Shown here in pieces: positions 1 through 64,000 of a stretch of DNA of 64,000 nt (positions within the stretch are counted from its first letter, which is position 1; each line of letters starts with the position of its first letter). This DNA is from a virus. The notes beneath the pieces were generated by a model. The model made no database searches. It had not been told where the DNA came from and saw nothing but the letters and a program-made list of their open reading frames with translations. The stretch covers positions 62,001 to 126,000 of IMG/VR virus record IMGVR_UViG_3300037258_000301. One strand, given 5' to 3'. The position numbers and the translations under genes were made by a program.

Positions 1-24
1 GCGGCCTGACGGTTCCTCGAACGG

Positions 25-66
25 AAACCCCCAACGCTGTGGACCTCGGCGTTGGGGGTTTCTTTT
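25..66 (+). terminator. Intrinsic terminator before the capsid operon
   Basis: A perfect 13-bp stem (25-37 with 49-61) has an 11-nt loop and runs into TTTCTTTT. A TGA at 7-9, in frame with GCG GCC, could be the end of an unseen upstream gene. The hairpin would stop that gene's transcript ahead of the capsid operon. Confidence 0.85.
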
Positions 67-176
67 GCCCTCACTGTCGTGTCTTGACCTCTACCGGTGG
101 GAACGAGCAGAGGAGGGAGTCCTTCCCGGAAGCCCCTTCTGGATTGAATAACTCCAATGAAGGGATGGGAGGGAAA

Positions 177-698
177 ATGATCCGGACACCGCTGAATCTC
201 AGCTACATCAAGCGTGAGTTGCGCCCGCTGTACGGCTGGTCTCAGGCGACGCCGAAGGCTGCTTTCGTCGATCCTTCGTGGACGTCATCCGTTGACATCT
301 ATCCCGGCATGGTCATGCAGAAGATGTTGGGCGACAACGTCACTCTGCTCAATGCCTCGGGTACCCCGTATGGTCTCGCATCGTTCCTGATGGCCCCCAA
401 GCTGGGCATCGACGAGATCACCGAGACAGGCGTCAACGCCTGCGCGGTATGGGTTATGGGTCCCGACGCCGAGTTCGAGATCCTCGCGCCGTCATTCGAC
501 ACCACGGCGACCTGGACCGACCCCGGCAACGGCACCACCGCCTTGGTCTACGCGTACACCACGGGGGCCTATCAAGGCGTGTTGTGCCCCTCCACTGGTT
601 CGCAGGGCTCCGTCAGTGCACTTCCGGTCGCCCGGCTGTTGCAGGTGGCCTCGACATCCAAGATCCGTATCGGCGGCCTTCAGGCCCGGACTGCGTGA
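177..698 (+). CDS. Putative capsid decoration or head protein
   Basis: A 173-residue protein starts at an ATG preceded by GGAGGG. An upstream in-frame start at 39 would overlap the terminator and has no ribosome site. It has no cysteine-rich, transmembrane or coiled-coil feature and is rich in small, Thr and Gly residues, as expected of a beta-rich virion protein. It lies 10 nt before the major capsid gene and shares its terminator-bounded operon. Many tailed phages place a decoration or head-stabilising protein just upstream of the capsid gene, and that is the inference here. No family motif is recognised, so a scaffold-like or head-fibre role is also possible. Confidence 0.55.
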   Translation: MIRTPLNLSYIKRELRPLYGWSQATPKAAFVDPSWTSSVDIYPGMVMQKMLGDNVTLLNASGTPYGLASFLMAPKLGIDEITETGVNACAVWVMGPDAEFEILAPSFDTTATWTDPGNGTTALVYAYTTGAYQGVLCPSTGSQGSVSALPVARLLQVASTSKIRIGGLQARTA

Positions 699-708
699 GG
701 GAGTGACG

Positions 709-1809
709 ATGACGAACACTTTGGTTCGCACCAGCGCCCTCGGGGGCCGGATCGCGAAGAAGTCTGACGACTACGTGTCGCAGATCCTGGCCCGTCGTGA
801 GAAGAGCGGTGCGCTCTCCCACGAAGCCAAGGTCGACAAGCTGGCACTGATCCTCTCCGACGAGAGCAACGGCATCAAGCGTCTCGGCGTCGGCATGATC
901 GGCCCGATTCAGCTCAAGCTGCGGTATCAGGGCATCACCCGCAACGTGCTCATCGAGGACCCGGTCACCCCGGGCACCCCCGTCGAGTACGACGTGTGGG
1001 ACGACCTTGGCCAGGCATACATCATGTCCGGGCACGAGGGCGAAGTCCGCATCACCCCGTTCGAAGGCAAGCGCGTTCCGATCCGGTTCTTCCGTATCGC
1101 CTCGCGCCCCGCGATCCGCAAGGAAGACCTGTTCTACCTGCGGATCAACGCTGTCGAGCAGGCGCAGGACGAGACCAAGCAGGCCATCCTCAAGCAGGAA
1201 GACTCGCGGCTGCTCGTACTGCTCCAGTCCGCCGCGAATGCCTACGCCACGCGGCCGGACCACGTCATCACCCCGAACCACAACGTCACGGAGGCCAGCG
1301 GATACTTCACCCCCGCCGGCCTGTACGAGGCAGTTCGTCAGACCGACATGCACGAGTTGCAGTCGGCCCGCATTCTGGTGAACCCCTACGACTTCCGTGA
1401 CTTCTACCAGTGGGACATCAACACCACTGGCTGGGCCTTCAAGGACAGGGTGGTGGCCGGAGAGACCATCACCACGTTCGGTGAGTTCCAGTTCCAGCGG
1501 TCGATCATGGTCCCCGCCGGCACGATGTACCTCACCCCGGAGCCGAACTTCCTCGGCGTCTTCCCGGTTCTCTACTCGCTCGATGTCGAGGAGAACCACA
1601 ACGTGGAGGCGTTCTGGAAGGGCTGGGTGTTCGACGAGATGGTCAACATGACCATTCTCAACCCGCGTGGCATCGCTACCGTCACGAAGGCGTCGGAAGC
1701 GCTCTACTCCGACCCGACGTCGCTCGGTGGTGCCGCAACCGGCCTCACCTCGCCGCCGGCCACGGAGTCCGCGCTCAACCCGCCAGGCGCCTACACCACC
1801 TGGCCGTGA
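709..1809 (+). CDS. Major capsid protein
   Basis: This 366-residue protein forms the icosahedral shell. The start is the ATG at 709 behind GGGAGTGACG; an in-frame start at 616 lies inside the preceding gene. The N-terminal 60 residues are charged and helical (RIAKKSDDYVSQILARREKS), like an N-arm. The remainder has the mixed alpha/beta, Phe/Tyr-rich make-up of large myovirus capsid proteins, including FRIASRPAIRKEDLFYLR and a C-terminal segment rich in Pro, Ser and Thr. Size, position after a head protein, and the strong terminator directly downstream (a high-expression unit) support the call. Fold membership in the HK97 class is inferred, not shown. Confidence 0.8.
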   Translation: MTNTLVRTSALGGRIAKKSDDYVSQILARREKSGALSHEAKVDKLALILSDESNGIKRLGVGMIGPIQLKLRYQGITRNVLIEDPVTPGTPVEYDVWDDLGQAYIMSGHEGEVRITPFEGKRVPIRFFRIASRPAIRKEDLFYLRINAVEQAQDETKQAILKQEDSRLLVLLQSAANAYATRPDHVITPNHNVTEASGYFTPAGLYEAVRQTDMHELQSARILVNPYDFRDFYQWDINTTGWAFKDRVVAGETITTFGEFQFQRSIMVPAGTMYLTPEPNFLGVFPVLYSLDVEENHNVEAFWKGWVFDEMVNMTILNPRGIATVTKASEALYSDPTSLGGAATGLTSPPATESALNPPGAYTTWP

Positions 1810-1825
1810 TCGGTCCGCTCCACGG

Positions 1826-1858
1826 AAGCCCCCACCGTCTCGGCGGTGGGGGCTTTCC
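1826..1858 (+). terminator. Intrinsic terminator after the major capsid gene
   Basis: A perfect 12-bp stem (1826-1837 with 1844-1855, AAGCCCCCACCG and its complement) has a 6-nt loop and is followed by TTTCCCC. It lies 16 nt after the capsid stop codon. With the hairpin at 25 it brackets the two capsid-shell genes. Confidence 0.85.
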
Positions 1859-1931
1859 CCTCGATCGCGAAGAAGAACCACTGTAGGGCCCAGTCATGGA
1901 CCGGAATCAATCATTGAGCAAGGAGGTCCCC

Positions 1932-2459
1932 ATGCCCACCATGGTGCGTAATCACCAAGCAGGACCCACCACCTTCAGCGACGACGCGACCGGCCAGAAG
2001 CCCGTCGTGTGGCAAGGCGCGGGTGATGTGAACCGACAGGACGTCCGCCCCATCCCGGATGCCTTCCTGGAGTCGGTGGCGTTCCTACAGGCCGTGGAGA
2101 ACGGCATTTTCTCCATCATCGATAGTGAACGCGACCGTACCGCCATTCAGGATGCGCACCGCCGGCAGTTCCAGGCCGCGCAGGAGCGTCAGCAGAGTGC
2201 CGGTACCGAATACTTCGACTCCAAGCCGAACGAAGACATCATCGTCACCTCCTGCATCGGGCCGGCCGGCAAGACCGGCAAGCTCTGTGGTGAAACGGTC
2301 ACGCTGACCGCCCAGCAGCGCGGCAACACCGTGCCGTTGTGCATCAAGCACAGCTACCTCAAGGTGCAGTTCATCCCGACCGAGACCGGCAAAGTCGTCG
2401 ATGGCAAGCCCGAGGTGACGTGGTCGCGGCCCACGCTCGGCCAGCCTCTCGACCACTGA
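1932..2459 (+). CDS. Hypothetical head-region protein with Cys motif
   Basis: A 175-residue protein of unknown function. The start at 1932 is set by a near-perfect AAGGAGGT 5 nt upstream. The first half is helical and polar (ERDRTAIQDAHRRQFQAAQE). The second half holds three cysteines and a histidine in the order C-x11-C-x16-C-x2-H, arranged like a small treble-clef or zinc-ribbon, so metal binding is plausible. It follows the capsid terminator and begins the head-completion series. It could be a minor head or capsid-vertex protein. Confidence 0.7.
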   Translation: MPTMVRNHQAGPTTFSDDATGQKPVVWQGAGDVNRQDVRPIPDAFLESVAFLQAVENGIFSIIDSERDRTAIQDAHRRQFQAAQERQQSAGTEYFDSKPNEDIIVTSCIGPAGKTGKLCGETVTLTAQQRGNTVPLCIKHSYLKVQFIPTETGKVVDGKPEVTWSRPTLGQPLDH

Positions 2460-2478
2460 TCCCTCAGAGAGGCTTGTC

Positions 2479-2910
2479 ATGACCGAGGAGAAGGCTCGCG
2501 ACTACCGCAACGCCGTCATCGCGGAGGTAGTGCCGGGAGTTGACCCGGTAGTGCACCAGGCTCACGCTGACTGGATGTCCGGCAACGTCGACACCTCCGA
2601 CACGGCCGACCTCATCCAGAATCAGGTCGCGGCCATCTCCCCGGCATTCGCCCTACATCGACGCAACGCCGCTGTCCAGGCCGCCCGCGCACTTGACCCA
2701 CATGACCTGGGTGTCTCTCGACGGGCGGTAGTGCTTCCTCACGATCACGAGGAGGCGCAGAAGGTACGTCAGGGCCTCGTCAGGGCGGCCGACTACGCCG
2801 TGGATCACCCGATCATCCTGGGCGGTCCTGCCGGCGACAACAGCCTTATGGCCGCCGAGATGGTGCGCCTCACCAAGGATGACGGAGCAGCGCCCGAGGA
2901 GGCTCGATGA
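2479..2910 (+). CDS. Hypothetical head-region protein
   Basis: A 143-residue, soluble, mostly alpha-helical protein of unknown function. Its stop overlaps the next start as ATGA (2907-2910), which indicates translational coupling. It carries no motif I recognise. Its place between the capsid gene and the neck genes suggests a small head-completion or adaptor role, but nothing in the sequence proves it. Confidence 0.65.
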   Translation: MTEEKARDYRNAVIAEVVPGVDPVVHQAHADWMSGNVDTSDTADLIQNQVAAISPAFALHRRNAAVQAARALDPHDLGVSRRAVVLPHDHEEAQKVRQGLVRAADYAVDHPIILGGPAGDNSLMAAEMVRLTKDDGAAPEEAR

Positions 2911-3569
2911 CGGCCAGCAAGACCCCGAATCTGGGGTTGATGAACCCGGTGGGATCCGATGACTTCGAGGTCGATGACTTCTCCACCACGTTCGGGATCA
3001 TCGACCAGAACCCCGGCAGTCTCACCGTCGCGAACCAGGCATCACGTCCACTGGGGTGGGGGTCGGCTCAGAACGGGCGTCACGTGTGGCAGGCCGACCA
3101 GAACATCGAGTGGGTGTGGTATCAGCCGAATCCCTCCATCGGAGGCGTCTGGCAGCGTACGTTCCCCAAGGGGTGGCTCGGCGGCGTGAGTGGTGGCAAC
3201 GCCTCAACCGGCAGCAACGCGTTGGGGCAAGGACCCGTCGTGCTCTCTCTGACCGTGCTGGTGCCGGGTGGACGTCCCATCTTGCTCATGCATGGTCACG
3301 GCGACGTCAACAACGACACCACGGGCACCACGGCCCTGTCGGTGTGGCAGAACGGTAGCCTGATTCGCTTCGACTACTCCATGGGTCGCCATGCGTCCTC
3401 CCCGCAGACGAACTCGGTCTATGGCATGTCGTACTTTCTGCTCAATCCGGCACCCACCACCCAGCAGTCGGTGAACTACCAACTTCAGCTCAACACGTGG
3501 ATCAACCTCCCATCCAATGCGGGCATCTCCTCTGTCGAGGCTGCCACGATGGACATTTTCGAGATGTGA
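2907..3569 (+). CDS. Putative virion fibre or minor structural protein
   Basis: A 220-residue protein. The N-terminus (TPNLGLMNPVGSDDFEVDDF) resembles the short N-terminal segment of many phage head and tail appendage proteins, in which 'PNLGL..P..SD' precedes a flexible linker. The rest is rich in Trp, Gly, Asn and Ser and predicted to be beta-sandwich-like, as in surface fibres or carbohydrate-recognition folds. It is coupled to the gene before it by an ATGA overlap and sits 1 nt before the next start. A head-fibre or neck-whisker role is inferred. Confidence that it is a real virion gene is much higher than confidence in the exact role. Confidence 0.65.
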   Translation: MTASKTPNLGLMNPVGSDDFEVDDFSTTFGIIDQNPGSLTVANQASRPLGWGSAQNGRHVWQADQNIEWVWYQPNPSIGGVWQRTFPKGWLGGVSGGNASTGSNALGQGPVVLSLTVLVPGGRPILLMHGHGDVNNDTTGTTALSVWQNGSLIRFDYSMGRHASSPQTNSVYGMSYFLLNPAPTTQQSVNYQLQLNTWINLPSNAGISSVEAATMDIFEM

Positions 3570-3570
3570 C

Positions 3571-4464
3571 ATGACCACTCCGCTGATCGCCAATATCAAC
3601 GATCCCCAATACATCAACCAGTCGGCAACTGACGTATTGGCATTGCAGATCATTATTGGTGGAGTACCAGCCGATCCGGATGAGCAAGCCGTCAATGTCA
3701 CCATGACCAATCAGTCCACCAGTGCGGTGATCTTCTCTCGGGCGGCTGATCGGGTGGCCAATCAGACCGGCGAATACAACCTGACACTGTTGGTGTCCGA
3801 CACGGCCATCGTGGGCAACTACACCGTGCAGTGGGCGTATTCGATCAATGGCAGCGCGGTCACCTACGACACCTATATCACCGTCGGGCCCTACTCGCCG
3901 ACCTACGCGTCACTGGTGCCGGCGATGCGCGCCATCGTCGAGCAGGTCTGGATGCGCTTCGCCGATGAGTTCGACTCTCCGGCCGGCGGCCCGAACCTTC
4001 AGACCTACTACCAGTCCCGGTTCAACCGAGGCCGGATCGCCGAGCTACTCAAGATCGCTTGTGGGCGGTTGAATACCCAGTCCCAGCCTTACATGACCTA
4101 CACCATCGACGGACAGCAGGGAGCGAGCTTCCCGGTGGCCCAATGGGGTCCCCTGTTGGAGCAAGCCTGCTACGTCGAGACGATCAAGCATCTGCGTCGG
4201 TCCTACCTGGAGCAGCCCGACTTCCAGGGTGGTGGCATCACCCGCGTCGACCGACAGTCCTACTTCGATCGCTGGGGTGAGGTGCTCAAGGAAGAGCAGC
4301 AGAGCCTCAAGGACCAACTCGACGTGTTCAAAATTGCTCAGATGCGCCTCGGGCAACCCCGAGTCCTAGTAGCAGGCGGAGTTTTCGGCAGATATTCTCC
4401 GACCAGGTACAGTGCCGGCATGGCCGCAGCTCGGGGATACTTTCTCTGGTCTGCCGGGTACTAA
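3571..4464 (+). CDS. Putative head-tail connector (neck) protein
   Basis: A 297-residue protein, starting at the ATG right after the previous stop (GTGACATGACC). Residues 1-115 look like an immunoglobulin-like beta domain (VNVTMTNQSTSAVIF, then NYTVQWAYSINGS). Residues 120-270 are helical with many Tyr and Arg (FNRGRIAELLKIACGRLN), like connector or adaptor proteins that bind the portal ring. It is the last rightward gene before the leftward receptor-binding cassette; further neck genes resume at 9589. The role is inferred from position and architecture. Confidence 0.55.
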   Translation: MTTPLIANINDPQYINQSATDVLALQIIIGGVPADPDEQAVNVTMTNQSTSAVIFSRAADRVANQTGEYNLTLLVSDTAIVGNYTVQWAYSINGSAVTYDTYITVGPYSPTYASLVPAMRAIVEQVWMRFADEFDSPAGGPNLQTYYQSRFNRGRIAELLKIACGRLNTQSQPYMTYTIDGQQGASFPVAQWGPLLEQACYVETIKHLRRSYLEQPDFQGGGITRVDRQSYFDRWGEVLKEEQQSLKDQLDVFKIAQMRLGQPRVLVAGGVFGRYSPTRYSAGMAAARGYFLWSAGY

Positions 4465-4466
4465 AA

Positions 4467-4485
4467 GTCCTATTTGTTATAGGAC
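4467..4485. terminator. Small hairpin at a convergent gene junction
   Basis: A 7-bp stem (GTCCTAT at 4467-4473 with ATAGGAC at 4479-4485) has a 5-nt loop. It overlaps the stop codon of the leftward nuclease gene (4477-4479) and lies 2 nt after the stop of the rightward connector gene. It could act as a weak bidirectional terminator, but U-tracts are poor. Confidence 0.4.
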
Positions 4486-5241
4486 CCAACCCCAGGTTAT
4501 TCTCGCTACTACCTTGCGCACCACTTCACGTTTGAGCCCGAGAGAATCGGCTAATCTCTGCTGACTGATGGTCTCCTCGGCATATCGTCGGCGGATGAGA
4601 CGTACCAGATCTTCATTGATCACTGCGTTGTAGTGATCAATACCTCGGGGCGCTCGTTGTCGCTTCTTGAATACCATATCGTCTGAATTGTCCTGATGTG
4701 TGCCCTTGAACCAGTGTGTCGGATTTTGACACGGTGGGTTGTCGCAGGTATGACAGACGATCTCTCCGGCGACTAGCTGATCATCTGGATTGGCAAAATC
4801 CCAGCCGAAGCGATGAGCGCGAGCAGTGACGGTCTTCTCGTCCTCCCGCCAAGACATAAGACCGTAACCGTCCCTGTCCCGAGATTGCTCTTGCCAAGGC
4901 CAGCAGTCATCGGGTCCGAGTACGGTGAACTTGGATCGGTAGAGGTCTGCCGGAGTGCGATCGAGATTGCGGCTCACCAAGACCCAGTGGTCCATGTTCT
5001 GACACGCCTTGAAGCCGCAGGTGTTGGAGAGCTTGTACCCCTCGGGAATGAAGTCGTGAGTCAATTCCCACCCGAATCGATGGGCACCCGTATCGATGTG
5101 TCGTTCACCTACGGTGTAGGTGAACTTGGCATTGCCGTACTTATCGACCTTCGCACTCCACCCGATACACCCCCGACTGCCGTCTGGTCCGAACACGAGC
5201 TTGGCAACGTAGCGCTGCTCAGAAGTCAGTGACGTAGACAT
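4477..5241 (-). CDS. Homing endonuclease with two His-Me finger units and C-terminal HTH
   Basis: A 254-residue free-standing nuclease. Residues 113-190 form a complete zinc-bound His-Me finger: ARAHRFGW at 141-147, then CHTC at 163-166, a Cys at 171 and NPTH at 173-176, with His164 as the likely catalytic base. Residues 25-95 repeat the same order (GAHRFGW, NTC at 73-75, Cys80, His85), but the catalytic position is Asn73 and the first zinc Cys is Ser72. This first unit is therefore probably inactive and may bind DNA. Residues 205-245 look like a helix-turn-helix (SQQRLADSLGLKREVV). It lies on the opposite strand to the flanking virion genes, as selfish homing genes often do. Confidence 0.85.
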   Translation of the reverse strand: MSTSLTSEQRYVAKLVFGPDGSRGCIGWSAKVDKYGNAKFTYTVGERHIDTGAHRFGWELTHDFIPEGYKLSNTCGFKACQNMDHWVLVSRNLDRTPADLYRSKFTVLGPDDCWPWQEQSRDRDGYGLMSWREDEKTVTARAHRFGWDFANPDDQLVAGEIVCHTCDNPPCQNPTHWFKGTHQDNSDDMVFKKRQRAPRGIDHYNAVINEDLVRLIRRRYAEETISQQRLADSLGLKREVVRKVVARITWGWVL

Positions 5242-5280
5242 GGGCCGTACTTTACCGCGTGCCGAACTTACCGCCCGCTA

Positions 5281-5892
5281 CTAGCTCTCCAGCACATGGA
5301 AGTAGTCGACCTGCACCTGGGCTGAGCCGCTGACCGGACCTTTCGAATTGATCTGGAACGTCGGGTGCATGGGTCCCGACGGGATGTGGTCGGTGTAGGT
5401 GTGCCACGCGATGCCATCCACCGACAAGATGATGGACTTTGCGCTCCAGACCACCCGGTAGGCGTGCCACGCGGTCATGTCCAGCACGCGCTCACCGGCA
5501 TAGTCGGAGGTGTTCACTCCATTCACCGCGTAGTGGTTCCAGGACTGGTAGGACTTCCGGGTGGGGTCGTAGCACTCGACGTAGTCAATCTCACCAGCCA
5601 CCGGCCAGGACGAGTTCAGTTCGGGCCAGAAGAGTAGGACGGGTGCCAGGTTCGCATCCAGAGACGCGGGAAACCGAGCCCGAGTCTCGAACACCCCGTA
5701 GATGAACTGAGTCTTGCCGGCCACTCCGGCGACTCCCGTGGGACTCGCGTTCAGGTTGAGACAGCCGTTCCCCACCACCACCTGGTCGGTAACCCAGTCT
5801 TCTCCCGAGCCGACCCCGTTGTAGGTCCCCCACAGGTTTGTGTCGAGTTCGGCGCCGAGGAAGTCGTCACTTCCGGTGAGCATGGTGGTCAT
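5281..5892 (-). CDS. GH16-type glycoside hydrolase (tail-associated)
   Basis: A 203-residue protein. The motif GEIDYVE (Glu101, Asp103, Glu106) matches the family 16 catalytic signature E-[ILV]-D-x-x-E; Glu101 would be the nucleophile and Glu106 the acid/base. Aromatic residues around it (FWPELNSSW) and the Trp/Tyr-rich beta sandwich fit a laminarinase or endogalactanase fold. The ATG at 5892 has GGAGATGACGCG before it and starts 16 nt after the tailspike stop, so the two are probably co-translated. There is no signal peptide, consistent with a virion-bound enzyme. It likely degrades a host surface polysaccharide; the substrate cannot be told. Confidence 0.82.
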   Translation of the reverse strand: MTTMLTGSDDFLGAELDTNLWGTYNGVGSGEDWVTDQVVVGNGCLNLNASPTGVAGVAGKTQFIYGVFETRARFPASLDANLAPVLLFWPELNSSWPVAGEIDYVECYDPTRKSYQSWNHYAVNGVNTSDYAGERVLDMTAWHAYRVVWSAKSIILSVDGIAWHTYTDHIPSGPMHPTFQINSKGPVSGSAQVQVDYFHVLES

Positions 5893-5908
5893 CGCGTCAT
5901 CTCCAGGA

Positions 5909-8900
5909 TCAGTGCCACGCCCCGATGTAGGGCATGGAATAGCTTCCGGTCTGCACCAGAGTCGGTACGGTGCCGGGAAGTGCCGTGAGGGCTGACCCGC
6001 TGCTGTTGGTGAACAAGCGTCCGGTAGGACTCGTGGCGGAGGCGTTGGAGCCGAACTTTTGACCACCAACCAGTGTCAGAGTTCCGCCTCCACCGATGGT
6101 GGTCAGGAAGCAAAGGTAGACGAGCCTGCCCACATTTTGCGCGGCGATGGTGGAGGTGAGGCTGACCTTCAGGATCTCCGAGGTTTGACTAGCCGGTAGC
6201 GAGGCAGAGAAGTCTGCCGTCTGACCCAGCAGATTGCCGGTGGCCACGTCATAGATCCCCAAGAACGTCGTGGTGATGGCCGCGCCTGAGCTGACCGCGT
6301 TTACCTCGATATCCATCGCGCTGATCGAGGTATAGGCCGCGATGTGGGCCAAACAGAAGTACGGGCGGCCGGTGGTGATGCCTGGAACCCCCGGGGCGCT
6401 CATCGGATCCATCGTCGCGGCCACGGCATTGATGGCTTGAGCCGCGAGTTGATCCAGGTAGGTCGGCGCTCCGTAGTTCAGCGACGCGTAGGCGGTGGCA
6501 CCATCGCCTACCTTCAACTGGTGCGTGTCGGTCTCGTAGCCGACTTCGCCAAGTCCGAGGGTGGGGTTGTTGGTCAGCCAGTTCGCAACCGTATCGCCCG
6601 GCAGACTGACCGAGCTACGGGGGCCCACGCTGCGTGATGCTGGTGCGTAGCCGACATTGTTGTCGAGGTAGCACGATGTCAGGGTGCCCAGTTGATTGAC
6701 GGCTCCCGTCAGGTTTCCTCGGAAGTCGTTGTTCGCGATGTGCGCGGTGGTGAGGGTGACTCCGCTGGCAACGTAGAGGCCGTATGCCTGCTTCTGGGTG
6801 CCACCGTCATCCCAGGCGCGACAGTCGGCGATTTGCAGGCCGGTGACGGAGGCGTTGAACATGATGCCGTACTTCGAAGTGCTGCTGGTCTGTCCGTTGG
6901 CGTTGAACTTGCAGTTACTGATCTTGATGTCGTTGGATACCTGCTGCACTTCGAGACCGGCCGCGTTGTTGGAGTACGCCTCGCATCCCAGATAGGTCAT
7001 GCCCGAGACGGGGTGTGAAGCCACCGAGTTGATATTGAAGCCCAGCGATGAGTTGCCGTATGCCTTACAGCCGCTGTAGGTGTGGTTGCCGGCCCCCGCC
7101 ACGCTTGTGGAGTTGGATGCGCTCGGCTGATAGCTGAACCCGTAGCGAGAGTTGCTGATGGCCTCACAGCCCACGTAGAGATCATTGCCACCGGGCTGTG
7201 CCGTCGCCCCGATGGTGCCATTGTCGATGGAGAATCCGTCGCTGTTGTTGGCGTAGGCGATACAGCCGGTCCATACCGCGCCGTTGCCCCCGGCGTCTCC
7301 GTAGCCATGGTTGAAGTTTGCCGTCGAGTAGCAGTTGGTGATGCGCATTCCGTAGGAGGTGGTACCGGTTTGAGATTCCATCATGATGCCGTAGCGGCCA
7401 TTGCCGCTGGCGACGCAATCGGAGACGACCCAGTCTTCGACGGCGTGTTGGCCGACCCCGATACCGATGCCATTGCTGCCTGCCCCCGAGCCACCACCCT
7501 GATTGGTGCGACCGTTGCCGATCGCCCGGCAATTGTGAATCGTGGTGCCGTTGGTCAGGAAGTCGGTGCCGATCCCGGTGGCGATACAGTTTTGAACGAT
7601 CAGATCGTCCAGGGTCATGTGGCTGGTGTACTGGATGAAAATTCCCTTGATCGAAACGCTGTAGGCGCCGGCCTGGCGGGCTCCGTCGATGGTCAGATGT
7701 GCCATGGTGAAGTTGGTCAATGGGTTGCCCGAGGTGGCCTGCAACAGGACTGCTGCCGTCGTTCCGAACGGCCATAGGGTGGTAGTGCCGATCCCGGCGC
7801 CGACCAACGAGACGTTGTTCGCCGGAGTGATCGTCGCGCCAAGCACGTAGCCGCCTGGCGGGAAGTACACCGTGGCCCCGGTGGTGCTTGCGGCCGTGAT
7901 GGCGGCGTTGATGGCGACGGTATCTGAGGTGCCGAACGCATATGTCGCACCCGAAACCGTCGTGCTCGCGTTGGCGTTCAAGGTCACCTGGGTGCCGGAC
8001 TGCACCGACAGGATCGTGGTGGAGAAGTCGATGCCGGCCGCTCCCGCACCCACCACCGTGATGTACTGCCCGACGGATCCCGCGCTGAACGCGCCATGGG
8101 TGGTGTCGGTGAAGATCGCCGTGCCGGTGGTGATCGCACCGGTTGTGCTGGTGGCGTAGTTGGCCAGCGCGCCGTAGTCCTTGACGTTGAGGACCAGCGA
8201 CCCCTTGGCGACACCGCCGAGATTGGTCAACGTGGTCGAGGTGCTCGCCACATCCGAGAGGTTGCTGGCTTTGGCCAGGGCAAGACCTTCAGCCGTCTGG
8301 GCCCGAGACTTTTCGACAGAGACGGCGTTGTCGGCGTAAGCCGTGGTCGCGATGTCCGTGTTGCTCGTGAGGGCAGTTTTGGTAGGGGCGGTGGGAGTGC
8401 CCGTCAGGGCAGCGCTGGCCAGTGGTGCGAGGAGCGCCTCAGCCGTTTCTGCCCGAGTCGTCTCAACCGCGACGGCCGTAGCCACGAAAGCATCCGTGGC
8501 GATCTTGGTGGAGGAGTCTCCCGTCGTCTGGGTGGGGGCCGTAGGGTTCCCGGTCAGGGCCGGGCTGGCCAAGGGAGCCTTGAGAGCCTCTGCGGCCTGC
8601 GCCCGGGCCGTTTCCGTCGATACCGCAGCATCCGCGTAAGCCGTGGTGGCCACCTGGGTGGTGTTGGTCAACGCGCCAGCCGTGGGGGCCAGCGGAGTGC
8701 CAGTGAGAGTGGGGGACGCTAGGGGAGCCAGCAGGGCCTCTGCCGTCTCTGCTCGCGAGATTTCGGCACTCAGCGTGGCAGAGGCAGCCTTGGTGGCCTC
8801 GACCCCCTCAGCACGAGTCGTTTCGGCACTTACCGCGTTGTCGGTGTAGGCGGTCGTGGCAATCGTCGTCGAGTTGCTGAGCGCACTCTGGGTAGGAGCG

Positions 8901-9505
8901 GTCGGGACGCCCGTCAACGAGGGACTGACCAGTCCGGCCTTGGCTGCCAGATCAGCGACAAGGCTGGCAATGTCTTCCTCGGTCAGAGTGACGGCACCAG
9001 TTCGGCCAGCGACCGAGGTGACAGGGCTGCCATCAGAGGTGAGGTCTTCGCCCGCCGGCCAACCGTCGAGGCTGTATGGGCCGTAGAAGACAAGGCTGGT
9101 CGTATCGATGTAGATGGACCCCAGCGGTATCGCGGTGCCGTCAGGGAGCGTGTCAGGGCCACCATCACCCGTCAGGATCGTGGGGAGCAACTTGACCTGC
9201 TCGCTGAACAGGGCATTCATGGGAGAGGTAGCGCCCGAGACACCCGCTACCCGTGCCCAGACCTGAGCGACGTTGCCGACCGGCCCGTAGAACTCCGGCA
9301 AGATCCCGCCGGTGTCAGTCTGGAGGGTGGAACCTGGAAGCGGATTGCCGTAAGGATCAACGATGTCGGCCAGTGTGGTGGCTGCCTGGTCGACGTAGAT
9401 CACGACCTGGGTCACGGGAGGTGTCAGGACCGGCATGTAAGCGCCCTGATAGATGATGAAGGATGTGCGATCTGATGGGAAGAGCAGGCGGTTCGTGGTC
9501 GACAA
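5909..9505 (-). CDS. Tailspike / tail fibre with pectate-lyase-type beta-helix
   Basis: About 1198 residues. Residues 1-190 form an N-terminal attachment region. Residues ~192-415 hold four imperfect repeats of the common fibre type (SPxLTGxPxAPT...TTAYADxAVS) alternating with Glu/Ala-rich heptad-like stretches (AETAEALLAPLAS). Residues ~440-860 begin VLNVKDYGA and contain FPPGGY, typical of the pectate lyase 3/tailspike right-handed beta-helix. Near residue 960 a KVGDGATAYASL element is followed by a C-terminal beta domain. TTG at 9505 is chosen because AGGAG lies 6 nt upstream; ATG at 9436 lacks a clear ribosome site. This is the likely main receptor-binding and depolymerising protein. Confidence 0.85.
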   Translation of the reverse strand: MSTTNRLLFPSDRTSFIIYQGAYMPVLTPPVTQVVIYVDQAATTLADIVDPYGNPLPGSTLQTDTGGILPEFYGPVGNVAQVWARVAGVSGATSPMNALFSEQVKLLPTILTGDGGPDTLPDGTAIPLGSIYIDTTSLVFYGPYSLDGWPAGEDLTSDGSPVTSVAGRTGAVTLTEEDIASLVADLAAKAGLVSPSLTGVPTAPTQSALSNSTTIATTAYTDNAVSAETTRAEGVEATKAASATLSAEISRAETAEALLAPLASPTLTGTPLAPTAGALTNTTQVATTAYADAAVSTETARAQAAEALKAPLASPALTGNPTAPTQTTGDSSTKIATDAFVATAVAVETTRAETAEALLAPLASAALTGTPTAPTKTALTSNTDIATTAYADNAVSVEKSRAQTAEGLALAKASNLSDVASTSTTLTNLGGVAKGSLVLNVKDYGALANYATSTTGAITTGTAIFTDTTHGAFSAGSVGQYITVVGAGAAGIDFSTTILSVQSGTQVTLNANASTTVSGATYAFGTSDTVAINAAITAASTTGATVYFPPGGYVLGATITPANNVSLVGAGIGTTTLWPFGTTAAVLLQATSGNPLTNFTMAHLTIDGARQAGAYSVSIKGIFIQYTSHMTLDDLIVQNCIATGIGTDFLTNGTTIHNCRAIGNGRTNQGGGSGAGSNGIGIGVGQHAVEDWVVSDCVASGNGRYGIMMESQTGTTSYGMRITNCYSTANFNHGYGDAGGNGAVWTGCIAYANNSDGFSIDNGTIGATAQPGGNDLYVGCEAISNSRYGFSYQPSASNSTSVAGAGNHTYSGCKAYGNSSLGFNINSVASHPVSGMTYLGCEAYSNNAAGLEVQQVSNDIKISNCKFNANGQTSSTSKYGIMFNASVTGLQIADCRAWDDGGTQKQAYGLYVASGVTLTTAHIANNDFRGNLTGAVNQLGTLTSCYLDNNVGYAPASRSVGPRSSVSLPGDTVANWLTNNPTLGLGEVGYETDTHQLKVGDGATAYASLNYGAPTYLDQLAAQAINAVAATMDPMSAPGVPGITTGRPYFCLAHIAAYTSISAMDIEVNAVSSGAAITTTFLGIYDVATGNLLGQTADFSASLPASQTSEILKVSLTSTIAAQNVGRLVYLCFLTTIGGGGTLTLVGGQKFGSNASATSPTGRLFTNSSGSALTALPGTVPTLVQTGSYSMPYIGAWH

Positions 9506-9588
9506 CGTAATCTCCTGTCTCAACCGGTAGGTGAGTCCTGCCGTTTACTGCCGCGCTGAGATGCCCCCTACAGCTCTACGGAGATGAC

Positions 9589-9861
9589 ATGACCCAGGCG
9601 ACGCACACCGCCAATGGACAGATCCAGATCGGTGCGCAGTACATGATTGACGCGCTCCGAGGAGAGGTCGGCTCTCTGCGAGAGCAATCCCTTCAGCTTC
9701 AGGCGATGTACTTGCAACTTCAGACCGAGGCCCAGCAGGAGATCTCGTCTCTTCGTGCGCAGGTGCAGAAGTACCAGGACGCGGAGGCGACCTCGACACC
9801 AGAGAGTCTCCCGGCCGAAGAGAACGAAGTAACCGACGCCCCCGTTAGTCCCGCACCGTAG
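9589..9861 (+). CDS. Small coiled-coil protein
   Basis: A 90-residue protein. Residues 20-65 are a clear heptad coiled coil (LRGEVGSLREQSLQLQAM onward), followed by an acidic, Pro-rich tail. The ATG has GGAGATGAC upstream. It is the first rightward gene after the leftward tailspike cassette and is divergent from the tailspike. A small chaperone-like or virion-linker role is possible; the function is unknown. Confidence 0.65.
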   Translation: MTQATHTANGQIQIGAQYMIDALRGEVGSLREQSLQLQAMYLQLQTEAQQEISSLRAQVQKYQDAEATSTPESLPAEENEVTDAPVSPAP

Positions 9862-9879
9862 TAGTGGGGAGAGTAGCCA

Positions 9880-10101
9880 ATGTCATTGCCAGTCGTAGGA
9901 ACCGCAGTCAACTATTATTGGAAGAGTGGACAGGCGTCAACACCTGCACTTGTTCACAACGTCGACGACATCAATGGCGTCATCATGGTCACTTACATTT
10001 CACCGGCCGTGTACTCTCCGAACTTTCCGGGTGCCCCCATCTTCACGAGTCCCTGGTCTTCGCAAGGAACGGGTGTGGGCCAATGGGAACCAATGTCGTG
10101 A
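9880..10101 (+). CDS. Small hypothetical protein
   Basis: A 73-residue protein with a GGGGAGAG ribosome site about 6 nt before ATG. The composition is aromatic and beta-prone (VNYYWKSGQ), with no charged clusters and no membrane segment. It lies in a run of neck genes. The function is unknown. Confidence 0.55.
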   Translation: MSLPVVGTAVNYYWKSGQASTPALVHNVDDINGVIMVTYISPAVYSPNFPGAPIFTSPWSSQGTGVGQWEPMS

Positions 10102-10118
10102 GTGGGTGATCGGTCGTC

Positions 10119-10931
10119 ATGCCCTTTGTCATTCCCAATCCCAATCCCGAATCGGCTCCCACGCCCAATCAGCCGTTCTACATCAGGCAGACCCAAAATT
10201 GGGCGATTGAGCAAGAGCGCCAAAGGCATGATGAGGCAATTTATTGGGTAGGCGAGTATGCCTTCATCGCGTTGATGTGGCATACCGTCGACTTTGAATT
10301 GGGACTCGTCGGTCGGTGCTACACCTGCTTCAATACCGGCGATACCATCCAGGATCGGGTCACCGCTGTCTACAAGCAGCCAACGAAGTTCTTGTGTCCG
10401 GACTGCTACGGCACCACCTACGAGGGTGGTTACCGAGCGTTGCTCGTGCGTCCCTTCATCTTCGTTGACGCCGACGAGTCGGAGAGGCAGGACCGACGAG
10501 GGTCCGTGCACCCGATGTCGCTGACTGCCGAATCCACCTGGGATTTCCGTAGCTATGAGGGCGACTATCTCTTCCGACGAGACGGGTCGCGTTACCGAGT
10601 GACGATGCAGCCATCGCGCACCATGTTGCGTACCGGCTTCGCACATCCTTCTCAGCAGGCGACGACGTTGGGATATGGCCGGATGACCATCGGATACGAA
10701 GAGGTTGACACGGTCGCCTACACCATCGCGCCCAACGGTGTCGCCGTCTCGAACATCCTCAACGTCAGTAGCCCCGAACAGCCCGCTGACTTCTCCTCGG
10801 TCGAGGTCATCAACGGACCGCTCATCACCGGCGACGGCATCTACAGCACTACCCCGAGCGGGGGTACCAACCCCGGTGATGGCACCTCTCCTGGCACGGT
10901 CACCATGACCGGTAGCGGATGGGGTGATTGA
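10119..10931 (+). CDS. Putative neck protein with zinc-ribbon motif
   Basis: A 270-residue protein. Two Cys pairs (CYTC near residue 69 and CPDC near residue 93) form a probable zinc knuckle. Around it is a beta-rich domain (YWVGEYAFIALMW, TVDFELGLVG). The C-terminal 30 residues are a Gly/Thr/Ser linker. It overlaps the next gene, whose GTG lies 8 nt before this stop. Its position before the tail terminator-like gene supports a head-closure or adaptor role; this is inference. Confidence 0.6.
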   Translation: MPFVIPNPNPESAPTPNQPFYIRQTQNWAIEQERQRHDEAIYWVGEYAFIALMWHTVDFELGLVGRCYTCFNTGDTIQDRVTAVYKQPTKFLCPDCYGTTYEGGYRALLVRPFIFVDADESERQDRRGSVHPMSLTAESTWDFRSYEGDYLFRRDGSRYRVTMQPSRTMLRTGFAHPSQQATTLGYGRMTIGYEEVDTVAYTIAPNGVAVSNILNVSSPEQPADFSSVEVINGPLITGDGIYSTTPSGGTNPGDGTSPGTVTMTGSGWGD

Positions 10932-11649
10932 GCTGCCCGACCTGATCGCGCCCCAACTCCAGTACGGATCCGGCACACCGGACCGCATGGTGATGTTCGC
11001 TGACGTATCCGAGCAGGATGCGCACTACCTGGCAATCGACGCCACCGAGCATGCCCGGCTGACCATACCGCGCGTCAGTGGTGCAACGGCCCGCCGACTT
11101 CAACCGATCTGGGCTCGGGGGTACTTCGGGATCTACTTCCCCGACCCGCAGACATGGTTCATGGAACACGGAACCAACCCTCGCACCATGCGATCGCTGG
11201 CTGGCAAGGTCATCCCGATGTGGGTGTCCGACCAGGATGGCTCAATTCGCGCGAAGAGCCCCAAAGCCGAGACGCGACGTACCGAGGATGGCCGCTTGCA
11301 GGTGCTCATCTTCCGGCGTGCCGCACGCATCGGGCAACGCAAGACCGTCCGACGTCCTAACCGCTTCACTGGCGCCATGGAGACCGTATCGGTGCCTGCC
11401 AGTTATCCCGGCGCTCCCGGTCGCATCAGTCGTCGTGTTCCGGCCGGCATAGGCCCTTCTGGGGGTCAGATCGCGGCCGGCAACGTCGGTGTTCGGTGGC
11501 GTCACCCTGGCCTGCGGGCCATGCAGTTCCTCAACGGGGCGCTGGCCTCCACCGCGTTCAGCGCGAGCCTGTTCATCGGTGAGGTGTATGCCACCGACGG
11601 TGCCAGTCTGGAAACGCTGGTCGAGCAGCAACAGCGAAGGGAGGGGTGA
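10924..11649 (+). CDS. Putative neck / tail completion protein
   Basis: A 241-residue protein starting at a GTG that overlaps the previous stop. It is basic in the middle (RRAARIGQRKTVRRPNR). Near the C-terminus GVRWRHPGLRAMQFL resembles the conserved HP(G)-containing segment of HK97 gp10-like tail completion proteins. It precedes the tail terminator-like gene, which is the usual order in tailed phages. The gp10-like assignment rests on one motif and gene order. Confidence 0.55.
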   Translation: MIELPDLIAPQLQYGSGTPDRMVMFADVSEQDAHYLAIDATEHARLTIPRVSGATARRLQPIWARGYFGIYFPDPQTWFMEHGTNPRTMRSLAGKVIPMWVSDQDGSIRAKSPKAETRRTEDGRLQVLIFRRAARIGQRKTVRRPNRFTGAMETVSVPASYPGAPGRISRRVPAGIGPSGGQIAAGNVGVRWRHPGLRAMQFLNGALASTAFSASLFIGEVYATDGASLETLVEQQQRREG

Positions 11650-11652
11650 TTC

Positions 11653-12312
11653 TTGTACCTGACCTATCTCAAAGCTGCCGTGGTGGAAGCACTGAGTGCC
11701 ACCTTCACGAGCACCTACCCCAATCCTGACTTCCGTACGGTTTACGCATCCATCGAGTATCCGGCGGACAAGGCCAACTATCCCGGCATTTGGGTCCAAT
11801 ACGAGGATGGCGCCGAACTGTCGGTCGCCGGTATTGGACATATTGAAAGCACCATCGTTCCCGCATCCAGTGGGACGTCCGCCCAATACGAACAATGGAC
11901 TCGTTGGCACTTCTTCGGCACGGTCACATTGACCGTTGTCGCCTTGTCTTCACTGGAGCGTGATCGACTTTACGACGAAGTGGTGCGTACTTTCGCTTTC
12001 GCCAAGCAGAACCGTGAACTGTCACCGTTCCGAACGAAGATCGAAAAGAACGACTTCGTTGCGATGAACGCAAATTTCGACAACTTGCGACCGTTCGGAG
12101 ACAACGCGGGACCTGGGACGCCCTGGAGCACCGACGAGATCCTCTACGAGAAGTCGATCTCCTTCAACCTGCAAGGCGAATTCACTGGCGACGTCAGCGC
12201 GATCGAGTACGTCGAACTGAGCAAGGTCGAGGTCCAGGACTACATCGCAGGCGCCCCCTACCCGACCTGGCCGGATCAGTCTGGGGGCTTCGACCCCACC
12301 CAGTGGCACTGA
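11653..12312 (+). CDS. Putative tail terminator protein
   Basis: A 219-residue protein with a TTG start; the previous gene's GGGAGGGG provides the ribosome site. The alpha/beta pattern (YLKAAVVEALSATF, GIWVQYEDG, FGTVTLTVVALSSLERDRL) fits the single-domain fold of tail terminator and completion proteins. It sits directly before the sheath gene, where terminators usually lie in contractile-tailed phages. The role is inferred from position and secondary structure. Confidence 0.5.
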   Translation: MYLTYLKAAVVEALSATFTSTYPNPDFRTVYASIEYPADKANYPGIWVQYEDGAELSVAGIGHIESTIVPASSGTSAQYEQWTRWHFFGTVTLTVVALSSLERDRLYDEVVRTFAFAKQNRELSPFRTKIEKNDFVAMNANFDNLRPFGDNAGPGTPWSTDEILYEKSISFNLQGEFTGDVSAIEYVELSKVEVQDYIAGAPYPTWPDQSGGFDPTQWH

Positions 12313-12313
12313 G

Positions 12314-12330
12314 GGGCGCTGTCCGCGCCC
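12314..12330 (+). other. GC hairpin before the sheath gene
   Basis: GGGCGC at 12314-12319 pairs with GCGCCC at 12325-12330 across a 5-nt loop. No U-tract follows, so it is unlikely to terminate. It could be an mRNA processing or stabilising element ahead of the highly expressed sheath gene. Confidence 0.35.
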
Positions 12331-12379
12331 GAGCATCGACGGGGGTAATTCGTGAGTCGATCCGGGTGGAGGAGTAGCG

Positions 12380-13900
12380 ATGACGGGACCTTTCGGGCAG
12401 TATCTGCCGCCGGGTGTCTACGTAGACGCCGGGCCCAACCCGACCGTCGCGCCAGTGGGTGTCAATCCGACCATCGTGTGCCTGATCGGCAACGGCGTCG
12501 GCTATCACACGTTCAGCGAGAGTGACTCGTTCGCCTCGTCAACCTCCGTCACCTTGCAGCAGACCGGCGTCGATCCGACCTCCGTCGTGGTCACCGGCTT
12601 CGTCGCGGATCCGAACGCCAGTGGGAACTCGATCTCGACAACCTTCGTGCAAGGCGCGAGTGGCACGAACGTGGGCGACTACTACGTCACCATCACGACG
12701 CCGCCCTCCGGTGGACCGCAGAACACCATCGCCGCCGTGGTCAAGACCTCCGGATCCGCGATCAGTTCGACCTACCCACAGGTCACGATCAACTACCACT
12801 ACACCGATGCCACGTACTACCAGCTCAACGCCTTCACCGACTTCACCACCTTCCAGGACGTCTACGGGCCGGCACTCGATCCGGCCACGGGAGCCGTTTC
12901 CTCCCCGTTGTCACTGGCCGCGCAGTACGCGATCCAAAACGGCACCAACAAGCTCTATGCCCTGGCCTTGTCGGGGACCGGTTCCGTCCAGCAGCAGTTC
13001 GCCGCCGCGTACGCCACTCTCTCGGGCCTGAACACTGACGCCAACATCGTGGTGCCGCTCTGGAAAGATGTCACTGATCCGGGGCAGTTGGCTGGCATGA
13101 TGGCCACTCTCAACGCGGCACTGACCGCTGATGCGAACGATGGTGTGCTGCGGGTGGGCATCATCGGCCTGAGCAAGAACTACAGCCAGGCCACCTCCGT
13201 CACTCAGGCGCTCGCCACGACGATCGCGTCAGAACGCATCGTGTTGGCGTGGCCCAATCAGCTTGCCCTCTACAACGGCGTCACCAACTCCACGGTCACG
13301 ATCGGCGGCTACTACCTGGCCGCTGCCTATGGTGGACTGCTCTGTGCCCAGGCCCCCAACATGCCGTTGACCAAGAAGCAGCCCCTGGGCTTTGCCGGTC
13401 TGCCGGCTACGGTCGCCATCGCCATGACCACCACGGTCAAAAACGCGCTGTCCTCCTCGGGCATCTCCGTCACCGAGCCCGCTCGTACCGGTGGGCTGAG
13501 CGTTCGACAGGGGTTGACCACCAACTATGCCGGTGGCCAACTCACCCGAGAGATTTCGCTGGTGCGTCAGGCTGACGCGCTCTACGACCTGGTGCAGACC
13601 ACCCTCGACGCGGCGCAGCTCATCGGTCAGCCGATTACCTCGACCACGGCTCTGTCGGTCAAGGCGATCGTCACCAATGCTCTGGAGACGGCTGTCGCCG
13701 GCAACCTGATCATCGGCTATACCGGGCTCGCGGTCCGCGAACAGGCACCTCCCAACGGCGACCCGACGGTGATCGAAGTCCAGTTCGCGTGGCAGCCCAC
13801 CTATCCGCTGAACTATGTCTTGGTCAACTTCACGGTCGACACCACCACCGGCGTGACCACGGTGAACGCGGCCAACATCACCGGCACGACGAGTGCCTGA
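12380..13900 (+). CDS. Tail sheath protein
   Basis: A 506-residue protein that forms the contractile outer tube. The N-terminus PPGVYVD is the hallmark opening of sheath proteins, followed by a beta domain and a large surface domain. The C-terminal region (VREQAPPNGDPTVIEVQF, then QPTYPLNYVLVNF) matches the conserved sheath C-terminal domain that joins the tube. A strong GGAGGAG lies before ATG. It is followed by the tube gene, the standard sheath-tube pair. This is the key evidence that the phage is a myovirus. Confidence 0.92.
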   Translation: MTGPFGQYLPPGVYVDAGPNPTVAPVGVNPTIVCLIGNGVGYHTFSESDSFASSTSVTLQQTGVDPTSVVVTGFVADPNASGNSISTTFVQGASGTNVGDYYVTITTPPSGGPQNTIAAVVKTSGSAISSTYPQVTINYHYTDATYYQLNAFTDFTTFQDVYGPALDPATGAVSSPLSLAAQYAIQNGTNKLYALALSGTGSVQQQFAAAYATLSGLNTDANIVVPLWKDVTDPGQLAGMMATLNAALTADANDGVLRVGIIGLSKNYSQATSVTQALATTIASERIVLAWPNQLALYNGVTNSTVTIGGYYLAAAYGGLLCAQAPNMPLTKKQPLGFAGLPATVAIAMTTTVKNALSSSGISVTEPARTGGLSVRQGLTTNYAGGQLTREISLVRQADALYDLVQTTLDAAQLIGQPITSTTALSVKAIVTNALETAVAGNLIIGYTGLAVREQAPPNGDPTVIEVQFAWQPTYPLNYVLVNFTVDTTTGVTTVNAANITGTTSA

Positions 13901-13943
13901 TGACAGTCACCGCCGAATCCGGACATAAGGAGCAATGAGGTAG

Positions 13944-14432
13944 ATGCCCGATACCCAAGTACGCGTGGTCGGCTCCGGGTTCTCTTCCTTCAGTTATCAG
14001 GGGCAACCCATCGCATTTTTGGAAGGTGTCGACGACTCAGGACAGCGCGCGTTCTCCGACGCGGGCCAGGGCTACCAGTTCATCCACCCGCTCGGTCAGC
14101 GCCATCCCGTCGAGATTGCGACCTCGCGTGTGCTCGCCGGAGGCACGCTGAACCTGACCATTCGCGAGTTGTGGTCGGGCTGGGTCTGGGAGCAGCTTCA
14201 GGGCTTGGCCGGTACCAACAACATCGTGGACGTGTTCGATGTACTGGCGGCAAGCCCGGCCTACGTGACTTGCCAGACGGTGATCCAGCCTCCAGGCAAT
14301 GCAGCCCCCAGGGGTAAGAACTACATGAATTGCACCATTGTGGACATCTCTGACAACGACACCATCACCGTCGGGGCACTGGCCGTGACAAAAGGGATAG
14401 TTGTCGCATATACACACTCAACGGCACTTTGA
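13944..14432 (+). CDS. Tail tube protein
   Basis: A 162-residue protein making the inner tube. Size, beta-sheet-rich composition and position right after the sheath fit myovirus tube proteins. GGTLNLTIRELWSGWVWEQL fits the conserved helix-bearing middle of the tube fold. AGGAG at 13929-13933 serves ATG 13944; a closer ATG at 13935 is followed at once by a stop. It lies before the tail assembly chaperone genes, as expected. Confidence 0.85.
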   Translation: MPDTQVRVVGSGFSSFSYQGQPIAFLEGVDDSGQRAFSDAGQGYQFIHPLGQRHPVEIATSRVLAGGTLNLTIRELWSGWVWEQLQGLAGTNNIVDVFDVLAASPAYVTCQTVIQPPGNAAPRGKNYMNCTIVDISDNDTITVGALAVTKGIVVAYTHSTAL

Positions 14433-14464
14433 GTTGATCTTGAGCCATTGATTGAGGAGACCTG

Positions 14465-14995
14465 ATGCCCCAGTTCAGCGCCGATGAGGCTCAGGTCGCT
14501 TCGGCCATGGCCGGTGTACGTTCACCCGCGACCCCACAGAGCGCCCCCGAGCCACCCGTAACGCTTCCGGAGCCCGAACCGGTCTTGGACTACCGAGAGT
14601 TCGATCCAAAGCACAGGGAAGCGTTCACGGGCCTGCTCTACGTCGGGCATCTCGATCATGAATTCCAGCTCTACGGCCACACCTTCCGGATCGCCACCCC
14701 GACCCAGACCGAACGGTTGCAGGTTGGGCCGGTGGTCAAGGAGTTCCGAGACACGATCACCAACGAGATCGCTTATCAGGCGGCCGTGGTCGCACTGTAC
14801 CTGGTGTCGATCGACGGTCAAGCATTGCCGCAGCCGATCCTGGCCAACGCCAAGGACGCGGCGGTACGTGACCGGTTCAACTGGGTGACCGAGAACATGC
14901 GCCGACCCGTGATCAACGCGGTGTTCGACCAGTCCATGATCCTGGAGGACGTGGTCGACGAGACCCTGGAGGCCATGGGAAAAGCGTCGGCCTGA
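14465..14995 (+). CDS. Tail assembly chaperone, upstream (G-like) product
   Basis: A 176-residue cytoplasmic chaperone for tape measure and tail assembly, usually absent from the virion. The N-terminus is Pro-rich; residues 60-165 are alpha-helical (NEIAYQAAVVALYLVSIDG). Near its end the zero-frame codons ATG GGA AAA form the heptamer G GGA AAA (14977-14983), a canonical -1 slippery site. The downstream frame is open from there to 15465. The gene lies between tube and tape measure, the standard position. Most ribosomes should end at TGA 14993. Confidence 0.85.
   Translation: MPQFSADEAQVASAMAGVRSPATPQSAPEPPVTLPEPEPVLDYREFDPKHREAFTGLLYVGHLDHEFQLYGHTFRIATPTQTERLQVGPVVKEFRDTITNEIAYQAAVVALYLVSIDGQALPQPILANAKDAAVRDRFNWVTENMRRPVINAVFDQSMILEDVVDETLEAMGKASA
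14977..14983 (+). promoter_or_regulatory. Programmed -1 frameshift slippery site (GGGAAAA)
   Basis: GGGAAAA in the phase G GGA AAA lies 9 nt before the zero-frame stop. After a -1 slip, reading continues AGC GTC GGC CTG ACA GGA GTC GAC GAC TGG ATG without a stop. The heptamer class is the one known from lambda G/GT and many siphovirus and myovirus tail chaperones. No downstream pseudoknot was worked out. Confidence 0.85.
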
Positions 14996-15465
14996 CAGGA
15001 GTCGACGACTGGATGTCAGGCGAAATCAGGATGGCTGCCGACATGGGGCTGCTCGTCGGCGTTTACCGTTCGCCCGTGCAGTTCAAGGCGCTGTTCATCA
15101 AGGGCTACCTCGACATCATCCGAGATATCTCGACCAGGCGAGACCAGCGGGTGGAGGCTCTCAAGTTCGCCATGGGGGCCTCGGGACACTGGACGTTCGA
15201 ATCGCTGTTCCCCGAGGCGTTCAAGGGGGTCTCGGCTCAACAGTCCACGTCGGTTGCCGCTGCCCCGGTTGAACAGGTGGTCGATTCCGAATCGTGGTCA
15301 GCTGATCAGAGGTGGGACTACTCGGCCGTCGAGTGGAAGACTCCCACCACGGCCAAGGCGGAGTATGACGAGATCATGCGCAAGCTGGCGGCCAAGAGTA
15401 CCGGCACGATGAACGGCACCCAGATTACGACACCGCAGTGGCCGCACATGGGCAAGTGGCGATAG
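14983..15465 (+). CDS. Tail assembly chaperone, -1 frameshift extension (T-like part)
   Basis: This 160-residue segment is translated as the C-terminal half of a ~333-residue fusion with the protein starting at 14465. An ATG at 15013 lies in this frame but has no GGAGG ribosome site, and the frame is open back to the slippery site. The segment is helical and basic at first (SPVQFKALFIKGYLDIIRDI) and acidic later. In related phages this part binds the tape measure protein while it is being assembled. It ends 9 nt before the tape measure start. Confidence 0.82.
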   Translation, partial: SVGLTGVDDWMSGEIRMAADMGLLVGVYRSPVQFKALFIKGYLDIIRDISTRRDQRVEALKFAMGASGHWTFESLFPEAFKGVSAQQSTSVAAAPVEQVVDSESWSADQRWDYSAVEWKTPTTAKAEYDEIMRKLAAKSTGTMNGTQITTPQWPHMGKWR

Positions 15466-15474
15466 GAGGACCGG

Positions 15475-18162
15475 ATGCCTCGTGAAGGACGACATCGCGC
15501 TGAACGCGGGGATCAGGCTGCCCAGGCCCAGCGTGACCGCATGCAGCAGATGGCCGCTGGTCTTCCCAGCAACGGCGGTATCGGGGGCGGTGGTGGCAGT
15601 TACAACACCAAGAACCCGATGCCGGTCAACGTCGTCACCGGCCAGCAGGACTTCTTCGACAAGCTGTCCAAAGCGCTGGGGATCTCCGACGCCGAACATG
15701 GTCTCACCGGCGGGGGTGGTCTTGGCCTGGGCAATCTCAGCAAACAATTCCAGGCCATGGTCACTGAGCAGCGTGCCCAGACGCAGGTGCTGAATCAGTC
15801 TCTGCGCGAACAGCAACTCACCAACCAGATCCTCATCAGCATGCGGAGTGGAGTGGGTGGAGTGGGTGGAGTGGGTGGAGTGGGTGGCACACCTCCCATT
15901 CCTGGGATGCCCCCGATGCCTCGGGGCGGCCCTCGTGGCCCGTATGGTTACACACCCTTCGGCGGCCCTGCTGGATCCTCGACCGGCTCTCCGGCCAGCG
16001 ACCCGTCGTTGCGTCGACAGGTGAACAACCACTACTACAACAACGGGGGCGCTCCCGCTCAGCACTTTCGGTTCGGTGCGGCCGGCGGTCGTGCCCCACA
16101 GAGCATGGGGACGCTGCAACACCGGGCAGCACATGCCATTCACAACCAGTGGGGTGCGGGGCAACAGCCGGTCCTGCACAGGATTCCGGCCTTTGATGCT
16201 GGCGGTAATCCTTACACCAAAGCGATCCGTGAAGATCCCGACGGTACATTCACCGACATCACCACCGACGACGCGCAAGTGGATGCTCTGGCTGGGGGAC
16301 CTAGCGCCGGCAGGATGGCCGCCTCGGGATTTGCCAGCGGGTTCGCTGAAGACGGCGTCATGGGTGGCTTGCGGGCGACGCCGGGTCTCGGTCTTATCGT
16401 GGGTGCCGCCGAGGGAGTCAACAGGGGTGCCGAGTGGCTGACCAACCAACGTGCGGCGAACGCTCAATACCAGTCCATCTACAACCAAGGAAACGTCGGA
16501 AACATCTTCGGCGACATCGGCTCGTTCCTCAACGGAGGCGCGGGAGGATCCACTAGTGGTCTCGGCAACCGGATGGGCGAAGAAGGCTTCGTTCTGTCCA
16601 ACCGCTTCTCCGCAGGAGGGCTGGACTCGCAGAGTGCCCGTCAGCTCTATCAAGGAGTGGCGAGTCTCGGTTTCTCCGGTAGTCAACAGTCGCAGGCACT
16701 CCAGCTCGGCCAGCAAGGCTATGCCTCGATGGGCATGCCGGTGGACCAGTGGCTGCAAGCGGTTTCGCTCTCCGCGCAGAACCTGAACGGTGACCTCTCC
16801 AACCTTTCCCAGCAGATGACTACCGTGTCTCAGGCGGCCGTCTCGACCGGGCAAAACGCCAATACCCTCCGAGAATCCCTGATTGGCAACTACCAAGCCG
16901 TTGGTTCGATGGTGACCGGGGCTGGGCAGTCCTCCCTTGCGGGAGCACTCACCATGGCCAACCTGGGTACCAGCCGTGCCTTCGCGGGCATGAGCGAAGC
17001 CGGGATGATCAATAACCCGGTCACTCTCAATATGGCGGCATCCAGTCAGGGCATGACCGCCAACCAGCTGCTCACCCAGGCCAACAACGGCAACGTCGGT
17101 CCACTGGCCACCGGCATCCAGAGTACTGAGACGTCACTGCTCGGCAACCTGGTCAGCCCTACGATGCGTGCCGCACTCAACCAGTTCGTCTCGGCTCACG
17201 GCGGAGCAGCCAACGTTCTGAATAGTCCCAACACCCTCCAGAACGCCGGCCAGGCGATGATGGCCGCGTCCAACATCCCTCCCGCGATGATTCCCCAGTT
17301 CATGCAGCAGATCGGCATGACGCCAGGCGCAAACATCGAGGACGACTACGCCAAGATCGCGCAGACGATTCTGGGTTCTGGTGTAGGAGGGGCAGCGGCG
17401 GCGAATAGTGGAGTCACTCCACTAGGCAGTTCACAACTGGCCGGAGCGGGCCAGATCAACGCGAACCCCACCGGGTATCAAGCCGTCACCACCGGTGGGA
17501 TCGCTGGCGCCGCACAGGCAGCCAAGGGGGCGAACGGAGGCTGGATCGCCTCCTCGATCGGACAGTCCGGGACAGCGGCCGACAAGGGGCTGGCGAGCTG
17601 GTTCGGCTCGAACACGAACGCCTCCTCAACGGCAGCCATCGCCGCGTACGGGCAGACCGAATCGAAGTACAAGGTCTCCGACCCCGCCATCTCGACGTTG
17701 ATCCAGTCCATCGGCAATGACCCCAACGTCGGTATCGCGGTCACCACGTCCAAGGGGGATGAGGTGGTCTCCCTGGACAACGCCATCCGACTGTTCCCCG
17801 ACCAGATCGCCAACGGGTCCGCCAAGATCGTCGGCGGTCCGAATGATGGCAAGACGGTCGGGCAGGTCGCAGGTCAGGACCAGGGTAAGAACCCGTATGG
17901 CAACAGCACCGGCAAGGCCCCTGCGTCTGGCGGCATCCAGGGGTCGGGCAAGACGACGGCCGAGCAGGCATGGGCCAAGCAACACCCCGACTCTGACACC
18001 CAGACCTCCGGACAGAACGGCTCCGGCTCCTCGGGCACCGTCACCATCGGCCTTACCGATGCTGCCTCACAACTACTGACCATCGCCGGCTCCACCGGCA
18101 ACGTCAACACCGCCAACGCCGCCGGTGGAGTTCCGGTGCCCACCTCGGGGGTGTCGCACTGA
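15475..18162 (+). CDS. Tape measure protein
   Basis: An 895-residue protein that sets tail length and is expelled during DNA injection. It follows the chaperone pair and has a GGAGG ribosome site. It is rich in Gly, Ala, Ser, Asn and Gln, with long helical stretches and a hydrophobic patch near residue 300 (LRATPGLGLIVGAAEGV) that could insert in a membrane. Residues ~123-138 are a (GVG) repeat from a 9-bp tandem DNA repeat. With the usual 0.15 nm per residue the tail would be about 130 nm. I saw no lysozyme motif in it. The stop overlaps the next start. Confidence 0.85.
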   Translation: MPREGRHRAERGDQAAQAQRDRMQQMAAGLPSNGGIGGGGGSYNTKNPMPVNVVTGQQDFFDKLSKALGISDAEHGLTGGGGLGLGNLSKQFQAMVTEQRAQTQVLNQSLREQQLTNQILISMRSGVGGVGGVGGVGGTPPIPGMPPMPRGGPRGPYGYTPFGGPAGSSTGSPASDPSLRRQVNNHYYNNGGAPAQHFRFGAAGGRAPQSMGTLQHRAAHAIHNQWGAGQQPVLHRIPAFDAGGNPYTKAIREDPDGTFTDITTDDAQVDALAGGPSAGRMAASGFASGFAEDGVMGGLRATPGLGLIVGAAEGVNRGAEWLTNQRAANAQYQSIYNQGNVGNIFGDIGSFLNGGAGGSTSGLGNRMGEEGFVLSNRFSAGGLDSQSARQLYQGVASLGFSGSQQSQALQLGQQGYASMGMPVDQWLQAVSLSAQNLNGDLSNLSQQMTTVSQAAVSTGQNANTLRESLIGNYQAVGSMVTGAGQSSLAGALTMANLGTSRAFAGMSEAGMINNPVTLNMAASSQGMTANQLLTQANNGNVGPLATGIQSTETSLLGNLVSPTMRAALNQFVSAHGGAANVLNSPNTLQNAGQAMMAASNIPPAMIPQFMQQIGMTPGANIEDDYAKIAQTILGSGVGGAAAANSGVTPLGSSQLAGAGQINANPTGYQAVTTGGIAGAAQAAKGANGGWIASSIGQSGTAADKGLASWFGSNTNASSTAAIAAYGQTESKYKVSDPAISTLIQSIGNDPNVGIAVTTSKGDEVVSLDNAIRLFPDQIANGSAKIVGGPNDGKTVGQVAGQDQGKNPYGNSTGKAPASGGIQGSGKTTAEQAWAKQHPDSDTQTSGQNGSGSSGTVTIGLTDAASQLLTIAGSTGNVNTANAAGGVPVPTSGVSH
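15847..15888 (+). repeat. Short tandem repeat in the tape measure gene
   Basis: Four near-perfect copies of a 9-bp unit (GTGGGTGGA) in frame encode alternating Gly-Gly-Val. The copy number could vary by slippage in whole codons without breaking the frame. Confidence 0.8.
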
Positions 18163-18851
18163 TGGCTATCGCCACCATCGGCGGAGTTCCCTTCAGAATC
18201 AACCCGAGCCAGGTGTCCTGGACCTATGACGTGGACACCAACGTCATCCCCACCATCGGTGGGCGAGTGGTGCAGATCCTCGGGATCACCCTCGGCGATA
18301 TGACCATTCAAGGCATGTACGGCGTCGATCGAGCCAACCAGCAGGAGAGCTGGGTACTCGCACAGAACTTCACCGACTCGATCGCCAACCTGGTCGAGAT
18401 CCAGTCCGCACTCCCCTCGGCCGCTCAACTTTCCGGCGTCGACACGACCCCGATGCAGCCCACCCACCGGTTCTTCTTCGACGACACCGCCGACACGCTG
18501 CCGGGCTACCCGAGTCATCACTGGGACTTCCAGGTCTACGTCAAGGGGCTGATCGACCTCGACGAGGATGGCAGCTACGTCATCGGGCATCGCACCGGTA
18601 AGTACAGCTACCGCTACCAGCTCACCCTGTTCATCGTCGAGGACAACACCGGGACCCTGGCCAAGGTCGCCCAGGACGCCTTCCTGGATCGGCTTGCCAC
18701 TGGTGTGGGTTGGAAGCAGAGTGACTATAACGGTCCGATGACCCTCAATGACCTTCAGACCTACCTGACCCAGAACAGTCCAGACTCCACCATCCACGGG
18801 CTCGTGCTTCAGGAGTTCGAGAATGCTTCACAGGGGCCCACTGCGCCCTAA
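18162..18851 (+). CDS. Baseplate / tail hub-associated protein
   Basis: A 229-residue protein coupled to the tape measure by a stop-start overlap (TGATGG). The N-terminus (IGGVPFRINPSQVSWTY) and the beta-strand pattern fit small hub or distal tail proteins that join tube to baseplate. LysM-type proteins hold this position in some myoviruses, but no clear LysM motif is visible. Role inferred from gene order: tape measure, this gene, hub, spike, wedge. Confidence 0.6.
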   Translation: MAIATIGGVPFRINPSQVSWTYDVDTNVIPTIGGRVVQILGITLGDMTIQGMYGVDRANQQESWVLAQNFTDSIANLVEIQSALPSAAQLSGVDTTPMQPTHRFFFDDTADTLPGYPSHHWDFQVYVKGLIDLDEDGSYVIGHRTGKYSYRYQLTLFIVEDNTGTLAKVAQDAFLDRLATGVGWKQSDYNGPMTLNDLQTYLTQNSPDSTIHGLVLQEFENASQGPTAP

Positions 18852-18870
18852 GGAGAGGAAGGAGGGTGTG

Positions 18871-19065
18871 ATGGCGACCAAGAGCTGGGGCACCGACACC
18901 ATTATCTCGATGCCGGCCCCGTTGCGTCCAGGCCAGACTCCCCTTGTCGATATGGGGATGTTCGCGATGACTGATACCGGTCTCGCCCATAATTTGTCGG
19001 TTACCGACCTGGAGGCGTATCTCAATCCGACCTACCAGCCACCCAAAACTCCGCAGGTGTTCTGA
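18871..19065 (+). CDS. Small hypothetical tail-region protein
   Basis: A 64-residue protein. GGAGGGTGTG immediately before ATG 18871 decides the start. Its stop overlaps the ATG of the next gene by one base, so they are coupled. It is Pro-rich with a short helix (VTDLEAYL). It sits among baseplate genes; the function is unknown. Confidence 0.6.
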   Translation: MATKSWGTDTIISMPAPLRPGQTPLVDMGMFAMTDTGLAHNLSVTDLEAYLNPTYQPPKTPQVF

Positions 19066-19772
19066 TGGTCGCATCGGTCGATGGAGTCGCAAACGCCAAC
19101 TGCACCCTGTCCTACACCACCAATACTGACGCCTACTCTTTCGGTACCAAAGTGCGGGGAATATCGTCGGGCTGGACAGTATTGGCCACGGAGTCACATG
19201 CACGGCTACATCGAGCGATGTATCCCATGCAGAAGACCGAGGGTCCATTCCAGCTCACGATGGAACTTAATGGCTATACCGAGTTCCACAAACTGATGAC
19301 GTTTCTGATTAACTATGCTGGTGCGTTGCTGGGTACGGCTGCCAACCCCGCCGGGACACCTCAGACTTCGGCGATGACCGTGCTCGCTGAACAGCCGGAC
19401 GGCTTGGGAAGCTTCTTCCAGATCGGCATCCCCTTCACCGGCATGTACGACGATGATCATGTAGGCAGCATGGTGTTCAACCCCACCGTCGTGTTCATGC
19501 CGGTCCTGGACCCCAGCAGTCCCACCATCTACAACAATGCCACCGGCGCGGGCGGGATCTCCTGGGAGAACTTCGTCAACACCGACAACGGAGATGCCAG
19601 TCAGTTCTACTATCCACGTTCCGTGGGGGAGTCCGATCCGACTGGCGTTTCCCAAAGCTTGTACGACATTCCCCTCACCACCGCGTCCAACTCCCAGACG
19701 CCCACCAGCTCGAACTCCAGCAGCCCCATTCAGGTTCCGTCACTGCCAGGCCCCATTGGCGCTAGCTACTAA
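19065..19772 (+). CDS. Putative baseplate protein
   Basis: A 235-residue beta-rich protein. FQLTMELNGYTEFHKLMTFL resembles tail-tube-like or distal-tail folds. The last 40 residues are a Ser/Thr/Pro linker. It is coupled to the preceding small gene and directly precedes the hub-lysin. It may be a tube-like adaptor between tube and hub; this rests on position. Confidence 0.6.
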   Translation: MVASVDGVANANCTLSYTTNTDAYSFGTKVRGISSGWTVLATESHARLHRAMYPMQKTEGPFQLTMELNGYTEFHKLMTFLINYAGALLGTAANPAGTPQTSAMTVLAEQPDGLGSFFQIGIPFTGMYDDDHVGSMVFNPTVVFMPVLDPSSPTIYNNATGAGGISWENFVNTDNGDASQFYYPRSVGESDPTGVSQSLYDIPLTTASNSQTPTSSNSSSPIQVPSLPGPIGASY

Positions 19773-19780
19773 GGGGGTCG

Positions 19781-22438
19781 ATTCCAGCGAGCACTCTGGT
19801 ATACAATCCTCGCGTTCAGGCGCACGTCCAAATTACCGACAAACAAGGCAACACTCAGATATTGGATCTCAGCGAAGATCTGGTGCAGGGCAGCCTTGCG
19901 ATCCGGTCCAATGCGCTGCACACATTCCAATTTCAACTTCAGAACACCCAGCGCAAGTACGACGGCCTGCTCCGACCCATGGACAAAATCGTCGTCACGA
20001 TGACTCGTATTGGTGCCCCAGCTCGGGTGTTCAGCGGTTACCTGAACAACGGACCGGTCTTCTCCGTCTGGCCGCGCGTCATCTCCATTTCTGCCACCTG
20101 CACTCTCAAGCGGCTGGCCTACTGGTCCTGGGACTCCACCTCTCCGGCGGCCAGCACCCTGTTGTCCGAGTGGAATACCACCACCAACGCGGCAGCCCCG
20201 AGCGGAACGCCCACTGTTGGTAGTCAGTCTTCCGCTGCCGACGGCGGCCTTCGTGACCTGGTGATCGACCTGCTCACCAAGGTGTGCAACTGGCCCCAGG
20301 GACAGATCCATGTCGGCTCGATCCCGCCGGCTTGGTTCTCTTTCGCTCAGGCCATCGGTGACGAGATCGTCGCGGCGGCTGACGAGTCGAATCTGATCGG
20401 CAACCTCGGCGGTACCGCATCGGTCGGCGGCAACAGCATCGCCTCCGGTGCCCAGCTCCCGGCCGGCAACTACGGCGGCGTCACACTCAGCACCGAGCAG
20501 GCCCAGAACGCTTCGATCATCTATGCGGTCGCGGCGAGCATGAACCTCACCGCACACGACGCGTCGCTGGGCATCGGATGTGCGATGCAGGAAGCCGGCC
20601 TCATCAACCTCACCACCGGTAATGCTGACTCCGTCGGTCTGTTCCAGCAGCGGCCGAGCCAGGGGTGGGGCACTGTGGCCCAATGCGAAGATCCCACGCA
20701 TGCTTCAACCCAGTTCTTTCAGCATCTCACCCGCGTCCCCAGTTATGAGACTCTCCCGTACACCCAGGCCATCCAGGCGGTCCAGCGCTCGGCCTTCCCC
20801 TTCGCGTACGCCAAGTGGCAGCAATTCTCCGACGCGGCAGTGGCCAAACTCCAAACCCTCAACGTCAACAGTTCCAATGCACAAAGTTTGCTCAACACCA
20901 CCAGCAACTCCGGTCTGGGTGCGGCGACTCCATCCGGCGCGACCGGTCGTAACGTTGCCGCCTACGGCTACAACCTGATCACTAGCCACGCCAGCAACCC
21001 GATCCACTACACGCTGGGCGGTGACAGCCCCGACACAACGGCCGCTGCGCAGGTTCAGCAGCTCGACTGCTCATCGTTCGTACAATGGGCCTACTACCAC
21101 GCCAGCAACGTCCACCTGGTGCGTACAGCGGCTCAGCAGCAGGCCGCGTGCAGTCGGCAGCTTCCCGCTTCGGTCGGCCAGTTCATCAAGGGTGCCGTAC
21201 TGTTCTCTGAGCCGGGTCATATCGAGTTGAGTTTGGGCAATGGCTACACCGCCGCCGCACATTCCTCCAGTTTTCCGCTCGGCGAATTCGGTCAGTGCCA
21301 GGTATCGATCGCCTACAACGGCCCCAGCTTCACCACGGCGGGCCTACTGCCCGGGATCGACTACACCGACGCGGCCACCACCCAGGCCGCCGCAGACGCC
21401 CTCACGGCCCTCACCGGTACTCAACACACCGTGTCCAACCCCGCCGAGTTTCCCGGAGATGGCAGCGGCGCCACCACTCCCGGTGCGGCCGGATCAGCGA
21501 GTAGTGGTGGAGATAGCGCGGCCTCGGTTTTCAACGCCTTGATCAACGTCTACACGTGGGGTTACACCCCCTCCGTGGAAGGGCAGGTACTAGCCGGTCC
21601 GCGCGCCCTGATGAACGACGACCCGATCCTGCCCTTCGTCGCCAACCTGATGCAGGCCAGTATGCGATCGTGGTGTTCGGCCCCCAACGGCGACTTCATG
21701 GCCTGGTTCCCGGACTACTTCAACATCTGGAACTACGCCGGCATCATGACCATCCAGCCGATCGAGTTGATGGACTTCACCGTCGACTGGGAAGACACCA
21801 ACATCGTGACCCATCAATACGTGATTGGGTCGATCCCCGGCATGGGCACCGTCGTCGATCAAGGATCCGGCAACCTTACGTCGACCACCAGCATCGGACT
21901 GCTCCAGGAGCTGGACAGTCAGGGCATCGCCACCATGGACTTCCCTCAGATCTTTCGAGCGATCTTCGGGCAGGATGCCACCCAGGACTTCCTCACCGAA
22001 TACCTCAATCGCTTCGGCGCCCGCCCCGACATTCAGCAGGTGCCTTCCATCCAGCAGGGTCGGCCCGAGTTCTTCCTGGCCCTCTACTTGTTCATGCAAC
22101 ACTGGGCCAACCAGTTCACCGCAACGGTGCCGATGACCTTCATGCCCGAGCTGTGGCCCGGCATGATCATGCAGATTCCGGCCTTCTCGTTTCAGTGCTA
22201 CACCGTCAACGTCTATCACAGCTTCGTGTTCGGCCCGAACGGATCATTCACCACCAATGCCGACATCTGCGCTCCGGCCCGCATGGGGGACGCCGACAAG
22301 ATGAGCGTGTTCGGCATGCTTCCCGTCGGCGGCCAGAGCTATCTCGGCACCCAAACCGGGCAGGACCCCTCGGTACCCACCACGGGCGCGCCGGTCACAC
22401 CCACGGGACATGGCCTACTGAGCCCACTGACGGAATGA
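19781..22438 (+). CDS. Baseplate hub with transglycosylase and NlpC/P60 lysin domains
   Basis: About 885 residues. Residues 1-110 resemble hub N-termini (VYNPRVQAHVQ, FQLQNTQRKYDG, RVFSGYLNNGP). Residues ~250-360 form a lysozyme/transglycosylase-like domain with QEAG (Glu271 likely catalytic) and SVGLFQQRPSQGWGT. Residues ~375-520 are NlpC/P60-like, with Cys430 in DCSSF and His480 in GHIELSLGNG. The rest is hub structure. It would cut glycan and peptide links of peptidoglycan during infection. The start is unsettled: clear coding continues upstream of TTG 19862, where only ATT 19781 (after AAGGGGG) or CTG 19796 is available. Confidence 0.85.
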   Translation: MPASTLVYNPRVQAHVQITDKQGNTQILDLSEDLVQGSLAIRSNALHTFQFQLQNTQRKYDGLLRPMDKIVVTMTRIGAPARVFSGYLNNGPVFSVWPRVISISATCTLKRLAYWSWDSTSPAASTLLSEWNTTTNAAAPSGTPTVGSQSSAADGGLRDLVIDLLTKVCNWPQGQIHVGSIPPAWFSFAQAIGDEIVAAADESNLIGNLGGTASVGGNSIASGAQLPAGNYGGVTLSTEQAQNASIIYAVAASMNLTAHDASLGIGCAMQEAGLINLTTGNADSVGLFQQRPSQGWGTVAQCEDPTHASTQFFQHLTRVPSYETLPYTQAIQAVQRSAFPFAYAKWQQFSDAAVAKLQTLNVNSSNAQSLLNTTSNSGLGAATPSGATGRNVAAYGYNLITSHASNPIHYTLGGDSPDTTAAAQVQQLDCSSFVQWAYYHASNVHLVRTAAQQQAACSRQLPASVGQFIKGAVLFSEPGHIELSLGNGYTAAAHSSSFPLGEFGQCQVSIAYNGPSFTTAGLLPGIDYTDAATTQAAADALTALTGTQHTVSNPAEFPGDGSGATTPGAAGSASSGGDSAASVFNALINVYTWGYTPSVEGQVLAGPRALMNDDPILPFVANLMQASMRSWCSAPNGDFMAWFPDYFNIWNYAGIMTIQPIELMDFTVDWEDTNIVTHQYVIGSIPGMGTVVDQGSGNLTSTTSIGLLQELDSQGIATMDFPQIFRAIFGQDATQDFLTEYLNRFGARPDIQQVPSIQQGRPEFFLALYLFMQHWANQFTATVPMTFMPELWPGMIMQIPAFSFQCYTVNVYHSFVFGPNGSFTTNADICAPARMGDADKMSVFGMLPVGGQSYLGTQTGQDPSVPTTGAPVTPTGHGLLSPLTE

Positions 22439-22445
22439 GGGACGC

Positions 22446-23198
22446 ATGGCCACCGCCGGAGGACCCAACGTCCCAGGCACGACAAGTCGAGGATCGACAC
22501 AGCTCGGGGTGACGGTGATGTCCGTCGATGGCCCAATCGCCGTGGTGCTCGATCAGACAGGACGCCAACTCCAGGTGCGACGCGACTTTCTGCGTGCCAA
22601 GGGGTACCTGCCACAGCCAGGTGAGCAGTGGCTCATCGACAAGGCACTCAACAACACCTGGACCTTCGCGTTGTGCTTGAGCGCGAGCAACAGCGTCGAC
22701 ACGGACGTGCAGGCACTTCAGAAATTTCAGGATGACACCGACAACGCCATCTGCATCCTCACGCTTGTCTCTCCCCAATCGATCATTTCTGATACCGATA
22801 CCTTCGCGACGATCGGATGGCAGGTCGAGTCCGACGCCTTGGGCATGGCCACCCTCAGCACCTCCGGAGGTACCCAGAGCTTCGTCACTACCGCCCGAGA
22901 GGGTCTCTACCGCCTTTCTCTACATGCCACGATTGGCTCGGTCTCAGGGGCGGCGATGGCCGCCTTCATCACCTACCAGACCCCCTCGGGGGCCGCATCG
23001 ATTGCCCGAGACAACCGCGTGTCAGTTCCGGCAGGTAGCGATGGCACCTGGGTGAATCCGGACCGCGAGGTCTACCTGGGGGCAGGAGTGAAGCTGTACT
23101 GGGGCTTCTGGTGCTCGGCCACCTCCACCCTGAACACCTCCGCGCTGAATCAGCCCACCGAGCTGGAGGTGCGCTGCTCGGTGCCGGCCCCGAGCTGA
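22446..23198 (+). CDS. Putative baseplate spike / OB-fold protein
   Basis: A 250-residue protein. Residues 18-75 (LGVTVMSVDGPIAVVLD, QLQVRRDFLRAKGYLPQPGEQW) read like the OB-fold at the head of gpV/gp5-like spikes. Residues 105-250 form a separate beta sandwich resembling C1q-like trimeric domains. It lies between the hub and the gp25-like wedge gene, where spike genes usually lie. It has no lysozyme domain and no histidine-rich metal-binding tip. Confidence 0.6.
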   Translation: MATAGGPNVPGTTSRGSTQLGVTVMSVDGPIAVVLDQTGRQLQVRRDFLRAKGYLPQPGEQWLIDKALNNTWTFALCLSASNSVDTDVQALQKFQDDTDNAICILTLVSPQSIISDTDTFATIGWQVESDALGMATLSTSGGTQSFVTTAREGLYRLSLHATIGSVSGAAMAAFITYQTPSGAASIARDNRVSVPAGSDGTWVNPDREVYLGAGVKLYWGFWCSATSTLNTSALNQPTELEVRCSVPAPS

Positions 23199-23249
23199 CT
23201 GTCTCGACGATGAAGGGCCAGCAGTAACTCGGAAGGGAGGTGACGGTCC

Positions 23250-23699
23250 ATGATTCAACTCGGCCTCGTTCACGGCGATCTGATGATCGGTACCGACGGT
23301 AGCTATTTGGTCGTTACTGGGGCCCAACGTATCCAGCAAGATCTCACTTTGGCCCTGTCCGATGTTTATGGCACCGATCGCTTCCATCCATCCTGGGGAT
23401 CAATCCTGCCCGAGTACTTGGGCAACATTAACAACTCCACCATGCAGGCTTTGGTCAAGGCCGAAGTCAATCGCGTCCTCCAGAACTATTTGACCATTAC
23501 CCAAAGTGGCGTTATCCAACAGTCGATGACGAACGTGACCAATAACAACAATCCAGGTGCGTCCTACACCACTGCGGACGTTGTGCGTTCCGTCGATGCC
23601 ATTAACGTCTCCATGACCCTGGACACCATTTACGTCTCGGTCCAACTGACCACCCTGGCCGGCCAGAGCATCACCATCGGCCAGAAGGTAGGAAGCTGA
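23250..23699 (+). CDS. gp25-like baseplate wedge protein
   Basis: A 149-residue protein. The core IQQDLTLALSDVYGTDRFHP followed by WGSILPEY matches the gp25/GpW lysozyme-like wedge family, in which an Asp-leu pattern and 'P.wGs.L' are conserved. GGGAGG precedes the ATG at 23250. It is followed 1 nt later by the J-like gene, the typical gp25-J order of contractile tails. It connects sheath and baseplate. Confidence 0.85.
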   Translation: MIQLGLVHGDLMIGTDGSYLVVTGAQRIQQDLTLALSDVYGTDRFHPSWGSILPEYLGNINNSTMQALVKAEVNRVLQNYLTITQSGVIQQSMTNVTNNNNPGASYTTADVVRSVDAINVSMTLDTIYVSVQLTTLAGQSITIGQKVGS

Positions 23700-23700
23700 C

Positions 23701-25536
23701 ATGCCCACCCAGTCGGACTATGCCGCCAACCTGGTGGCCGCCCTGGCCGCGTCCGAGCCCGACCTGGACACCTCCATCGGTACCCCGATCCGCAAGATCA
23801 TCGACGCCTTCGCCGAGCAACTCGCGGAAACCTCGGTCGACGCCAACCTGGTCACCTACCAGTACGACATCGACTCGAAGTCCGGCGGAGATCTCGACTC
23901 GTTCTGTGCGCTGTTCGGCATCACGAGGATCCCGGCCCAGCGGGCCCAGGGTGTCGTCACCTTCACTCGTCCCGATGACGCCTATGCCGCGACCACGATC
24001 TGCGTCGTCGCCTCAGGTACCCAGGTCGTGGCCTTCACCAACCCCTACATCTACGCCCAGACCACTCTGGCAGCGTCCCTGGGTGTCGGTCAGACGAGCG
24101 TCGACGTTCCGGTACAGGCCGTCATCGCGGGCTCGGCGGGCAACGTCGCGGCCGGCCTGCTCAGCACCATCGCTTCCAGCGTTTCTGGAGTGACCACCTG
24201 CGTCAACAACGACCCCCTCACCAATGGGTCCGATGCCGAGACCGATGCGGCGCTGCGGGCCCGCTTCAAGCAGACCGTCTTCCGATCCTTGGCCGGCACG
24301 AGCGCCATGTATGAGGCCGTAGCCCAGAGTGTGCCCACCGACCCCAGCACTCCCAGCACCTTCGCCGTCAGCGCGGTGAACGTGCTGGGCAGCTCGAAGC
24401 GTTACCGGGAACAGATCCAGGTCATCAGCGGTACCGCAACCTCCACCGTCACCAATGCGGCCTACATTTACGCCGATAACGTCTACTGCGGAACGGATAT
24501 CGACGCTGGCGCATTCCTTCAGCTCAGCACCGACTACACCTTCCAGCCCACCAATCCGTCGAATCGGTCCAACGCCACCGTCGTGATCACCTCAGCCAGC
24601 TCGAACATGCCCGACGGCTTGTACGACCTGGACTTCGAGTATGTACCCCAGTCCTCGCGCAATGATCCGGGCAACACTCGATTCGGCAATGGTGGCATCA
24701 ACAATCGAATCGACGTGTGGTGTGACGGTTCCATCCCCAGTGTGGCCACTCAGTCCGTCGTCTTCGAGAACAGCCTGACCTTCTCCAACCTGACGACGTC
24801 GCCGTACTACACCGGCTATTACACCAGTTCCAACTCCGCGTCGGGCACACCCACCACCGGAGCGATCTTCATTCCGCTGGTGTATGGGCCCATCACCAGC
24901 GTGCCCACCACGCTGAACATCGGCAGTACCGTCTACACCTACGGGACGGACTACTGGATCGTTTCGCGTAACGACTGCTTCGGTGGCGCACCCAACTCCA
25001 CCAGAGGAATCTTGTGGACGACCAATCCCTCCCGCATCCCGTCCAATGGCACCGCCTTCAGCATCCAGTACAACTACAACAGCGTCGCCTACGCGGTGCA
25101 GCAATCTATTCAGCAATGGCGGCTGGTCGGTACCGATGCGTGGATCCATGCCGGCGTGCAGGTTCCGATCAAGTTCAACCTCGCTGTCGTCTACAACCGA
25201 TCTTTCGACCCCACGGCAGTGAACACCTCGATCAACACAGCGCTGGCCACACTCTTGACCGGCTTGGGCTTCGATGCCGAACTGACGGTGTCCTCGGTAC
25301 TCAATGCGGTCTCCAACGTGCCCGGAGTACTGAACGTGCGCTTCTTGACGAGTACTGACGACGGTACGAACTACGCGATGCAGCAGATGTCGGTCTGGAG
25401 TTCAAACACCATCGTGAGCACCTACGCCTCGGCGGGCCGGGCCCAAGACGTCTTCTTCGCCGACAACCAGTACCCCGTCTTCTACGCGGCCAACCTTGTG
25501 CAGCGAGCGCCCAACTCGTTCTTGGTGGGGGCATGA
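23701..25536 (+). CDS. Baseplate J-like protein
   Basis: A 611-residue wedge protein of the gp6/GpJ family. The early region (PTQSDYAANLVAAL, GTPIRKIIDAFAEQLAE, GDLDSFCALFGI) and the middle VTFTRPDDAYAATTICVVAS, then SGVTTCVNNDPLTNGSDAETD and ALRARFKQTVFRSLAGT, match the conserved J architecture. The C-terminal half is beta-rich with a final domain (VLNAVSNVPGVLNVRF) like phage J proteins. It sits between the wedge gene and the next baseplate gene. Confidence 0.88.
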   Translation: MPTQSDYAANLVAALAASEPDLDTSIGTPIRKIIDAFAEQLAETSVDANLVTYQYDIDSKSGGDLDSFCALFGITRIPAQRAQGVVTFTRPDDAYAATTICVVASGTQVVAFTNPYIYAQTTLAASLGVGQTSVDVPVQAVIAGSAGNVAAGLLSTIASSVSGVTTCVNNDPLTNGSDAETDAALRARFKQTVFRSLAGTSAMYEAVAQSVPTDPSTPSTFAVSAVNVLGSSKRYREQIQVISGTATSTVTNAAYIYADNVYCGTDIDAGAFLQLSTDYTFQPTNPSNRSNATVVITSASSNMPDGLYDLDFEYVPQSSRNDPGNTRFGNGGINNRIDVWCDGSIPSVATQSVVFENSLTFSNLTTSPYYTGYYTSSNSASGTPTTGAIFIPLVYGPITSVPTTLNIGSTVYTYGTDYWIVSRNDCFGGAPNSTRGILWTTNPSRIPSNGTAFSIQYNYNSVAYAVQQSIQQWRLVGTDAWIHAGVQVPIKFNLAVVYNRSFDPTAVNTSINTALATLLTGLGFDAELTVSSVLNAVSNVPGVLNVRFLTSTDDGTNYAMQQMSVWSSNTIVSTYASAGRAQDVFFADNQYPVFYAANLVQRAPNSFLVGA

Positions 25537-25537
25537 G

Positions 25538-26848
25538 ATGACGACTCCCGCGAGTGGCAGCTCCTCGGTGACGGCGCCGATCCTCCTCGACTCCGATCAG
25601 TCCTCCATCTTCAACGGTCTGCTCACTACCGCATCAACCGACCTCATGACTCTCCAGCTGGAGAGCACTGCGGTCGAGGCGGCCAGTCCTACGCTCATCA
25701 CCACCACCAATCCTCTGCTGCCGGATCGGCTCATCACTTCTCGCTTGTCCCACATGGACCCCGACATCTACGACCTGTCCCCGAGCAGCCACTTGATGAA
25801 GCTACTCAAGGTCTTGATGGGCAACGCGGGTGCCGGAGCGCTGCGCAGGCAGTTCACCCAGAGCCGCATGGCCAACTCCTTCAGCGGCATGCACTTCTTG
25901 GACCTGGATCACTTCTACGGCGCGCTGTTCGGGATCCAACGCACCAATGTTGAGCTTCAGATCGATACCGGCTTCAACCCTTACGTTGATGCCACCGACG
26001 GCGCCACCTGGGACGACATCCACTCTCGGGATGCCTCCTACCGTGACCGCATCCAGAAGTTCGCCAACGCGATCTACCTGGGTGGCTCATACGCGGGCTT
26101 GCGAGCAATGGTGTCGGCGCTCACCGAGGCTGACTGTGAGATCTACGAGAGCTGGGAGTGGATTGACGAACAGGACGCGGGAATCGGTGTCCTGCCTCTC
26201 CAGAACTACACCTACACCTTCCTCCAGACCAACTTGACCTATGGAGCGATGCAGCCTCAAACCTGGGGTTTCTGGGGTGGTGGCAGCAGCAATATCTTCT
26301 CTGGTCGTACCGGACAGAAGAATCGCTCCGAGATCATCATTCAGCCACATCGCATCCTGACCGCCGATGAGACCTACGAGATCGTTCGGGTCATCGACGT
26401 CTTCAAGCCGGCCGGCACCAACTTCACGATCAACTCCAGCGGGATCGGAATCCAGACACCATTGGAGATCCGGGATGTCGCAGCAAGCAGTGAGTATTGG
26501 GACATCACCGTCAGCCTCATCCCCAACCCCGATCTTGCGCTAAGCCCTTATCCGGCGCAAACCTCACCGTGTGTACGACCGGCATTCTCCCAGTACCAAG
26601 GGGGCAGCTGGAATTACAACGCTGACCTGTCCACAGTGAGCAGTTACACGATGGAAAATGGCGTAGTGACGGGATCGCCTGACGACGAGACGATAGTTTT
26701 CACCGATGGCACCTCTCGGGTCTACGGCTCCAGCAACGCGGTGATGACGGCCGCACAGGCAGCTTCGGCCGAACTCGTCTCCGACGGTGTCCTCTCAGCA
26801 AGCCCCTATGCCCCGGCCCGATCGGTTGCGGGAGTGAGCGCTTCATGA
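25538..26848 (+). CDS. Baseplate protein (tail protein I / gp6-gp7-like position)
   Basis: A 436-residue protein. The ATG at 25538 follows the J-like stop by 1 nt. It contains FGIQRTNVELQIDTGFNPY and a helical region GSYAGLRAMVSALTEADC that resembles 'P2 gpI'-type wedge partners, in which an initial spoke domain is followed by receptor-side strands. It overlaps the next gene by ATGA. A role linking J to the fibre-like 1750-residue protein is inferred from gene order. Confidence 0.65.
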   Translation: MTTPASGSSSVTAPILLDSDQSSIFNGLLTTASTDLMTLQLESTAVEAASPTLITTTNPLLPDRLITSRLSHMDPDIYDLSPSSHLMKLLKVLMGNAGAGALRRQFTQSRMANSFSGMHFLDLDHFYGALFGIQRTNVELQIDTGFNPYVDATDGATWDDIHSRDASYRDRIQKFANAIYLGGSYAGLRAMVSALTEADCEIYESWEWIDEQDAGIGVLPLQNYTYTFLQTNLTYGAMQPQTWGFWGGGSSNIFSGRTGQKNRSEIIIQPHRILTADETYEIVRVIDVFKPAGTNFTINSSGIGIQTPLEIRDVAASSEYWDITVSLIPNPDLALSPYPAQTSPCVRPAFSQYQGGSWNYNADLSTVSSYTMENGVVTGSPDDETIVFTDGTSRVYGSSNAVMTAAQAASAELVSDGVLSASPYAPARSVAGVSAS

Positions 26849-29800
26849 CAAGCCCGAGTACGCTGCCTACGCCCTGGACCGGCTCTGTGCCGCTGAGCAG
26901 CCTTCTCCAGGCCATCAGCGTTGAGCCCAGGCTTGCGCTATCCAATCAGCAGGCAGACGACCCTCAGCGCTTCTGGGCCACCAACAACCGGCCTGCCACC
27001 TCCCAGGTCACCGAAGTCCTCCAGATCACTCTGGGGGTGCAGCGGCTCATCAACCATATCGTCTTCGACGTCAGTCACTTCCCCTGTGACGTCCAGGTTG
27101 AATACTGCGATCCAGAAACCAACATCTGGTTGCCGTGTCTGGATGCCCAAGCCATCGGGCCCACCCCCATCACCGCCGGCCTACGCGACTCCATCCCCTC
27201 GGTGCTACCGCCCATCAGCTCCATCGGCGGACACCTCCACCCGCAACACTCCTTCTCCGGTCACTGGCAGCATCTCGAACTGGCCATTCAGCCCGTCTTC
27301 ACGGCCAACATCAGGCTCCTGCTGATCCGGAACTCCACGGGACAACCCCCCACCGACAACTTCCAGAACCCCGTCGACTACTCGCTTGCGGTACGCCGCC
27401 TGAACCTGCAATACGTCGTGACGTCACTGTTGGACGTCCCCTCCACTCCCGGAGCGTTTGCCTCCACCACCGACCTATTCGGCTCGCCGGTCAGCTACAG
27501 CCTGCGCGTCAATGCGGCAGAAAATGTTCTTCGCAACACCAGCGCGACCGGCGGGACGCAAAGCGGTCAGCAGCTGATCTGGAAGTGCGAACCACAGCCA
27601 GTGCCATGGGCCGTCATCAACTTCTACCTCGATGTACGAAACATCGAGGGCGATGCACAGGTGATTGATCGCGTCTACGTGGACCCGCTCTACACAGGTC
27701 CTGCCATGAATCTCTACTACTCCGTCGACGATCCGAACGGAGTCTTCGTTCCCGGATTCGACCCGCTGCCTGATGGCGTCATCCAGGTCAACGACACCGA
27801 TGCCATCGGTGGCAACATTCTCTACTCCGGACTCGCCGGTGTCGGTGACATCGCTTTCGTCGACATCAACAACGTCGCCGTTGGATACGACCCGACTCAC
27901 TCTTGGTGGTTCGGCGGCCTCATCAATGCCAAGTATCGACACGACGGCACTGAAACGATCGACCATCCGATCATCGACACTGGCGATTGGCAATGCTGTC
28001 TGACCCCCTTCGGGTTCCTCTTCTCTACTTCGGGTGGCGACTACCTGTCGCTGCCGATCGCCAACTTCGATCCCGCTACGCCAGTGAACTTCCTGTTGTC
28101 TTATGACAGTTCCACGAACACCGTTACGGTGTGGATCCAGGTAGGTCCCACTTCCTACACCGGATCGGTGACGCTCACGACTATCCCGGTGGCGGTCACC
28201 AACATCCGGGTGGGCGGATTCCAGACGGAATACCCGGGTACGTCCGACATAGACTTCACCGAACTGCTGCTCAAGGTGGACGACGTTCCCGACACGGCGA
28301 CAGTCCTTGCCTTCCTCGCCAATCCAGACCCCTACGTCCTCAATGATACCTATCTGGGTAGCCAAGATCCTCGCGTGAACAACGCACTATTGCGTTATCA
28401 CATCGAGTTCTTCGACGGGATCAACAACCCGGCCGGCTTCATCGGTGGCCCACCCGACCGATACGCCGACCTGTCTTGGACGCCGATCACTCGGGACTAC
28501 ACCCTACAAAAAGGCTTCTGCAACTTCCTGCCGACGGCGGCCAAGTACATCAAGATGGAGTTCTCCGGTCTCGTCCCGGAAGCCTACGAACTCTACGAAC
28601 CGATCCAACGCACGGTGTTGACCTACCCCACGGCGTTGGGGGGCACTGGCGGCAACTCTCCGGCTCCGGTCGACCAACAACGTCCTGGCACCACCGCGAG
28701 CTGGAAAGTCAACCTGATGCTGTCCGCCAATCAGTACACCGGCGGTGTCAATCCCATCATTGGTACGGGCGGACTGCCAGGCAAGAACTACACGGCGACG
28801 ACCGCTCGGGCCATCACCAATCTCGAACAGCAGGCCCAGCTCGCCCTGAACAACTGGACCTGGCGCTTCTTGCCCAGTTCGTCTCCCACGGTGATGCCGT
28901 CCTTCTCCACGACCGGACCGCACAACTACGAAGAGGTCGACATCACGCCGACCACCAAGGTCGGCTACTTCGTGGGCCTGAAGTCGGTGGGTGCTTACCG
29001 GCTGGATTATTCGACCACGGCCGACACCGATCAGTACATCGACCTGTTTTATGACACCTCGAACTTGGCTCCAGCAACGAACTTCCTGCTTCCCCAACCC
29101 CATGCACTCACCTCCGGCGCCGCAGATTACGCCGAAGCTCAGTCGGTGGTGTTCAACTCTCAACGTGTGGTCTCGGCCATCCAGTTCGCCACCACTCAGT
29201 CCGATCCAACCCAGCTGCTACCCGACGACGGCTTCGACGATCCGACTCACACCTCATGGAACGTGGTGGGGGACGCGTCTTTCGCGCCCGGAGTGGAAGT
29301 CAACCAGATCGTTGGTTCGACCCTCCAGATCAGTCGTAACGCAACTGGAGTCACCTGGTCACAATTGACGTCCACCTATCAGACCTATCAGGAGATCATT
29401 AACCTCTCCACCATCACGTACTCGTCCATCATGCAGGGATTCTCGGTTCCGATGGACTCCGGCGGGGTGTCGAGCGGAGTGATCACATCGCCCCCGGGTG
29501 GTCGTGTGTACGCGGCCGGTCGGGTCGTGGCCGGCACAAACCTTTCTTCTCCGCTCTACGTTCAGATCGTTGACAACGATACGGGTGCCCTCCTGTCCGA
29601 AGAGGCCGTTACGGTACCGGCCAATTCGGTCGTTGAGTGGTACACCGGTTACCACATCGGAGATGGTGTCGATCCGCGTCCGATGCTGTGGAGTGACTTC
29701 TCGACACCCATCACCGCGCTTCCGATGCAGGACAACTTCACTCGTCCCAATGCCACCGTGCTCGGGGCGATGAACACCACCCAGGTCTGGGCCTACGATC

Positions 29801-32097
29801 TGGACAACAACGGGCTGCCGCTGTCCCTTCATATCGTTTCCGACAACGCCGAAGTCACGCTCCAGGGGCAAAAGAACTACGTCAACACCGGAAGTTTGTG
29901 GGGGTCCGTCGAGTTCAGCGTCCCCAACGCGATCAGTAACACCGCCGTCACCGGACCGAACATTTTGGCCAACGGAACCTTCGAGAACGCGACTATCGCC
30001 CCCTGGTCCGTCTCCGGCGGCACTCTATCGGCGTCGGCCTCTGGTACCGCGCATACCGGCTCCTACTCGCTGAAGGTGACGCCTGGTGGGGGAGCGAACG
30101 TCAGCATCGCTGCCGAGCAGTACATCAGCGTCACCGTGGGCGCGTCCTACTCCCTGGGTATGTGGAGCTGGTTTACCAACGCCGTCACGAGCAGCCACTT
30201 CGTCATCGGCATTTTCTGGTTCGACGCCAACCACAACGCGTTGACCAATCCCACCACGTCACTGAATGCCTCCGCTACGACGTGGACCAACAGCACCCTG
30301 ACGGCGGTTGCTCCGTCAGGAGCCGCTTACGCATCCGTCGGCGCCTCTCTTATCGGCACTCCGCCCACATCCGACATCTGGTACCTCGATGACGTCACGT
30401 TCACCACCAACGCCGAGGCGTACCTGATCAAGCTCGGTCCGACCGCGATGGACATGGCGGGCGAGCTGATGATGACTTCCGGTGCCGCTTTCGAGGCCCC
30501 CAACGCCTCGGTGCTCGTTCCCGGCGGCTCCGGTACCCAGTCGGTGGTCGGGGGCGATGACATCCGCATCGACTCGATGCCGACCATCCTGGTGCCGAGT
30601 GCTCAACGGGATGTCACTCAAGCCAGCGTTGATCCAGTAGCCACGCCGTACTCCCTGGTGATCTACCGCAACGGTAGTTGGGTTCGTACCGTCTCCCACG
30701 ACCGAGGCGCCCAGCCACTCGTCGGCATCAAGGGCAACCAGGGCCAGGAGTGGGCCAGTTATGCCTACACCCCCCTGAAATACGGTTCACCCCCCACCGA
30801 GACCATCTCTGGCATCCCCAGCGGCACCAATGGCGGTTGGGCCGCCGGCCAGAGCGGCAACTCTCTCTGGGTCACCAAGAGCGACCAGGACTGGCTCGCC
30901 ACCGGCACCTGGAACACCTCCGCAGCGCCTCGGCTTCCCGGTCGGGATGACTGCGGCTACCCCCTGATCGCCACCAGCAACGAATCAACCTTCGTCACCG
31001 ACGTCGAGTCCTATTACGGGGCGATGACCACCCACGTATCCACGCTGGCCGGTGCCGCCACCGGTACCAGCCCGCACGGCAATGTCCTGGTGCTCGACTA
31101 CGACCACGACATGTACATCGACGTCAACGGCAACATTCTGGTCAACGGCACCAGCTACGGGAACCTGTTTCCCGGCGGTATCCCTACTGGCAAGTCCATC
31201 ACGGTGCAGTGGGCCCAAACCTCCCGGCTGTCTTCGGCCACGCTGGGCGGTATCAGTCCGGCCCAGTTCCCTGACATGCTCATCGGCAAGGTGGCCGGCG
31301 TCATCGTCGGCCGCTTCGCCCACGGCAATCTCTCCATCTGGCGAGGCACTAAACGCGGAGTTGCTGGAGATGCCTACGCCGGCACGCCACCGAGTTGGTA
31401 CGGCCCCATCCAATCCGGCACCTGTTTCCGGGCCTGGGTGTGGGCGCCGGACGCCTCCAACATCGCACTCGACCCGACCATGCCGACCTGGAATACCGTC
31501 ACCCAAGACGGCTCGCTGACCTATGACCAGGTGGAGGGAGAGCAGCAGCTCACCTTCCCCAACCTGCGGGCCCAGTTGGTGCAGTACGGACCCTCACAGG
31601 ACGTGTGGGAGGTCGACGCGCTCTCGATGTTCGTCGATCCGATCGTCTGGAACTTCTCCACTGACGGCGGCTACACCTTCTACCCGGCCTATGAGATCCG
31701 CAACAACCCGCAGGGCGTCCTGGCCTTCCCGACCTCCATCGACGTCACGGAGCTGGGCCAGCTACCCGGCACGGGCCTGGTGTGGAGAGTTGTCAGTTAC
31801 GCTCCTGATTCGGTGATTTCCTCACTGGTGATTCGCCCGTGGTACGCGGGCCTGCTCTCCGGTAACAGTCAGCGGGTAGGGCTGGCCACCCAAGGTCCCA
31901 ATGTGATGCCCTACGATCATTTTGGCGACATCAATGCCGACGCTTCATTCCAGTTGTGGGACAAGCCCATTCCTCGCGAATGGTTCTTCGCGTATCGACC
32001 TTTGGCGACCACGACGACTTTGGGCACAGCGACGGGAGGGACCTTCCCCAGCAGTACGACCTACCCCGGACCCAGCCTCTACCCCGGTAACAGCTAG
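26845..32097 (+). CDS. Giant baseplate / adhesin-like protein
   Basis: A 1750-residue protein starting at an ATGA overlap, the last structural gene of the tail operon. The N-terminal 200 residues (RLINHIVFDVSHFPCDVQVE) look like an F5/8-type discoidin or baseplate-binding beta sandwich. Residues ~1040-1190 form a carbohydrate-binding-like jelly roll (NGTFENATIAPWSVSGGTL, then a terminal WYLDDV), typical of CBM4/9-like domains. Other stretches are concanavalin-like and mostly beta. No transmembrane segment or protease motif is seen. It is probably an elongated multi-domain adhesin on the baseplate rim. The exact receptor is unknown. Confidence 0.7.
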   Translation: MTSPSTLPTPWTGSVPLSSLLQAISVEPRLALSNQQADDPQRFWATNNRPATSQVTEVLQITLGVQRLINHIVFDVSHFPCDVQVEYCDPETNIWLPCLDAQAIGPTPITAGLRDSIPSVLPPISSIGGHLHPQHSFSGHWQHLELAIQPVFTANIRLLLIRNSTGQPPTDNFQNPVDYSLAVRRLNLQYVVTSLLDVPSTPGAFASTTDLFGSPVSYSLRVNAAENVLRNTSATGGTQSGQQLIWKCEPQPVPWAVINFYLDVRNIEGDAQVIDRVYVDPLYTGPAMNLYYSVDDPNGVFVPGFDPLPDGVIQVNDTDAIGGNILYSGLAGVGDIAFVDINNVAVGYDPTHSWWFGGLINAKYRHDGTETIDHPIIDTGDWQCCLTPFGFLFSTSGGDYLSLPIANFDPATPVNFLLSYDSSTNTVTVWIQVGPTSYTGSVTLTTIPVAVTNIRVGGFQTEYPGTSDIDFTELLLKVDDVPDTATVLAFLANPDPYVLNDTYLGSQDPRVNNALLRYHIEFFDGINNPAGFIGGPPDRYADLSWTPITRDYTLQKGFCNFLPTAAKYIKMEFSGLVPEAYELYEPIQRTVLTYPTALGGTGGNSPAPVDQQRPGTTASWKVNLMLSANQYTGGVNPIIGTGGLPGKNYTATTARAITNLEQQAQLALNNWTWRFLPSSSPTVMPSFSTTGPHNYEEVDITPTTKVGYFVGLKSVGAYRLDYSTTADTDQYIDLFYDTSNLAPATNFLLPQPHALTSGAADYAEAQSVVFNSQRVVSAIQFATTQSDPTQLLPDDGFDDPTHTSWNVVGDASFAPGVEVNQIVGSTLQISRNATGVTWSQLTSTYQTYQEIINLSTITYSSIMQGFSVPMDSGGVSSGVITSPPGGRVYAAGRVVAGTNLSSPLYVQIVDNDTGALLSEEAVTVPANSVVEWYTGYHIGDGVDPRPMLWSDFSTPITALPMQDNFTRPNATVLGAMNTTQVWAYDLDNNGLPLSLHIVSDNAEVTLQGQKNYVNTGSLWGSVEFSVPNAISNTAVTGPNILANGTFENATIAPWSVSGGTLSASASGTAHTGSYSLKVTPGGGANVSIAAEQYISVTVGASYSLGMWSWFTNAVTSSHFVIGIFWFDANHNALTNPTTSLNASATTWTNSTLTAVAPSGAAYASVGASLIGTPPTSDIWYLDDVTFTTNAEAYLIKLGPTAMDMAGELMMTSGAAFEAPNASVLVPGGSGTQSVVGGDDIRIDSMPTILVPSAQRDVTQASVDPVATPYSLVIYRNGSWVRTVSHDRGAQPLVGIKGNQGQEWASYAYTPLKYGSPPTETISGIPSGTNGGWAAGQSGNSLWVTKSDQDWLATGTWNTSAAPRLPGRDDCGYPLIATSNESTFVTDVESYYGAMTTHVSTLAGAATGTSPHGNVLVLDYDHDMYIDVNGNILVNGTSYGNLFPGGIPTGKSITVQWAQTSRLSSATLGGISPAQFPDMLIGKVAGVIVGRFAHGNLSIWRGTKRGVAGDAYAGTPPSWYGPIQSGTCFRAWVWAPDASNIALDPTMPTWNTVTQDGSLTYDQVEGEQQLTFPNLRAQLVQYGPSQDVWEVDALSMFVDPIVWNFSTDGGYTFYPAYEIRNNPQGVLAFPTSIDVTELGQLPGTGLVWRVVSYAPDSVISSLVIRPWYAGLLSGNSQRVGLATQGPNVMPYDHFGDINADASFQLWDKPIPREWFFAYRPLATTTTLGTATGGTFPSSTTYPGPSLYPGNS

Positions 32098-32116
32098 CCA
32101 TACCGGCGAGAAGGCT

Positions 32117-32146
32117 TTGCTCCTCCTCAGCGGCACATGCAATAAT
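32117..32146 (+). promoter_or_regulatory. Candidate promoter with TCAG spacer element
   Basis: TTGCTC (32117-32122) and AATAAT (32141-32146) are 18 nt apart. TCAG (32127-32130) is 10 nt before the -10. An 8-bp inverted repeat (GGCACATG 32132-32139, CATGTGCC 32150-32157) surrounds the -10, a position suited to an operator. It would drive the gene at 32215. Confidence 0.55.
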
Positions 32147-32214
32147 GCACATGTGCCGGATTTTGTGGTGTCTACCCATCGGGAGATCTCACCATCGTGA
32201 GGAAGGAGAGGCCC

Positions 32215-32520
32215 GTGTTGGAACAGGCCGTCTCTTCCGCTTTGTATCGACTCACCCTCCTGGAAAAGGCCCTTCACTCCACCGAATCGTGGTCCCTGTC
32301 CGTCGGTGCCGAGCGGGTACCGGCCACCCGCATCGTCACCGATGACGGCGTGACCTTTCGGGCCACGCTCTCCTCGCTGTGCGCGGCCGACCTGCCGATC
32401 GTGTCGTTGTGGTGCGGTGACGAACTCAGCGGCACTCGGGCACTCCCCTACGCGGATCACGGCGACGGCCTGGATGTCGAGTGGGGCATCAGCATGGGGA
32501 AAGGCGCGGTAGCGGCATGA
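32215..32520 (+). CDS. Small hypothetical protein before the helicase
   Basis: A 101-residue protein. GTG 32215 is chosen because AAGGAGAGG lies just upstream; an earlier in-frame GTG at 32197 has no ribosome site. The N-terminal helix is amphipathic (SSALYRLTLLEKAL), then the protein is beta-rich. It overlaps the helicase start by ATGA, so the two are coupled. The function is unknown; it may regulate or partner the helicase. Confidence 0.65.
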   Translation: MLEQAVSSALYRLTLLEKALHSTESWSLSVGAERVPATRIVTDDGVTFRATLSSLCAADLPIVSLWCGDELSGTRALPYADHGDGLDVEWGISMGKGAVAA

Positions 32521-34898
32521 CAACTCTGGAGCAAGCCCCGCCCACGACGGCGGGGCTTTTCCATACTCCCTGGTCGGGACTCCTCGACTTCCAGGCTGAA
32601 GGGGTCGCCCAGTGCTTCTACGGCACCGACCCCGAGAGCGGCGCCGACGGTGGCATGTTCTTGCTATTCGACACCGGCTGCCTCTATGGTGACGCCGAGA
32701 TCATGGTCAATCGAGGTGGGAAGGGGTTCCGGGTAGCGATCCGAGACGTTGTTCGCAAGTTCAACGGCGGCAAGACGCATGGCCCAAAGTGGGATCTGTC
32801 CATCCCCACCTTCGTCACACGAGAAGTTGATGGCGTTGTACGCCTGGGCCGTCTCACGGGCGCCTGGGAGAGCGGCGTCAAAATCACCTACACCGTCACT
32901 ACTGACACGGGTCGGACTATCCGTGCTACCGACGAACACCCCTTCCTGACCGAGCGCGGGTGGCTCCGTCTGGACCAACTCGTCGTGGGTGATGAAGTGC
33001 ATGTCCGAGGCTCTCAAGCAACCGGACACGCACGGAAGCCCAAGCCGCGTTATCGATCAACAGCTGGGCTTGTCCATCACCCTTACGCGACCCACCGCAG
33101 GGCGAAAAACAGTCCTTATCGCGTGGTAGAGCACCGCCTGGTGGCTGAGGCTGCGATGAATCACCTCGCCTATGAGAGGTACGTCGAGCGGCTCCGAATT
33201 GGACAAATTGACGGCCTGTGCTTCCTTGATCCTGACATTTACGCCGTACACCATATTGATCACAATCATCTCAACAACGAGCTGGTCAACCTCAAGATCA
33301 TGACACACTCGGAGCATCAAGCGCTCCATGCTGACGAGGGCAAGACCAACAGCGTCCTATACAAGATCGTGACGGAAAAGATCACTTCTGTGGAGCTCTT
33401 CGGAGAAGAGTCCACTTACGACCTTGCTGTTGAGGATGATCCACACAACTTCCTGGCCAACGGCTTCGTCGTACACAACACCGGTAAGACCGTCTGCTCG
33501 ATCGCGCTGGCCTGTCTCCTCATTGAGGACCAGAAGATCGACCGGGTCATTGTGGCCTGCGAGAAGAGCAAGCTCACCGACTGGGTGAGCGACTTTCAGA
33601 GCTTCTCCGAGTTGAGCGTCCGGAAGTACCACGGATCCAGTCGCAAGACGATGCTGACCAAGCACGACCCCCTGGTGGTGGTCAGCACCTACGAGACGTT
33701 GCGGGCCGACCTGATGGCCTTCCAGAAGAACCCCGGCAAGCGCGGTCGAGGTTCCCGCGTCGACGGGCCGCTGATGGACGATCTGGGGCTGCGATCCAGT
33801 CGCACCCTCTGGATCTTCGATGAGGTCACGAAGCTGAAGGGCCGTGGCAGCCAGATCCATCGGGCGTTCGACTACGCGCTGGGGCAGGCCCGCAAGCACA
33901 CCCATCAGCGCGTGATCGGTCTGACCGCGACGCCGGTCGAGCGGGACTTCGAGGACTTCTACAACCTCGGCCGCCTTGTCGTACCCAGCCGGATGCCTAC
34001 CGTCGAGGAGTTTGAGAAGCGCTACACGCGGGGCAAGGACATCCTCGGCCGCTACGTCTTCGTTCAGTACCGGGCCCGTGAGTTCGCCGCCCTGTTCTCT
34101 CCGGTGCTGATCCGTAAACGCAAGACTGATCCGGATGTGATCGAGCAGTTCCCGAAGATGGTCGAGCAGACCATCGGGGTCGACCTGCATCCGCAGCATC
34201 GCCAGTTCTACGACGCGACGCTGAGCCTGTTCGACGACCCGGAGGATCTTCGCGCGTTCGGTATCGCCCGGATGACCGCCGGCCACCCGTGCTCACACCT
34301 GCACGCCGACAACCCGGTCTCGCGCTCCATCGTGGAGACCGTCGGTGAGGAGTTTCTCCGTTCGGTGCCCTCCTCGAAGTCGATCGAGCTGATCAATCGG
34401 CTGACCCCCCTGGTCAAGGGACAGGGGGCGCAGGTGATCGTGTTCACCTTCTACGGCCGCTCCGTGCTCGTCGAGCTGGCCAAGGATCTGCGGGCAGCCG
34501 GGTTCACCGTGTCGACCTTCGCCGGAGGTATGACCACCGCCGAGCAGGACAAGGCCAAGACGGAGTTCACTTCCGGCGCCACCGAGGTGTTCCTGGCTTC
34601 TGACGCGGGCGCCCGGGGCCTGAACCTCGGCAACGCCTCCTACGTGATCGAGTTCGAGTCGGCGATGAACTACGCCATGCGCACCCAGCGGTTCAACCGG
34701 GCTAGCCGACTCTCTTCTACCGCGACCTCGGTGACCTGCTGGACGATGATCTGCCAGGCCACCATCGAGGTGCCCCTGTTCGAGCTGTGCATGCGTCGCA
34801 ACGCCGATCATGACATCGCGGTGGGGGACGAGGCTGACGACACCGCGTTCATCCCGGCCAGTGAGCGTCGCCGGATGCTGACGATTGGGCGCGGATGA
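32517..34898 (+). CDS. SF2/SNF2-type DNA helicase containing an intein
   Basis: A 793-residue precursor that would give a 526-residue helicase after splicing. The spliced P-loop reads DTG-TGKT, with the intein between the two halves. Helicase motifs follow: IFDEVTKLKG (Walker B), GLTATP (motif III), VIVFTFYGRS, ASDAGARGLNLG and QRFNRASR (motifs IV-VI). Domain order and the LTATP and GARGLNL motifs fit SNF2-like translocases used in phage DNA repair or replication restart. Its start overlaps the preceding stop. A terminator-like hairpin sits inside codons 6-15. Confidence 0.9.
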   Translation: MTTLEQAPPTTAGLFHTPWSGLLDFQAEGVAQCFYGTDPESGADGGMFLLFDTGCLYGDAEIMVNRGGKGFRVAIRDVVRKFNGGKTHGPKWDLSIPTFVTREVDGVVRLGRLTGAWESGVKITYTVTTDTGRTIRATDEHPFLTERGWLRLDQLVVGDEVHVRGSQATGHARKPKPRYRSTAGLVHHPYATHRRAKNSPYRVVEHRLVAEAAMNHLAYERYVERLRIGQIDGLCFLDPDIYAVHHIDHNHLNNELVNLKIMTHSEHQALHADEGKTNSVLYKIVTEKITSVELFGEESTYDLAVEDDPHNFLANGFVVHNTGKTVCSIALACLLIEDQKIDRVIVACEKSKLTDWVSDFQSFSELSVRKYHGSSRKTMLTKHDPLVVVSTYETLRADLMAFQKNPGKRGRGSRVDGPLMDDLGLRSSRTLWIFDEVTKLKGRGSQIHRAFDYALGQARKHTHQRVIGLTATPVERDFEDFYNLGRLVVPSRMPTVEEFEKRYTRGKDILGRYVFVQYRAREFAALFSPVLIRKRKTDPDVIEQFPKMVEQTIGVDLHPQHRQFYDATLSLFDDPEDLRAFGIARMTAGHPCSHLHADNPVSRSIVETVGEEFLRSVPSSKSIELINRLTPLVKGQGAQVIVFTFYGRSVLVELAKDLRAAGFTVSTFAGGMTTAEQDKAKTEFTSGATEVFLASDAGARGLNLGNASYVIEFESAMNYAMRTQRFNRASRLSSTATSVTCWTMICQATIEVPLFELCMRRNADHDIAVGDEADDTAFIPASERRRMLTIGRG
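32533..32560 (+). terminator. Terminator-like hairpin inside the helicase coding region
   Basis: AAGCCCCGCC (32533-32542) pairs perfectly with GGCGGGGCTT (32549-32558) across a 6-nt loop and is followed by TT. It covers codons 6-14 of the helicase. Translating ribosomes would melt it, so it could work as an attenuator that stops untranslated or late transcripts. Confidence 0.7.
32679..33479 (+). other. Intein with HNH homing domain, in the helicase P-loop
   Basis: A 267-residue intein. It begins at Cys (CLYGDAEIMV, the A-block) and ends with VVHN before a Thr at the +1 position; the B-block is near TDEHPFLTERGWLRL. The central region carries an HNH motif (HHIDHNHLNN, then THSEHQALH) and a basic stretch that could bind DNA. 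The terminal FVVHN matches a G-block. Insertion in a conserved nucleotide-binding loop is typical of inteins, which cannot be lost there without harming the host protein. Confidence 0.9.
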
Positions 34899-34919
34899 AC
34901 GCCACCAGGTCGTCTTCGG

Positions 34920-35183
34920 TCACTTTGCCTCCAGCGCGGTCGTGATGGCCCGCGCGGTCGGGCATGGCCACGGCTCGTCGCAGGTCGGACAGAACTCGCC
35001 TTCCCGTTCCTCGCCGTCGGCGTCGCGACCTTCCACATGCTCAGGCGAGTGCAGGTCGAGCACGGCGCGGAGCGCGGCGAATGCCGCCGAGGCGCATTCC
35101 TCGCGCAGGTACGCCTGGCCTTCGTAGCCGTAGGCGCCCGCGCCGTAGGCGTAGTCGTCGAGCAACTTCAGTGGATCACTCAT
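34920..35183 (-). CDS. Small acidic Cys-motif protein (last gene of leftward operon)
   Basis: An 87-residue protein. The ATG at 35183 overlaps the stop of the gene before it. The C-terminal half contains CPTCDEPWPC, a zinc-knuckle-like arrangement, within an acidic region (DADGEEREGE). It ends 21 nt from the convergent helicase stop, with no clear terminator between. Similar small Cys-containing proteins are common and uncharacterised in actinophages. The function is unknown. Confidence 0.6.
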   Translation of the reverse strand: MSDPLKLLDDYAYGAGAYGYEGQAYLREECASAAFAALRAVLDLHSPEHVEGRDADGEEREGEFCPTCDEPWPCPTARAITTALEAK

Positions 35184-35286
35184 CGGCTGCACCGTCCTTG
35201 TTGGCGAGGTAGGCGACGCGCGCCTCTGGAGTGTCGTCGATCCAGCCGCCGTTCGGGAGTGGACGAACGTAGTCGGGGTCGGTCAC
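35176..35286 (-). CDS. Very small coupled protein (36 residues)
   Basis: A GTG start at 35286 follows GGAGACCAC. The product is about 36 residues (MTDPDYVRPLPNGGWIDD onward), ending at TGA 35176. The start overlaps the preceding stop as GTGA, and the stop overlaps the next ATG (ATGAGTGA), so coupling supports it on both sides. It has no known motif. Confidence 0.6.
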   Translation of the reverse strand: MTDPDYVRPLPNGGWIDDTPEARVAYLANKDGAADE

Positions 35287-35522
35287 GTGGTCTCCTCAGT
35301 GGCGGGGAAGGGTGGTACCTCGATCTTCGTGACGCGGTACCCAAGGTTGACCAGGACGTTCAGGAAGGTACCCACACCATGCGCCTGCGTTGAGTGGCGC
35401 ATGAACTCGCGGTGCTCCCCCAGGGCGGTGTGGACGGCTTCGTACAGCTCGTCGAACTCACCGAGTTCCTGCCAGGGGATGTCATCGATATCGGGATCTG
35501 GGGCCTCGACGGGATCGGTCAT
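35283..35522 (-). CDS. Small acidic hypothetical protein
   Basis: A 79-residue protein. The ATG at 35522 overlaps the stop of its upstream neighbour by ATGA. The N-terminal 20 residues are strongly acidic (MTDPVEAPDPDIDDI). The rest is a helix-strand-helix (EFDELYEAVHTALGEHREF). Strong coupling to its neighbours suggests a shared process. The function is unknown; it could be a host-interacting or DNA-mimic-like protein. Confidence 0.6.
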   Translation of the reverse strand: MTDPVEAPDPDIDDIPWQELGEFDELYEAVHTALGEHREFMRHSTQAHGVGTFLNVLVNLGYRVTKIEVPPFPATEETT

Positions 35523-35950
35523 GACGACACCTTCTCCGCAGAGACGCCGAAGCCACGATCCACCTTGACCACGTAGCCACGCTTCTTCGCGCAGCACCCG
35601 CACAGCCGGATCTCTTCCTCGTCATCCTGCTCCCAGTTCACCCAGGCCAAGCCCTCGTTGTAGAACAGCACTCCGCAGTCGTCGCATCCTTGCTGGGAAA
35701 CCAGGTCGGAGACTCCCCCGAAGCGCCCGAGCCAGAACCACTCCAACGACTCACAGTGCTCGTCGTGCTCGTCCCACTCCTTGCGGATGTGTGGGAACAG
35801 CGTGTCGTAGCACCACGGTTCGACCTTCACGTAGTGCTTCGGCGCGATGCTCGGTCCAGGCCACCAGCCGAAGTAGTGGGCCCAGCGTTTGAACCACACC
35901 ACCGAGAGGTCATGTGGATTGGGACAGAAGTGGCAGTGACGTTCCTTCAC
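35519..35950 (-). CDS. Small zinc-binding hypothetical protein
   Basis: A 143-residue protein starting at GTG 35950, which overlaps the previous stop as GTGA. Cys pairs occur at CHFC (residues 6-9), CDDC (89-92) and CGCC (117-120), a likely pair of zinc sites. The interior is rich in Trp and aromatic residues (WFKRWAHYFGWW, LEWFWLG). I do not recognise the family. It could be a treble-clef nuclease-like protein or a host factor inhibitor. Confidence 0.6.
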   Translation of the reverse strand: MKERHCHFCPNPHDLSVVWFKRWAHYFGWWPGPSIAPKHYVKVEPWCYDTLFPHIRKEWDEHDEHCESLEWFWLGRFGGVSDLVSQQGCDDCGVLFYNEGLAWVNWEQDDEEEIRLCGCCAKKRGYVVKVDRGFGVSAEKVSS

Positions 35951-36441
35951 GACCCCTCCACCAAGGCCCGTAGGGCGGTTACGTACTTCTCCAGGCCCTC
36001 AGCGATCTCAGCGAGGGTCAGGGCCTCCTCCGGGGGATGGGGTACTCCCACCCGCGTTCGGGTCTTGGAGGCCAACTGGTGCCGCAAGGGGACAGCCTTC
36101 TGAGGTCGATCTCCTTCCTTCGGTGCCAGGTCGGGCATTTCGTTGGAGTAGGAGTTGATGTAGAAGGTCTTGCGGAAGATGGCGCCAGCCTCCGTCCCGA
36201 CGTAGATCGTGTCGTTCTGGCTCAACCAGACGTGCATCGGCTCGTTCTGGCGACCCCACCGGACCATGACCAGTTCCTGGTCGGGCTTCATGATCTTCCG
36301 CGCCTTCGCGATGACCTCTCGATCATGCGAGACGGACTTGATCATTTCTTCTCGGAAGGTCACCATCTTCTCGCTCGGTTGATAGATCATCATGATGATG
36401 TGCTGTAAGCCGGTGGACCCGGCGGGCGACCCGTCAGACAT
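35947..36441 (-). CDS. Hypothetical protein
   Basis: A 164-residue protein whose ATG 36441 overlaps the end of the preceding gene. Residues 50-100 are beta-rich and basic (KPDQELVMVRWGRQNEPMHV). The C-terminus is a helix. It carries no recognised motif, membrane segment or signal peptide. It is the fourth-longest gene in the coupled leftward set. The function is unknown. Confidence 0.6.
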   Translation of the reverse strand: MSDGSPAGSTGLQHIIMMIYQPSEKMVTFREEMIKSVSHDREVIAKARKIMKPDQELVMVRWGRQNEPMHVWLSQNDTIYVGTEAGAIFRKTFYINSYSNEMPDLAPKEGDRPQKAVPLRHQLASKTRTRVGVPHPPEEALTLAEIAEGLEKYVTALRALVEGS

Positions 36442-36688
36442 CGGTCTTCTTCATCGGCGTGTCGTTGGAAAATGCGGAGGAGAAGATCTGGAAGGTATCC
36501 GAGGAGGTCCTGGGCGCGATCGTGTCGAGGACCAGCACTACGGGTTCGCCGGGGGCGAAGCAGTCGGGCATGACGTCCCGAAGGATGCCGTCGCTGGTCT
36601 CGTCCCAATCCGGGGCAAGTAGCACCACCTCGTAGTCCAACCAGTCCGGATGGGCTTGCAGTTGAGCGAGCAGTTCATGGCCGTTCAC
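36434..36688 (-). CDS. Small acidic hypothetical protein
   Basis: An 84-residue protein. GTG 36688 is chosen over the ATG at 36724 because it forms a GTGA overlap with the previous stop and has GGAG 8 nt upstream. It is acidic (DWLDYEVVLLAPDWDETSD), with a beta-alpha-beta pattern. The function is unknown. Confidence 0.58.
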   Translation of the reverse strand: MNGHELLAQLQAHPDWLDYEVVLLAPDWDETSDGILRDVMPDCFAPGEPVVLVLDTIAPRTSSDTFQIFSSAFSNDTPMKKTDV

Positions 36689-37053
36689 GCGGAAGACTCC
36701 GTTCCGACCCCCTGAGGGGTCCACTGGGCAGTGTTCGGAAGAGTGGGGGGATCACTTTCTCGGGTCGCGCGCAGATCGTTCAGGAGATCTCTGACGAGCT
36801 GTTCGACCTGCTCGCGAAGAGCGAACGGCGGGAGAAGTCCCCGGGTAGAGACGACCGTGGGGTTGGTCTGCCCGTCCTTGCCGGTGAGCGGCTTACCGTC
36901 GATCATCAACTCGATGGCCATGAACCCGACGAATTGCCCGTCACCGGCCGGTTCTGGCAAGACTCCCAGGGTGACATCCCATGAGGTGTCCTCAGGCTCG
37001 GCCATCAGGATCTCTTCGACCCACTGGCTCCACTGTGCGGAGATACGTTGCAT
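36685..37053 (-). CDS. Hypothetical protein
   Basis: A 122-residue protein. It ends in a GTGA overlap with the next gene and starts 5 nt after the previous stop. Helical in part (REQVEQLVRDLLNDLRATRE) with a beta first half. No known motif. The start at ATG 37053 follows a weak ribosome site. The function is unknown. Confidence 0.58.
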   Translation of the reverse strand: MQRISAQWSQWVEEILMAEPEDTSWDVTLGVLPEPAGDGQFVGFMAIELMIDGKPLTGKDGQTNPTVVSTRGLLPPFALREQVEQLVRDLLNDLRATRESDPPTLPNTAQWTPQGVGTESSA

Positions 37054-37058
37054 GGATG

Positions 37059-37241
37059 TCAGTCTGGCACGACGTCGTAGAACTCATCGGGCGTGTTGGC
37101 GGTATCGGCGATGGCCTGAGCCATCACTCGGTTCATGACAGCACCGGGGAAGCCCGGTATGGGAATCAGCTCGTCAAGGACGACGGCGAGCTTCTTCTTC
37201 CGGTGCTGACGACGGACCTGTTTCGCCTGACGGTTACTCAT
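37059..37241 (-). CDS. Small basic hypothetical protein
   Basis: A 60-residue protein whose ATG at 37241 overlaps the stop of the preceding gene as ATGA. The first 24 residues are highly basic (RQAKQVRRQHRKKKL) and probably bind nucleic acid. The rest is a helix ending in an acidic tail. The charge split suggests an RNA- or DNA-contacting accessory factor; the function is unknown. Confidence 0.58.
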   Translation of the reverse strand: MSNRQAKQVRRQHRKKKLAVVLDELIPIPGFPGAVMNRVMAQAIADTANTPDEFYDVVPD

Positions 37242-38173
37242 TGTGTCTCCAGGGAGATGAGGGCACGACGGTAGGAGATCATGGGAGGATTCGGACGAAG
37301 TAGCATGCGGTTGAACCACCGAGCATGCATCCTCTTGCGGAAGTAGATGTCAGCGCAATGGGTGACGTTCCCGTAGGTACGGATGAGCTGCCGAACAGCC
37401 TTGCGCAGGAGATACCAGCGTTGAGGCACTGGTGGTGGCGCTGTGTCCAGGATGGCTTTACGCAGGACGGCGTTAGGCGTGATCCGGACACCCAGTTCGC
37501 CCTGAGGCGTGGACGGTACCTGCATGGCTAGGTGGAATAGCCGTAATGCCAGCTCCGAGGAGGGAATCAGGACCGCGTGTTCGGCAGCACTGCTTCGGGG
37601 GGACTGATAGGTCGTGACCAGGCTGGAAGGGGCATCGTCGGCAGTCCCGGTGGGGAATGCCACCGCTGTCTCACCGAGCTTGGCGTGGTAGTTGCTCTGA
37701 TTACCCGCCTTGAGCTTGGTCGTCGAGATCAGATACACCGGTCGATCTGCCGCGATGAACCCGCGTAGCTGCTCCTCCGCGATCTTGGCAGCATGGAACG
37801 GCTTGCCGTGTTCACATGTTCCCCGGATGCAGGTGGCGTGACGGGTTTGCGCATGTCCAGTTCGTGACGTTAGTGAGGTCAAGGTGATGGGATTCTCGCA
37901 CTTGGCTCCAGTTTTCCTGACCAAGGCACTAGCTGCGCTATGGATGATCCTTATGTCTCTTGCCCAGGAGTTCTGCTGTTCAGGAGTGAGAGAGTACTGG
38001 AATTCCGCATGCTCCCCCGAAGTCCTGCCAGCAAGATTGGAGGCTTCCCTCGCTCGGTCCACCCTCGCTGCGCTCGGGATTCCTCGCTCGGTCATCCTCC
38101 AATGACGACGAGCTGCGCTCGTGGGAGGGTTGGTCGACGAGCTGGATTTGCCATGAAGGCGCTGGTACGGCAC
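37238..38173 (-). CDS. Hypothetical protein, head of the coupled leftward operon
   Basis: A 311-residue protein. GTG 38173 has AAGGA 6 nt upstream. An ATG at 38095 has GGAGG touching it (too close), so the longer form is favoured. Cys residues lie at about 113 and 118 (CIRGTCEHGKPFHAA), with a His-rich neighbourhood that could bind zinc. The C-terminal third is basic with many Arg (RWYLLRKAVRQLIRTYGN). The first ~60 residues are coded by a repetitive, GC-rich stretch. I do not recognise the family. Confidence 0.6.
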   Translation of the reverse strand: MPYQRLHGKSSSSTNPPTSAARRHWRMTERGIPSAARVDRAREASNLAGRTSGEHAEFQYSLTPEQQNSWARDIRIIHSAASALVRKTGAKCENPITLTSLTSRTGHAQTRHATCIRGTCEHGKPFHAAKIAEEQLRGFIAADRPVYLISTTKLKAGNQSNYHAKLGETAVAFPTGTADDAPSSLVTTYQSPRSSAAEHAVLIPSSELALRLFHLAMQVPSTPQGELGVRITPNAVLRKAILDTAPPPVPQRWYLLRKAVRQLIRTYGNVTHCADIYFRKRMHARWFNRMLLRPNPPMISYRRALISLETQ

Positions 38174-38208
38174 AATCAGTCCTTAGTCCGATGTCGTTTT
38201 GGGAATTG

Positions 38209-38250
38209 ATGACCTTCAGCTCTGATCAGCTGGAGGTCATTCCCCTTTTT
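38209..38250 (+). terminator. Rightward terminator between leftward genes
   Basis: ATGACCTTCAGCT (38209-38221) pairs with AGCTGGAGGTCAT (38228-38240), with one G-U wobble and a 6-nt loop. TCCCCTTTTT follows on the plus strand. There is no rightward gene between 34898 and 39437, so its role may be to stop rightward (antisense) transcripts from the helicase operon. Confidence 0.6.
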
Positions 38251-38275
38251 GGGGACAAACCGGAACGGTAGCGGA

Positions 38276-39331
38276 TCAGGGTGTCCCTACGCCAGCCAGG
38301 GCTTGCTGGTAGGCCGCGACCCAGCGGTACGCGTTGGCCTCGGTGGTCCGACCCAGTACCCACTCCCGGGCTTCCTTGCCGAGCTTCTGCCGCGTCTCGG
38401 GTTCCTTGATCAGATGCGTGAGACACTCCGTCCACTCCCGGGGATTACCGGCCAACCAGTAGCCCCGGTGCCCCTCGTCGAAGGCCCGAAGATAGGGCCC
38501 CACCGGGGAGGCGATCACGGGGATACCCAGGGCGCCGAGTTCCAGCAGCCTGATGTCCGATTTGCTCTCGTTGAACGGGAACGGGTAGAGCGGGGCCAGC
38601 CCGATGTCGAAGTTGATCGCCCGGTAGTAGTTCTCCACCCCGTTCACCCAGGCCGTGTGGTGGGTCCGCCCTCGGATCGAGGCCACTCGCTCGGTGTAGT
38701 CGACCGGACAGATGCAGTGGAAGATCGTCTGCGGGTGGGCCTGGATGACCCGCTTCACCGAACGAGCGCACTCACCGAAGTCCCGGTTGTGGGTGGAGCT
38801 ACCCGCCCAGCCGATCACCAGGTCGTCCTCTCCGATGACCTGTCGGCCTTCGGCGTCGGCTACGGCGTGGGAAGGAACCAGCTCCGTCAGGAACTGCGGG
38901 ACGGTGTTGGGTAGCACCACCACCGGGACCGAGGCGTGCTCGGTCACCACGTTGGCCAGGTGCTCGGTGGACACCGTGATCAGGTCGGCGACCGCTACGT
39001 TCTCCTTCAGTCGTCGGAGCCGCTCCGGGTCGAAGAAGGCGTGGGCGTCGTTGGACCGGTCGATGTTCCACAGATCGTCGTCGAGATCCATGACCAGGGC
39101 GAAGTCTCGCCGGCCATGGCGAGCCAGGGCTTGCCACAGGGCGGTCGGGGACGGTTCGACGAGTCGCTGCCCGACCAGGACATTCAGACCCTGCTCCTGG
39201 CAATTCTCCAGGGTGGGCATTGAGGTGCCGTGCGTGCAGGCGTGGCCGATCAGGGACATCCGGGACAGGGGAAGATAGCCCCGGTAGTACCCAGGACCGT
39301 GCATGTCGGCCAGACAGAAGTGAACGCGCAT
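38276..39331 (-). CDS. GT-B type glycosyltransferase (family 4-like)
   Basis: A 351-residue enzyme. The start at 39331 (MRVHFCLADMHGPGYY) opens with the N-terminal strand typical of GT-B proteins; an earlier in-frame start is implausible. The region VVVLPNTVPQFLTEL and the later INFDIGLAPLYPFPFNESKS followed by RLLELGALGIPVIAS match GT4/GT1-like donor-binding motifs (E-x7-E: Glu in the 'F..SKSDIRLLELGALG' helix). It could glycosylate virion proteins or a small host molecule; phage virion glycosylation is known in some mycobacteriophages. Substrate unknown. Confidence 0.85.
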   Translation of the reverse strand: MRVHFCLADMHGPGYYRGYLPLSRMSLIGHACTHGTSMPTLENCQEQGLNVLVGQRLVEPSPTALWQALARHGRRDFALVMDLDDDLWNIDRSNDAHAFFDPERLRRLKENVAVADLITVSTEHLANVVTEHASVPVVVLPNTVPQFLTELVPSHAVADAEGRQVIGEDDLVIGWAGSSTHNRDFGECARSVKRVIQAHPQTIFHCICPVDYTERVASIRGRTHHTAWVNGVENYYRAINFDIGLAPLYPFPFNESKSDIRLLELGALGIPVIASPVGPYLRAFDEGHRGYWLAGNPREWTECLTHLIKEPETRQKLGKEAREWVLGRTTEANAYRWVAAYQQALAGVGTP

Positions 39332-39369
39332 GGTTCGCAGCGTCTCACGCGAACATGCCACTCACCATC

Positions 39370-39398
39370 TTGGTCGACTCAGGGCAATGACGGACACT
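39370..39398 (+). promoter_or_regulatory. Candidate promoter with TCAG spacer element
   Basis: TTGGTC (39370-39375) and GACACT (39393-39398) are 17 nt apart. TCAG at 39379-39382 lies 10 nt before the -10. It drives the gene at 39437, in the divergent region opposite the glycosyltransferase. It aligns with the elements at 40388 and 43299 (CTTGGT-N4-TCAG-N10). Confidence 0.6.
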
Positions 39399-39436
39399 GG
39401 TCAGCAGAGAGATCACTACCCATCCTGGAGCGCGTC

Positions 39437-39943
39437 ATGTACGACCTCGACCAATTCGACGACGGGGACAACCCCGAGTTCAGATACCCCCTGTTCACCC
39501 ACGAGCAGCTCATGTCGGTGCCGACCGAGCCGATCCCCACGCAGTCCCTTCCGACTGTGCGAATGTCACCACCTCTCGCCCCGGCGATGGAGGTTTACAC
39601 CGGTCAGGACGCTCAGCTTTCCACTCGTGAGCTGATGTGGGGCCTGATGGTGCTGGGGACGATTGCGCCACTCGTGGGGGTGCTCGCCGATGGCTTCCTG
39701 GGCTTCCTCGTCGGCACCCTCGTGGGCTTCGCGCTGGGGAGCGGTGCCACCATCGCCCGTTACCTGCGGATCAAAGCCATCCGGGCCGGCCGTACCGACC
39801 TGGAGTTCAGTCAGGCCGAGGTCAAGACGGAGACCGTCCTGGGGGTTCTCGTGCTCGTCTTCAGCATCCTGTCCGTGGCCAGTTATGTCGAACGCCGCCA
39901 TGTCCGCCTGATCGCTCGTGAGATCCAGCGTGGTGGCCGGTGA
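39437..39943 (+). CDS. Membrane protein
   Basis: A 168-residue protein. ATG 39437 is chosen because it follows a GGAG and the upstream in-frame stretch is outside the promoter. Two hydrophobic segments span residues ~70-108 (LMVLGTIAPLVGVLADGFLG, then LVGTLVGFALGSGATIA), and another lies at ~132-150 (TVLGVLVLVFSILSVASYV). The C-terminus is basic. It is coupled to the next gene by a GTGA overlap. The function is unknown; it may help in lysis or membrane remodelling. Confidence 0.65.
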   Translation: MYDLDQFDDGDNPEFRYPLFTHEQLMSVPTEPIPTQSLPTVRMSPPLAPAMEVYTGQDAQLSTRELMWGLMVLGTIAPLVGVLADGFLGFLVGTLVGFALGSGATIARYLRIKAIRAGRTDLEFSQAEVKTETVLGVLVLVFSILSVASYVERRHVRLIAREIQRGGR

Positions 39944-40383
39944 CCGCGCGCATGAGGTTCGTGCTGTGTACCGGTGGAATATTCCTGCTGGTACTGGCGG
40001 CGGTCGTACTCGCTCTGTTGCTGCCGATCCCTGCTGCCACCCCGAGCACGCCCCCGCTGGCTCAGACCGCGACACCCACACCGACCCCGACCAGCACTTG
40101 GGGGCTCATCGAAGATCTCGACACGGCGGGGCTTCCGCTGTTGAGTACGAAGGCCACCGTGACCGAGTATCAGCGGGAGACCTACACCGAGGCCGCCGTG
40201 GCCAAGGCGCCGTGCACGGTGGCCGCCGAGGGCGGTTCATGGTCGATCATTCTCAGTCTGGACGAAGAGCTGCCGGTGGGGCCTACTCAATACGGTCAGA
40301 TGGTGGCGATCGGCATCCGGGACGAGTGTCCGCGCTATCTGGCCGTGGTCCCGCCGGACTGGCTACCGTCTCCGACGTCGTGA
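39940..40383 (+). CDS. Signal-anchored hypothetical protein
   Basis: A 147-residue protein. GTG 39940 overlaps the previous stop. Residues 7-29 form a strong hydrophobic segment (RFVLCTGGIFLLVLAAVVLA), followed by a Pro/Thr-rich linker, which suggests an outside-facing, anchored protein. The remainder is a small beta domain with Cys at about 89 and 129 that could form a disulfide. The function is unknown; superinfection exclusion and lysis roles are possible. Confidence 0.6.
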   Translation: MTARMRFVLCTGGIFLLVLAAVVLALLLPIPAATPSTPPLAQTATPTPTPTSTWGLIEDLDTAGLPLLSTKATVTEYQRETYTEAAVAKAPCTVAAEGGSWSIILSLDEELPVGPTQYGQMVAIGIRDECPRYLAVVPPDWLPSPTS

Positions 40384-40387
40384 CCCC

Positions 40388-40416
40388 TTGGTGGTGTCAG
40401 GGTGGGTTGGTAGTCT
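40388..40416 (+). promoter_or_regulatory. Candidate promoter with TCAG spacer element
   Basis: TTGGTG (40388-40393), spacer 17, TAGTCT (40411-40416); TCAG at 40397-40400 lies 10 nt before the -10. It would drive the DinG-like gene at 40463. It overlaps the stop of the gene before it. Confidence 0.6.
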
Positions 40417-40462
40417 CTGGTGTGTCACCAACTCCTCATCCCCAAACCAAGGAGTGATCCCC

Positions 40463-42466
40463 GTGTCCTGGACCGACGCGCAAGAGGCATTCCGGACCAG
40501 CCTCCCGGGTTACGAAAACCGGGTCGAGCAGACGCGGCTCGCGCAAACCATCGAGAAGGCCCTGGCCAACGGCAAGCACCTGACCGCGCAGGCCGGCACT
40601 GGTGTCGGCAAGAGCTACGCCTGTCTCGTTCCGGCCATCGACCATGCTCAGGTCACTGGCTTGCCGGTCATGGTGGCCACCGAGACGAAGGCATTGCAGG
40701 CGCAATACGCCAAAAAGGATGTTCCGTGGCTCCAGGAGCACCTGGGTGTGCCGTTCACCGCCGCGCTACTCAAGGGCCGCAGTAACTACCTGTGCCGTGC
40801 TCGCCTGGCCGAGGCCACCCCTGCTGAGGTGTTCAACATCGAGGCGCTCCGGGAAGAGGTCGCCTCGGTGCCGGACATGAATGGCGACATGGAAGACCTG
40901 ATCACCGAGGTTGACCTGGCCCAGCGCCGGGCGTTGACCATGAGTTCCGAAGAATGCCCCGGCAAGTCCGACTGCCCCTTCGGCGGTACGTGTTTCGCTG
41001 AGCAGGCCAAGGCGCGAGCCAAGACCGCCGATGTCGTGATCATCAACCATCACCTGCTCGCCACCGAGGCCGCCCTGCGCGAGGCAACCCACACCGATGA
41101 GATGCCCGACGGCATCAGTTTCCTCCCCGATTTCAGTGGACTGATCATCGACGAGGCGCACGGGTTCCAGGACGTGGCCACCGACATGCTCGGCGGCGAG
41201 TTCGTCGAGCGTCAGCTCCTGCGCTTCGCCTCCGACGCCGGGTCGCTGCTGGGAGACCGGCAGCTCACCAAGGGTCTGGAAGCCTGCGCGCACAGCCTGT
41301 TCCTGAACCTGGGGAACTGGATGACGCAGGAGAACCGTCGCAACCGCAGCCGGGACACCTCGATGGCATTGCCGCACTCGGTGATCGAGGAGTATGCCGA
41401 CGAGTTCGTCATGGTCACCGATGAAGTGCGGTTGATCAGGCAGCACATCAAAAAGATGGACACCTTCGGTAACGACCAGGCTGCCGCCCGCAAGAAGCGC
41501 ATGATCAAGCGGGCCGAGAACCTGTTCAATCGCATGGCCAGGTTCGTCACCGCGTCCTCCGATGACCTGGTTCGCTGGATCGAGCTGGCTTCTGATCGCC
41601 GTGGCGACACTCTGAAGTTGCACTTCGCGCCCCTGGACGTGTCTCCGGTCCTGGAGCAGTGGTTGTGGTCTCGGCACACCACCGTGCTGATGTCCGCCAC
41701 CCTGGCCGTCGGCAGCGACTTCGGCTTCATCACCAAGCAGCTCGGCGTGCCCGACCCGATCACCTTCGACGCCGGTACCCCGTTCGACTACCCGAATCAG
41801 GCCGCGTTCTTCTGCCCGCAGACCAAGTGCGACCCCACTTCCGGTAGCGAATGGCAGGCTCGGGTGGCCATGGTCATTCGCAAGCTGGTCGCGGCGGCCG
41901 ATGGCCGGGCACTGATCCTGTTCACCTCGCGCCGGGAACTGGAGGCCGCCTGGGTGGCCTGTGCCGAGACGATCGAAGACCTGGGCATCACCGTGCACAA
42001 GCAGATCGAGGGTGGCAACAACCGGGCGTTGGGCGAGGAGTTCAAGACCGATGAGCGGTCCGTCCTGTTCGCGTTGAAGTCGTTCATGACCGGCTTCGAC
42101 GTGCAGGGCAGCGCCCTGGAGCTGGTCATCCTGAACAAGCTGCCCTTCGCCAACCCCGGTGACATCATCCTCAAGGCCCGCTGTGACGCCCTGGACCGCG
42201 AGGTGGAGCGCACCCGCCAGAACAAGTGGGCGAACGGCTCTTTCTCGAAGATCACCGTCCCGTCGATGACCCTGGTCCTGCTCCAGGCGTTCGGGCGCCT
42301 GATCCGCACCAAGAACGATCGTGGCGTCGTGGTGCTCCTGGATGACCGGATCTACACCAAGAACTACGGCAAGAAGATTCGGGCCGCGATGCCTCCGGCG
42401 CAGGTACTGACCACCCTGGCCGATACCGAGGACTACCTGAGCGCCTTGCGCACTACGGTAGGGTGA
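40463..42466 (+). CDS. DinG/XPD-type SF2 DNA helicase with Fe-S cluster
   Basis: A 667-residue helicase. Walker A is GTGVGKS (residues 45-51) and motif II is DEAH (230-233). Four cysteines at about 111, 165, 171 and 177 (RxxC...ECPGKSDCPFGGTC) match the Fe-S cluster of XPD/DinG helicases, followed by VIINHHLL. The C-terminal motifs LMSATLAVGSD, SFMTGFDVQG and QAFGRLIRTKNDRGVVVLLD are also present. GTG 40463 is set by AAGGAG 8 nt upstream. DinG helicases move 5'-3' and resolve DNA damage structures and R-loops, useful during phage replication or for countering host defences. Confidence 0.92.
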   Translation: MSWTDAQEAFRTSLPGYENRVEQTRLAQTIEKALANGKHLTAQAGTGVGKSYACLVPAIDHAQVTGLPVMVATETKALQAQYAKKDVPWLQEHLGVPFTAALLKGRSNYLCRARLAEATPAEVFNIEALREEVASVPDMNGDMEDLITEVDLAQRRALTMSSEECPGKSDCPFGGTCFAEQAKARAKTADVVIINHHLLATEAALREATHTDEMPDGISFLPDFSGLIIDEAHGFQDVATDMLGGEFVERQLLRFASDAGSLLGDRQLTKGLEACAHSLFLNLGNWMTQENRRNRSRDTSMALPHSVIEEYADEFVMVTDEVRLIRQHIKKMDTFGNDQAAARKKRMIKRAENLFNRMARFVTASSDDLVRWIELASDRRGDTLKLHFAPLDVSPVLEQWLWSRHTTVLMSATLAVGSDFGFITKQLGVPDPITFDAGTPFDYPNQAAFFCPQTKCDPTSGSEWQARVAMVIRKLVAAADGRALILFTSRRELEAAWVACAETIEDLGITVHKQIEGGNNRALGEEFKTDERSVLFALKSFMTGFDVQGSALELVILNKLPFANPGDIILKARCDALDREVERTRQNKWANGSFSKITVPSMTLVLLQAFGRLIRTKNDRGVVVLLDDRIYTKNYGKKIRAAMPPAQVLTTLADTEDYLSALRTTVG

Positions 42467-42494
42467 AGCACGGTGAACACAGTTTGACCCCCTG

Positions 42495-42530
42495 ACGACG
42501 ACCTCGCCTACCCGCGAGGTCGTCGTTTTT
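42495..42530 (+). terminator. Intrinsic terminator after the DinG-like gene
   Basis: A 13-bp perfect stem (42495-42507 with 42514-42526) and a 6-nt loop end in TTTTT. It begins 28 nt after the helicase stop and separates its transcript from the next gene. Confidence 0.88.
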
Positions 42531-42593
42531 GCGCTGTGTCCGTACCGGCGTCGCCCCCGTAATCAGCGACATCACACTTTTCCTGGAGGAATG

Positions 42594-42956
42594 ATGACCG
42601 ACCCCACCCCCGTCGAGGCCACCCCCATCGACTCTGACGAGGCCCGGAGTGCACTGCACACTGCCCTGGAGGATGTGGAGGCCGCGTTCCAGAACCTCTA
42701 CGGCAAGGTCAGCAGCAAGGTAGCCGCGCTCCTTTCGCACCTGCACGGCCAGGCCGAAAGCCTGACCGATGAGGCCGAGACTGACGCCAAGGAAGATGCC
42801 TCGGAGGTCGCGGCCGACGTCAAGACCATCACCGTGACCGGCCAGAGCGCCCTAGGTGGCGGTGTCAACCCCAACGCGGTGCACCCCACCTCGCCGCCGG
42901 CCAACGTCCCGGTGCAGACGGAGACTCAGCAGGTCGTTCCGCCGGTGCAGGGATGA
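42594..42956 (+). CDS. Acidic hypothetical protein
   Basis: A 120-residue protein. ATG 42594 is preferred over 42591 because GGAGG then lies about 5 nt away. It contains a helical, acidic middle (SLTDEAETDAKEDASEVAAD) and a Pro-rich end. It overlaps the next gene by ATGA. No motif; it may partner the membrane protein downstream. Confidence 0.6.
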   Translation: MTDPTPVEATPIDSDEARSALHTALEDVEAAFQNLYGKVSSKVAALLSHLHGQAESLTDEAETDAKEDASEVAADVKTITVTGQSALGGGVNPNAVHPTSPPANVPVQTETQQVVPPVQG

Positions 42957-43282
42957 CCACCTCGGTGCCGGCCACACCGACTTCGTCTTTCGTGCAGCGC
43001 GAACCCGCCCTGACTTACGGAGGGGGCCTCACTGGCGCATCGCTGATCATTGATGCGATCGTGGGGGTGGGGATTCCCCTCACGGACACCACCAGAATCG
43101 TGATCATGCTGGTGGTGTCCGTGGTGGGGCCGCTCATCGGTACTCTGCTGACGCGACAGAAGGTCTTCAGCGCCGCCACCGTCGCCACGCTGAAGAAAGA
43201 CGCCGAAACCATCCTGGGCGACGTAGCACATCCCGAGGTCACCCCCACCCCCGACGACACGGGGAAGCACTCCGCGCCCTGA
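42953..43282 (+). CDS. Holin-like membrane protein
   Basis: A 109-residue protein. It has REPAL then two hydrophobic segments, residues ~22-45 (YGGGLTGASLIIDAIVGVGI) and ~48-67 (RIVIMLVVSVVGPLIGTLLT), and a charged tail (TRQKVFSAATVATLKK). This 'REPAL...TR..V' arrangement matches small membrane proteins in many actinophages that are often called holins. It could form the lysis pore, but no endolysin gene is visible nearby. The start overlaps the previous stop. Confidence 0.6.
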   Translation: MTTSVPATPTSSFVQREPALTYGGGLTGASLIIDAIVGVGIPLTDTTRIVIMLVVSVVGPLIGTLLTRQKVFSAATVATLKKDAETILGDVAHPEVTPTPDDTGKHSAP

Positions 43283-43298
43283 CCGTGAAGGTGACCTC

Positions 43299-43327
43299 TT
43301 GGTGTTGTCAGAGTGACTCGCTACACT
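43299..43327 (+). promoter_or_regulatory. Candidate promoter with TCAG spacer element
   Basis: TTGGTG (43299-43304), spacer 17, TACACT (43322-43327). The sequence TTGGTGTTGTCAG is nearly identical to the element at 40388. TCAG (43308-43311) ends 10 nt before the -10. It would drive the gene at 43367. Confidence 0.65.
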
Positions 43328-43366
43328 GAGCCAGTCACCAGCTCCACCCCCATCACGGAGGTCATC

Positions 43367-44089
43367 GTGCCCGGCACCTTCATCGAAAAATCCCAGGTCG
43401 CGTCCATCGCGGGCGGTCTGCTCCGCAAAACCGGCGCCACCGCGTCCCAGCTGGTCAAGGCCATTGCCGTGTTCAAGAGCGACCTGGCCACGCGGCCCGT
43501 CACCCCGTTGCCGGACCGCAAGATCCTGGAGCTGCCCGCAGAGCAGGCCAAGGCCCTGGGGATGCTGGCCCGGATCAGCGCGTCTCTGCCGGTGCCGCTC
43601 AAGCGCCGGGCGCTGAACGAGACCGAGATGGCCCAGTACATCGAAGCTCGGGAGGCGTTCCTTCTGGCCAAGAAGGCTCTGGAGCGTTTCGACGAGAACA
43701 CCAAGGCCGTCTTGCACAACCACTTCGACGCCAAGGTCGAGGCCAACGGCTCGATCGACGACTCCACGCCCTTCCACGCGAAGAACGGCTGGTTGTGTGT
43801 CGAGGACAAGAGCAGCGGCGCGGCCGGCGGCGAGAAGAACAAGATCACCCGCGAGCTGTCCGGGGGCGGCCCGTCCTTCGGTGAATCGCACCTCGCCGCC
43901 ATGCGCGACGACGGTGTCATCACCGAGCGGGAGTACCAGTCGCTTACCCGCATCCCGCGCTACCGCGAGCTGAACGACGACGCGGTGATCGCCAAGGTCG
44001 CTGCCGACTCGGAGTTTGCCGCGCGGGTCCTGGAGTACTCCACCGAGATCGCGCCGACCCCCTCGATCCAGCTCCGGCCGGCGAAGTGA
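43367..44089 (+). CDS. Hypothetical protein
   Basis: A 240-residue protein. GTG 43367 is set by GGAGG 5 nt upstream and lies 40 nt after the promoter. It is alpha-helical (LNETEMAQYIEAREAFLLAK) with a C-terminal region rich in Glu and Arg. No motif was recognised. It overlaps the next gene by GTGA. The function is unknown. Confidence 0.6.
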   Translation: MPGTFIEKSQVASIAGGLLRKTGATASQLVKAIAVFKSDLATRPVTPLPDRKILELPAEQAKALGMLARISASLPVPLKRRALNETEMAQYIEAREAFLLAKKALERFDENTKAVLHNHFDAKVEANGSIDDSTPFHAKNGWLCVEDKSSGAAGGEKNKITRELSGGGPSFGESHLAAMRDDGVITEREYQSLTRIPRYRELNDDAVIAKVAADSEFAARVLEYSTEIAPTPSIQLRPAK

Positions 44090-44454
44090 GCGAGTCCTAC
44101 GGTCGCCGCACACTCTCGCGGGAGGCCCGCGTCATCCTGTTGGATGACGCGGCGCCCGTTGAGGGGCAGTACTGGACCGCGCCTGACGACGCACCCCCGT
44201 GGTACTCGATCGGTGAGGTCAGCTCGTTCTTCCTCGGCTACCACAAGCGCTGGCTGACCGACATCCTTGACGAGGACCCGTCCATGGCCCTGTACGGGTC
44301 GCTGATCAACGGTCAGCGCCGGTACCGCCTCTACGACGTCGAACGCACCGTGCACGCGCTCACGGCCGCTCAGCGCCTCTCTCCGCACCGTGCTCGGCTG
44401 GCACTCCTGCATGTCCGCCTAGCTGCTGTGCAGTACGGCTACCTCGATCTCTGA
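44086..44454 (+). CDS. Putative helix-turn-helix DNA-binding protein (MerR/excise-like)
   Basis: A 122-residue protein. WYSIGEVSSFFLGYHKRWL near residue 39, then YRLYDVERTVHAL, resembles the MerR or excisionase-type recognition domain ('sIgEva' then 'R.Yr..Dve'). It could be a phage regulator or recombination accessory. The GTG overlaps the previous stop. Helix-turn-helix identity is moderate; the role is open. Confidence 0.6.
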   Translation: MSESYGRRTLSREARVILLDDAAPVEGQYWTAPDDAPPWYSIGEVSSFFLGYHKRWLTDILDEDPSMALYGSLINGQRRYRLYDVERTVHALTAAQRLSPHRARLALLHVRLAAVQYGYLDL

Positions 44455-44467
44455 CTAAGGACGCCCC

Positions 44468-44794
44468 ATGACCAGTCCCCCATCCGGTAGCGACGGAGTG
44501 CCCGTCAATGGTGGTCCGTTCATCGAAGGGTCTTCCATGCCGATGCCCAGCAACTCTATGTGGAACGATCTCTCTCGCTTCGTCGACAAGAACGCCGTCG
44601 AGACGGAATCCCGGCTCGGTGAGATCAGCGATGTTCTCCTCGATGCTCGCGAAAAGATCTCTGAGGCTCAGAAGTACATCGCTGAGGCGCAACAGAATCT
44701 GGCGCAGCTCAGGAAGTTCGTCATTGGACAGGTGTTGGTGATACTCGTCCTCCTAGGACTGTTGATGATCATTTTTCTTGCGTTTCGACTCTGA
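44468..44794 (+). CDS. Tail-anchored coiled-coil protein
   Basis: A 108-residue protein. Residues 40-80 form a coiled coil (SDVLLDAREKISEAQKYIAE). Residues ~84-106 are a strong membrane segment (VLVILVLLGLLMIIFLAF) at the very C-terminus. It may anchor replication or lysis factors at the membrane; the function is unknown. Confidence 0.65.
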   Translation: MTSPPSGSDGVPVNGGPFIEGSSMPMPSNSMWNDLSRFVDKNAVETESRLGEISDVLLDAREKISEAQKYIAEAQQNLAQLRKFVIGQVLVILVLLGLLMIIFLAFRL

Positions 44795-44806
44795 GAGGAC
44801 CTCTTC

Positions 44807-45046
44807 ATGGCACTGAACCCGGAGCAGATCCGCTCTCTGGCACGAGAGGACTTCGTCGAGGCTGTCTACCTGTCGTTGGGCGCCGCACAGGAGCAGGGGC
44901 TCCTCAGCTTCCCCACTTCGATCGAACGGCGTGCGGCGGCGACTCTGGTGTTCGACCAACTGACCATGCATGTCATGATCAAAATGTTGGTCGGCATGGC
45001 CCCCTCCATGAATCGGTCAGCGGAAAGCCAGGAGCGTTTCGGATGA
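44807..45046 (+). CDS. Small hypothetical protein upstream of the exonuclease
   Basis: A 79-residue helical protein with AGAGGAC before ATG. Its stop overlaps the exonuclease start by ATGA, so it is coupled to it. No motif was recognised. It may aid the exonuclease; the function is unknown. Confidence 0.6.
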   Translation: MALNPEQIRSLAREDFVEAVYLSLGAAQEQGLLSFPTSIERRAAATLVFDQLTMHVMIKMLVGMAPSMNRSAESQERFG

Positions 45047-45924
45047 GCAAGGTCCTCTACATCGACGGGCCAAACTTGACCATGCGTGCTCTGCATGCCG
45101 GCTTGCACGGTCCGATGTTTTCCAACGGCGCCGACACCGCAGCTCTCACGATCTTCATCAACTCGCTGGGCAAGCTCGTTCGTGAAGAAGGTCCGAGTTA
45201 CCTGGGTATTGCGTGGGATTCCCCCCATAAGGGTTTCCGTCATACCCTCTACGAGGGCTACAAGGCCAATCGGGCTGAGGCTCCAGTATTGGACGCCAAG
45301 GCATCCACCTTCGCGCTGGTGCGCGAGTTCTGCGACCTCGCTGGCATCCGTAGCCTGTCGTGCCCCACCATGGAGGCCGACGACATCATTGCGCGGCTGT
45401 GGTATGTCGCGGTGCAGGGACCGATCGTTATCGCCAGCTCCGACCACGATTTTCTCCAACTGGCCGGGCCCAATCCCAGCGGTGTCTCCACCGAGGTCCT
45501 GCGTTTCGGCAAGGAGAATGACCGATGGGATGCGGCCAAGGTCAGTGAGTACCACGACTCACCTGAGCACTATCCCCTGATCGCCGCCCTGGCCGGTGAT
45601 CCCAGCGACAATATTCCCGGCATCAAGGGGATCGGCCCGAAGAAGGCCGTCAAGCTCCTGGAGAAACACGATTGGGACCTGGAGTCCGCTCTGGATGAGT
45701 ACCCCGAGGAGCGGGAGCGGGTACGGACCTTCTTCCAGATGATCGATCTTCGGAACTCGAACTTCTTTCCGCTTCTGGCCGATGCCGCGCCGGTACCAGT
45801 TGGTGAACAGGCGCGTACTGCGTCACCTGAGCTGATGACATTCCTGGAGGACTACGAGCTGAAGGGAGCTTTGGCCAAGTTCCGCGCGGGCACTTTCTGG
45901 CGCGCAATCCCTTACAGACGCTGA
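45043..45924 (+). CDS. 5'-3' exonuclease (Pol I N-terminal / FEN family)
   Basis: A 293-residue nuclease. Asp8 (YIDGPN), the acidic cluster EADD (111-114), DHD (134-136) and DPSDN (186-190) are metal-binding residues typical of the family. The helix-hairpin-helix IPGIKGIGPKKAVKLL (191 onward) confirms the 5'-nuclease fold. It would remove RNA primers and degrade 5' ends, with the phage polymerase. It overlaps the preceding gene. The phage has no separate Pol I; this free nuclease can stand in for its exonuclease domain. Confidence 0.92.
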   Translation: MSKVLYIDGPNLTMRALHAGLHGPMFSNGADTAALTIFINSLGKLVREEGPSYLGIAWDSPHKGFRHTLYEGYKANRAEAPVLDAKASTFALVREFCDLAGIRSLSCPTMEADDIIARLWYVAVQGPIVIASSDHDFLQLAGPNPSGVSTEVLRFGKENDRWDAAKVSEYHDSPEHYPLIAALAGDPSDNIPGIKGIGPKKAVKLLEKHDWDLESALDEYPEERERVRTFFQMIDLRNSNFFPLLADAAPVPVGEQARTASPELMTFLEDYELKGALAKFRAGTFWRAIPYRR

Positions 45925-45945
45925 TATTTCGATAGGTGACCCGTC

Positions 45946-45975
45946 TTGTAGTGGATCATCCGAGGGGTTTAGAGT
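45946..45975 (+). promoter_or_regulatory. Weaker candidate promoter of the replication operon
   Basis: TTGTAG (45946-45951), spacer 18, TAGAGT (45970-45975). TCAT (45956-45959) lies exactly 10 nt before the -10, as TCAG does at the other sites. It lies within the 166-nt gap before GTG 46091. The rest of that gap holds no clear gene. Confidence 0.45.
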
Positions 45976-46090
45976 CTCCCCTCGACGGTCCGTCCGTCAT
46001 CGGTTCGCTCCTCCGCTCGCCTAGGCCCTCATGGCCCACGGGAAGGTCGGGCGGAGGGCGTACCTCATCCCCGTCTCGGAGGTTTCTTCC

Positions 46091-46648
46091 GTGTCCCAGC
46101 AAGAACTGTCTCGCCCCTCCGCTCCGTCGTCCGGAAGCCGACGTCAGCCCTATCGACCCCCGACCCCGGAAGAGGAGGTCAGGCGAGATCTGGCCTTTTC
46201 GATCTCTCTCCAGCGCCTCGGCGAGTCCATCGAGCACGGTTGGAAGATCAGTTTCAAAGAGTTCGACGGCGAGATCACCACGGGCTATCTCGCTGGCATG
46301 GACAGTGAGTACTTCTTGGTCTACGTCCCCGACCCGGACTACACCGTGGTGACCGATGACCCCCATGACGGGTTCTTCGAGAAGGGCATCGCGCGAGGTC
46401 TGAACCCCACCTTCGAGCTGCACCATCACAACACCTTCGAGGACGAGCTGTCGCATCCGAAGATGGTCGGTCAGGTCGAGGACTGGCGTCAGTGGTACGC
46501 CCAAGCCCGATCGGAAGAGGCCGCCGTCCCCGCTCAGGTTGAACGGGGGCGTACCGACATCGCGTCCGTCGGCGATATGCCCCGCAACGGGAAGTCGCAG
46601 CCCAGCATCACCGCGAAGCCACCCCACCCTCAGTTCAAGGGAGCTTGA
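46091..46648 (+). CDS. Hypothetical protein at the head of the replication operon
   Basis: A 185-residue protein. GTG 46091 follows CGGAGG at about 8 nt; an in-frame ATG at 46031 has no ribosome site. Residues 30-110 look like an SH3-like or Sm-like beta fold (SIEHGWKISFKEFDGEITTG, DSEYFLVYVPDPDYTV). The C-terminal 60 residues are flexible. It may bind nucleic acid or a replication protein; the function is unknown. Confidence 0.6.
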   Translation: MSQQELSRPSAPSSGSRRQPYRPPTPEEEVRRDLAFSISLQRLGESIEHGWKISFKEFDGEITTGYLAGMDSEYFLVYVPDPDYTVVTDDPHDGFFEKGIARGLNPTFELHHHNTFEDELSHPKMVGQVEDWRQWYAQARSEEAAVPAQVERGRTDIASVGDMPRNGKSQPSITAKPPHPQFKGA

Positions 46649-46650
46649 TC

Positions 46651-47049
46651 ATGTTCACCATGTTGCCAGACTCCGATGTGGCTCTGATCGAAGATGTCAT
46701 CCCTCGGGTCACCGAAACGGTCACCGTACGTCCGACCTCACGTGTCACGAAGGTCGAGAAGGGGCGCACCTTCGTCGGCACCGCGTCGAGCACCTGGAGT
46801 GCCGAGCAACTGCTGAGCTACGTCGCCACCCAGATCCAGCAGCTGCATGGCCCCTTCCCGCGTGACCCGAAGAAGGAGGTCGCGATCATGCGATCTTTCG
46901 CTGGCCGTTGGGCCGAACAGGCAGGCCCGATCGCTCAGTACGCCTTTGAGGTGGCCGGCGGGATGTGGCGCAAGGCTCCCATCAGCATCACCCGCTTCTG
47001 TCTCAAATCCGATCCCTACTTCGCCGAGATCATCGCGAAGGAACTCTGA
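46651..47049 (+). CDS. Hypothetical replication-operon protein
   Basis: A 132-residue protein. ATG 46651 is preferred to a TTG at 46645, because AAGGGAGC lies about 7 nt before it. The C-terminal half is helical (SFAGRWAEQAGPIAQYAFEV), with Arg/Lys-rich surroundings that could contact DNA. It directly precedes the helicase loader, and could be an initiator or loader accessory protein. Confidence 0.6.
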   Translation: MFTMLPDSDVALIEDVIPRVTETVTVRPTSRVTKVEKGRTFVGTASSTWSAEQLLSYVATQIQQLHGPFPRDPKKEVAIMRSFAGRWAEQAGPIAQYAFEVAGGMWRKAPISITRFCLKSDPYFAEIIAKEL

Positions 47050-47068
47050 ACCCTCTTTGGACGGTGCC

Positions 47069-47896
47069 ATGTTGTCCCTCGCGGACCACTACCCCGTCCC
47101 ACACTTCATCCCCACGCTGACCAATGACGAATTTCGACGATTCACCCCCACCGCCGTATGTCCGACGTGTCGTGGGGAGGGGAGCTTCCTGTGGGACTAC
47201 GACGAGAATGGGCCAGTCGCCGCGCCAATACGGTGGCAATGCGACTGCCTGAGCCAAATCATCCTGAACAACTATCTGATGCGCTGCGGCTTGAACCCTC
47301 ATCTATATTGGCGCACCGCCAAAGATCTGCTCGCCTTCGAGCGGGGTGAGGCCGAGCTGGGTGAGTACGTATCCAGTCCCAACGAGTATGCCCAGGCCGG
47401 CATCGGGTTGAGCCTTACCGGCGATCCGGTCAACGGGAAGTCGACCTGGGCGACGTTCCTGATGAAGGTCTTCATCGCCGAACAGTGGGACGTGCAGTGC
47501 ATGAGTCTGGATACCCTGGCTGACTCCTACACTGCCACTTGGGCCCGCAAGGGCAAGACCGAACAGCATCAACAGACCAGTACGGATTGGTTCACCGACC
47601 GCATCCTCAAGGTGCCCGTTCTGCTGATCGACAATATTGGCCGCAATGACAAACGCAATGATTTCAGTACGGTGCAGCAAGCGTTTCTTCGTATCACCAG
47701 CGAACGCCTGGAAACTGGTCGCGTCACTCTCATGACTTTCTCGGGCAAATCCGAGACCTCTCCGGTCCCGCTCGATCACCTCACGGCCACCACGTTGACC
47801 GTGAACCTGCGCGGACCTGATCTTTCCACCGCTTCCCGGCAACGCGTCATTGCCGACATCCAAGCTGGCATCCATCGCCCATTGAGACTGATCTGA
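47069..47896 (+). CDS. DnaC/IstB-like helicase loader ATPase
   Basis: A 275-residue AAA+ protein. An N-terminal zinc site is formed by CPTC (31-34) and CDC (58-60). Walker A is GDPVNGKST (118-126), and Walker B is LLIDN (around Asp188). The order zinc ribbon then AAA+ matches DnaC-type loaders, which open the DnaB ring. ATG 47069 is preferred, and the DnaB-like gene follows 12 nt downstream. Sequence GTLMTFSGK-like sensor region (VTLMTFSGKSE) is present after Walker B. Confidence 0.85.
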   Translation: MLSLADHYPVPHFIPTLTNDEFRRFTPTAVCPTCRGEGSFLWDYDENGPVAAPIRWQCDCLSQIILNNYLMRCGLNPHLYWRTAKDLLAFERGEAELGEYVSSPNEYAQAGIGLSLTGDPVNGKSTWATFLMKVFIAEQWDVQCMSLDTLADSYTATWARKGKTEQHQQTSTDWFTDRILKVPVLLIDNIGRNDKRNDFSTVQQAFLRITSERLETGRVTLMTFSGKSETSPVPLDHLTATTLTVNLRGPDLSTASRQRVIADIQAGIHRPLRLI

Positions 47897-47908
47897 GAGG
47901 GAGGGGCC

Positions 47909-49237
47909 ATGCGAGAATCCGAACGCGTCCTACTCTCCCACCTCACCGAGACGGCGTCGTTGGAGCTGCTCTCCGCCGAGGGCTTCGCGACCGAGCAGGG
48001 CTGCGAGGTGCTCTCCTCGGAGATCGTTCGGTCGATCGTGCGTTGGGCGATCGCGTTGTACTTCGAGTCCGGCCGCGACGTGCCGATCACTCGACGCATG
48101 ATCGAGGAGACCTGGGAGCACGAGCTGGAGCAGCTCGACGTCCAGATCGACGACGAGCATGAGTTGGAGCCGGTCGAGTGGGTGATCGATGACCTACGGG
48201 CCGCCTACGCCGGCAAGATCGCTCATGACTTCGCCACGAAGCTCGCCGTGGCCGTCGGCGAGGAAGCCCATGCCCCCGATCGCGTGAAGGTGCTGTTGGA
48301 ATACAGCCACGAGTTGTTCGCTATCACCCGCACGCTGGTGTCTCGTCGGCAGGAGGCAGACCTGGGGCAGGGCGTGGACATGGCCCTCACGAGCTACTTC
48401 CAGCGGGTTGAGGCCAACACCCATCTGGAGGGACTGACCTTCGGCCTGCCCTCCATCGACAACCACACCAAAGGTATCCACCCTGGCGAGGTGGCCGTGT
48501 TCGCGGCCCCCTCGGGTGAGGGCAAATCCTGGGTGGGACTCAAGGCCACCTTCGAGGAATGGCGCCGGCACCGTAAGTCAATCCTGTTCACCCTGGAGAA
48601 CTCTCTGCCCATGACGTTCGACCGGCTCGTCTGCGTGGGTGCGGGAGTGCGGTATGAGGCATGGCAGGAAGGGTCTTGTACCGAGCCGGAGATCTTGCGG
48701 GTTAAGCAACTCCTGGAAGAAATGCGCGACACTGACTGGTGCCCGCTGGTCATCATGCCCGGCCGGAACGAGCGCACCATGACCGCGATGGTGCGCAAGA
48801 CGTTCACCGAAAACGCTGTCTCGCTGATCATCGACCAGCTCTCCTTCGTTGAAGAGACCATCAAGGGTGCCAAGCAGCGCAACAGGTGGGGCGCTTTTGG
48901 CGACATGATGCACGAGTTGCATGACGAGGTGGCCGAGGGCAAGGAAAAGCTCTCGGCTTTCGTTTTGCATCAGATCAACCGCAAGGGCATCGAGGAGGCA
49001 GCCAAGACCGGCCGCTTCCACATGGAGCATTTGGCCGAGGCCAGTGAGATCGAACGCACTGCCGACTTCATTTATGCGGCCTACCGCTCCGATTTCGACA
49101 AGCAGAACAATCTCGCCACCTGGCAGCAACTCAAAGGTCGTCGGGTACGACCACATGATGACTGGCCGATGGTGTGGGACCTTGCGCGCGGTCACATCGC
49201 CGTACGTGGCGACGAACCTTCTCGGAGGGCGGCATGA
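47909..49237 (+). CDS. DnaB-like replicative DNA helicase
   Basis: A 442-residue helicase of the RecA-fold superfamily 4. Walker A is APSGEGKS (200-207); Walker B is LIIDQ (Asp309). FTLENSLPMTFDRL is the conserved H1a-type region, and HQINRKGIEEAAKTG is the H3/H4 motif with an arginine finger candidate. The N-terminal domain is helical, as in DnaB. GGAGG precedes ATG. It is flanked by the loader and the primase, so helicase, loader and primase form one unit. Confidence 0.88.
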   Translation: MRESERVLLSHLTETASLELLSAEGFATEQGCEVLSSEIVRSIVRWAIALYFESGRDVPITRRMIEETWEHELEQLDVQIDDEHELEPVEWVIDDLRAAYAGKIAHDFATKLAVAVGEEAHAPDRVKVLLEYSHELFAITRTLVSRRQEADLGQGVDMALTSYFQRVEANTHLEGLTFGLPSIDNHTKGIHPGEVAVFAAPSGEGKSWVGLKATFEEWRRHRKSILFTLENSLPMTFDRLVCVGAGVRYEAWQEGSCTEPEILRVKQLLEEMRDTDWCPLVIMPGRNERTMTAMVRKTFTENAVSLIIDQLSFVEETIKGAKQRNRWGAFGDMMHELHDEVAEGKEKLSAFVLHQINRKGIEEAAKTGRFHMEHLAEASEIERTADFIYAAYRSDFDKQNNLATWQQLKGRRVRPHDDWPMVWDLARGHIAVRGDEPSRRAA

Positions 49238-50262
49238 GCACCTTCATTCAGGGGCGCCTGCCGACCACGCAGAAGAAGATGCTTTGTCGCGATCTGCTCG
49301 CCGAGTTCGGGGCCCGCAACATCACCGAGCACTCCAACGGCGAACTGATCCACTCTTGCTGTCTGCCGTTCGGTCAGCATCGCAACGGCGACAGCAACCC
49401 CTCGGCTTCGTTGAACTATCAGAAGCTCACCTACTCATGTCTCGGATGTGGAAACTCGGGCGGCCTGTTGTGGTTCCTGGCCGTATGCCGGGGCGAGGAA
49501 CCCCTGGAGGTGCGCAAGTGGCTGGAGAACGCCACCGGCACCGAGGGTGGGGTGCTCGACCTCCAGAATCTGCTTCGACTTATCGACGAAATCTTCGAGC
49601 CCAAAACTTCGGTCTACCAACCGATGCCAAAGTACGACCCGTCGATATTGGACGCATGGCGGCAACCCAACTTCCATCCTCTCCTCACTGAGGGCGCGCC
49701 CGATCTCGATATCGAAGGATGGCACATGCCCGAAGAGACATTGCGTCACTTTGATATTGGTTACGATCTCACCACCGACCGCATCACCATCCCAGTGTGG
49801 TGGAAGGGGAAACTGGTCGGTTGGCAGGCCCGTGCGGTCTGTGACGATGAGGAGAACAAGTACAAGTCCTCTCCTGAGCTACCGCGTCGGTCCATTATGT
49901 ACAACTACAGCCAACGTGACCACTACATCGTCGTGGAGAGCCCAAAGTCCGTGCTGCGCCATTATCATCACCAGCCGACCATCGCGGCTACCTTCGGCGC
50001 CAAGGTGGAGCAGGCACAGCAGGCTCTCCTGCACAGTGCCGGCCGGGTCGTGTTGTGGTTCGACAACGACCCGGCGGGCTGGTCGGCCACCCGCAAGGTT
50101 GGTAATCGGCTGACCGCCTACACCTCGGTCTACGCCGTGCTCAGCCCCTGGAAAGGAGGACCGGAGAATCTTCCCGATGGCGTCATGGATCAGCTCGTCG
50201 AGCAGGCAGTGCCCTACGCTGTGTGGCACTTACCAGATCAACTGCGACGTTGGAGACCCTGA
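49234..50262 (+). CDS. DnaG-type DNA primase
   Basis: A 342-residue primase. A CHC2-type zinc finger uses Cys42/43, His49, Cys69 and Cys72 (SCLGCGNSGG). A TOPRIM domain follows: YIVVESPKS (Glu) then VVLWFDNDPAG (the DxD). This lays down RNA primers for the phage polymerase. ATG 49234 overlaps the helicase stop (GGCATGAGC). It is shorter than typical bacterial DnaG and lacks a clear C-terminal helicase-binding domain. Confidence 0.88.
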   Translation: MSTFIQGRLPTTQKKMLCRDLLAEFGARNITEHSNGELIHSCCLPFGQHRNGDSNPSASLNYQKLTYSCLGCGNSGGLLWFLAVCRGEEPLEVRKWLENATGTEGGVLDLQNLLRLIDEIFEPKTSVYQPMPKYDPSILDAWRQPNFHPLLTEGAPDLDIEGWHMPEETLRHFDIGYDLTTDRITIPVWWKGKLVGWQARAVCDDEENKYKSSPELPRRSIMYNYSQRDHYIVVESPKSVLRHYHHQPTIAATFGAKVEQAQQALLHSAGRVVLWFDNDPAGWSATRKVGNRLTAYTSVYAVLSPWKGGPENLPDGVMDQLVEQAVPYAVWHLPDQLRRWRP

Positions 50263-50426
50263 TGGCTATCCGCAAGTTCGGCATCCAGGAAGCGATCCTC
50301 ACCACCGAGGACGCCGACGACGACCTCATTCGGAAGGAGGCAGCCCGCGCATGGACCCCCGAGGACGCGGCCCAGTTGGCTCAGGAGAACTCGGACTCGT
50401 CATTCGGGGACTCGGACCGCTCCTAG
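50262..50426 (+). CDS. Small acidic hypothetical protein
   Basis: A 54-residue protein starting at an ATG that overlaps the primase stop (TGATGG). It is acidic with a helix (DADDDLIRKEAARAW) and a Ser/Asp-rich end. It overlaps the start of the next reading frame by about 76 nt. The function is unknown. Confidence 0.5.
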   Translation: MAIRKFGIQEAILTTEDADDDLIRKEAARAWTPEDAAQLAQENSDSSFGDSDRS

Positions 50427-52168
50427 CTTCCACGTGCCGTCAGTTGGCCACCTGGACCGTTTGGGATGTCAACGGCTACTACGGGAGCTTGGGTTTTCGC
50501 TTCGGTGATCGGCCGAGTAAGCGTCAACTGCGGCATGCCTTCGAGCGTCTACGCGGGCACGACAATGCACGCCTGACCGAGATCCTGCACGTCCTGTTGC
50601 GCCAACGGGCTGAGTACGACCGCTGCGCGTTCGGAGAGCCTTTCTACGACCGAATGTTCACCGAGTTCATCAAACGGGTCGCCGAGCGTCTGGCTGGGGC
50701 AGCAGGCCGTGCCCAGCGTGACGTCCTGGACGACTGGGGTTTCCGCGACCTGCCAGAGGACTTCGACGAACTGGAACGAGAGTTCCTGGCTGACCCCTCT
50801 TCCCCTCGCCGATCCTCATGGGCTACCGTGGTCTGGCCGTGGTCCTGGTACGCGGACCGAACCGAGAGTGTCGACTTGGTTCGGCTATCTGTTTGGCAAC
50901 AAGCCCTGGTCCGTCATCTTCGCGTCGCTCGTTTTTCTGTCGGCCTCTCCGGCTACGGTGATCCCGTCAGTGCCCGCGTGATCGGTGGGGACTGGGTGGT
51001 CTTCCTCCGGGACGACCAAATACCTGACGAAGGTCGGGCACGACAAGCCGCACGACAAGTACATACGAGCGCCACTTATGCGCTCCAGGACAATAACCGT
51101 ACAAGGAGAACCATGAAGTACATTGGTGGGTCTGCCGCAGTCAAGATTGTTGAGGCGGAGACCAATTCCGGTTTTGGCGGTGGCCGTAAGCACCCCTACA
51201 TCTCGTCAGTCCTGAAGAACAAGGACGACTCGGTGATCCTGCGCTTCCTCGACAACCCGGAGATGGGCGTCGACGAAGAGAACTTCTGGATTACGTTGGC
51301 AACGCACGACTACGTGCCCGTCAAGCCGGCACCCGCCTCCATGGACGCAGACAAGAAGAAGAAGTGGCCGGAGACCATGACGGCCATCTGCCGGACGCAG
51401 CAGCAGCTCCAGGGTGAGTACGACAACTGCTACATCTGCGAGAACCTCACCAAGGACGATAAGAACGGCAAGCCGCGTCCCTGGAGCAAGTCGGGTACCA
51501 CCTTCGCGCGAGCGATTCACCGCGAACGAGTCAAGATCACCCAGGCCGATGTGGATGCCGGCAACGCTCCCGCCGAGGCGTTGGGCAAGTGGGCCATGCG
51601 TGACGTGATGGTCGAGATGGATGAGCTTGATGACAAGGGCGACCCTACTGGCCGGAAGGTATCGGTACCGGAGATCTTCCTGGTGCAGCAGAAGTGGTCG
51701 AACTTCTTCCAGCAGATCTCGATCATGTCCGAAGAGTACGACGGGACGATTCTGGATCGGGACATCAAGATGACCCGGACTGGCGTGAAGCTGGAGACTG
51801 CCTACACGCCGACGCCGCTGAACCAAACTCCGAACTTCGACCTGAGCGACCCGGAAACTCGCGCTCCGTTCGACAAGGTGTTCCCGTGGAGTGATCTGAT
51901 CGAGTTCATCGACAACCTGCACTCCGACCGGTACTTCGGCCGCTTCTTCGACCCGAGCTACATCGACCCCGACGAGGAGAAGAAGTCGAGTCGTCCCGCG
52001 AGTTCCACCAGCGTCGTCTACGAGGATGTCGACGAGGCGGCTCCGGCCCGGCCGACGAGCAACGGCATCTCCCAGGAGAAGATGGACGCGCTGAAGGCGC
52101 GCATGGGTGGCGCGAAGAAGTCTGAACCGTCGGTCGAGACTGACGACGGGGCTCTCGCGAACGCGTAA
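50351..52168 (+). CDS. J-domain-like protein in frame with an SSB-like protein
   Basis: A single 605-residue open frame with no stop between two halves. Residues ~35-120 resemble a DnaJ N-terminal domain (VWDVNGYYGSLGFRF, then RQLRHAFERLRGHDN, then LRQRAEYDR), but the HPD tripeptide is replaced by GHDN, so Hsp70 activation is doubtful. The start is uncertain: ATG 50351 has GGAGG 10 nt upstream but overlaps the previous gene, while TTG 50444 has none. The second half has its own ribosome site at 51113. It could be a true fusion, or a dual product in which the second half is also made alone. Confidence 0.6.
   Translation: MDPRGRGPVGSGELGLVIRGLGPLLASTCRQLATWTVWDVNGYYGSLGFRFGDRPSKRQLRHAFERLRGHDNARLTEILHVLLRQRAEYDRCAFGEPFYDRMFTEFIKRVAERLAGAAGRAQRDVLDDWGFRDLPEDFDELEREFLADPSSPRRSSWATVVWPWSWYADRTESVDLVRLSVWQQALVRHLRVARFSVGLSGYGDPVSARVIGGDWVVFLRDDQIPDEGRARQAARQVHTSATYALQDNNRTRRTMKYIGGSAAVKIVEAETNSGFGGGRKHPYISSVLKNKDDSVILRFLDNPEMGVDEENFWITLATHDYVPVKPAPASMDADKKKKWPETMTAICRTQQQLQGEYDNCYICENLTKDDKNGKPRPWSKSGTTFARAIHRERVKITQADVDAGNAPAEALGKWAMRDVMVEMDELDDKGDPTGRKVSVPEIFLVQQKWSNFFQQISIMSEEYDGTILDRDIKMTRTGVKLETAYTPTPLNQTPNFDLSDPETRAPFDKVFPWSDLIEFIDNLHSDRYFGRFFDPSYIDPDEEKKSSRPASSTSVVYEDVDEAAPARPTSNGISQEKMDALKARMGGAKKSEPSVETDDGALANA
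51113..52168 (+). CDS. Putative single-stranded DNA-binding protein (internal start)
   Basis: A 351-residue product beginning at ATG 51113, directly after AAGGAGAACC. The N-terminal half carries CRTQQQLQGEYDNCYICENL, a possible zinc knuckle (Cys near residue 89 and Cys-x2-Cys near 103-106). The C-terminal third is acidic (DVDEAAPARP, VETDDGALANA), as in SSB proteins that recruit partners. It lies between primase and polymerase. It is in the same frame as the J-like region, so the free form depends on internal initiation. SSB is inferred from position, acidic tail and size. Confidence 0.55.
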   Translation: MKYIGGSAAVKIVEAETNSGFGGGRKHPYISSVLKNKDDSVILRFLDNPEMGVDEENFWITLATHDYVPVKPAPASMDADKKKKWPETMTAICRTQQQLQGEYDNCYICENLTKDDKNGKPRPWSKSGTTFARAIHRERVKITQADVDAGNAPAEALGKWAMRDVMVEMDELDDKGDPTGRKVSVPEIFLVQQKWSNFFQQISIMSEEYDGTILDRDIKMTRTGVKLETAYTPTPLNQTPNFDLSDPETRAPFDKVFPWSDLIEFIDNLHSDRYFGRFFDPSYIDPDEEKKSSRPASSTSVVYEDVDEAAPARPTSNGISQEKMDALKARMGGAKKSEPSVETDDGALANA

Positions 52169-52179
52169 GCTCCCCTCCA

Positions 52180-52240
52180 CCACCGGGTCGACGAATCCCC
52201 GGCGGAGGCACCCTCAGCGCCTCCATCGTCGGCCCGGTGG
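52180..52240 (+). promoter_or_regulatory. Structured leader upstream of the polymerase gene
   Basis: CCACCGGGTCGAC (52180-52192) pairs with GTCGGCCCGGTGG (52228-52240), with one wobble. An inner 6-bp hairpin (GGAGGC 52204-52209 with GCCTCC 52219-52224) lies in the loop. No T-run follows. It could shape translation of the polymerase start at 52268, or be a replication or packaging signal. Confidence 0.45.
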
Positions 52241-52267
52241 CCACGCATCTCACCCCCTGGATACCGC

Positions 52268-55200
52268 GTGCATACTCTCATCGAGTCCTACAGCCCCTCC
52301 GCGACCGTCACCATCGCGGATCAAACCTTCCCCGAGCGGTGTCTGCTCGAAGACGAGGACGGCCAACGGCTGATGCTCGTCCGCGACACCATCAAGGTCG
52401 CCGACTACACTCACGCCGTTTCTCATGGCGCCGGCATGATCGTGCGCACCGAGCCCCGCCTTGCGTTCGTACTCAATGAGACGTTCAGCGAGAGCGTCCA
52501 TCCCGATACGGGCGATGACACCTACTTCCTCGACTCCCGATACTGGACGGCGCACGAGAACTTGCCGACCTTCTTTGAGGCATTCCAGGCCCGCTATGCC
52601 CCAAAATCCGAAAACTCGAACTTCGTTCACCTCCATGCACACTCGGAGTACAGCCCACTGGATGGCCTCAGTACTCCCGAGGAGATGGTCAACGCGGCCG
52701 TCCGCATGGGGCAGAAGGCCATGGCCATTACTGATCATGGAACTTGTGCAGGCCAGCCCGCGTTCCAGATCGCCTGTGACAAGGGTGGCATCAAGCCCAT
52801 CCTGGGTATCGAGGCGTACTTCGTCGACGACCGGTCCGTACGCGAGAATCGCTACGACTACTGGCACCTGATCTTGTTGGCCCAGGATCAGGAAGGACTG
52901 CGCAACCTGTGGGCGATGTCCACCGAGAGCTTCCGGGACGGCTACTACGACCGCAAGCCTCGCTTGGACTGGGAGACCCTGGAACGCTACGCCGAGGGCG
53001 TCCTGTGTTCCACGGCGTGCCTGCGAGGCCCGGTGGTTGACCCATACCTCAAGGGCGACACTGAGCGCGCGGTGAGCAACCTGGGGCGTCTGAAGGCCAT
53101 CTTCGGTGACCGGCTCTACGCCGAGATCCACGCCAACCAGATCCCCGATCAGATCAAGGCCAACCGCTGGCTCACCGAGACCGCCCGCACCTACGACGTA
53201 CCTCTGGTCGCCGTGTGCGATTCGCACTACCCCACGTCAGCTGACGCTGACGCCCATCGTGTCTGGCTGTCGATCACCACGAACAAGGACGTCACTGACG
53301 ATTCCAGTCTGTTTCAGGGGCAGCAGGACTACTCCCTGCGGGATGAGGTTGATGTCCGGGTGGCCCTGAGCTACCTCGCCCCTGACGAGGTCGACGAAGC
53401 GGTAGCCAACACCTCGGTTATCGCTGAGCGGTGCACCGCCCGTATCGAGAAGCGCCTGCACATGCCGGTCTACTCGCGTCGCAGTGCCGAGTACCCCGAT
53501 CCGGTAGCTCGTGACAAGGAGCGCCTGTTCGAGCTGTGTATGCAACGGTGGGAGGAGCGCACCACCGGCAAGACCAAGAGTCAGGACGTCTACCTGGCTC
53601 GGTTCGAGCGCGAGTTCAACCTCATCGTGGAGAAGGGGTTCCCGGGCTACTTCTTGATCGTGTGGGACATCATCTCCCACGCGAAGCGCAATCGAGTCAT
53701 GGTCAGTCCCGGCCGTGGCTCAGGTGGTGGATGCCTCTTGGCCTACCTATTGGGCATCACTGAACTGGATTCCGTCGAAGACGATATTCTGTTCGAACGC
53801 TTCATGACCAAAGGCCGTACCGAGCTGCCCGACTTCGACCTGGACTTCCCCTCCAGCAAGAAGCAGTTCATGTTCGACTACATCGCTGGTCGGTGGGGCC
53901 GAGACAATATGGCCATTGTCGGGACTCACATGCGATTGAAGAACAAGAGCGTCTTCAAGGACGTCTCGCGCGCGCTGAAGTCGCAGCTGCCTGAGGGCTA
54001 CTACCTCGATATCGAGAACATCTGCAAGATCGTCGACAACGCCGAGGCAGACACCGCCGGCCTGGGCCTGTCCTACGAGCAACTCTTCGCCAAGGTGGGC
54101 GAGGAGCTGGAACCCTATCGTGAGAAGTACCCCGAGGTCTTCCGCTGGGCCGACTTGCTCAACCACCGGCTGAAGACTTACGGCACCCATCCGGCCGGCA
54201 TCGTCATCGACACTGAAGCGCCGCTGACCGAGAACCTGCCGTTGCGGGCCGGCGACAACGGGATGGTCACCCAGTTCGCCCTGGAGGCTCTGGAGTCCCT
54301 GGGTTACGTCAAGTTCGACCTGCTCAACCTGCGCAACCTCGACACCCTCCAGATCTGTTGTGATCTGATCAAGGAACACACCGGGCGCGACATCGACCCC
54401 TACTCCTTCACCAGGGAAGAGCTGTCCGACCCGATGGTGTTCGAGCGCATCGGGGCGGGCTGGACGCTGGGCATGTTCCAGATCAACACCCACCAGGGCA
54501 CGCGCCTATGTACGCGGTACAAGCCGCAAACGCTCGTCGAGCTGGCACACGTACTCACCCTCGTTCGGCCGGGTCCTTCCCGCTCAGGACTGACTGACCT
54601 CTACCTGCGGCGCCGAGAGACCGGTGAGGAGATCACCTATCCCGACGAGCGGCTGCGCTCCATCCTGGGCCACACCGAGGGCATCATGCTGTTCCAGGAA
54701 CAGCTCATGCAGATCTGCCTGGTGATCGCCAACTACACCGACGTGGAAGCGGACAAGGTCCGCAAGATCCTCGGCAAGAAGAAGGTCGAGCTGGCCAAAG
54801 AGGAAGGTCGGAAGTTCATTGCGGCAGCTGTCGACAATGACACCGACGAGAAGGTAGCCATCCAGCTATGGGAGCAGATGGAGGAGTTCGCCAAGTACTC
54901 CTTTGGCTACGCCCACGCAATGGGCTATGGCACCTTCACCTATTGGACCGGCTGGCTGATGTGCCATTACCCGCTGTACATGTTGTGTGCCGCGCTCTCC
55001 TCAGTCAAGGCGGAAGAGATTCCCACTTTCGTGGAAGAGGCGCGACGCATGGGGTATGCCGTCCTGCCTCCGGACATCAATCTGTCCCGGCGAGGCTTCA
55101 CCGTGGATCCGGCCAACATGGCCGTCCGATATGGCCTGGAGTCCGTAGATGGTGTCGGCCCGGTTGCGGTGGATGCGCTTCTGGCGGCGCAGCCCTTCGC

Positions 55201-55933
55201 TGACTGGGAGGACTTCGTCGAGCGGAAGACCTCCAAGTGCAACTCCGGGCACGTCGCCGTCCTCAACAAGATCGGTGCGTTCGAGTCCATCACCGGGCAC
55301 CGGCGCTGGCTGGAGCTGAAGCTGGAGTTGGAGGCCGTCCCCTCTTCGGGTGCCTGCGTGAACCACTCCGAGGACCTCGACGAGCACGAACTGCCCTGCT
55401 CGTTCGACTGGAGTTCACTGCCCCCGGCGCTGGGCAAGACCGGCAAGTTGCTCGCGAAGCAGCCTGGCCCTCCGAAGAAGTGTTCGCGCGCCTGCAAGCA
55501 GTTCCAAGCCCGACAGCCCGAACCCATCGACCTGGTGGCGCCTTACACCGCCGAGGACATTCGCCGGATCGAGGACGACGTGCTCGGTGTGTTCCTCTCC
55601 TCGACCCCGTTCGACCGATTGGACCCTGCTGACCGCGAAGAGTGTCTCACCGCCGAGGAGGTACTCACCGCCGAGCCAGGCCGCTACCTGGTGGCCGCGA
55701 TCATCAAGAAGATCAAGAACCACTGGGACAGCTCCGGTTCGGCGATGTGCTTCCTGGAGGTGGCCACCGAGCGAGGCCAACTGCCGGTGACGGTGTTCGG
55801 CTCCGCCTACGCGGAGATCCGCGATCAACTCGTCCGGGGCTCTCTGTGCCTGCTGCTGGTCAAGCACGACAGCCGAGGTCAGATCCTGGACGAGATCATC
55901 AACCTGGACATGATGGAGAGCACTGATGCCTAA
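52268..55933 (+). CDS. dnaE: DNA polymerase III alpha subunit-like (DnaE with PHP domain)
   Basis: A 1221-residue C-family polymerase. The PHP domain begins FVHLHAHSEYSPLDG (~118-132) and continues to ~190. The catalytic core contains PDFDLDF with Asp522 and Asp524 (metal ligands), and IMLFQEQLMQI (conserved finger region). Later come a helix-hairpin-helix (VGPVAVDALLAAQP) and an OB-fold near residues 1140-1215 (RYLVAAIIKKIKNHW). The N-terminal 115 residues are additional. GTG 52268 has only a weak ribosome site. I see no beta-clamp gene in this window, so it may use the host clamp or none. Confidence 0.95.
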   Translation: MHTLIESYSPSATVTIADQTFPERCLLEDEDGQRLMLVRDTIKVADYTHAVSHGAGMIVRTEPRLAFVLNETFSESVHPDTGDDTYFLDSRYWTAHENLPTFFEAFQARYAPKSENSNFVHLHAHSEYSPLDGLSTPEEMVNAAVRMGQKAMAITDHGTCAGQPAFQIACDKGGIKPILGIEAYFVDDRSVRENRYDYWHLILLAQDQEGLRNLWAMSTESFRDGYYDRKPRLDWETLERYAEGVLCSTACLRGPVVDPYLKGDTERAVSNLGRLKAIFGDRLYAEIHANQIPDQIKANRWLTETARTYDVPLVAVCDSHYPTSADADAHRVWLSITTNKDVTDDSSLFQGQQDYSLRDEVDVRVALSYLAPDEVDEAVANTSVIAERCTARIEKRLHMPVYSRRSAEYPDPVARDKERLFELCMQRWEERTTGKTKSQDVYLARFEREFNLIVEKGFPGYFLIVWDIISHAKRNRVMVSPGRGSGGGCLLAYLLGITELDSVEDDILFERFMTKGRTELPDFDLDFPSSKKQFMFDYIAGRWGRDNMAIVGTHMRLKNKSVFKDVSRALKSQLPEGYYLDIENICKIVDNAEADTAGLGLSYEQLFAKVGEELEPYREKYPEVFRWADLLNHRLKTYGTHPAGIVIDTEAPLTENLPLRAGDNGMVTQFALEALESLGYVKFDLLNLRNLDTLQICCDLIKEHTGRDIDPYSFTREELSDPMVFERIGAGWTLGMFQINTHQGTRLCTRYKPQTLVELAHVLTLVRPGPSRSGLTDLYLRRRETGEEITYPDERLRSILGHTEGIMLFQEQLMQICLVIANYTDVEADKVRKILGKKKVELAKEEGRKFIAAAVDNDTDEKVAIQLWEQMEEFAKYSFGYAHAMGYGTFTYWTGWLMCHYPLYMLCAALSSVKAEEIPTFVEEARRMGYAVLPPDINLSRRGFTVDPANMAVRYGLESVDGVGPVAVDALLAAQPFADWEDFVERKTSKCNSGHVAVLNKIGAFESITGHRRWLELKLELEAVPSSGACVNHSEDLDEHELPCSFDWSSLPPALGKTGKLLAKQPGPPKKCSRACKQFQARQPEPIDLVAPYTAEDIRRIEDDVLGVFLSSTPFDRLDPADREECLTAEEVLTAEPGRYLVAAIIKKIKNHWDSSGSAMCFLEVATERGQLPVTVFGSAYAEIRDQLVRGSLCLLLVKHDSRGQILDEIINLDMMESTDA

Positions 55934-56984
55934 GAACGCGGTCGAGAGCGCCCTGGAGAAGTTTCAGGCCCAGTTCGACAAGAGCTTCGGCGAGGGGGTC
56001 ATGCGTCGAGCCACGCAGATGCCCGGCTACGACGTGATCCCCACCGGCTCGCCCTCTCTGGACTATGCCATGGGCAGCGGTGGTTACATCCGGGGGCGTT
56101 TGACGGAATTGTGGGGGATGCCCGGTTCTGGCAAGACCACCATGTCGTTGATCGGGATGGCTGAGGCGCAGAAGGCGGTGCCGGATCGCATGGTGGCCCT
56201 GGTGGACGTCGAAAAGACCTATGACCAGGACTGGGCGGTCGCGCATGGCATTGACACCACTCGTCTCATGGTCATCACCCCCACTACGGCCGAGGACGCC
56301 GCCGACCAGATGAAGAGCCTCATTGAGTCCAACTTGTTCTCGGCGATCACTCTCGACTCCATCGGTGCCATGCTGCCGGCCAAGGAGGCTGAGAAGGATG
56401 CTGGAGACGCGGTGGTGGGAATGGGGGCCAAAGTGGTGACGCGCATGGTCAAGACTGCCACCAACAAGGCCACCGAAAACCATGTCGCGATCATCCTGAT
56501 CAATCAGGTCCGCGCCGCCATCGGGTCGTTCGTCGGTCCCGACACCACTACGCCCGGAGGTTTCGCTCTTCGACACTGCACCACGCATGTCCTGAAGCAC
56601 CGACGTACGCGGGAGACCCCGAAGTTCATCGGAACGAAGGAGTACCAGGTACAGGTCGGCCATCAGATCGCGATCAACGTAGAGAAGAACAAGGTCGCCC
56701 CGCCCAAGCGCACGGCCTACCTATGGATGTTCAACCAGGCCACCCCCGAATACGGGCCCGTCGGCATCGACAAGGTCACCGACGTGTTCAACCTGGCCAA
56801 GCAGCTGGACCTCATGCACCGATCCGGCGCTATGTACACGCTGCCTGACGCATCCAAGCACAACGGGGAACCAGCCGTCATACCGTACCTGCGGGCCCAC
56901 CCCGAGGTCTGCGACATGCTCCGCACCAAGGCTCTGTCGTTGGCTGCTGACACCCTCGCCGACGAGCCTCTCCAGGAGGGATGA
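55926..56984 (+). CDS. recA: RecA recombinase
   Basis: A 352-residue strand-exchange ATPase. Walker A is GMPGSGKT (64-71), the catalytic Glu is Glu96 (VDVEKTYD), Walker B is LDSIG (Asp144), and a loop-like region lies at DAVVGMGAKVVTRMVKTATN. The ATG overlaps the polymerase stop (ACTGATGCC). It drives recombination between phage ends and repair. The C-terminus is acidic, as in bacterial RecA. The overlap with the polymerase suggests coupled expression in replication. Confidence 0.93.
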   Translation: MPKNAVESALEKFQAQFDKSFGEGVMRRATQMPGYDVIPTGSPSLDYAMGSGGYIRGRLTELWGMPGSGKTTMSLIGMAEAQKAVPDRMVALVDVEKTYDQDWAVAHGIDTTRLMVITPTTAEDAADQMKSLIESNLFSAITLDSIGAMLPAKEAEKDAGDAVVGMGAKVVTRMVKTATNKATENHVAIILINQVRAAIGSFVGPDTTTPGGFALRHCTTHVLKHRRTRETPKFIGTKEYQVQVGHQIAINVEKNKVAPPKRTAYLWMFNQATPEYGPVGIDKVTDVFNLAKQLDLMHRSGAMYTLPDASKHNGEPAVIPYLRAHPEVCDMLRTKALSLAADTLADEPLQEG

Positions 56985-57337
56985 TGCTCGGCATTGGCAT
57001 CGTGATCGGGGCAGTCTTCCTGATCCTGATCGGCATCGTCTTCTTCGCTACCCGTCGAGACCACCCCCCGACCCCTCAACGGGTCCCTGAGCCGCCGAGC
57101 CCGGCAGAGCTGACCGATGTCATCGCTCCGCTCCCGTGGCTCTACGGGCGCCCGATCAGGCACCGTTATGACCCCGAGGAGTTCACGGAGTCGCTGAGCT
57201 GTCTCACCTGCGCACAGCCGATCCTGCCGCAGGCCGAGTTCTGGGAGGTTCCTCTCCTCAATCAAGGCCCCGACGTGCTGATCGCGATCTGTCTTCAGTG
57301 CGACAGCCGCAGTCCTTACGACAAGCTGGAGATTTGA
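56984..57337 (+). CDS. Small membrane protein with Cys motif
   Basis: A 117-residue protein. The N-terminal hydrophobic segment spans residues 2-22 (LGIGIVIGAVFLILIGIVFF). A cytosolic zinc-knuckle-like region contains CLTC and CLQC. ATG 56984 is chosen because AGGAGGG then has normal spacing; 56981 is possible. It overlaps the RecA stop. The function is unknown; a membrane link for the recombination or replication complex is possible. Confidence 0.6.
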   Translation: MLGIGIVIGAVFLILIGIVFFATRRDHPPTPQRVPEPPSPAELTDVIAPLPWLYGRPIRHRYDPEEFTESLSCLTCAQPILPQAEFWEVPLLNQGPDVLIAICLQCDSRSPYDKLEI

Positions 57338-57696
57338 TGGTCAAGCCACTGACGACTCGGGCTATGAGCGACAAGCATGAAATCTTCCTGGCGGACCTGT
57401 TCGATGGCCGGCGTTCAGTCGGTAGTGGGAACCAGTTCAACGATGCTGCCGACGGTCGCAACGACGTGTTCACTCCTCACGCAGCAGCCTGGGACGGCAA
57501 GGCCACCCTTGGCAAATCCCACTCCGTCTCGTTGGACACTTGGGACAAGCTCGTCGAGCAGTCCCACGGCTTGATCCCGGTGCTCGCCCTGCGCTGGTAC
57601 GCCAACGAGCGACTGCATATCACTCGTGACCTCGTGGTGCTGGACGTGCACGACTTCGTCACGATCCTGGAAGCCGCCCGCAATGTCCACCAGTAG
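57337..57696 (+). CDS. PD-(D/E)XK Holliday-junction-resolvase-like nuclease
   Basis: A 119-residue nuclease. Core residues fit PD-(D/E)XK: Glu15, Asp39 (DAADGRND) and the motif AWDGKAT (Asp53, Lys55). The size and the order E-D-D.K resemble archaeal Hjc-type resolvases; similar small proteins with this motif order occur in actinophages. ATG 57337 overlaps the previous stop (TTTGATGG). It lies between RecA and two further nucleases, an apparent recombination set. Confidence 0.75.
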   Translation: MVKPLTTRAMSDKHEIFLADLFDGRRSVGSGNQFNDAADGRNDVFTPHAAAWDGKATLGKSHSVSLDTWDKLVEQSHGLIPVLALRWYANERLHITRDLVVLDVHDFVTILEAARNVHQ

Positions 57697-58420
57697 CGCG
57701 GTGCTTCGCGGCATCCTACGAGAGCATCGCGACAAGAAGGTGCTCTCGCCGATCATCCGGGCCGCACTGCACGACCCGAACTTCAAGGGCTTCCCGCTAC
57801 AGGTGGAGGGCTGGACGGCGCGTCCATACGACGGCTGGTTTCATCCGTCCACTCACGCCACCAAGACGGTTGACGAGTTGATCGACTACCTCACGCACCC
57901 CGAGAACCACCAGCCTGAGGAACACCCGCCGCTCGTCTTCGTACTCGCGGTGACCCAGGGCAAGTTCTGGCATACGTTCATCCAGCGTCTCCTTCTGGAC
58001 CATGGCATCCTGCTCCAGGATGAGGTTCCCCTGATCGATCCCACCCGACGACGCAGAGGGCACACCGACGGTCTTCTGGCCAATGGTGAACTGCTGGAAA
58101 TCAAAACTTCCTCCTCTCGCTCCTTCCGGAAGTTCACCAACTGCGCCGATCTCATCGCCAATGAGCCCGGCTACTACGCTCAAACTCAGGACTACCTCGA
58201 CATGGCCGAGGCCGAATACATGCGTTACCTCGTGATGTGCATGGAGAGCCCTTACGAGTTCTCCGAGTTCCTCGTGCCGGCTGATGGGCTCTTCCAGACC
58301 GCTCAGCGCCGCAAGTACCGGGAGGCCGTCGAGACCGCCGCTCAAGGACAGATCTATCACATTCCCATCCCCACGCCCGAGCAGTCTTCCGCGCTGCTCT
58401 ACGGCACTCCACTGCATTGA
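57683..58420 (+). CDS. Cas4/RecB-like PD-(D/E)XK exonuclease
   Basis: A 245-residue nuclease. Catalytic motif GHTDG (Asp129), ELLEIKTSS (Glu139, Lys141) and YYAQTQDYLDM (motif Q/Y, 164-173) match the RecB/Cas4 nuclease family. No clear four-Cys Fe-S site is present, so a RecB-like exonuclease is more likely than a Cas4. It overlaps the resolvase gene and precedes a RuvC-like gene. It may process double-strand ends for RecA. Confidence 0.8.
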   Translation: MSTSSAVLRGILREHRDKKVLSPIIRAALHDPNFKGFPLQVEGWTARPYDGWFHPSTHATKTVDELIDYLTHPENHQPEEHPPLVFVLAVTQGKFWHTFIQRLLLDHGILLQDEVPLIDPTRRRRGHTDGLLANGELLEIKTSSSRSFRKFTNCADLIANEPGYYAQTQDYLDMAEAEYMRYLVMCMESPYEFSEFLVPADGLFQTAQRRKYREAVETAAQGQIYHIPIPTPEQSSALLYGTPLH

Positions 58421-58426
58421 GGAACC

Positions 58427-59050
58427 ATGAACACTGACGCTCTCACCGCGCTGCGCATCAACGCACGGACGAAAGCTGCCGCGCTTCCCGTCTGGCGCGC
58501 GCCTCTTCTGATCGACCTGCATCCTGGTCGTGTGTTGGCCTTCGACCAGTCCCTGGCCGCCTGTGGAGTGGCCGTGTTGACCTTCGACGGTCAGACGCTA
58601 TTTCTGCGTGATGCTCATGTCATGCAGGTCCCCGCAACTGATGCCAAACGCAGCCGTGAACACGGCCTACGACGAGCTGAGCTATTGGTTGATGCGATCA
58701 TCAACTGGTATCAACGTAGTGTGCCAGACGATCAATGGTCGGTCGTCTACGAAGCGGTACCTGAGGGTGGATCTATCCATGCACCCGAGTCATCACTGCT
58801 GGGGGCTATGGCGGTTCGCATGGCCACTCGGACCTTCCGGGGTGCACCGCCCCTACTAGATCCAGTTCCTGCCCAAAGCCACAAGAAGTTCGTTTGTGGC
58901 AATCGTAATGCCACCAAGAAAGAACACCACGCCGCGCTGATGGAGTTGACGCGCGCCTTGGGTGTCCGTGGCGCCGAACTCTTGACCAATGAAGGCAAGC
59001 GTGACGCTTTCTCAGTTGGGCTCTACGCATTGGCCCAAAGTCATGGCTGA
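58427..59050 (+). CDS. RuvC-like RNase H-fold resolvase
   Basis: A 207-residue nuclease. Acidic residues are Asp40 (VLAFDQSLAACG), Glu109 (SVVYEAVP) and Asp193 (NEGKRDAFSVG), in the spacing of RuvC-type Holliday junction resolvases. It would resolve junctions in replicating concatemers before packaging. Its ATG is 7 nt after the previous gene, and its stop overlaps the next one. Two resolvase-like genes (this one and 57337) in one operon is noteworthy. Confidence 0.78.
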   Translation: MNTDALTALRINARTKAAALPVWRAPLLIDLHPGRVLAFDQSLAACGVAVLTFDGQTLFLRDAHVMQVPATDAKRSREHGLRRAELLVDAIINWYQRSVPDDQWSVVYEAVPEGGSIHAPESSLLGAMAVRMATRTFRGAPPLLDPVPAQSHKKFVCGNRNATKKEHHAALMELTRALGVRGAELLTNEGKRDAFSVGLYALAQSHG

Positions 59051-59723
59051 CCCGCAGAACATCCGCAAGTCAGGGAAGACCACCGCCGAAGAGGTGACCA
59101 AAGAGGAGTGCACCGAGGAGAAGCTCACCGAGCCTTTGGGCACTGTCGGTATGGAGGTCGAACCTCATCGAGATCGTCTTGTTCGGCCGTACTTCCAACG
59201 GATGCGCACCGAGTGGAACTCCGATCAGAAGATGGTTCTCCAACGTGTCCATCATCGTGTCGAGAAGCAGATCCAGGAGGTTTTCGCTGAAGCCTTCGAC
59301 ATCATGATCGAGCTTTACGACGTGGTTCGCACTCGGGTGGTTGACGTTGACGCTGACGACGTCTGGGAGAAGACCTCTTCGGGTGCCTACCGCGAGGACT
59401 GGGGCAAGCTCACCCACAAGCAGCGGGAGCGGTTCCTGTTCCTGATCACGACGCGCCTGTTCACCTGGGAGCAGCAGGCGGCCGGCCTGAACTTCGAGGC
59501 GGTGTTCGCCAAGGCCGAGTGGGAACAGAGCTTCGCCACCGGTTACGAATCACTTCCCGGTACCCGACCGACCATCGAGGACCGCACCTCCCGGGCCCGG
59601 CTCACGTCGCAGGACGACTACTACTTTGCCTTGATGCGAACGTATTTCTCTCGCCGAGCTGACGCGGTGGTCCGCAGCATGAGTGGTTTAGCTCAGCGGT
59701 TAAAAGACGTACACACCGTCTAG
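59043..59723 (+). CDS. Hypothetical protein after the RuvC-like gene
   Basis: A 226-residue, mostly helical protein. It starts ATG 59043 overlapping the previous stop and ends in a stretch whose DNA looks superficially like a tRNA. The central segment (QRVHHRVEKQIQEVFAEAFD) is amphipathic. It carries no recognised motif. It could be a DNA-binding or structural partner in recombination. The function is unknown. Confidence 0.6.
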   Translation: MADPQNIRKSGKTTAEEVTKEECTEEKLTEPLGTVGMEVEPHRDRLVRPYFQRMRTEWNSDQKMVLQRVHHRVEKQIQEVFAEAFDIMIELYDVVRTRVVDVDADDVWEKTSSGAYREDWGKLTHKQRERFLFLITTRLFTWEQQAAGLNFEAVFAKAEWEQSFATGYESLPGTRPTIEDRTSRARLTSQDDYYFALMRTYFSRRADAVVRSMSGLAQRLKDVHTV

Positions 59724-59774
59724 CTGCTCAAATGACGTCTAGGTCGTGACTTGCCAACATCGACAAGTTCGACG

Positions 59775-59849
59775 CATCATGTGCACATCAGCCTCAACGC
59801 TCACTCCGGGGTGTGGGATCGGAGGTGAGTTCCTGGTGTGCACATGATG
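59775..59849. repeat. 17-bp inverted repeat in an intergenic region
   Basis: CATCATGTGCACATCAG (59775-59791) and CTGGTGTGCACATGATG (59833-59849) are complementary in 16 of 17 positions, with a 41-nt spacer. Each arm contains the palindrome TGTGCACA or ATGTGCACAT. It lies in the 137-nt gap before the regulator-like gene, so it is a candidate operator. I see no gene in the gap. Confidence 0.6.
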
Positions 59850-59860
59850 GGACGCTGCCT

Positions 59861-60544
59861 GTGAGAAGAACCGCATCTCGTGCTGGCGTGGCGGAATTGA
59901 GAAGCCTCTTCCGTCATCTTGAAGAGTTGCGGTCGCTCTATGAGGCCAAAGGTACTGACGAGATCATCACTCCAGATGGAAATCATTGGTCTCTCTGGGA
60001 TCTCGAATACCTTTATCGGGAATCGCAGAAGCTGGATAATCTCACTCTTCGCCAATCTCAAGCCATTCAACTGTGCTTAGTCGACGGTCTGTCCGAACGA
60101 GAAGCATCTCATGTCATCGGTACTCGTCCGACCAATCCCGTAGCGATCTATGCAAACCAGGGCTTGGCTCGACTGTTGGAGTTGATCGACAATGGTCGTC
60201 TTGCTCGTTTCCGCCCGCTGCCCAATGAAGATGAGTTGCTCCGTCAGCGTCGTCAGGTCACTTTGGAGCGTCTAGCTGGCCAGATCAAGTCCAGCGTCAC
60301 CATCGAGACGAACGGCTGTTGGATCTACCCACTCTTTCATCCCCGGATCAATCCGGTTATTGCATTGCGTGCATCTCACTCTCCGAATGGTGTCGTTTAC
60401 GTTCATCCTCTCTGGGTCATGTATGAGGCCCTCGTCGCCCCGGTTCCTATTGGGCAGCGAGTTACCCATCATGACCTTTTTCAGTTCTACTATCGAGGCT
60501 GTGCCAATCCGGAGCACGCCATTCTTGTTGAGGAGTCGCAATGA
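59861..60544 (+). CDS. Sigma-region-4-like HTH fused to a His-Me finger domain
   Basis: A 227-residue protein with a GTG start. Residues 60-110 (LDNLTLRQSQAIQLCLVDGL, then SEREASHVIG) look like a sigma-factor region 4 or LuxR-type helix-turn-helix. Residues 150-225 fit a His-Me finger: GCWIYP (Cys153), VVYVHPLWVMYE, VTHHD (His203/204) and CANPEH (Cys214, His219), in the same order as the nuclease at 4477. Few cysteines are left, so zinc binding is uncertain. It could be a regulator built from a homing nuclease, or a site-specific nuclease. It lies behind an inverted repeat. Confidence 0.7.
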   Translation: MRRTASRAGVAELRSLFRHLEELRSLYEAKGTDEIITPDGNHWSLWDLEYLYRESQKLDNLTLRQSQAIQLCLVDGLSEREASHVIGTRPTNPVAIYANQGLARLLELIDNGRLARFRPLPNEDELLRQRRQVTLERLAGQIKSSVTIETNGCWIYPLFHPRINPVIALRASHSPNGVVYVHPLWVMYEALVAPVPIGQRVTHHDLFQFYYRGCANPEHAILVEESQ

Positions 60545-60849
60545 GGGTGAGGTATGGAGTTCACGGTCCATTGGAAGAAGCAGCCAACGAATTCATACGT
60601 CAGTCCCTACTCACGGTGAAGAGTCGTGAGGAGAAGTCAGACATCCTCACGCCGTGGAAAGAGCATCATCGTCGATCCGTCGAGGTCTATTCCTCGATGG
60701 GGGTCCCCGACTCGGCTTTCCGGCAAGGCATCTTCAGGCGGGCCCGCAACAGGACCAAAAGCTATCTGAACTCCTGTGATGGAGTCATACAAGGTCGACG
60801 TGGTGAACATGAGGGCTTCGCTGACTTCGCCGCCGACGAGGAGTACTGA
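60541..60849 (+). CDS. Small helical basic protein
   Basis: A 102-residue protein coupled to the previous gene by ATGA. It is helical and basic (FRRARNRTKSYLNSC), with two helices in the first half. It may be a DNA-binding protein. It precedes the possible small terminase gene by a one-base overlap. The function is unknown. Confidence 0.55.
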   Translation: MRVRYGVHGPLEEAANEFIRQSLLTVKSREEKSDILTPWKEHHRRSVEVYSSMGVPDSAFRQGIFRRARNRTKSYLNSCDGVIQGRRGEHEGFADFAADEEY

Positions 60850-61553
60850 TGGGTGGACGTGGCCTGATCGCTCCGATACGCAATTCGTTGGTACAGATCC
60901 GGATCGGCAATCAGATCTACGATGCCGTTCGCGAGCCCCGCTGCAAGACCTGCATGCATCCGGCTCGCATGGACATCGAGACCATGATCGTTGAGAACAC
61001 AGCCTTCACGACCATCGCCGAGCGGTGGTCGGACGTGGAGTACACATCCTCCTCGGGCGGCCTCGTCGTACTGCCTACGATCAGCGCCTCGTCCATTCGC
61101 AACCACTACAAGGCGCATCACATCCCCCTCCAGGCCGCCGTGCAACGCCAACTCGCCGAGAAGCGCATGCAGGAGATCGGCTACCAGCTGGAGGAGGTCG
61201 GCGGTACGTTCGTCGATCACGTCACGTTCAACCAGGTGGTTCTTCAGCAGGCTCAGCAGCGGCTGGTGCGGGGTGAGATCCGGGTCGAGGTCAAGGATGG
61301 TATCGCCGCCGCGAAGTTCCTTGCCGACGCCGAGGCGGCCACCGGTAGCGACATCAACGCCGAGGCGTGGTCGCAGGCCATGGAGGTCTACTTCGCGGCA
61401 GCTCAGAGCATCATGAATCCGGCTCAATGGACCCAGTTCGTGCGCTCTCTGCGCAACAACCCCATCCTCAAGGCGCTGGAGGCTCGAATCAGTGGCCAAC
61501 AGCCCCCACCCGAGGCCATTCCTGCTGGCCGCGACCCCTATACGGAGGGATGA
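60849..61553 (+). CDS. Possible small terminase subunit
   Basis: A 234-residue protein. An N-terminal CKTCMHP zinc knuckle is followed by an HTH-like segment (PTISASSIRNHYKAHHIPLQ). Residues 95-135 are a long helix that could oligomerise. It lies three genes before the large terminase, near the usual place for a small subunit. The order CxxC plus HTH is compatible with DNA recognition. I rate the terminase function as moderate to low; a regulator is the main alternative. Confidence 0.45.
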   Translation: MGGRGLIAPIRNSLVQIRIGNQIYDAVREPRCKTCMHPARMDIETMIVENTAFTTIAERWSDVEYTSSSGGLVVLPTISASSIRNHYKAHHIPLQAAVQRQLAEKRMQEIGYQLEEVGGTFVDHVTFNQVVLQQAQQRLVRGEIRVEVKDGIAAAKFLADAEAATGSDINAEAWSQAMEVYFAAAQSIMNPAQWTQFVRSLRNNPILKALEARISGQQPPPEAIPAGRDPYTEG

Positions 61554-61555
61554 GC

Positions 61556-61756
61556 ATGCTGGTGTGGGTGGTGGGTGTGAACGTCGTGGAGGATTGGGCC
61601 ATCTGTGGCGCCTTCTCCACCAGGGAGAAGGCGGTGGCATGTTGCACCACGGAATATCACTACGTGTTCCCCTTGATGCTTGACGACTGGCTGGGTGATA
61701 AGCACACCCCCGCACCGGCCGAGTATCCGCTACTGGAGAGGAACTCCGAGACATGA
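61556..61756 (+). CDS. Small hypothetical protein
   Basis: A 66-residue protein. ATG 61556 has GGAGGGATGAG upstream. It resembles small uncharacterised phage proteins with the pattern VWVVGVNVVEDWAICGAF then STREKA. A beta-alpha fold is likely. It overlaps the next gene by ATGA. The function is unknown. Confidence 0.6.
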   Translation: MLVWVVGVNVVEDWAICGAFSTREKAVACCTTEYHYVFPLMLDDWLGDKHTPAPAEYPLLERNSET

Positions 61757-62127
61757 TCGACGTCAACGATGAGGAAATCCTACGCATCGAGAGAGGACCT
61801 TTTGCCTGGATGCGCGCGAAGCAGGCCACCTCGATGTCTCTGGAGGACTTCCGGCGCACAGCTGAGAACAAGTTCGCTGATGTCGGGTTCCGAGCCAAGG
61901 TGACCGCCTACACGACCACTCAGGAGGGCGTCTACGCCTTCGACGTCGAGATCCAGGGGCGCATGGCCGGCGCCGGCCAGTTCGACCCTGACCAGCTCGC
62001 TCACGAGGTCCAACACAACCTCCTGGAGCTGCCCGGCAAGCACGAGGGCGCGATCAAGACCGACAAGGGGGCGGTCCGCGCTCTGCTCTCTGGTGATCGC
62101 CCGGGTCCAGGTGGTCATCACCACTGA
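61753..62127 (+). CDS. Hypothetical protein before the terminase
   Basis: A 124-residue protein, ATGA-coupled to the previous gene. Mixed alpha/beta (VTAYTTTQEGVYAFDVEIQG). It ends in GPGGHHH. No motif was recognised. It stops 2 nt before the terminase start. The function is unknown; a packaging accessory is possible. Confidence 0.58.
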   Translation: MIDVNDEEILRIERGPFAWMRAKQATSMSLEDFRRTAENKFADVGFRAKVTAYTTTQEGVYAFDVEIQGRMAGAGQFDPDQLAHEVQHNLLELPGKHEGAIKTDKGAVRALLSGDRPGPGGHHH

Positions 62128-62129
62128 CC

Positions 62130-64000
62130 ATGAGCCTGCTACTTCCTACTGACTTCACGGCATTCACCGGCGTCGACATCCCCGACCCGGTGACTTTCGT
62201 CGTGGGAGAACACTGGCTGAACCGGCCGATGCTCTATCCCCGCCAGGCCACCGTGGTCAAGCTGGTGTTTCTGCGTACGGACTTACTCACCGACTATGAC
62301 CACCAGGTCATCGACGAGTGGGAGGAGTCCTTCCGGCGTACGGGCAACCGAGGCATCGTTCCGGACATCCGACAGCGGGCCGACCAGCTCCGGGAGATGG
62401 GCTACCAGCACTTCCGTGAGGTGCTGCTCGTTCTCGGACGTCGAGCCGGTAAAGGCTATCTCTGCGCCCTGCTCATGGCCTACGTCATCTGGCAGTACAT
62501 GGCCCTGGGTGATCCGCAGGGCTACTACGGCATCGACCGGGACAAGCAACTCGCCGCGTTCCTCTACGCCGGCAAGAAGCAGCAGGCACGCGTCAACCTC
62601 TGGCAAGACCTCGTTCACATCATCCAGGGCAGCGAGTGTTTCCAGCCCTATATCTCGCGCTCCCAGGGCGAGTCTCTGACTATCTACGCACCCTACGACC
62701 TGGTGCGAATGAACAAGCTGGCCCATCGAGGATTCCAGACCACGATGGATCAGGCGACGTTCCTCATCGAGCCCAAAGAAGCCACGATGATGTCCGGTCG
62801 TGGACCGGCTTCCTGCATCCAGGGCTACGACGAGATGGCGCACATGGTCACCGCCGGGGGTGCGTCCCGGTCAGCCGAGGAAGTATGGAACGCGGCTACT
62901 CCGTCATTGGACCAGTTCCGCAAGGATGCCTTCATCGTGGAGCCGTCTTCACCCTGGCAGATGATTGGTCAGTTCTATCAGAACTGGCTCAACTCGTTGC
63001 TCCTCGATGAGGACGGCGTGCCCGCGTATCCGAACATCTTCATGCTTCAGCTGGAGTCGTGGGACATCTATCAGGACTGGGAGTTGGCCCATGTACTACC
63101 ACTGTTTCCGCACGACTTCGAAGGAGACCTGAAGGAGTACCAGGGGAATCCTCATCCGAAGCTGGAGAAGCTCAAGGGCGCCGTGCAGACGTACGACTCC
63201 GAGATGCAGAAGCTGGAGATGGCCAACCCCGAAACCTTCGCTGTAGAGCGTCGCTCTCATTGGCAGTCGGTTGTTGATGCCTACCTCGACCCGAAGAAGA
63301 TCGAGGCGATGTTCAACCCCGCATTGGAGATGAAGACCGAAGGTACCCTCAGCATGTTCTACAAAGGACATGCTGACCCGTCGACCGTCAACGCCAACTA
63401 CGGCGTAGTCATTGGGCACCCAGAGACGCGGGACGGCATCATCCACGCCGTCATCGATCATGTGCACTTCTGGCGCCCCAGCGACTTTCCCGACAACATT
63501 ATCGATTACATCATGGTCGATGAGTCACTCTGGAAACTCATCTATGGATTCAAGTGTGATGAGTTCACGTTCGACCAATACAACTCGGCCGGTTCGATTC
63601 AGCGTCTCCAACAACATGTGCGCGAGTCGCAAGTCCCCAAGCGCATGCAGATCTACGAACTGACGGCCACCGCCGCCCATAACTGGGAGCGGGCCGAGAA
63701 CTTCAAGGTGGCGCTCAACCAGGGGTGGATCGAGTGTCCGCCGCATGAGCAACTTCAGCTTGAGCTGAAGTTTCTCCAGCGCAAGGACACCGCAACCACC
63801 CATAGAGTGGACAAGCAGGACACGGGACCCGTAACAACCAAAGATATTGCTGACTGCATCATGGAGGTGGTCTGGACGCTGCTCGGTGACCAGGTGCATT
63901 CCTACACCCACGGCGCCCTGAGCAATTTCCAGCTGCAAGTGGGCCTTCAGGGTGGCATCAATCCGCATGCCCGGGAGATGAGTGCCGCCGACAGCCACAC
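62130..64000 (+). CDS. Terminase large subunit (3' end outside the window)
   Basis: At least 623 residues, open to the right edge. The ATPase Walker A is VLGRRAGKG. Walker B-like IQGYDEMAHM lies further on. The nuclease domain shows FDQYNSAGSIQRLQQHV and the final motif KDIADCIMEVVWTLLGD typical of terminase nucleases. It packages DNA into the procapsid using the ATPase and cuts it with the nuclease. ATG 62130 lies 2 nt after the previous stop. The remainder, and probably the portal gene, would follow to the right. Confidence 0.9.
   Translation, partial: MSLLLPTDFTAFTGVDIPDPVTFVVGEHWLNRPMLYPRQATVVKLVFLRTDLLTDYDHQVIDEWEESFRRTGNRGIVPDIRQRADQLREMGYQHFREVLLVLGRRAGKGYLCALLMAYVIWQYMALGDPQGYYGIDRDKQLAAFLYAGKKQQARVNLWQDLVHIIQGSECFQPYISRSQGESLTIYAPYDLVRMNKLAHRGFQTTMDQATFLIEPKEATMMSGRGPASCIQGYDEMAHMVTAGGASRSAEEVWNAATPSLDQFRKDAFIVEPSSPWQMIGQFYQNWLNSLLLDEDGVPAYPNIFMLQLESWDIYQDWELAHVLPLFPHDFEGDLKEYQGNPHPKLEKLKGAVQTYDSEMQKLEMANPETFAVERRSHWQSVVDAYLDPKKIEAMFNPALEMKTEGTLSMFYKGHADPSTVNANYGVVIGHPETRDGIIHAVIDHVHFWRPSDFPDNIIDYIMVDESLWKLIYGFKCDEFTFDQYNSAGSIQRLQQHVRESQVPKRMQIYELTATAAHNWERAENFKVALNQGWIECPPHEQLQLELKFLQRKDTATTHRVDKQDTGPVTTKDIADCIMEVVWTLLGDQVHSYTHGALSNFQLQVGLQGGINPHAREMSAADSH

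Follow-up and report, generated by a model that had tools for sequence, protein, structure and literature searches.

A lineage-variable promoter element repeated before non-structural genes of a large contractile-tailed phage, and a candidate phage-encoded reader

The locus and its promoters

The window, the whole 64,000-nucleotide stretch analysed here, comprises bases 62001-126000 of a 151,624-bp phage record (G000), and it carries three plus-strand copies of a repeated promoter element. The first copy, CTTGGTCGACTCAGGGCAATGACGGACACT (39369-39398), precedes a pair of membrane-protein genes (39437-39943 and 39961-40383). The second, CTTGGTGGTGTCAGGGTGGGTTGGTAGTCT (40387-40416), precedes the gene for a DinG-like helicase (40463-42466, plus strand; phrog_2488, E 1.5e-62; PF13307) and is followed by a presumed transcription start and leader, GTCACCAACTC (40424-40434, plus strand), with GTCAC 6-7 nt after the -10. 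The third, CTTGGTGTTGTCAGAGTGACTCGCTACACT (43298-43327), has its presumed start and leader, the conserved GTCACCAGCTC, at 43334-43344 (plus strand) and stands before an operon whose first gene (43367-44089, plus strand) encodes a core protein of unknown function present in 10/10 genomes compared. The same operon encodes, at 44086-44454 on the plus strand, a predicted MerR-like winged-helix protein of the DUF7229 type, which we propose as a candidate reader of the element. A further core protein, with a resemblance to sigma-70 region 4, is encoded at 59927-60544 (plus strand) and is not our favoured reader.

We also note that the minus-strand block 34920-39331, which diverges from the 39369 promoter, holds about nine leftward genes, mostly without a family match and including a glycosyltransferase-like gene, and that the SNF2-type helicase gene at 32481-34898 is split by an intein (Intein_splicing, E 3e-14) that carries an HNH endonuclease (HNH_3).

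Matches to tail sheath and baseplate proteins identify the phage as contractile-tailed. Its capsid protein is 55-61% identical to those of Gordonia, Rhodococcus and Mycobacterium phages of the Stormageddon/Finch/E3/Myrna type, and by this protein it has at least 176 relatives in IMG/VR; a relative found via the polymerase, G001, is 52% identical, and no DNA-level match to G000 was found. The parts examined yielded no lysogeny genes.

Aligned copies of the element in G000 give the consensus CTTGGTGRTGTCAGGG-N8-TANNNT-N6/7-GTCACCAGCTC, behind which come a Shine-Dalgarno sequence and the start codon. The -35 hexamer is TTGGTG, a 17-nt spacer separates TTG from TANNNT (GANNNT in two copies), and TCAG ends exactly 10 nt before the -10. 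The element thus has the make-up of a SigA/sigma-70-type promoter, with a TTG-type -35, a spacer within 16-18 bp, TANNNT and a presumed purine start 6-7 nt downstream. GTCAC occurs 6-7 nt after the -10 in 16/17 copies, and its position is presumed to be where transcription should start; the only copy without it, at 39370, is also a weaker one.

The initial annotation had placed the element at five sites in the window (32117, 39370, 40388, 43299 and 45946), had cautioned that chance might account for it, and had named a genome-wide motif search as the check. The caution was justified, since in the window alone the pattern with one mismatch gives 8 matches against 4.0 expected and 6 of 100 shuffles reach 8, which is weakly significant. 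The genome-wide search came out clearly in favour of the element: CTTGGT-N4-TCAG is found nine times on the forward strand of G000 (three copies inside the window and six outside), zero times in reverse, and zero times as the reversed control pattern. A 30-column matrix was then trained only on the six outside-window copies, leaving GTCAC out of the training, and all positions of G000 were scored on both strands. Three of the five sites stand, 39370 with 16.0 bits (rank 14), 40388 with 24.9 (rank 10) and 43299 with 24.0 (rank 11), and at all three the arrangement first described (TTG, 17-nt spacer, TCAG exactly 10 nt before the -10) holds. Sites 32117 (score -19.6, rank 9532 genome-wide) and 45946 (-16.1, rank 4475) are ruled out as family members by the same held-out matrix. 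Both sites overlap hairpins. The one at 32117 stands directly behind the structural operon and reads CGGCACAUG...CAUGUGCCG followed by UUUUG, with -16.1 kcal/mol and z -1.3; in the one at 45946 the stem pairs GAGGGG with CCCCUC, and z is -2.5. Scans of both sites for a consensus promoter and for a terminator found neither.

In the matrix scan 18 forward positions exceed 8 bits, and the best reverse position reaches 11.6 bits. About 17 copies (16-17) were counted as clear, the 18th, at 126101, being weak. All 17 are on one strand and lie on an arc of G000 from 101.4 kb through the end to 36.7 kb; the intervening 64.7 kb, which holds the structural genes, has zero clear copies, an avoidance that random placement would give with a chance of about 1e-4. 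The genes behind most copies are small non-structural ones, and the start codon stands 65-76 nt from the first base of the element in 16/17 copies and 102 nt from it in one (132152). The G000 copies show no palindromy (dyad fraction 0.41 vs 0.42 for shuffled columns). The full element has no match in the viral contigs searched or among 84,980 bacterial and archaeal species genomes, and the set of papers searched contained no earlier report of the element, of its reader, or of a function for DUF7229.

Spacer elements in related phages

Genes were called in ten genomes and their upstream regions searched for repeated 30-mers, six more records being added later. Most of the relatives analysed have SigA-like promoters with a spacer of 17-18 bp and a spacer element of their own, at 11-32 promoter-like sites. 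Among 30 records, G000 has ten occurrences of its own core, which is otherwise seen just once, as an isolated match in G001, and the G001 palindrome is confined to G001. The element of G001 is CTACCCGATCGGGTAG, that of G010 CGTAGCAAG-N4-CTTGCTACG, that of G026 and G029 ATTACAG-N5-CTTGCTAT/A, and that of G019 TTACAAGGTTCCTTGATAA, while G004, G008, G011 and G018 have a palindrome around CTCCAAGGATCCTTGGAG. In G009 the element CTACAAGGATCCTTGTAGTA was seen only in a second search, the first having given a start-associated sequence, and in G015, G016 and G021 the spacer element is less clear. Dyad symmetry exceeds that of column shuffles in 7/12 phages, is borderline in an eighth (G011) and is absent in G000, with hand-picked site sets for four of the phages in this test.

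A GTCA-like start motif is common to several phages, and the leaders read GTCACCAGCTC in G000, CCGCACNGGAGG in G001 and G010, and CGACTCCCCGGAGG-like in G004, G008 and G011. Other sequences recur near these promoters and starts. In G001 (L018-L025) the start-associated CCGCACNGGAGG that it has in common with G010 stands 31 times directly before start codons on one strand and once on the other, and some of its promoter palindromes have long covarying arms. Upstream regions of G004, G008 and G011 carry a start-associated CGACTCC(C/T)C(G/A)GGAGG, with CTCC directly before the Shine-Dalgarno sequence, those of G009 a start-associated CCTGTGAAGGGGTGAG, and those of G018, G016 and G011 a second, AT-rich palindrome, GATTTTAAAATC, near promoters.

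The differing elements recur at the same genes. The phage's own element stands at the orthologous DinG gene in 7/9 genomes, at gene 133539 in 7/9 and at the 43313 gene in 4/9. Between phages with differing elements, ortholog pairs (which are non-independent) divide into 46 with an element at both members, 37+37 with one at a single member, and 1310 with neither. The element family, its bias of strand and location, and the lineage-specific versions at orthologous genes are computed directly, and so are the conservation of the winged-HTH protein described below and the element-bearing promoter of its operon. The same genes with different letters in the same place are what would be expected of a co-evolving operator, and the pattern fits a putative operator co-evolving with a phage-encoded regulator. 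Since each relative has its own version, usually a palindrome, in the same places, the comparison suggests that a virus-encoded DNA-binding protein, and not bacterial machinery alone, reads the element.

Among named isolates, a first look at Finch (79 kb viewed) showed no such repeated SigA-spacer element, and no clear repeated element was found in 66 kb of Mycobacterium phage Phrappuccino. Phrappuccino encodes what appears to be an ortholog of the winged-HTH protein, gp105, together with the sigma4-like gp130, at L218 7777-8391 and 24333-24962, and as an isolate it is a possible laboratory model.

Candidate readers of the element

The protein encoded at 44086-44454 follows the MerR/excisionase winged-helix sequence plan (family consensus FTVQEVAKLFFGKGPDWLRWR...RTETGNRYYTLADVERMA), with no effector domain recognised. 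Searched with its profile, all 14 genomes of at least 107 kb have a single copy each, and in 12/14 (calls by eye) the promoter of its operon bears the local phage's element, as does 43298 in the window; in G001 and G015 the operon is without it. MerR_1 is matched by 6/9 orthologs (best E 4.7e-4) and DUF7229 by 8/9. Of other sequence models, NCBIfam FtsR gives E 5.7e-5, with HspR and BldC weak, and the G000 member, the most divergent at 22-31% identity, has no match among MerR sequence models when searched by itself. The top structure matches of two AlphaFold models are mostly MerR-superfamily chains, but none is strong in itself: Foldseek E is 0.46 at best, and the highest Z values, 6.5 and 4.6, are in the common range.

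The recognition segment of this protein tracks the operator after polymerase identity is taken into account (partial Mantel r 0.41, p 0.005, 12 phages, with the site sets of four hand-picked), and in operator tracking among 33 core proteins the winged-HTH protein, a candidate chosen after the fact, comes first (0.55), with two virion proteins next (0.51 and 0.50). Judged by these comparisons it is the most likely reader of the element and our leading candidate, and it appears to fit a lineage-variable element better than the sigma4-like protein does.

The latter had been put forward in the initial annotation as a partner of the element. It is a real core protein, found by profile search in 14/14 genomes, with a weak resemblance to sigma region 4 (PF08281, E 0.024, below cut-off); a sigma-factor annotation is also borne by its relative gp84 in Finch and by a Phrappuccino protein encoded in the same gene neighbourhood. 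Within the sigma4-like protein it is the putative recognition segment that is conserved (60% vs 47% for the whole domain). This segment shows no tracking of the element (partial r -0.19), and for that reason we reject the protein as the lineage-specific partner. Where a phage-encoded sigma factor would combine regions 2 and 4, only the region-4-like protein was found: a search for Sigma70_r2 gave nothing in 14/14 genomes, and a control search found it in 10/14 named genomes. The sigma4-like protein may serve another promoter class; it leaves the variation of the spacer element from phage to phage unaccounted for.

Three further proteins were set aside as readers. A GntR/UTRA regulator (17638-18366 of G000, minus strand) was seen in just one of the 10 genomes compared, that of G000, and cannot explain a pattern seen across the family; it lies beside a protein without a family match, and the pair (L009 16415-18366, or 16.4-18.4 kb of G000, minus strand) may be an acquired island. 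Lsr2-like proteins are of a nucleoid-silencer type and are not site-specific enough. One protein from the non-structural region of G000 (in alignment A2) has matches to the two Lsr2 domains, with E 3e-9 and 2e-5, and may be such a silencer. The conserved CxxC protein at 60849-61553 is encoded near the large terminase gene and is more likely a packaging protein.

Discussion

The idea of a phage factor dedicated to reading a fixed spacer element has gained ground, in that the element keeps to one strand, is genome-wide and sits at promoters, and that the orthologous genes of relatives carry differing elements at the same promoter position. That factor had been imagined as a phage activator or a modified RNA polymerase; an activator is possible, and we do not favour an altered polymerase or sigma specificity, because the TTG/TANNNT frame is common to the phages while the spacer element varies and because no Sigma70_r2 was found in the 14 genomes. 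Our own reading, for which we see an even balance of probability, is that of a promoter-operator dispersed over the phage genome, in which the host reads a SigA-type promoter, an operator lies in the spacer, and a MerR-like protein acts as autoregulated repressor. Host RNA polymerase would read the TTGGTG / 17-nt spacer / TANNNT promoters, into whose -35/spacer region an operator for the phage regulator would be built, and about 17 copies would fire separate non-structural transcription units. On entry, the host polymerase would open all of these promoters together. The winged-HTH protein, which one of them (43298) would express and which would hence be autoregulated, would accumulate, bind between -35 and -10 and close the whole promoter class, and this shut-off would leave polymerase free for later genes. 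Binding, repression and timing are the parts of this scheme that we infer. Against the scheme, the G000 element is without a dyad, and it is in G000 that the winged-HTH protein is most divergent.

We lean slightly towards repression as the action of the winged-HTH protein. Alternatively, the same element might be used by this or another phage DNA-binding protein to activate middle promoters. T4 MotA, for instance, acts at a -30 box, MerR proteins act on spacer palindromes, and the promoters that MerR proteins activate have spacers of 19-20 bp. An activator would suit the weak -35 of G000 (TTGGTG), which counts against a repressor, as well as the poor hexamers of several other phages (TTGTAC, TTGCTA), and the MerR superfamily that supplies the top structural matches includes many spacer-binding activators. 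The spacers found here, however, are 17-18 bp rather than 19-20 bp, and the -10, together with the -35 of some phages (TTGAC in G011), is good enough unaided. We rate a repressor somewhat higher because a 17-bp spacer is optimal for unaided transcription, and regard activation as unlikely, if still a serious competitor. A smaller chance attaches to sigma appropriation, in which the sigma4-like protein (59927-60544) would reprogramme the host polymerase. Its presence as a core protein in 14/14 genomes, its weak region-4 matches and its kinship to the Finch protein speak for this, but its recognition segment is conserved while the spacer element changes completely, it has no region 2 alongside it, and its gene lies near packaging and recombination genes, a neighbourhood that makes late transcription as likely a role. 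We therefore think sigma appropriation improbable.

Two other readings seem to us very improbable. One takes the spacer elements for hairpins in RNA or DNA that serve the gene upstream as terminators or processing sites and overlap promoters by chance. Long covarying arms do occur, as in the perfect palindromes around the -10 of G001 and in the 147428 copy of G000 (CCCGAACCCCTTGGTCGACCAAGGGGTTCGGG), but the G000 element was rejected as a palindrome or hairpin for want of an overall dyad, G008 mixes left and right half-site types freely, so that pairing is broken, and the position of the elements is fixed relative to -35, -10, +1 and the start codon. We give just as little credence to a host transcription factor site, or a host promoter preference, with versions that differ as the hosts do. 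The hosts of these metagenome phages may indeed differ, but the G000 element is unmatched in the bacterial and archaeal species genomes, and a host factor would leave unexplained why the element is linked to a phage gene that varies with it and has a copy of its own.

The promoter-operator reading leads us to a tentative speculation, which we consider more likely wrong than right, about this clade of large actinobacterial myophages. Its members would share one architecture (dispersed promoter, spacer operator, start motif and a single autoregulated MerR-like regulator), within which each lineage would have rewritten operator and recognition helix together, giving a private early-promoter address and an immunity-like specificity without known lysogeny. 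With a private address for each phage, a resident or co-infecting relative could not switch off its early promoters. If the operators are such addresses, this would explain the differences that close relatives show in dispersed phage repeats such as ESAS, and work in actinobacteria would gain orthogonal promoter-regulator parts. How large lytic actinobacteriophages control transcription has been little explored, and the analysis yields a genome-wide promoter class with predicted starts, a candidate regulator and, for the study of specificity, about a dozen natural pairs of operator and recognition helix.

Comparison with known systems

The candidate resembles MerR regulators (BmrR, SoxR, HiNmlR, CarH, BldC) in its predicted winged HTH, the classical members using -35/-10 palindromes, and differs from them in having no recognised effector domain, a 17-18 bp spacer, a phage origin and lineage-specific sites. 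The stoperators of Cluster A mycobacteriophages (discussed in PMC4351075) are many directional, asymmetric sites, mostly away from promoters, within genes or between them, that silence the prophage. The family described here is likewise one of directional, asymmetric, lineage-specific sites with a phage-encoded DNA-binding protein as presumed reader, but its copies are found at promoters, all 17 in G000 precede a gene start, and the parts examined hold no lysogeny genes. The L1 repressor similarly pairs asymmetric operators with a phage-encoded DNA-binding protein (PMC1934351). Cluster O mycobacteriophages carry more than 30 copies of a 17-bp palindrome, TGTTCGG-N3-CCGAACA, expected to bind a dimeric phage protein (PMC4351075); they too are a group without known lysogeny and with repeated presumed operator sites, most of which lie away from promoters, whereas those here are inside them (PMC4351075). 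Dispersed promoter repeats in a myovirus are also known from halovirus HF2, whose intergenic repeats carry promoters, although HF2 is an archaeal virus and the abstract on it describes no lineage-variable operator series with a named regulator (PMC8707807).

Also comparable are the ESAS/SAS repeats of Cluster K mycobacteriophages, which occur in many copies and one orientation upstream of non-structural genes, the ESAS being an inverted repeat that is followed by a start-associated Shine-Dalgarno sequence (PMC3203893). The ESAS consensus varies by subcluster, and the authors read this variation as different protein specificities (PMC3203893). The G000 element shares with ESAS/SAS the many copies, single orientation, non-structural genes and lineage-varying consensus; the sequences are unrelated, and the link proposed for Cluster K is to translation initiation (PMC3203893). 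The leaders here do not have the SAS form of GGGATAGGAGCCC with 17-bp inverted repeats. Unlike ESAS, the G000 element is registered to -35, -10 and +1, and it comes with a named candidate regulator.

What the first reader, a model, noticed from the sequence alone, without database searches (positions are those of the whole stretch)
34920..38173. Nine coupled leftward genes of unknown function, an accessory operon between two rightward modules
Nine genes (34920, 35176, 35283, 35519, 35947, 36434, 36685, 37059 and 37238 as left ends) lie on the minus strand. All but one junction has an ATGA/GTGA or longer overlap; the 37053/37059 junction has a 5-nt gap. None has a recognised function. Several are strongly acidic, three carry Cys pairs and one is a 60-residue basic peptide. 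Small, tightly coupled, mostly acidic or Cys-rich proteins in a strand-inverted island are typical of phage host-takeover or anti-defence islands. The 36-residue gene at 35176 is easy to miss. Because the products are made in near-fixed ratios, they may form a complex or act in one pathway. This is the strongest candidate here for an undescribed system.
Basis: partly seen in the sequence, partly recalled or inferred. Interest (0 to 1): 0.8.

Follow-up and report, generated by a model that had tools for sequence, protein, structure and literature searches.

The report
Mosaic accessory operon in uncultured phage
A large uncultured phage, probably of an actinobacterium, carries nine small genes packed head to tail on the reverse strand; they are real, but they look like a patchwork of individually acquired accessory genes at a spot where related phages carry other cargo or none, and not like a new multi-protein machine.

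Summary
Nine leftward ORFs tile 34920-38173; seven of eight junctions overlap. A coupled chain this long never arose in 200 simulated sequences, and an independent gene caller recovers g1-g8 exactly. g9 is real as an open frame but has an uncertain start and foreign composition. Comparison with 11 related virus records shows that the locus is a variable site just after an SNF2-type helicase. Three relatives join the helicase directly to the next backbone gene. Three others (G002, G008, G011) have a g7 homologue there, read with or directly behind the helicase; in two of these (G002, G008) the gene after it is leftward cargo. Three genes of the operon have traceable relatives, and each has a different history: g7 is the helicase's ancestral neighbour, g1 has a paralogue in the phage's own small-gene array beside DUF6221, and g4 resembles a lone Cys-rich gene of Streptomyces phages. 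The other six have no detectable relatives. Acidity is no greater than in the phage's other small genes. Best reading: a mosaic, moron-like leftward operon of independently acting small proteins, a known kind. Host-takeover or counter-defence roles are plausible for single genes but untested.

The parts
34920..35183 (-). g1: 87-aa acidic protein with a CPTC...WPCPT motif; paralogue in the same phage, homologue in G001
   Evidence: 49% and 42% identical to G000:16048-16299 (+) and G001:42436-42690 (-), 25 invariant columns; both homologues sit near DUF6221 genes (PF19730)
35176..35286 (-). g2: 36-aa ORF
   Evidence: recovered by codon-usage caller, score 0.29 per codon; Pfam, PHROGs, PADLOC and NCBIfam empty; no match in the relatives except a chance-level one
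35283..35522 (-). g3: 79-aa acidic protein (the ORF's longest start, 35603, is unlikely)
   Evidence: caller picks ATG 35522 with ATGA overlap; no phage match
35519..35950 (-). g4: 143-aa Cys/Trp-rich protein with three CxxC pairs, probably zinc-binding
   Evidence: 39% over 72 aa to Streptomyces phage Kradal gp13 with CxxC and CxCCAK conserved; profile finds only Kradal outside the window's record among 13 records
35947..36441 (-). g5: 164-aa orphan protein
   Evidence: no relatives in phages or viral contigs; single-sequence model unreliable, pLDDT 44
36434..36688 (-). g6: 84-aa acidic protein, GTGA overlap with g7
   Evidence: no relatives
36685..37053 (-). g7: 122-aa acidic protein; member of a family that often follows the SNF2 helicase in related phages
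   Evidence: HMM built from relatives only hits this ORF alone among all window ORFs, E 4.7e-8, 28.5 bits against 6.3 for the best of 2000 shuffles; homologues in G001, G002, G007, G008, G011
37059..37241 (-). g8: 60-aa basic protein (pI 9.4), ATGA overlap with g9
   Evidence: no phage match
37238..38095 (-). g9: basic protein (pI about 10.5), start uncertain (ATG 38095, GTG 38062 or GTG 38173), composition outlier, probably a recent import
   Evidence: GC3 0.67, near-zero coding score, N-terminal part without coding signal; no relatives in phages, plasmids or the genome-contig collection
38048..38122 (.). short palindrome-rich repeats (GACCGAGCGAGG, GAGCGCAGCGAG, ACGAGCGCAGCTCGT) around the 5' end of g9
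   Evidence: occur nowhere else in the held parts of this phage
38208..38241 (.). 14-bp hairpin between g9 and the glycosyltransferase; T-tail on the + strand only
   Evidence: MFE -29.5 / -26.4 kcal/mol, z -4.7 / -5.2; terminator-like on +
38276..39331 (-). GT4-type glycosyltransferase, tenth leftward gene, probably a separate unit
   Evidence: phrog_7162 1.6e-50; 38% to Streptomyces phage Zuko gp5
32517..34898 (+). SNF2-type helicase with intein; left border of the variable site
   Evidence: SNF2-rel_dom 4.5e-20, Intein_splicing 2.9e-14, HNH_3 6.5e-6
40463..42466 (+). DinG/XPD-like helicase; in G008 it lies in the same place and orientation
   Evidence: Helicase_C_2 2e-35
43313..44089 (+). 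conserved backbone gene that directly follows the SNF2 helicase in G001, G006 and G007; right border of the variable site

Best explanation
The nine genes are a leftward accessory operon that was assembled piece by piece at a variable cargo site on the 3' side of the phage's SNF2-type helicase gene. Inferred working: one transcript starts in the 38.1-38.2 kb gap upstream of g9, runs against the rightward backbone transcription, and is translated by stop-start coupling. The products act as separate small accessory proteins, not as one machine. g7 is the best-anchored part: in relatives it is read with or directly behind the helicase, so it probably still serves the helicase or DNA metabolism. 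g4 is probably a zinc-binding protein. g1 belongs to a family carried in the phage's small-gene arrays near DUF6221. g9 is a recent import of unknown source. Shown: gene content, coupling, variable site, separate histories of g1, g4 and g7. Inferred: the single transcript, the promoter position, and that some members modulate the host as such arrays do in other actinophages.
For: Variable site: the helicase is followed directly by the w43313 homologue in G001 (24 nt), G006 (79 nt) and G007 (78 nt). In G008 the same interval holds a g7 homologue, a 109-aa leftward ORF, a 167-aa ORF and the DinG/XPD helicase. In G002 a g7 homologue and then a leftward Thg1 gene follow the helicase. In G011 two g7-like genes follow it. 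Different histories: g7, g1, g4, g9. The other genes are absent from the relatives and, where searched, from phage records. A published comparator exists: phage Wildcat has 29 leftward small genes of unknown function, expressed early, 12 of them toxic to the host when expressed (PMC7474061).
Against: Seven of eight overlapping junctions is a little tighter than the phage's average, which could mean selection for co-expression. The closest relatives are only about 50% identical in core proteins, so co-travel among close relatives could not be tested. Six of nine genes have no relatives, so their independence is inferred from absence. The g7 homology rests on 18-29% identity, and three of the relatives' g7 genes were found with a profile that contained the window's own g7. 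No expression data.
Confidence: 0.68

Rival explanations
1. Host-takeover or counter-defence island: the operon is expressed early and several of its small proteins bind and inhibit host enzymes or defence proteins.
For: Small, acidic and Cys-rich orphan proteins in a strand-inverted cluster. Comparable leftward arrays of actinophages are expressed early and rich in host-toxic genes (PMC7474061). Compatible with the best explanation; it is a claim about function, not origin.
Against: No match to any named family; PADLOC covers defence, not counter-defence. Acidity equals the phage's other small genes. g7, the best-anchored member, is tied to a helicase rather than to host takeover.
Confidence: 0.4
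2. A dedicated multi-protein system: the nine products form a complex or a single pathway, with fixed ratios set by coupling.
For: Nine genes, 7 of 8 junctions overlapping, more than chance.
Against: Homologues of g1, g4 and g7 occur without the others and in different neighbourhoods; half of the neighbouring small gene pairs of this phage overlap anyway; no recognised family in any of the nine.
Confidence: 0.06
3. Decaying cargo: part of the operon, g9 above all, is non-functional or a pseudogene in transit.
For: g9 has near-background codon scores, no detectable relatives, and an uncertain start overlapping short repeats unique to this spot.
Against: g9 keeps an open frame of 285-311 codons, and g1-g8 have codon usage like the rest of the phage.
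Confidence: 0.15

Closest known systems
Leftward early small-gene array of mycobacteriophage Wildcat (genes 143-171; PMC7474061)
   Same: run of small leftward genes of unknown function in an actinobacterial phage
   Different: Wildcat's array lies at the genome end, many of its genes are separated by 80-100 bp with motifs, and early timing and toxicity were measured; here the array is mid-genome, overlapping and untested
DUF6221-containing small-gene arrays of this phage and its relative (G000 about 11-16.3 kb; G001 about 40.3-44.3 kb)
   Same: small coupled genes, including a g1 homologue that overlaps its upstream neighbour by 8 nt, as g1 does here
   Different: the island has no DUF6221 gene and lies about 80 kb away on the opposite strand
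Helicase-coupled g7 family of G002, G008 and G011
   Same: homologous to g7 and at the same backbone site
   Different: there read on the helicase's strand, overlapping it by 4 nt (G002, G008) or just behind it (G011); here on the opposite strand, 1.8 kb away, inside the leftward operon
Streptomyces phage Kradal/Satis gp13
   Same: g4-like Cys pattern (CxxC and CxCCAK) over 72 aa, 39% identity
   Different: found in another neighbourhood (DNA-binding protein, O-methyltransferase, upstream of terminase), shorter, without the other genes that could be searched

Membership tests
Accessory (moron-like) cargo locus of tailed phages | present or absent, or replaced by other cargo, at a fixed backbone junction in relatives | tested here: met
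   empty in G001, G006 and G007; other content in G002, G008 and G011
Accessory (moron-like) cargo locus of tailed phages | not required for phage growth | not testable with these tools
   needs gene deletion
Conserved multi-gene system | components co-occur in related genomes | tested here: not met
   only single genes recur, apart from one another; only distant relatives were available
Anti-defence or host-takeover island | contains or neighbours known counter-defence genes | tested here: inconclusive
   Pfam, PHROGs and NCBIfam give no named match for the nine; PADLOC empty but it models defence systems
Anti-defence or host-takeover island | early expression | not testable with these tools
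   needs RNA-seq; no consensus promoter found on the minus strand upstream of g9
Helicase-associated g7 family | sequence homology with position next to the SNF2 helicase | tested here: met
   homology: HMM E 4.7e-8 against shuffled control; position: three relatives have it directly 3' of the helicase, while the window's copy is near it but on the opposite strand
Known virion or metabolic families | match to a curated family | tested here: not met
   no match above curated cut-offs for any of the nine; PHROG matches only weak and of unknown function

The most novel reading that the evidence does not exclude
The nine proteins act together as an undescribed helicase-linked counter-defence or host-modifying complex: g7, moved from helicase-coupled expression to the inverted operon, links an SNF2-type helicase to eight accessory factors.
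Probability: 0.05. Interest if true: 0.7.

Novelty: new member of a known kind. Interest (0 to 1): 0.25.

Why it matters
It shows a recurrent cargo site (3' of an SNF2 helicase) in an otherwise uncharacterised lineage of roughly 150-kb phages, probably of actinobacteria, and defines one gene family (g7) conserved with that helicase. That gives a concrete place to look for accessory genes in relatives. As a new system it does not stand up.

Tried and rejected
Nucleotide search of the island in phage records gave nothing. Scans of viral contigs with g4, g5 and g6 found no relatives; the scan with g7 found only G008 again. Genome-contig scans with g9 and g1 found none. Single-sequence AlphaFold2 models of g5 (pLDDT 44) and g9 (pLDDT 32) are unusable, so no fold search was run. 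A resemblance of g6 to a small G008 protein (36633-36899) was tested and rejected. Rfam found no RNA in 34500-39500. The idea that the acidic make-up marks a special island was tested against the phage's other small genes and rejected. A single insertion of the whole 34.9-43.3 kb stretch was rejected because G008 has the DinG/XPD helicase and a g7 homologue in the same interval.

Full report
What was checked. The window is bases 62001-126000 of a 151,624-base virus record. All nine ORFs are present. With the best-supported starts seven of eight junctions overlap, and the 37053/37059 junction has the stated 5-nt gap. A codon-usage caller trained on this phage finds g1-g8 at exactly these coordinates but only the 3' 166 codons of g9. 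The longest coupled leftward chain in the region is 3,285 summed bases in nine genes; 200 simulated sequences with the same dinucleotide tendencies reached at most 1,554, and the plus strand 582. The run holds ten leftward genes if the glycosyltransferase at 38276-39331 is counted, but 100-180 nt and a strong hairpin separate it from g9. By gene number it is the largest leftward block in the parts of this record that were called.

What is not special. Five of nine proteins have pI below 5.5; so do 67% of 129 other small genes of this phage. Two (g1, g4) have CxxC pairs, against 13 of 129. Of 100 neighbouring small rightward gene pairs, 49 overlap, so 7 of 8 is only mildly unusual.

Relatives. 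The phage has no nucleotide match to the island and its borders in 50,697 phage records. Scans with the DnaE and helicase proteins found related viral contigs; eleven records (G001-G011) were used. G001 and G007, both about 150 kb, share DnaE at 51-52% identity and gene order.

The site. In G001, G006 and G007 the SNF2-type helicase gene is followed after 24, 79 and 78 nt by the homologue of the gene at window 43313. In the window 8.4 kb lie between the two. In G008 the same interval holds a g7 homologue, a leftward 109-aa ORF, a 167-aa ORF and the DinG/XPD helicase in the same orientation as in the window. In G002 the helicase is followed by a g7 homologue and a leftward Thg1 gene. In G011 it is followed by two g7-like genes. 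The place is thus a variable cargo site, and leftward cargo right after g7 was seen in two other phages.

The genes. g7: tblastn of window g7 found the G008 homologue (5.6e-5), and a profile found members in G001, G002, G007, G008 and G011. An HMM built without the window's g7 hits it alone among all window ORFs (E 4.7e-8, 28.5 bits; best of 2000 shuffles 6.3 bits). In G002 and G008 the gene overlaps the helicase by 4 nt; in G011 it starts 2 nt after it. The G001, G007 and G011 members were first found with a profile containing window g7, so the HMM test is not fully independent; the shared position is independent support. g1: 49% and 42% identical to a gene elsewhere in the same phage and to one in G001. 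Both lie in arrays of small coupled genes with DUF6221 members. g4: 39% over 72 aa to Streptomyces phage Kradal gp13, with Cys positions kept, in an unrelated neighbourhood. g9: composition outlier, without relatives in phages, plasmids or prokaryote genomes at the sensitivity used, its 5' part overlapping repeats that occur nowhere else in the held parts of this phage. g2, g3, g5, g6 and g8: no relatives found; g2 was searched only against the family libraries and the fetched records.

Interpretation. The three traceable genes have three different histories, and none of their relatives was found with the other genes of the island. This argues against one co-evolved system and for a mosaic accessory operon. 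How it works is inferred: one leftward transcript, coupled translation, separate products; g7 probably linked to the helicase, g4 and perhaps g1 zinc-binding. Leftward small-gene arrays of this sort are known; in phage Wildcat such an array is expressed early and 12 of its 29 genes are toxic to the host (PMC7474061). Host modulation by some members is thus plausible but untested here. Host: the nearest named matches for g4 and the glycosyltransferase are Streptomyces phages, which suggests an actinobacterial host; this is an inference.

Limits. The relatives are distant, so co-travel at short range could not be tested; no structure could be predicted reliably; there are no expression data; absence of relatives is absence at the sensitivity used.

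Noticed in passing
window 32517-34898: The SNF2-type helicase carries an intein (Intein_splicing 2.9e-14, HNH_3 6.5e-6) inserted at its Walker A motif; the helicases of G001, G002, G006, G007 and G008 lack it.
   Followed up: partly
L008 5388-7739 (G001) against window 49234-50262: The G001 primase looks interrupted by an intein-like insertion that the window's primase lacks; seen by eye in the translation only.
   Followed up: no
L014 12145-12837: A phage-borne Thg1 (tRNA-His guanylyltransferase, Pfam 9.2e-27) lies leftward just after the g7-like gene in G002.
   Followed up: partly
window 38048-38122: Short palindrome-rich repeats of a host-genome look occur only here in the held parts of the phage, at the 5' end of g9.
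   Followed up: partly
window 38208-38241: Strong hairpin with a T-tail on the + strand although no rightward gene precedes it within 3 kb; it might stop antisense read-through from the helicase.
   Followed up: partly
L002 16415-18366: A leftward pair, one gene with a replication-protein look and one with a GntR-regulator look, beside the DUF6221/g1-paralogue array; identified by eye only.
   Followed up: no
L015 2740-6974 (G001) and G007 37165-41260: In G001 and G007 the DinG/XPD helicase lies leftward upstream of the SNF2 helicase with genes that look DnaC- and DnaD-like and a small excisionase-like gene (by eye), so this block has been rearranged between lineages.
   Followed up: partly
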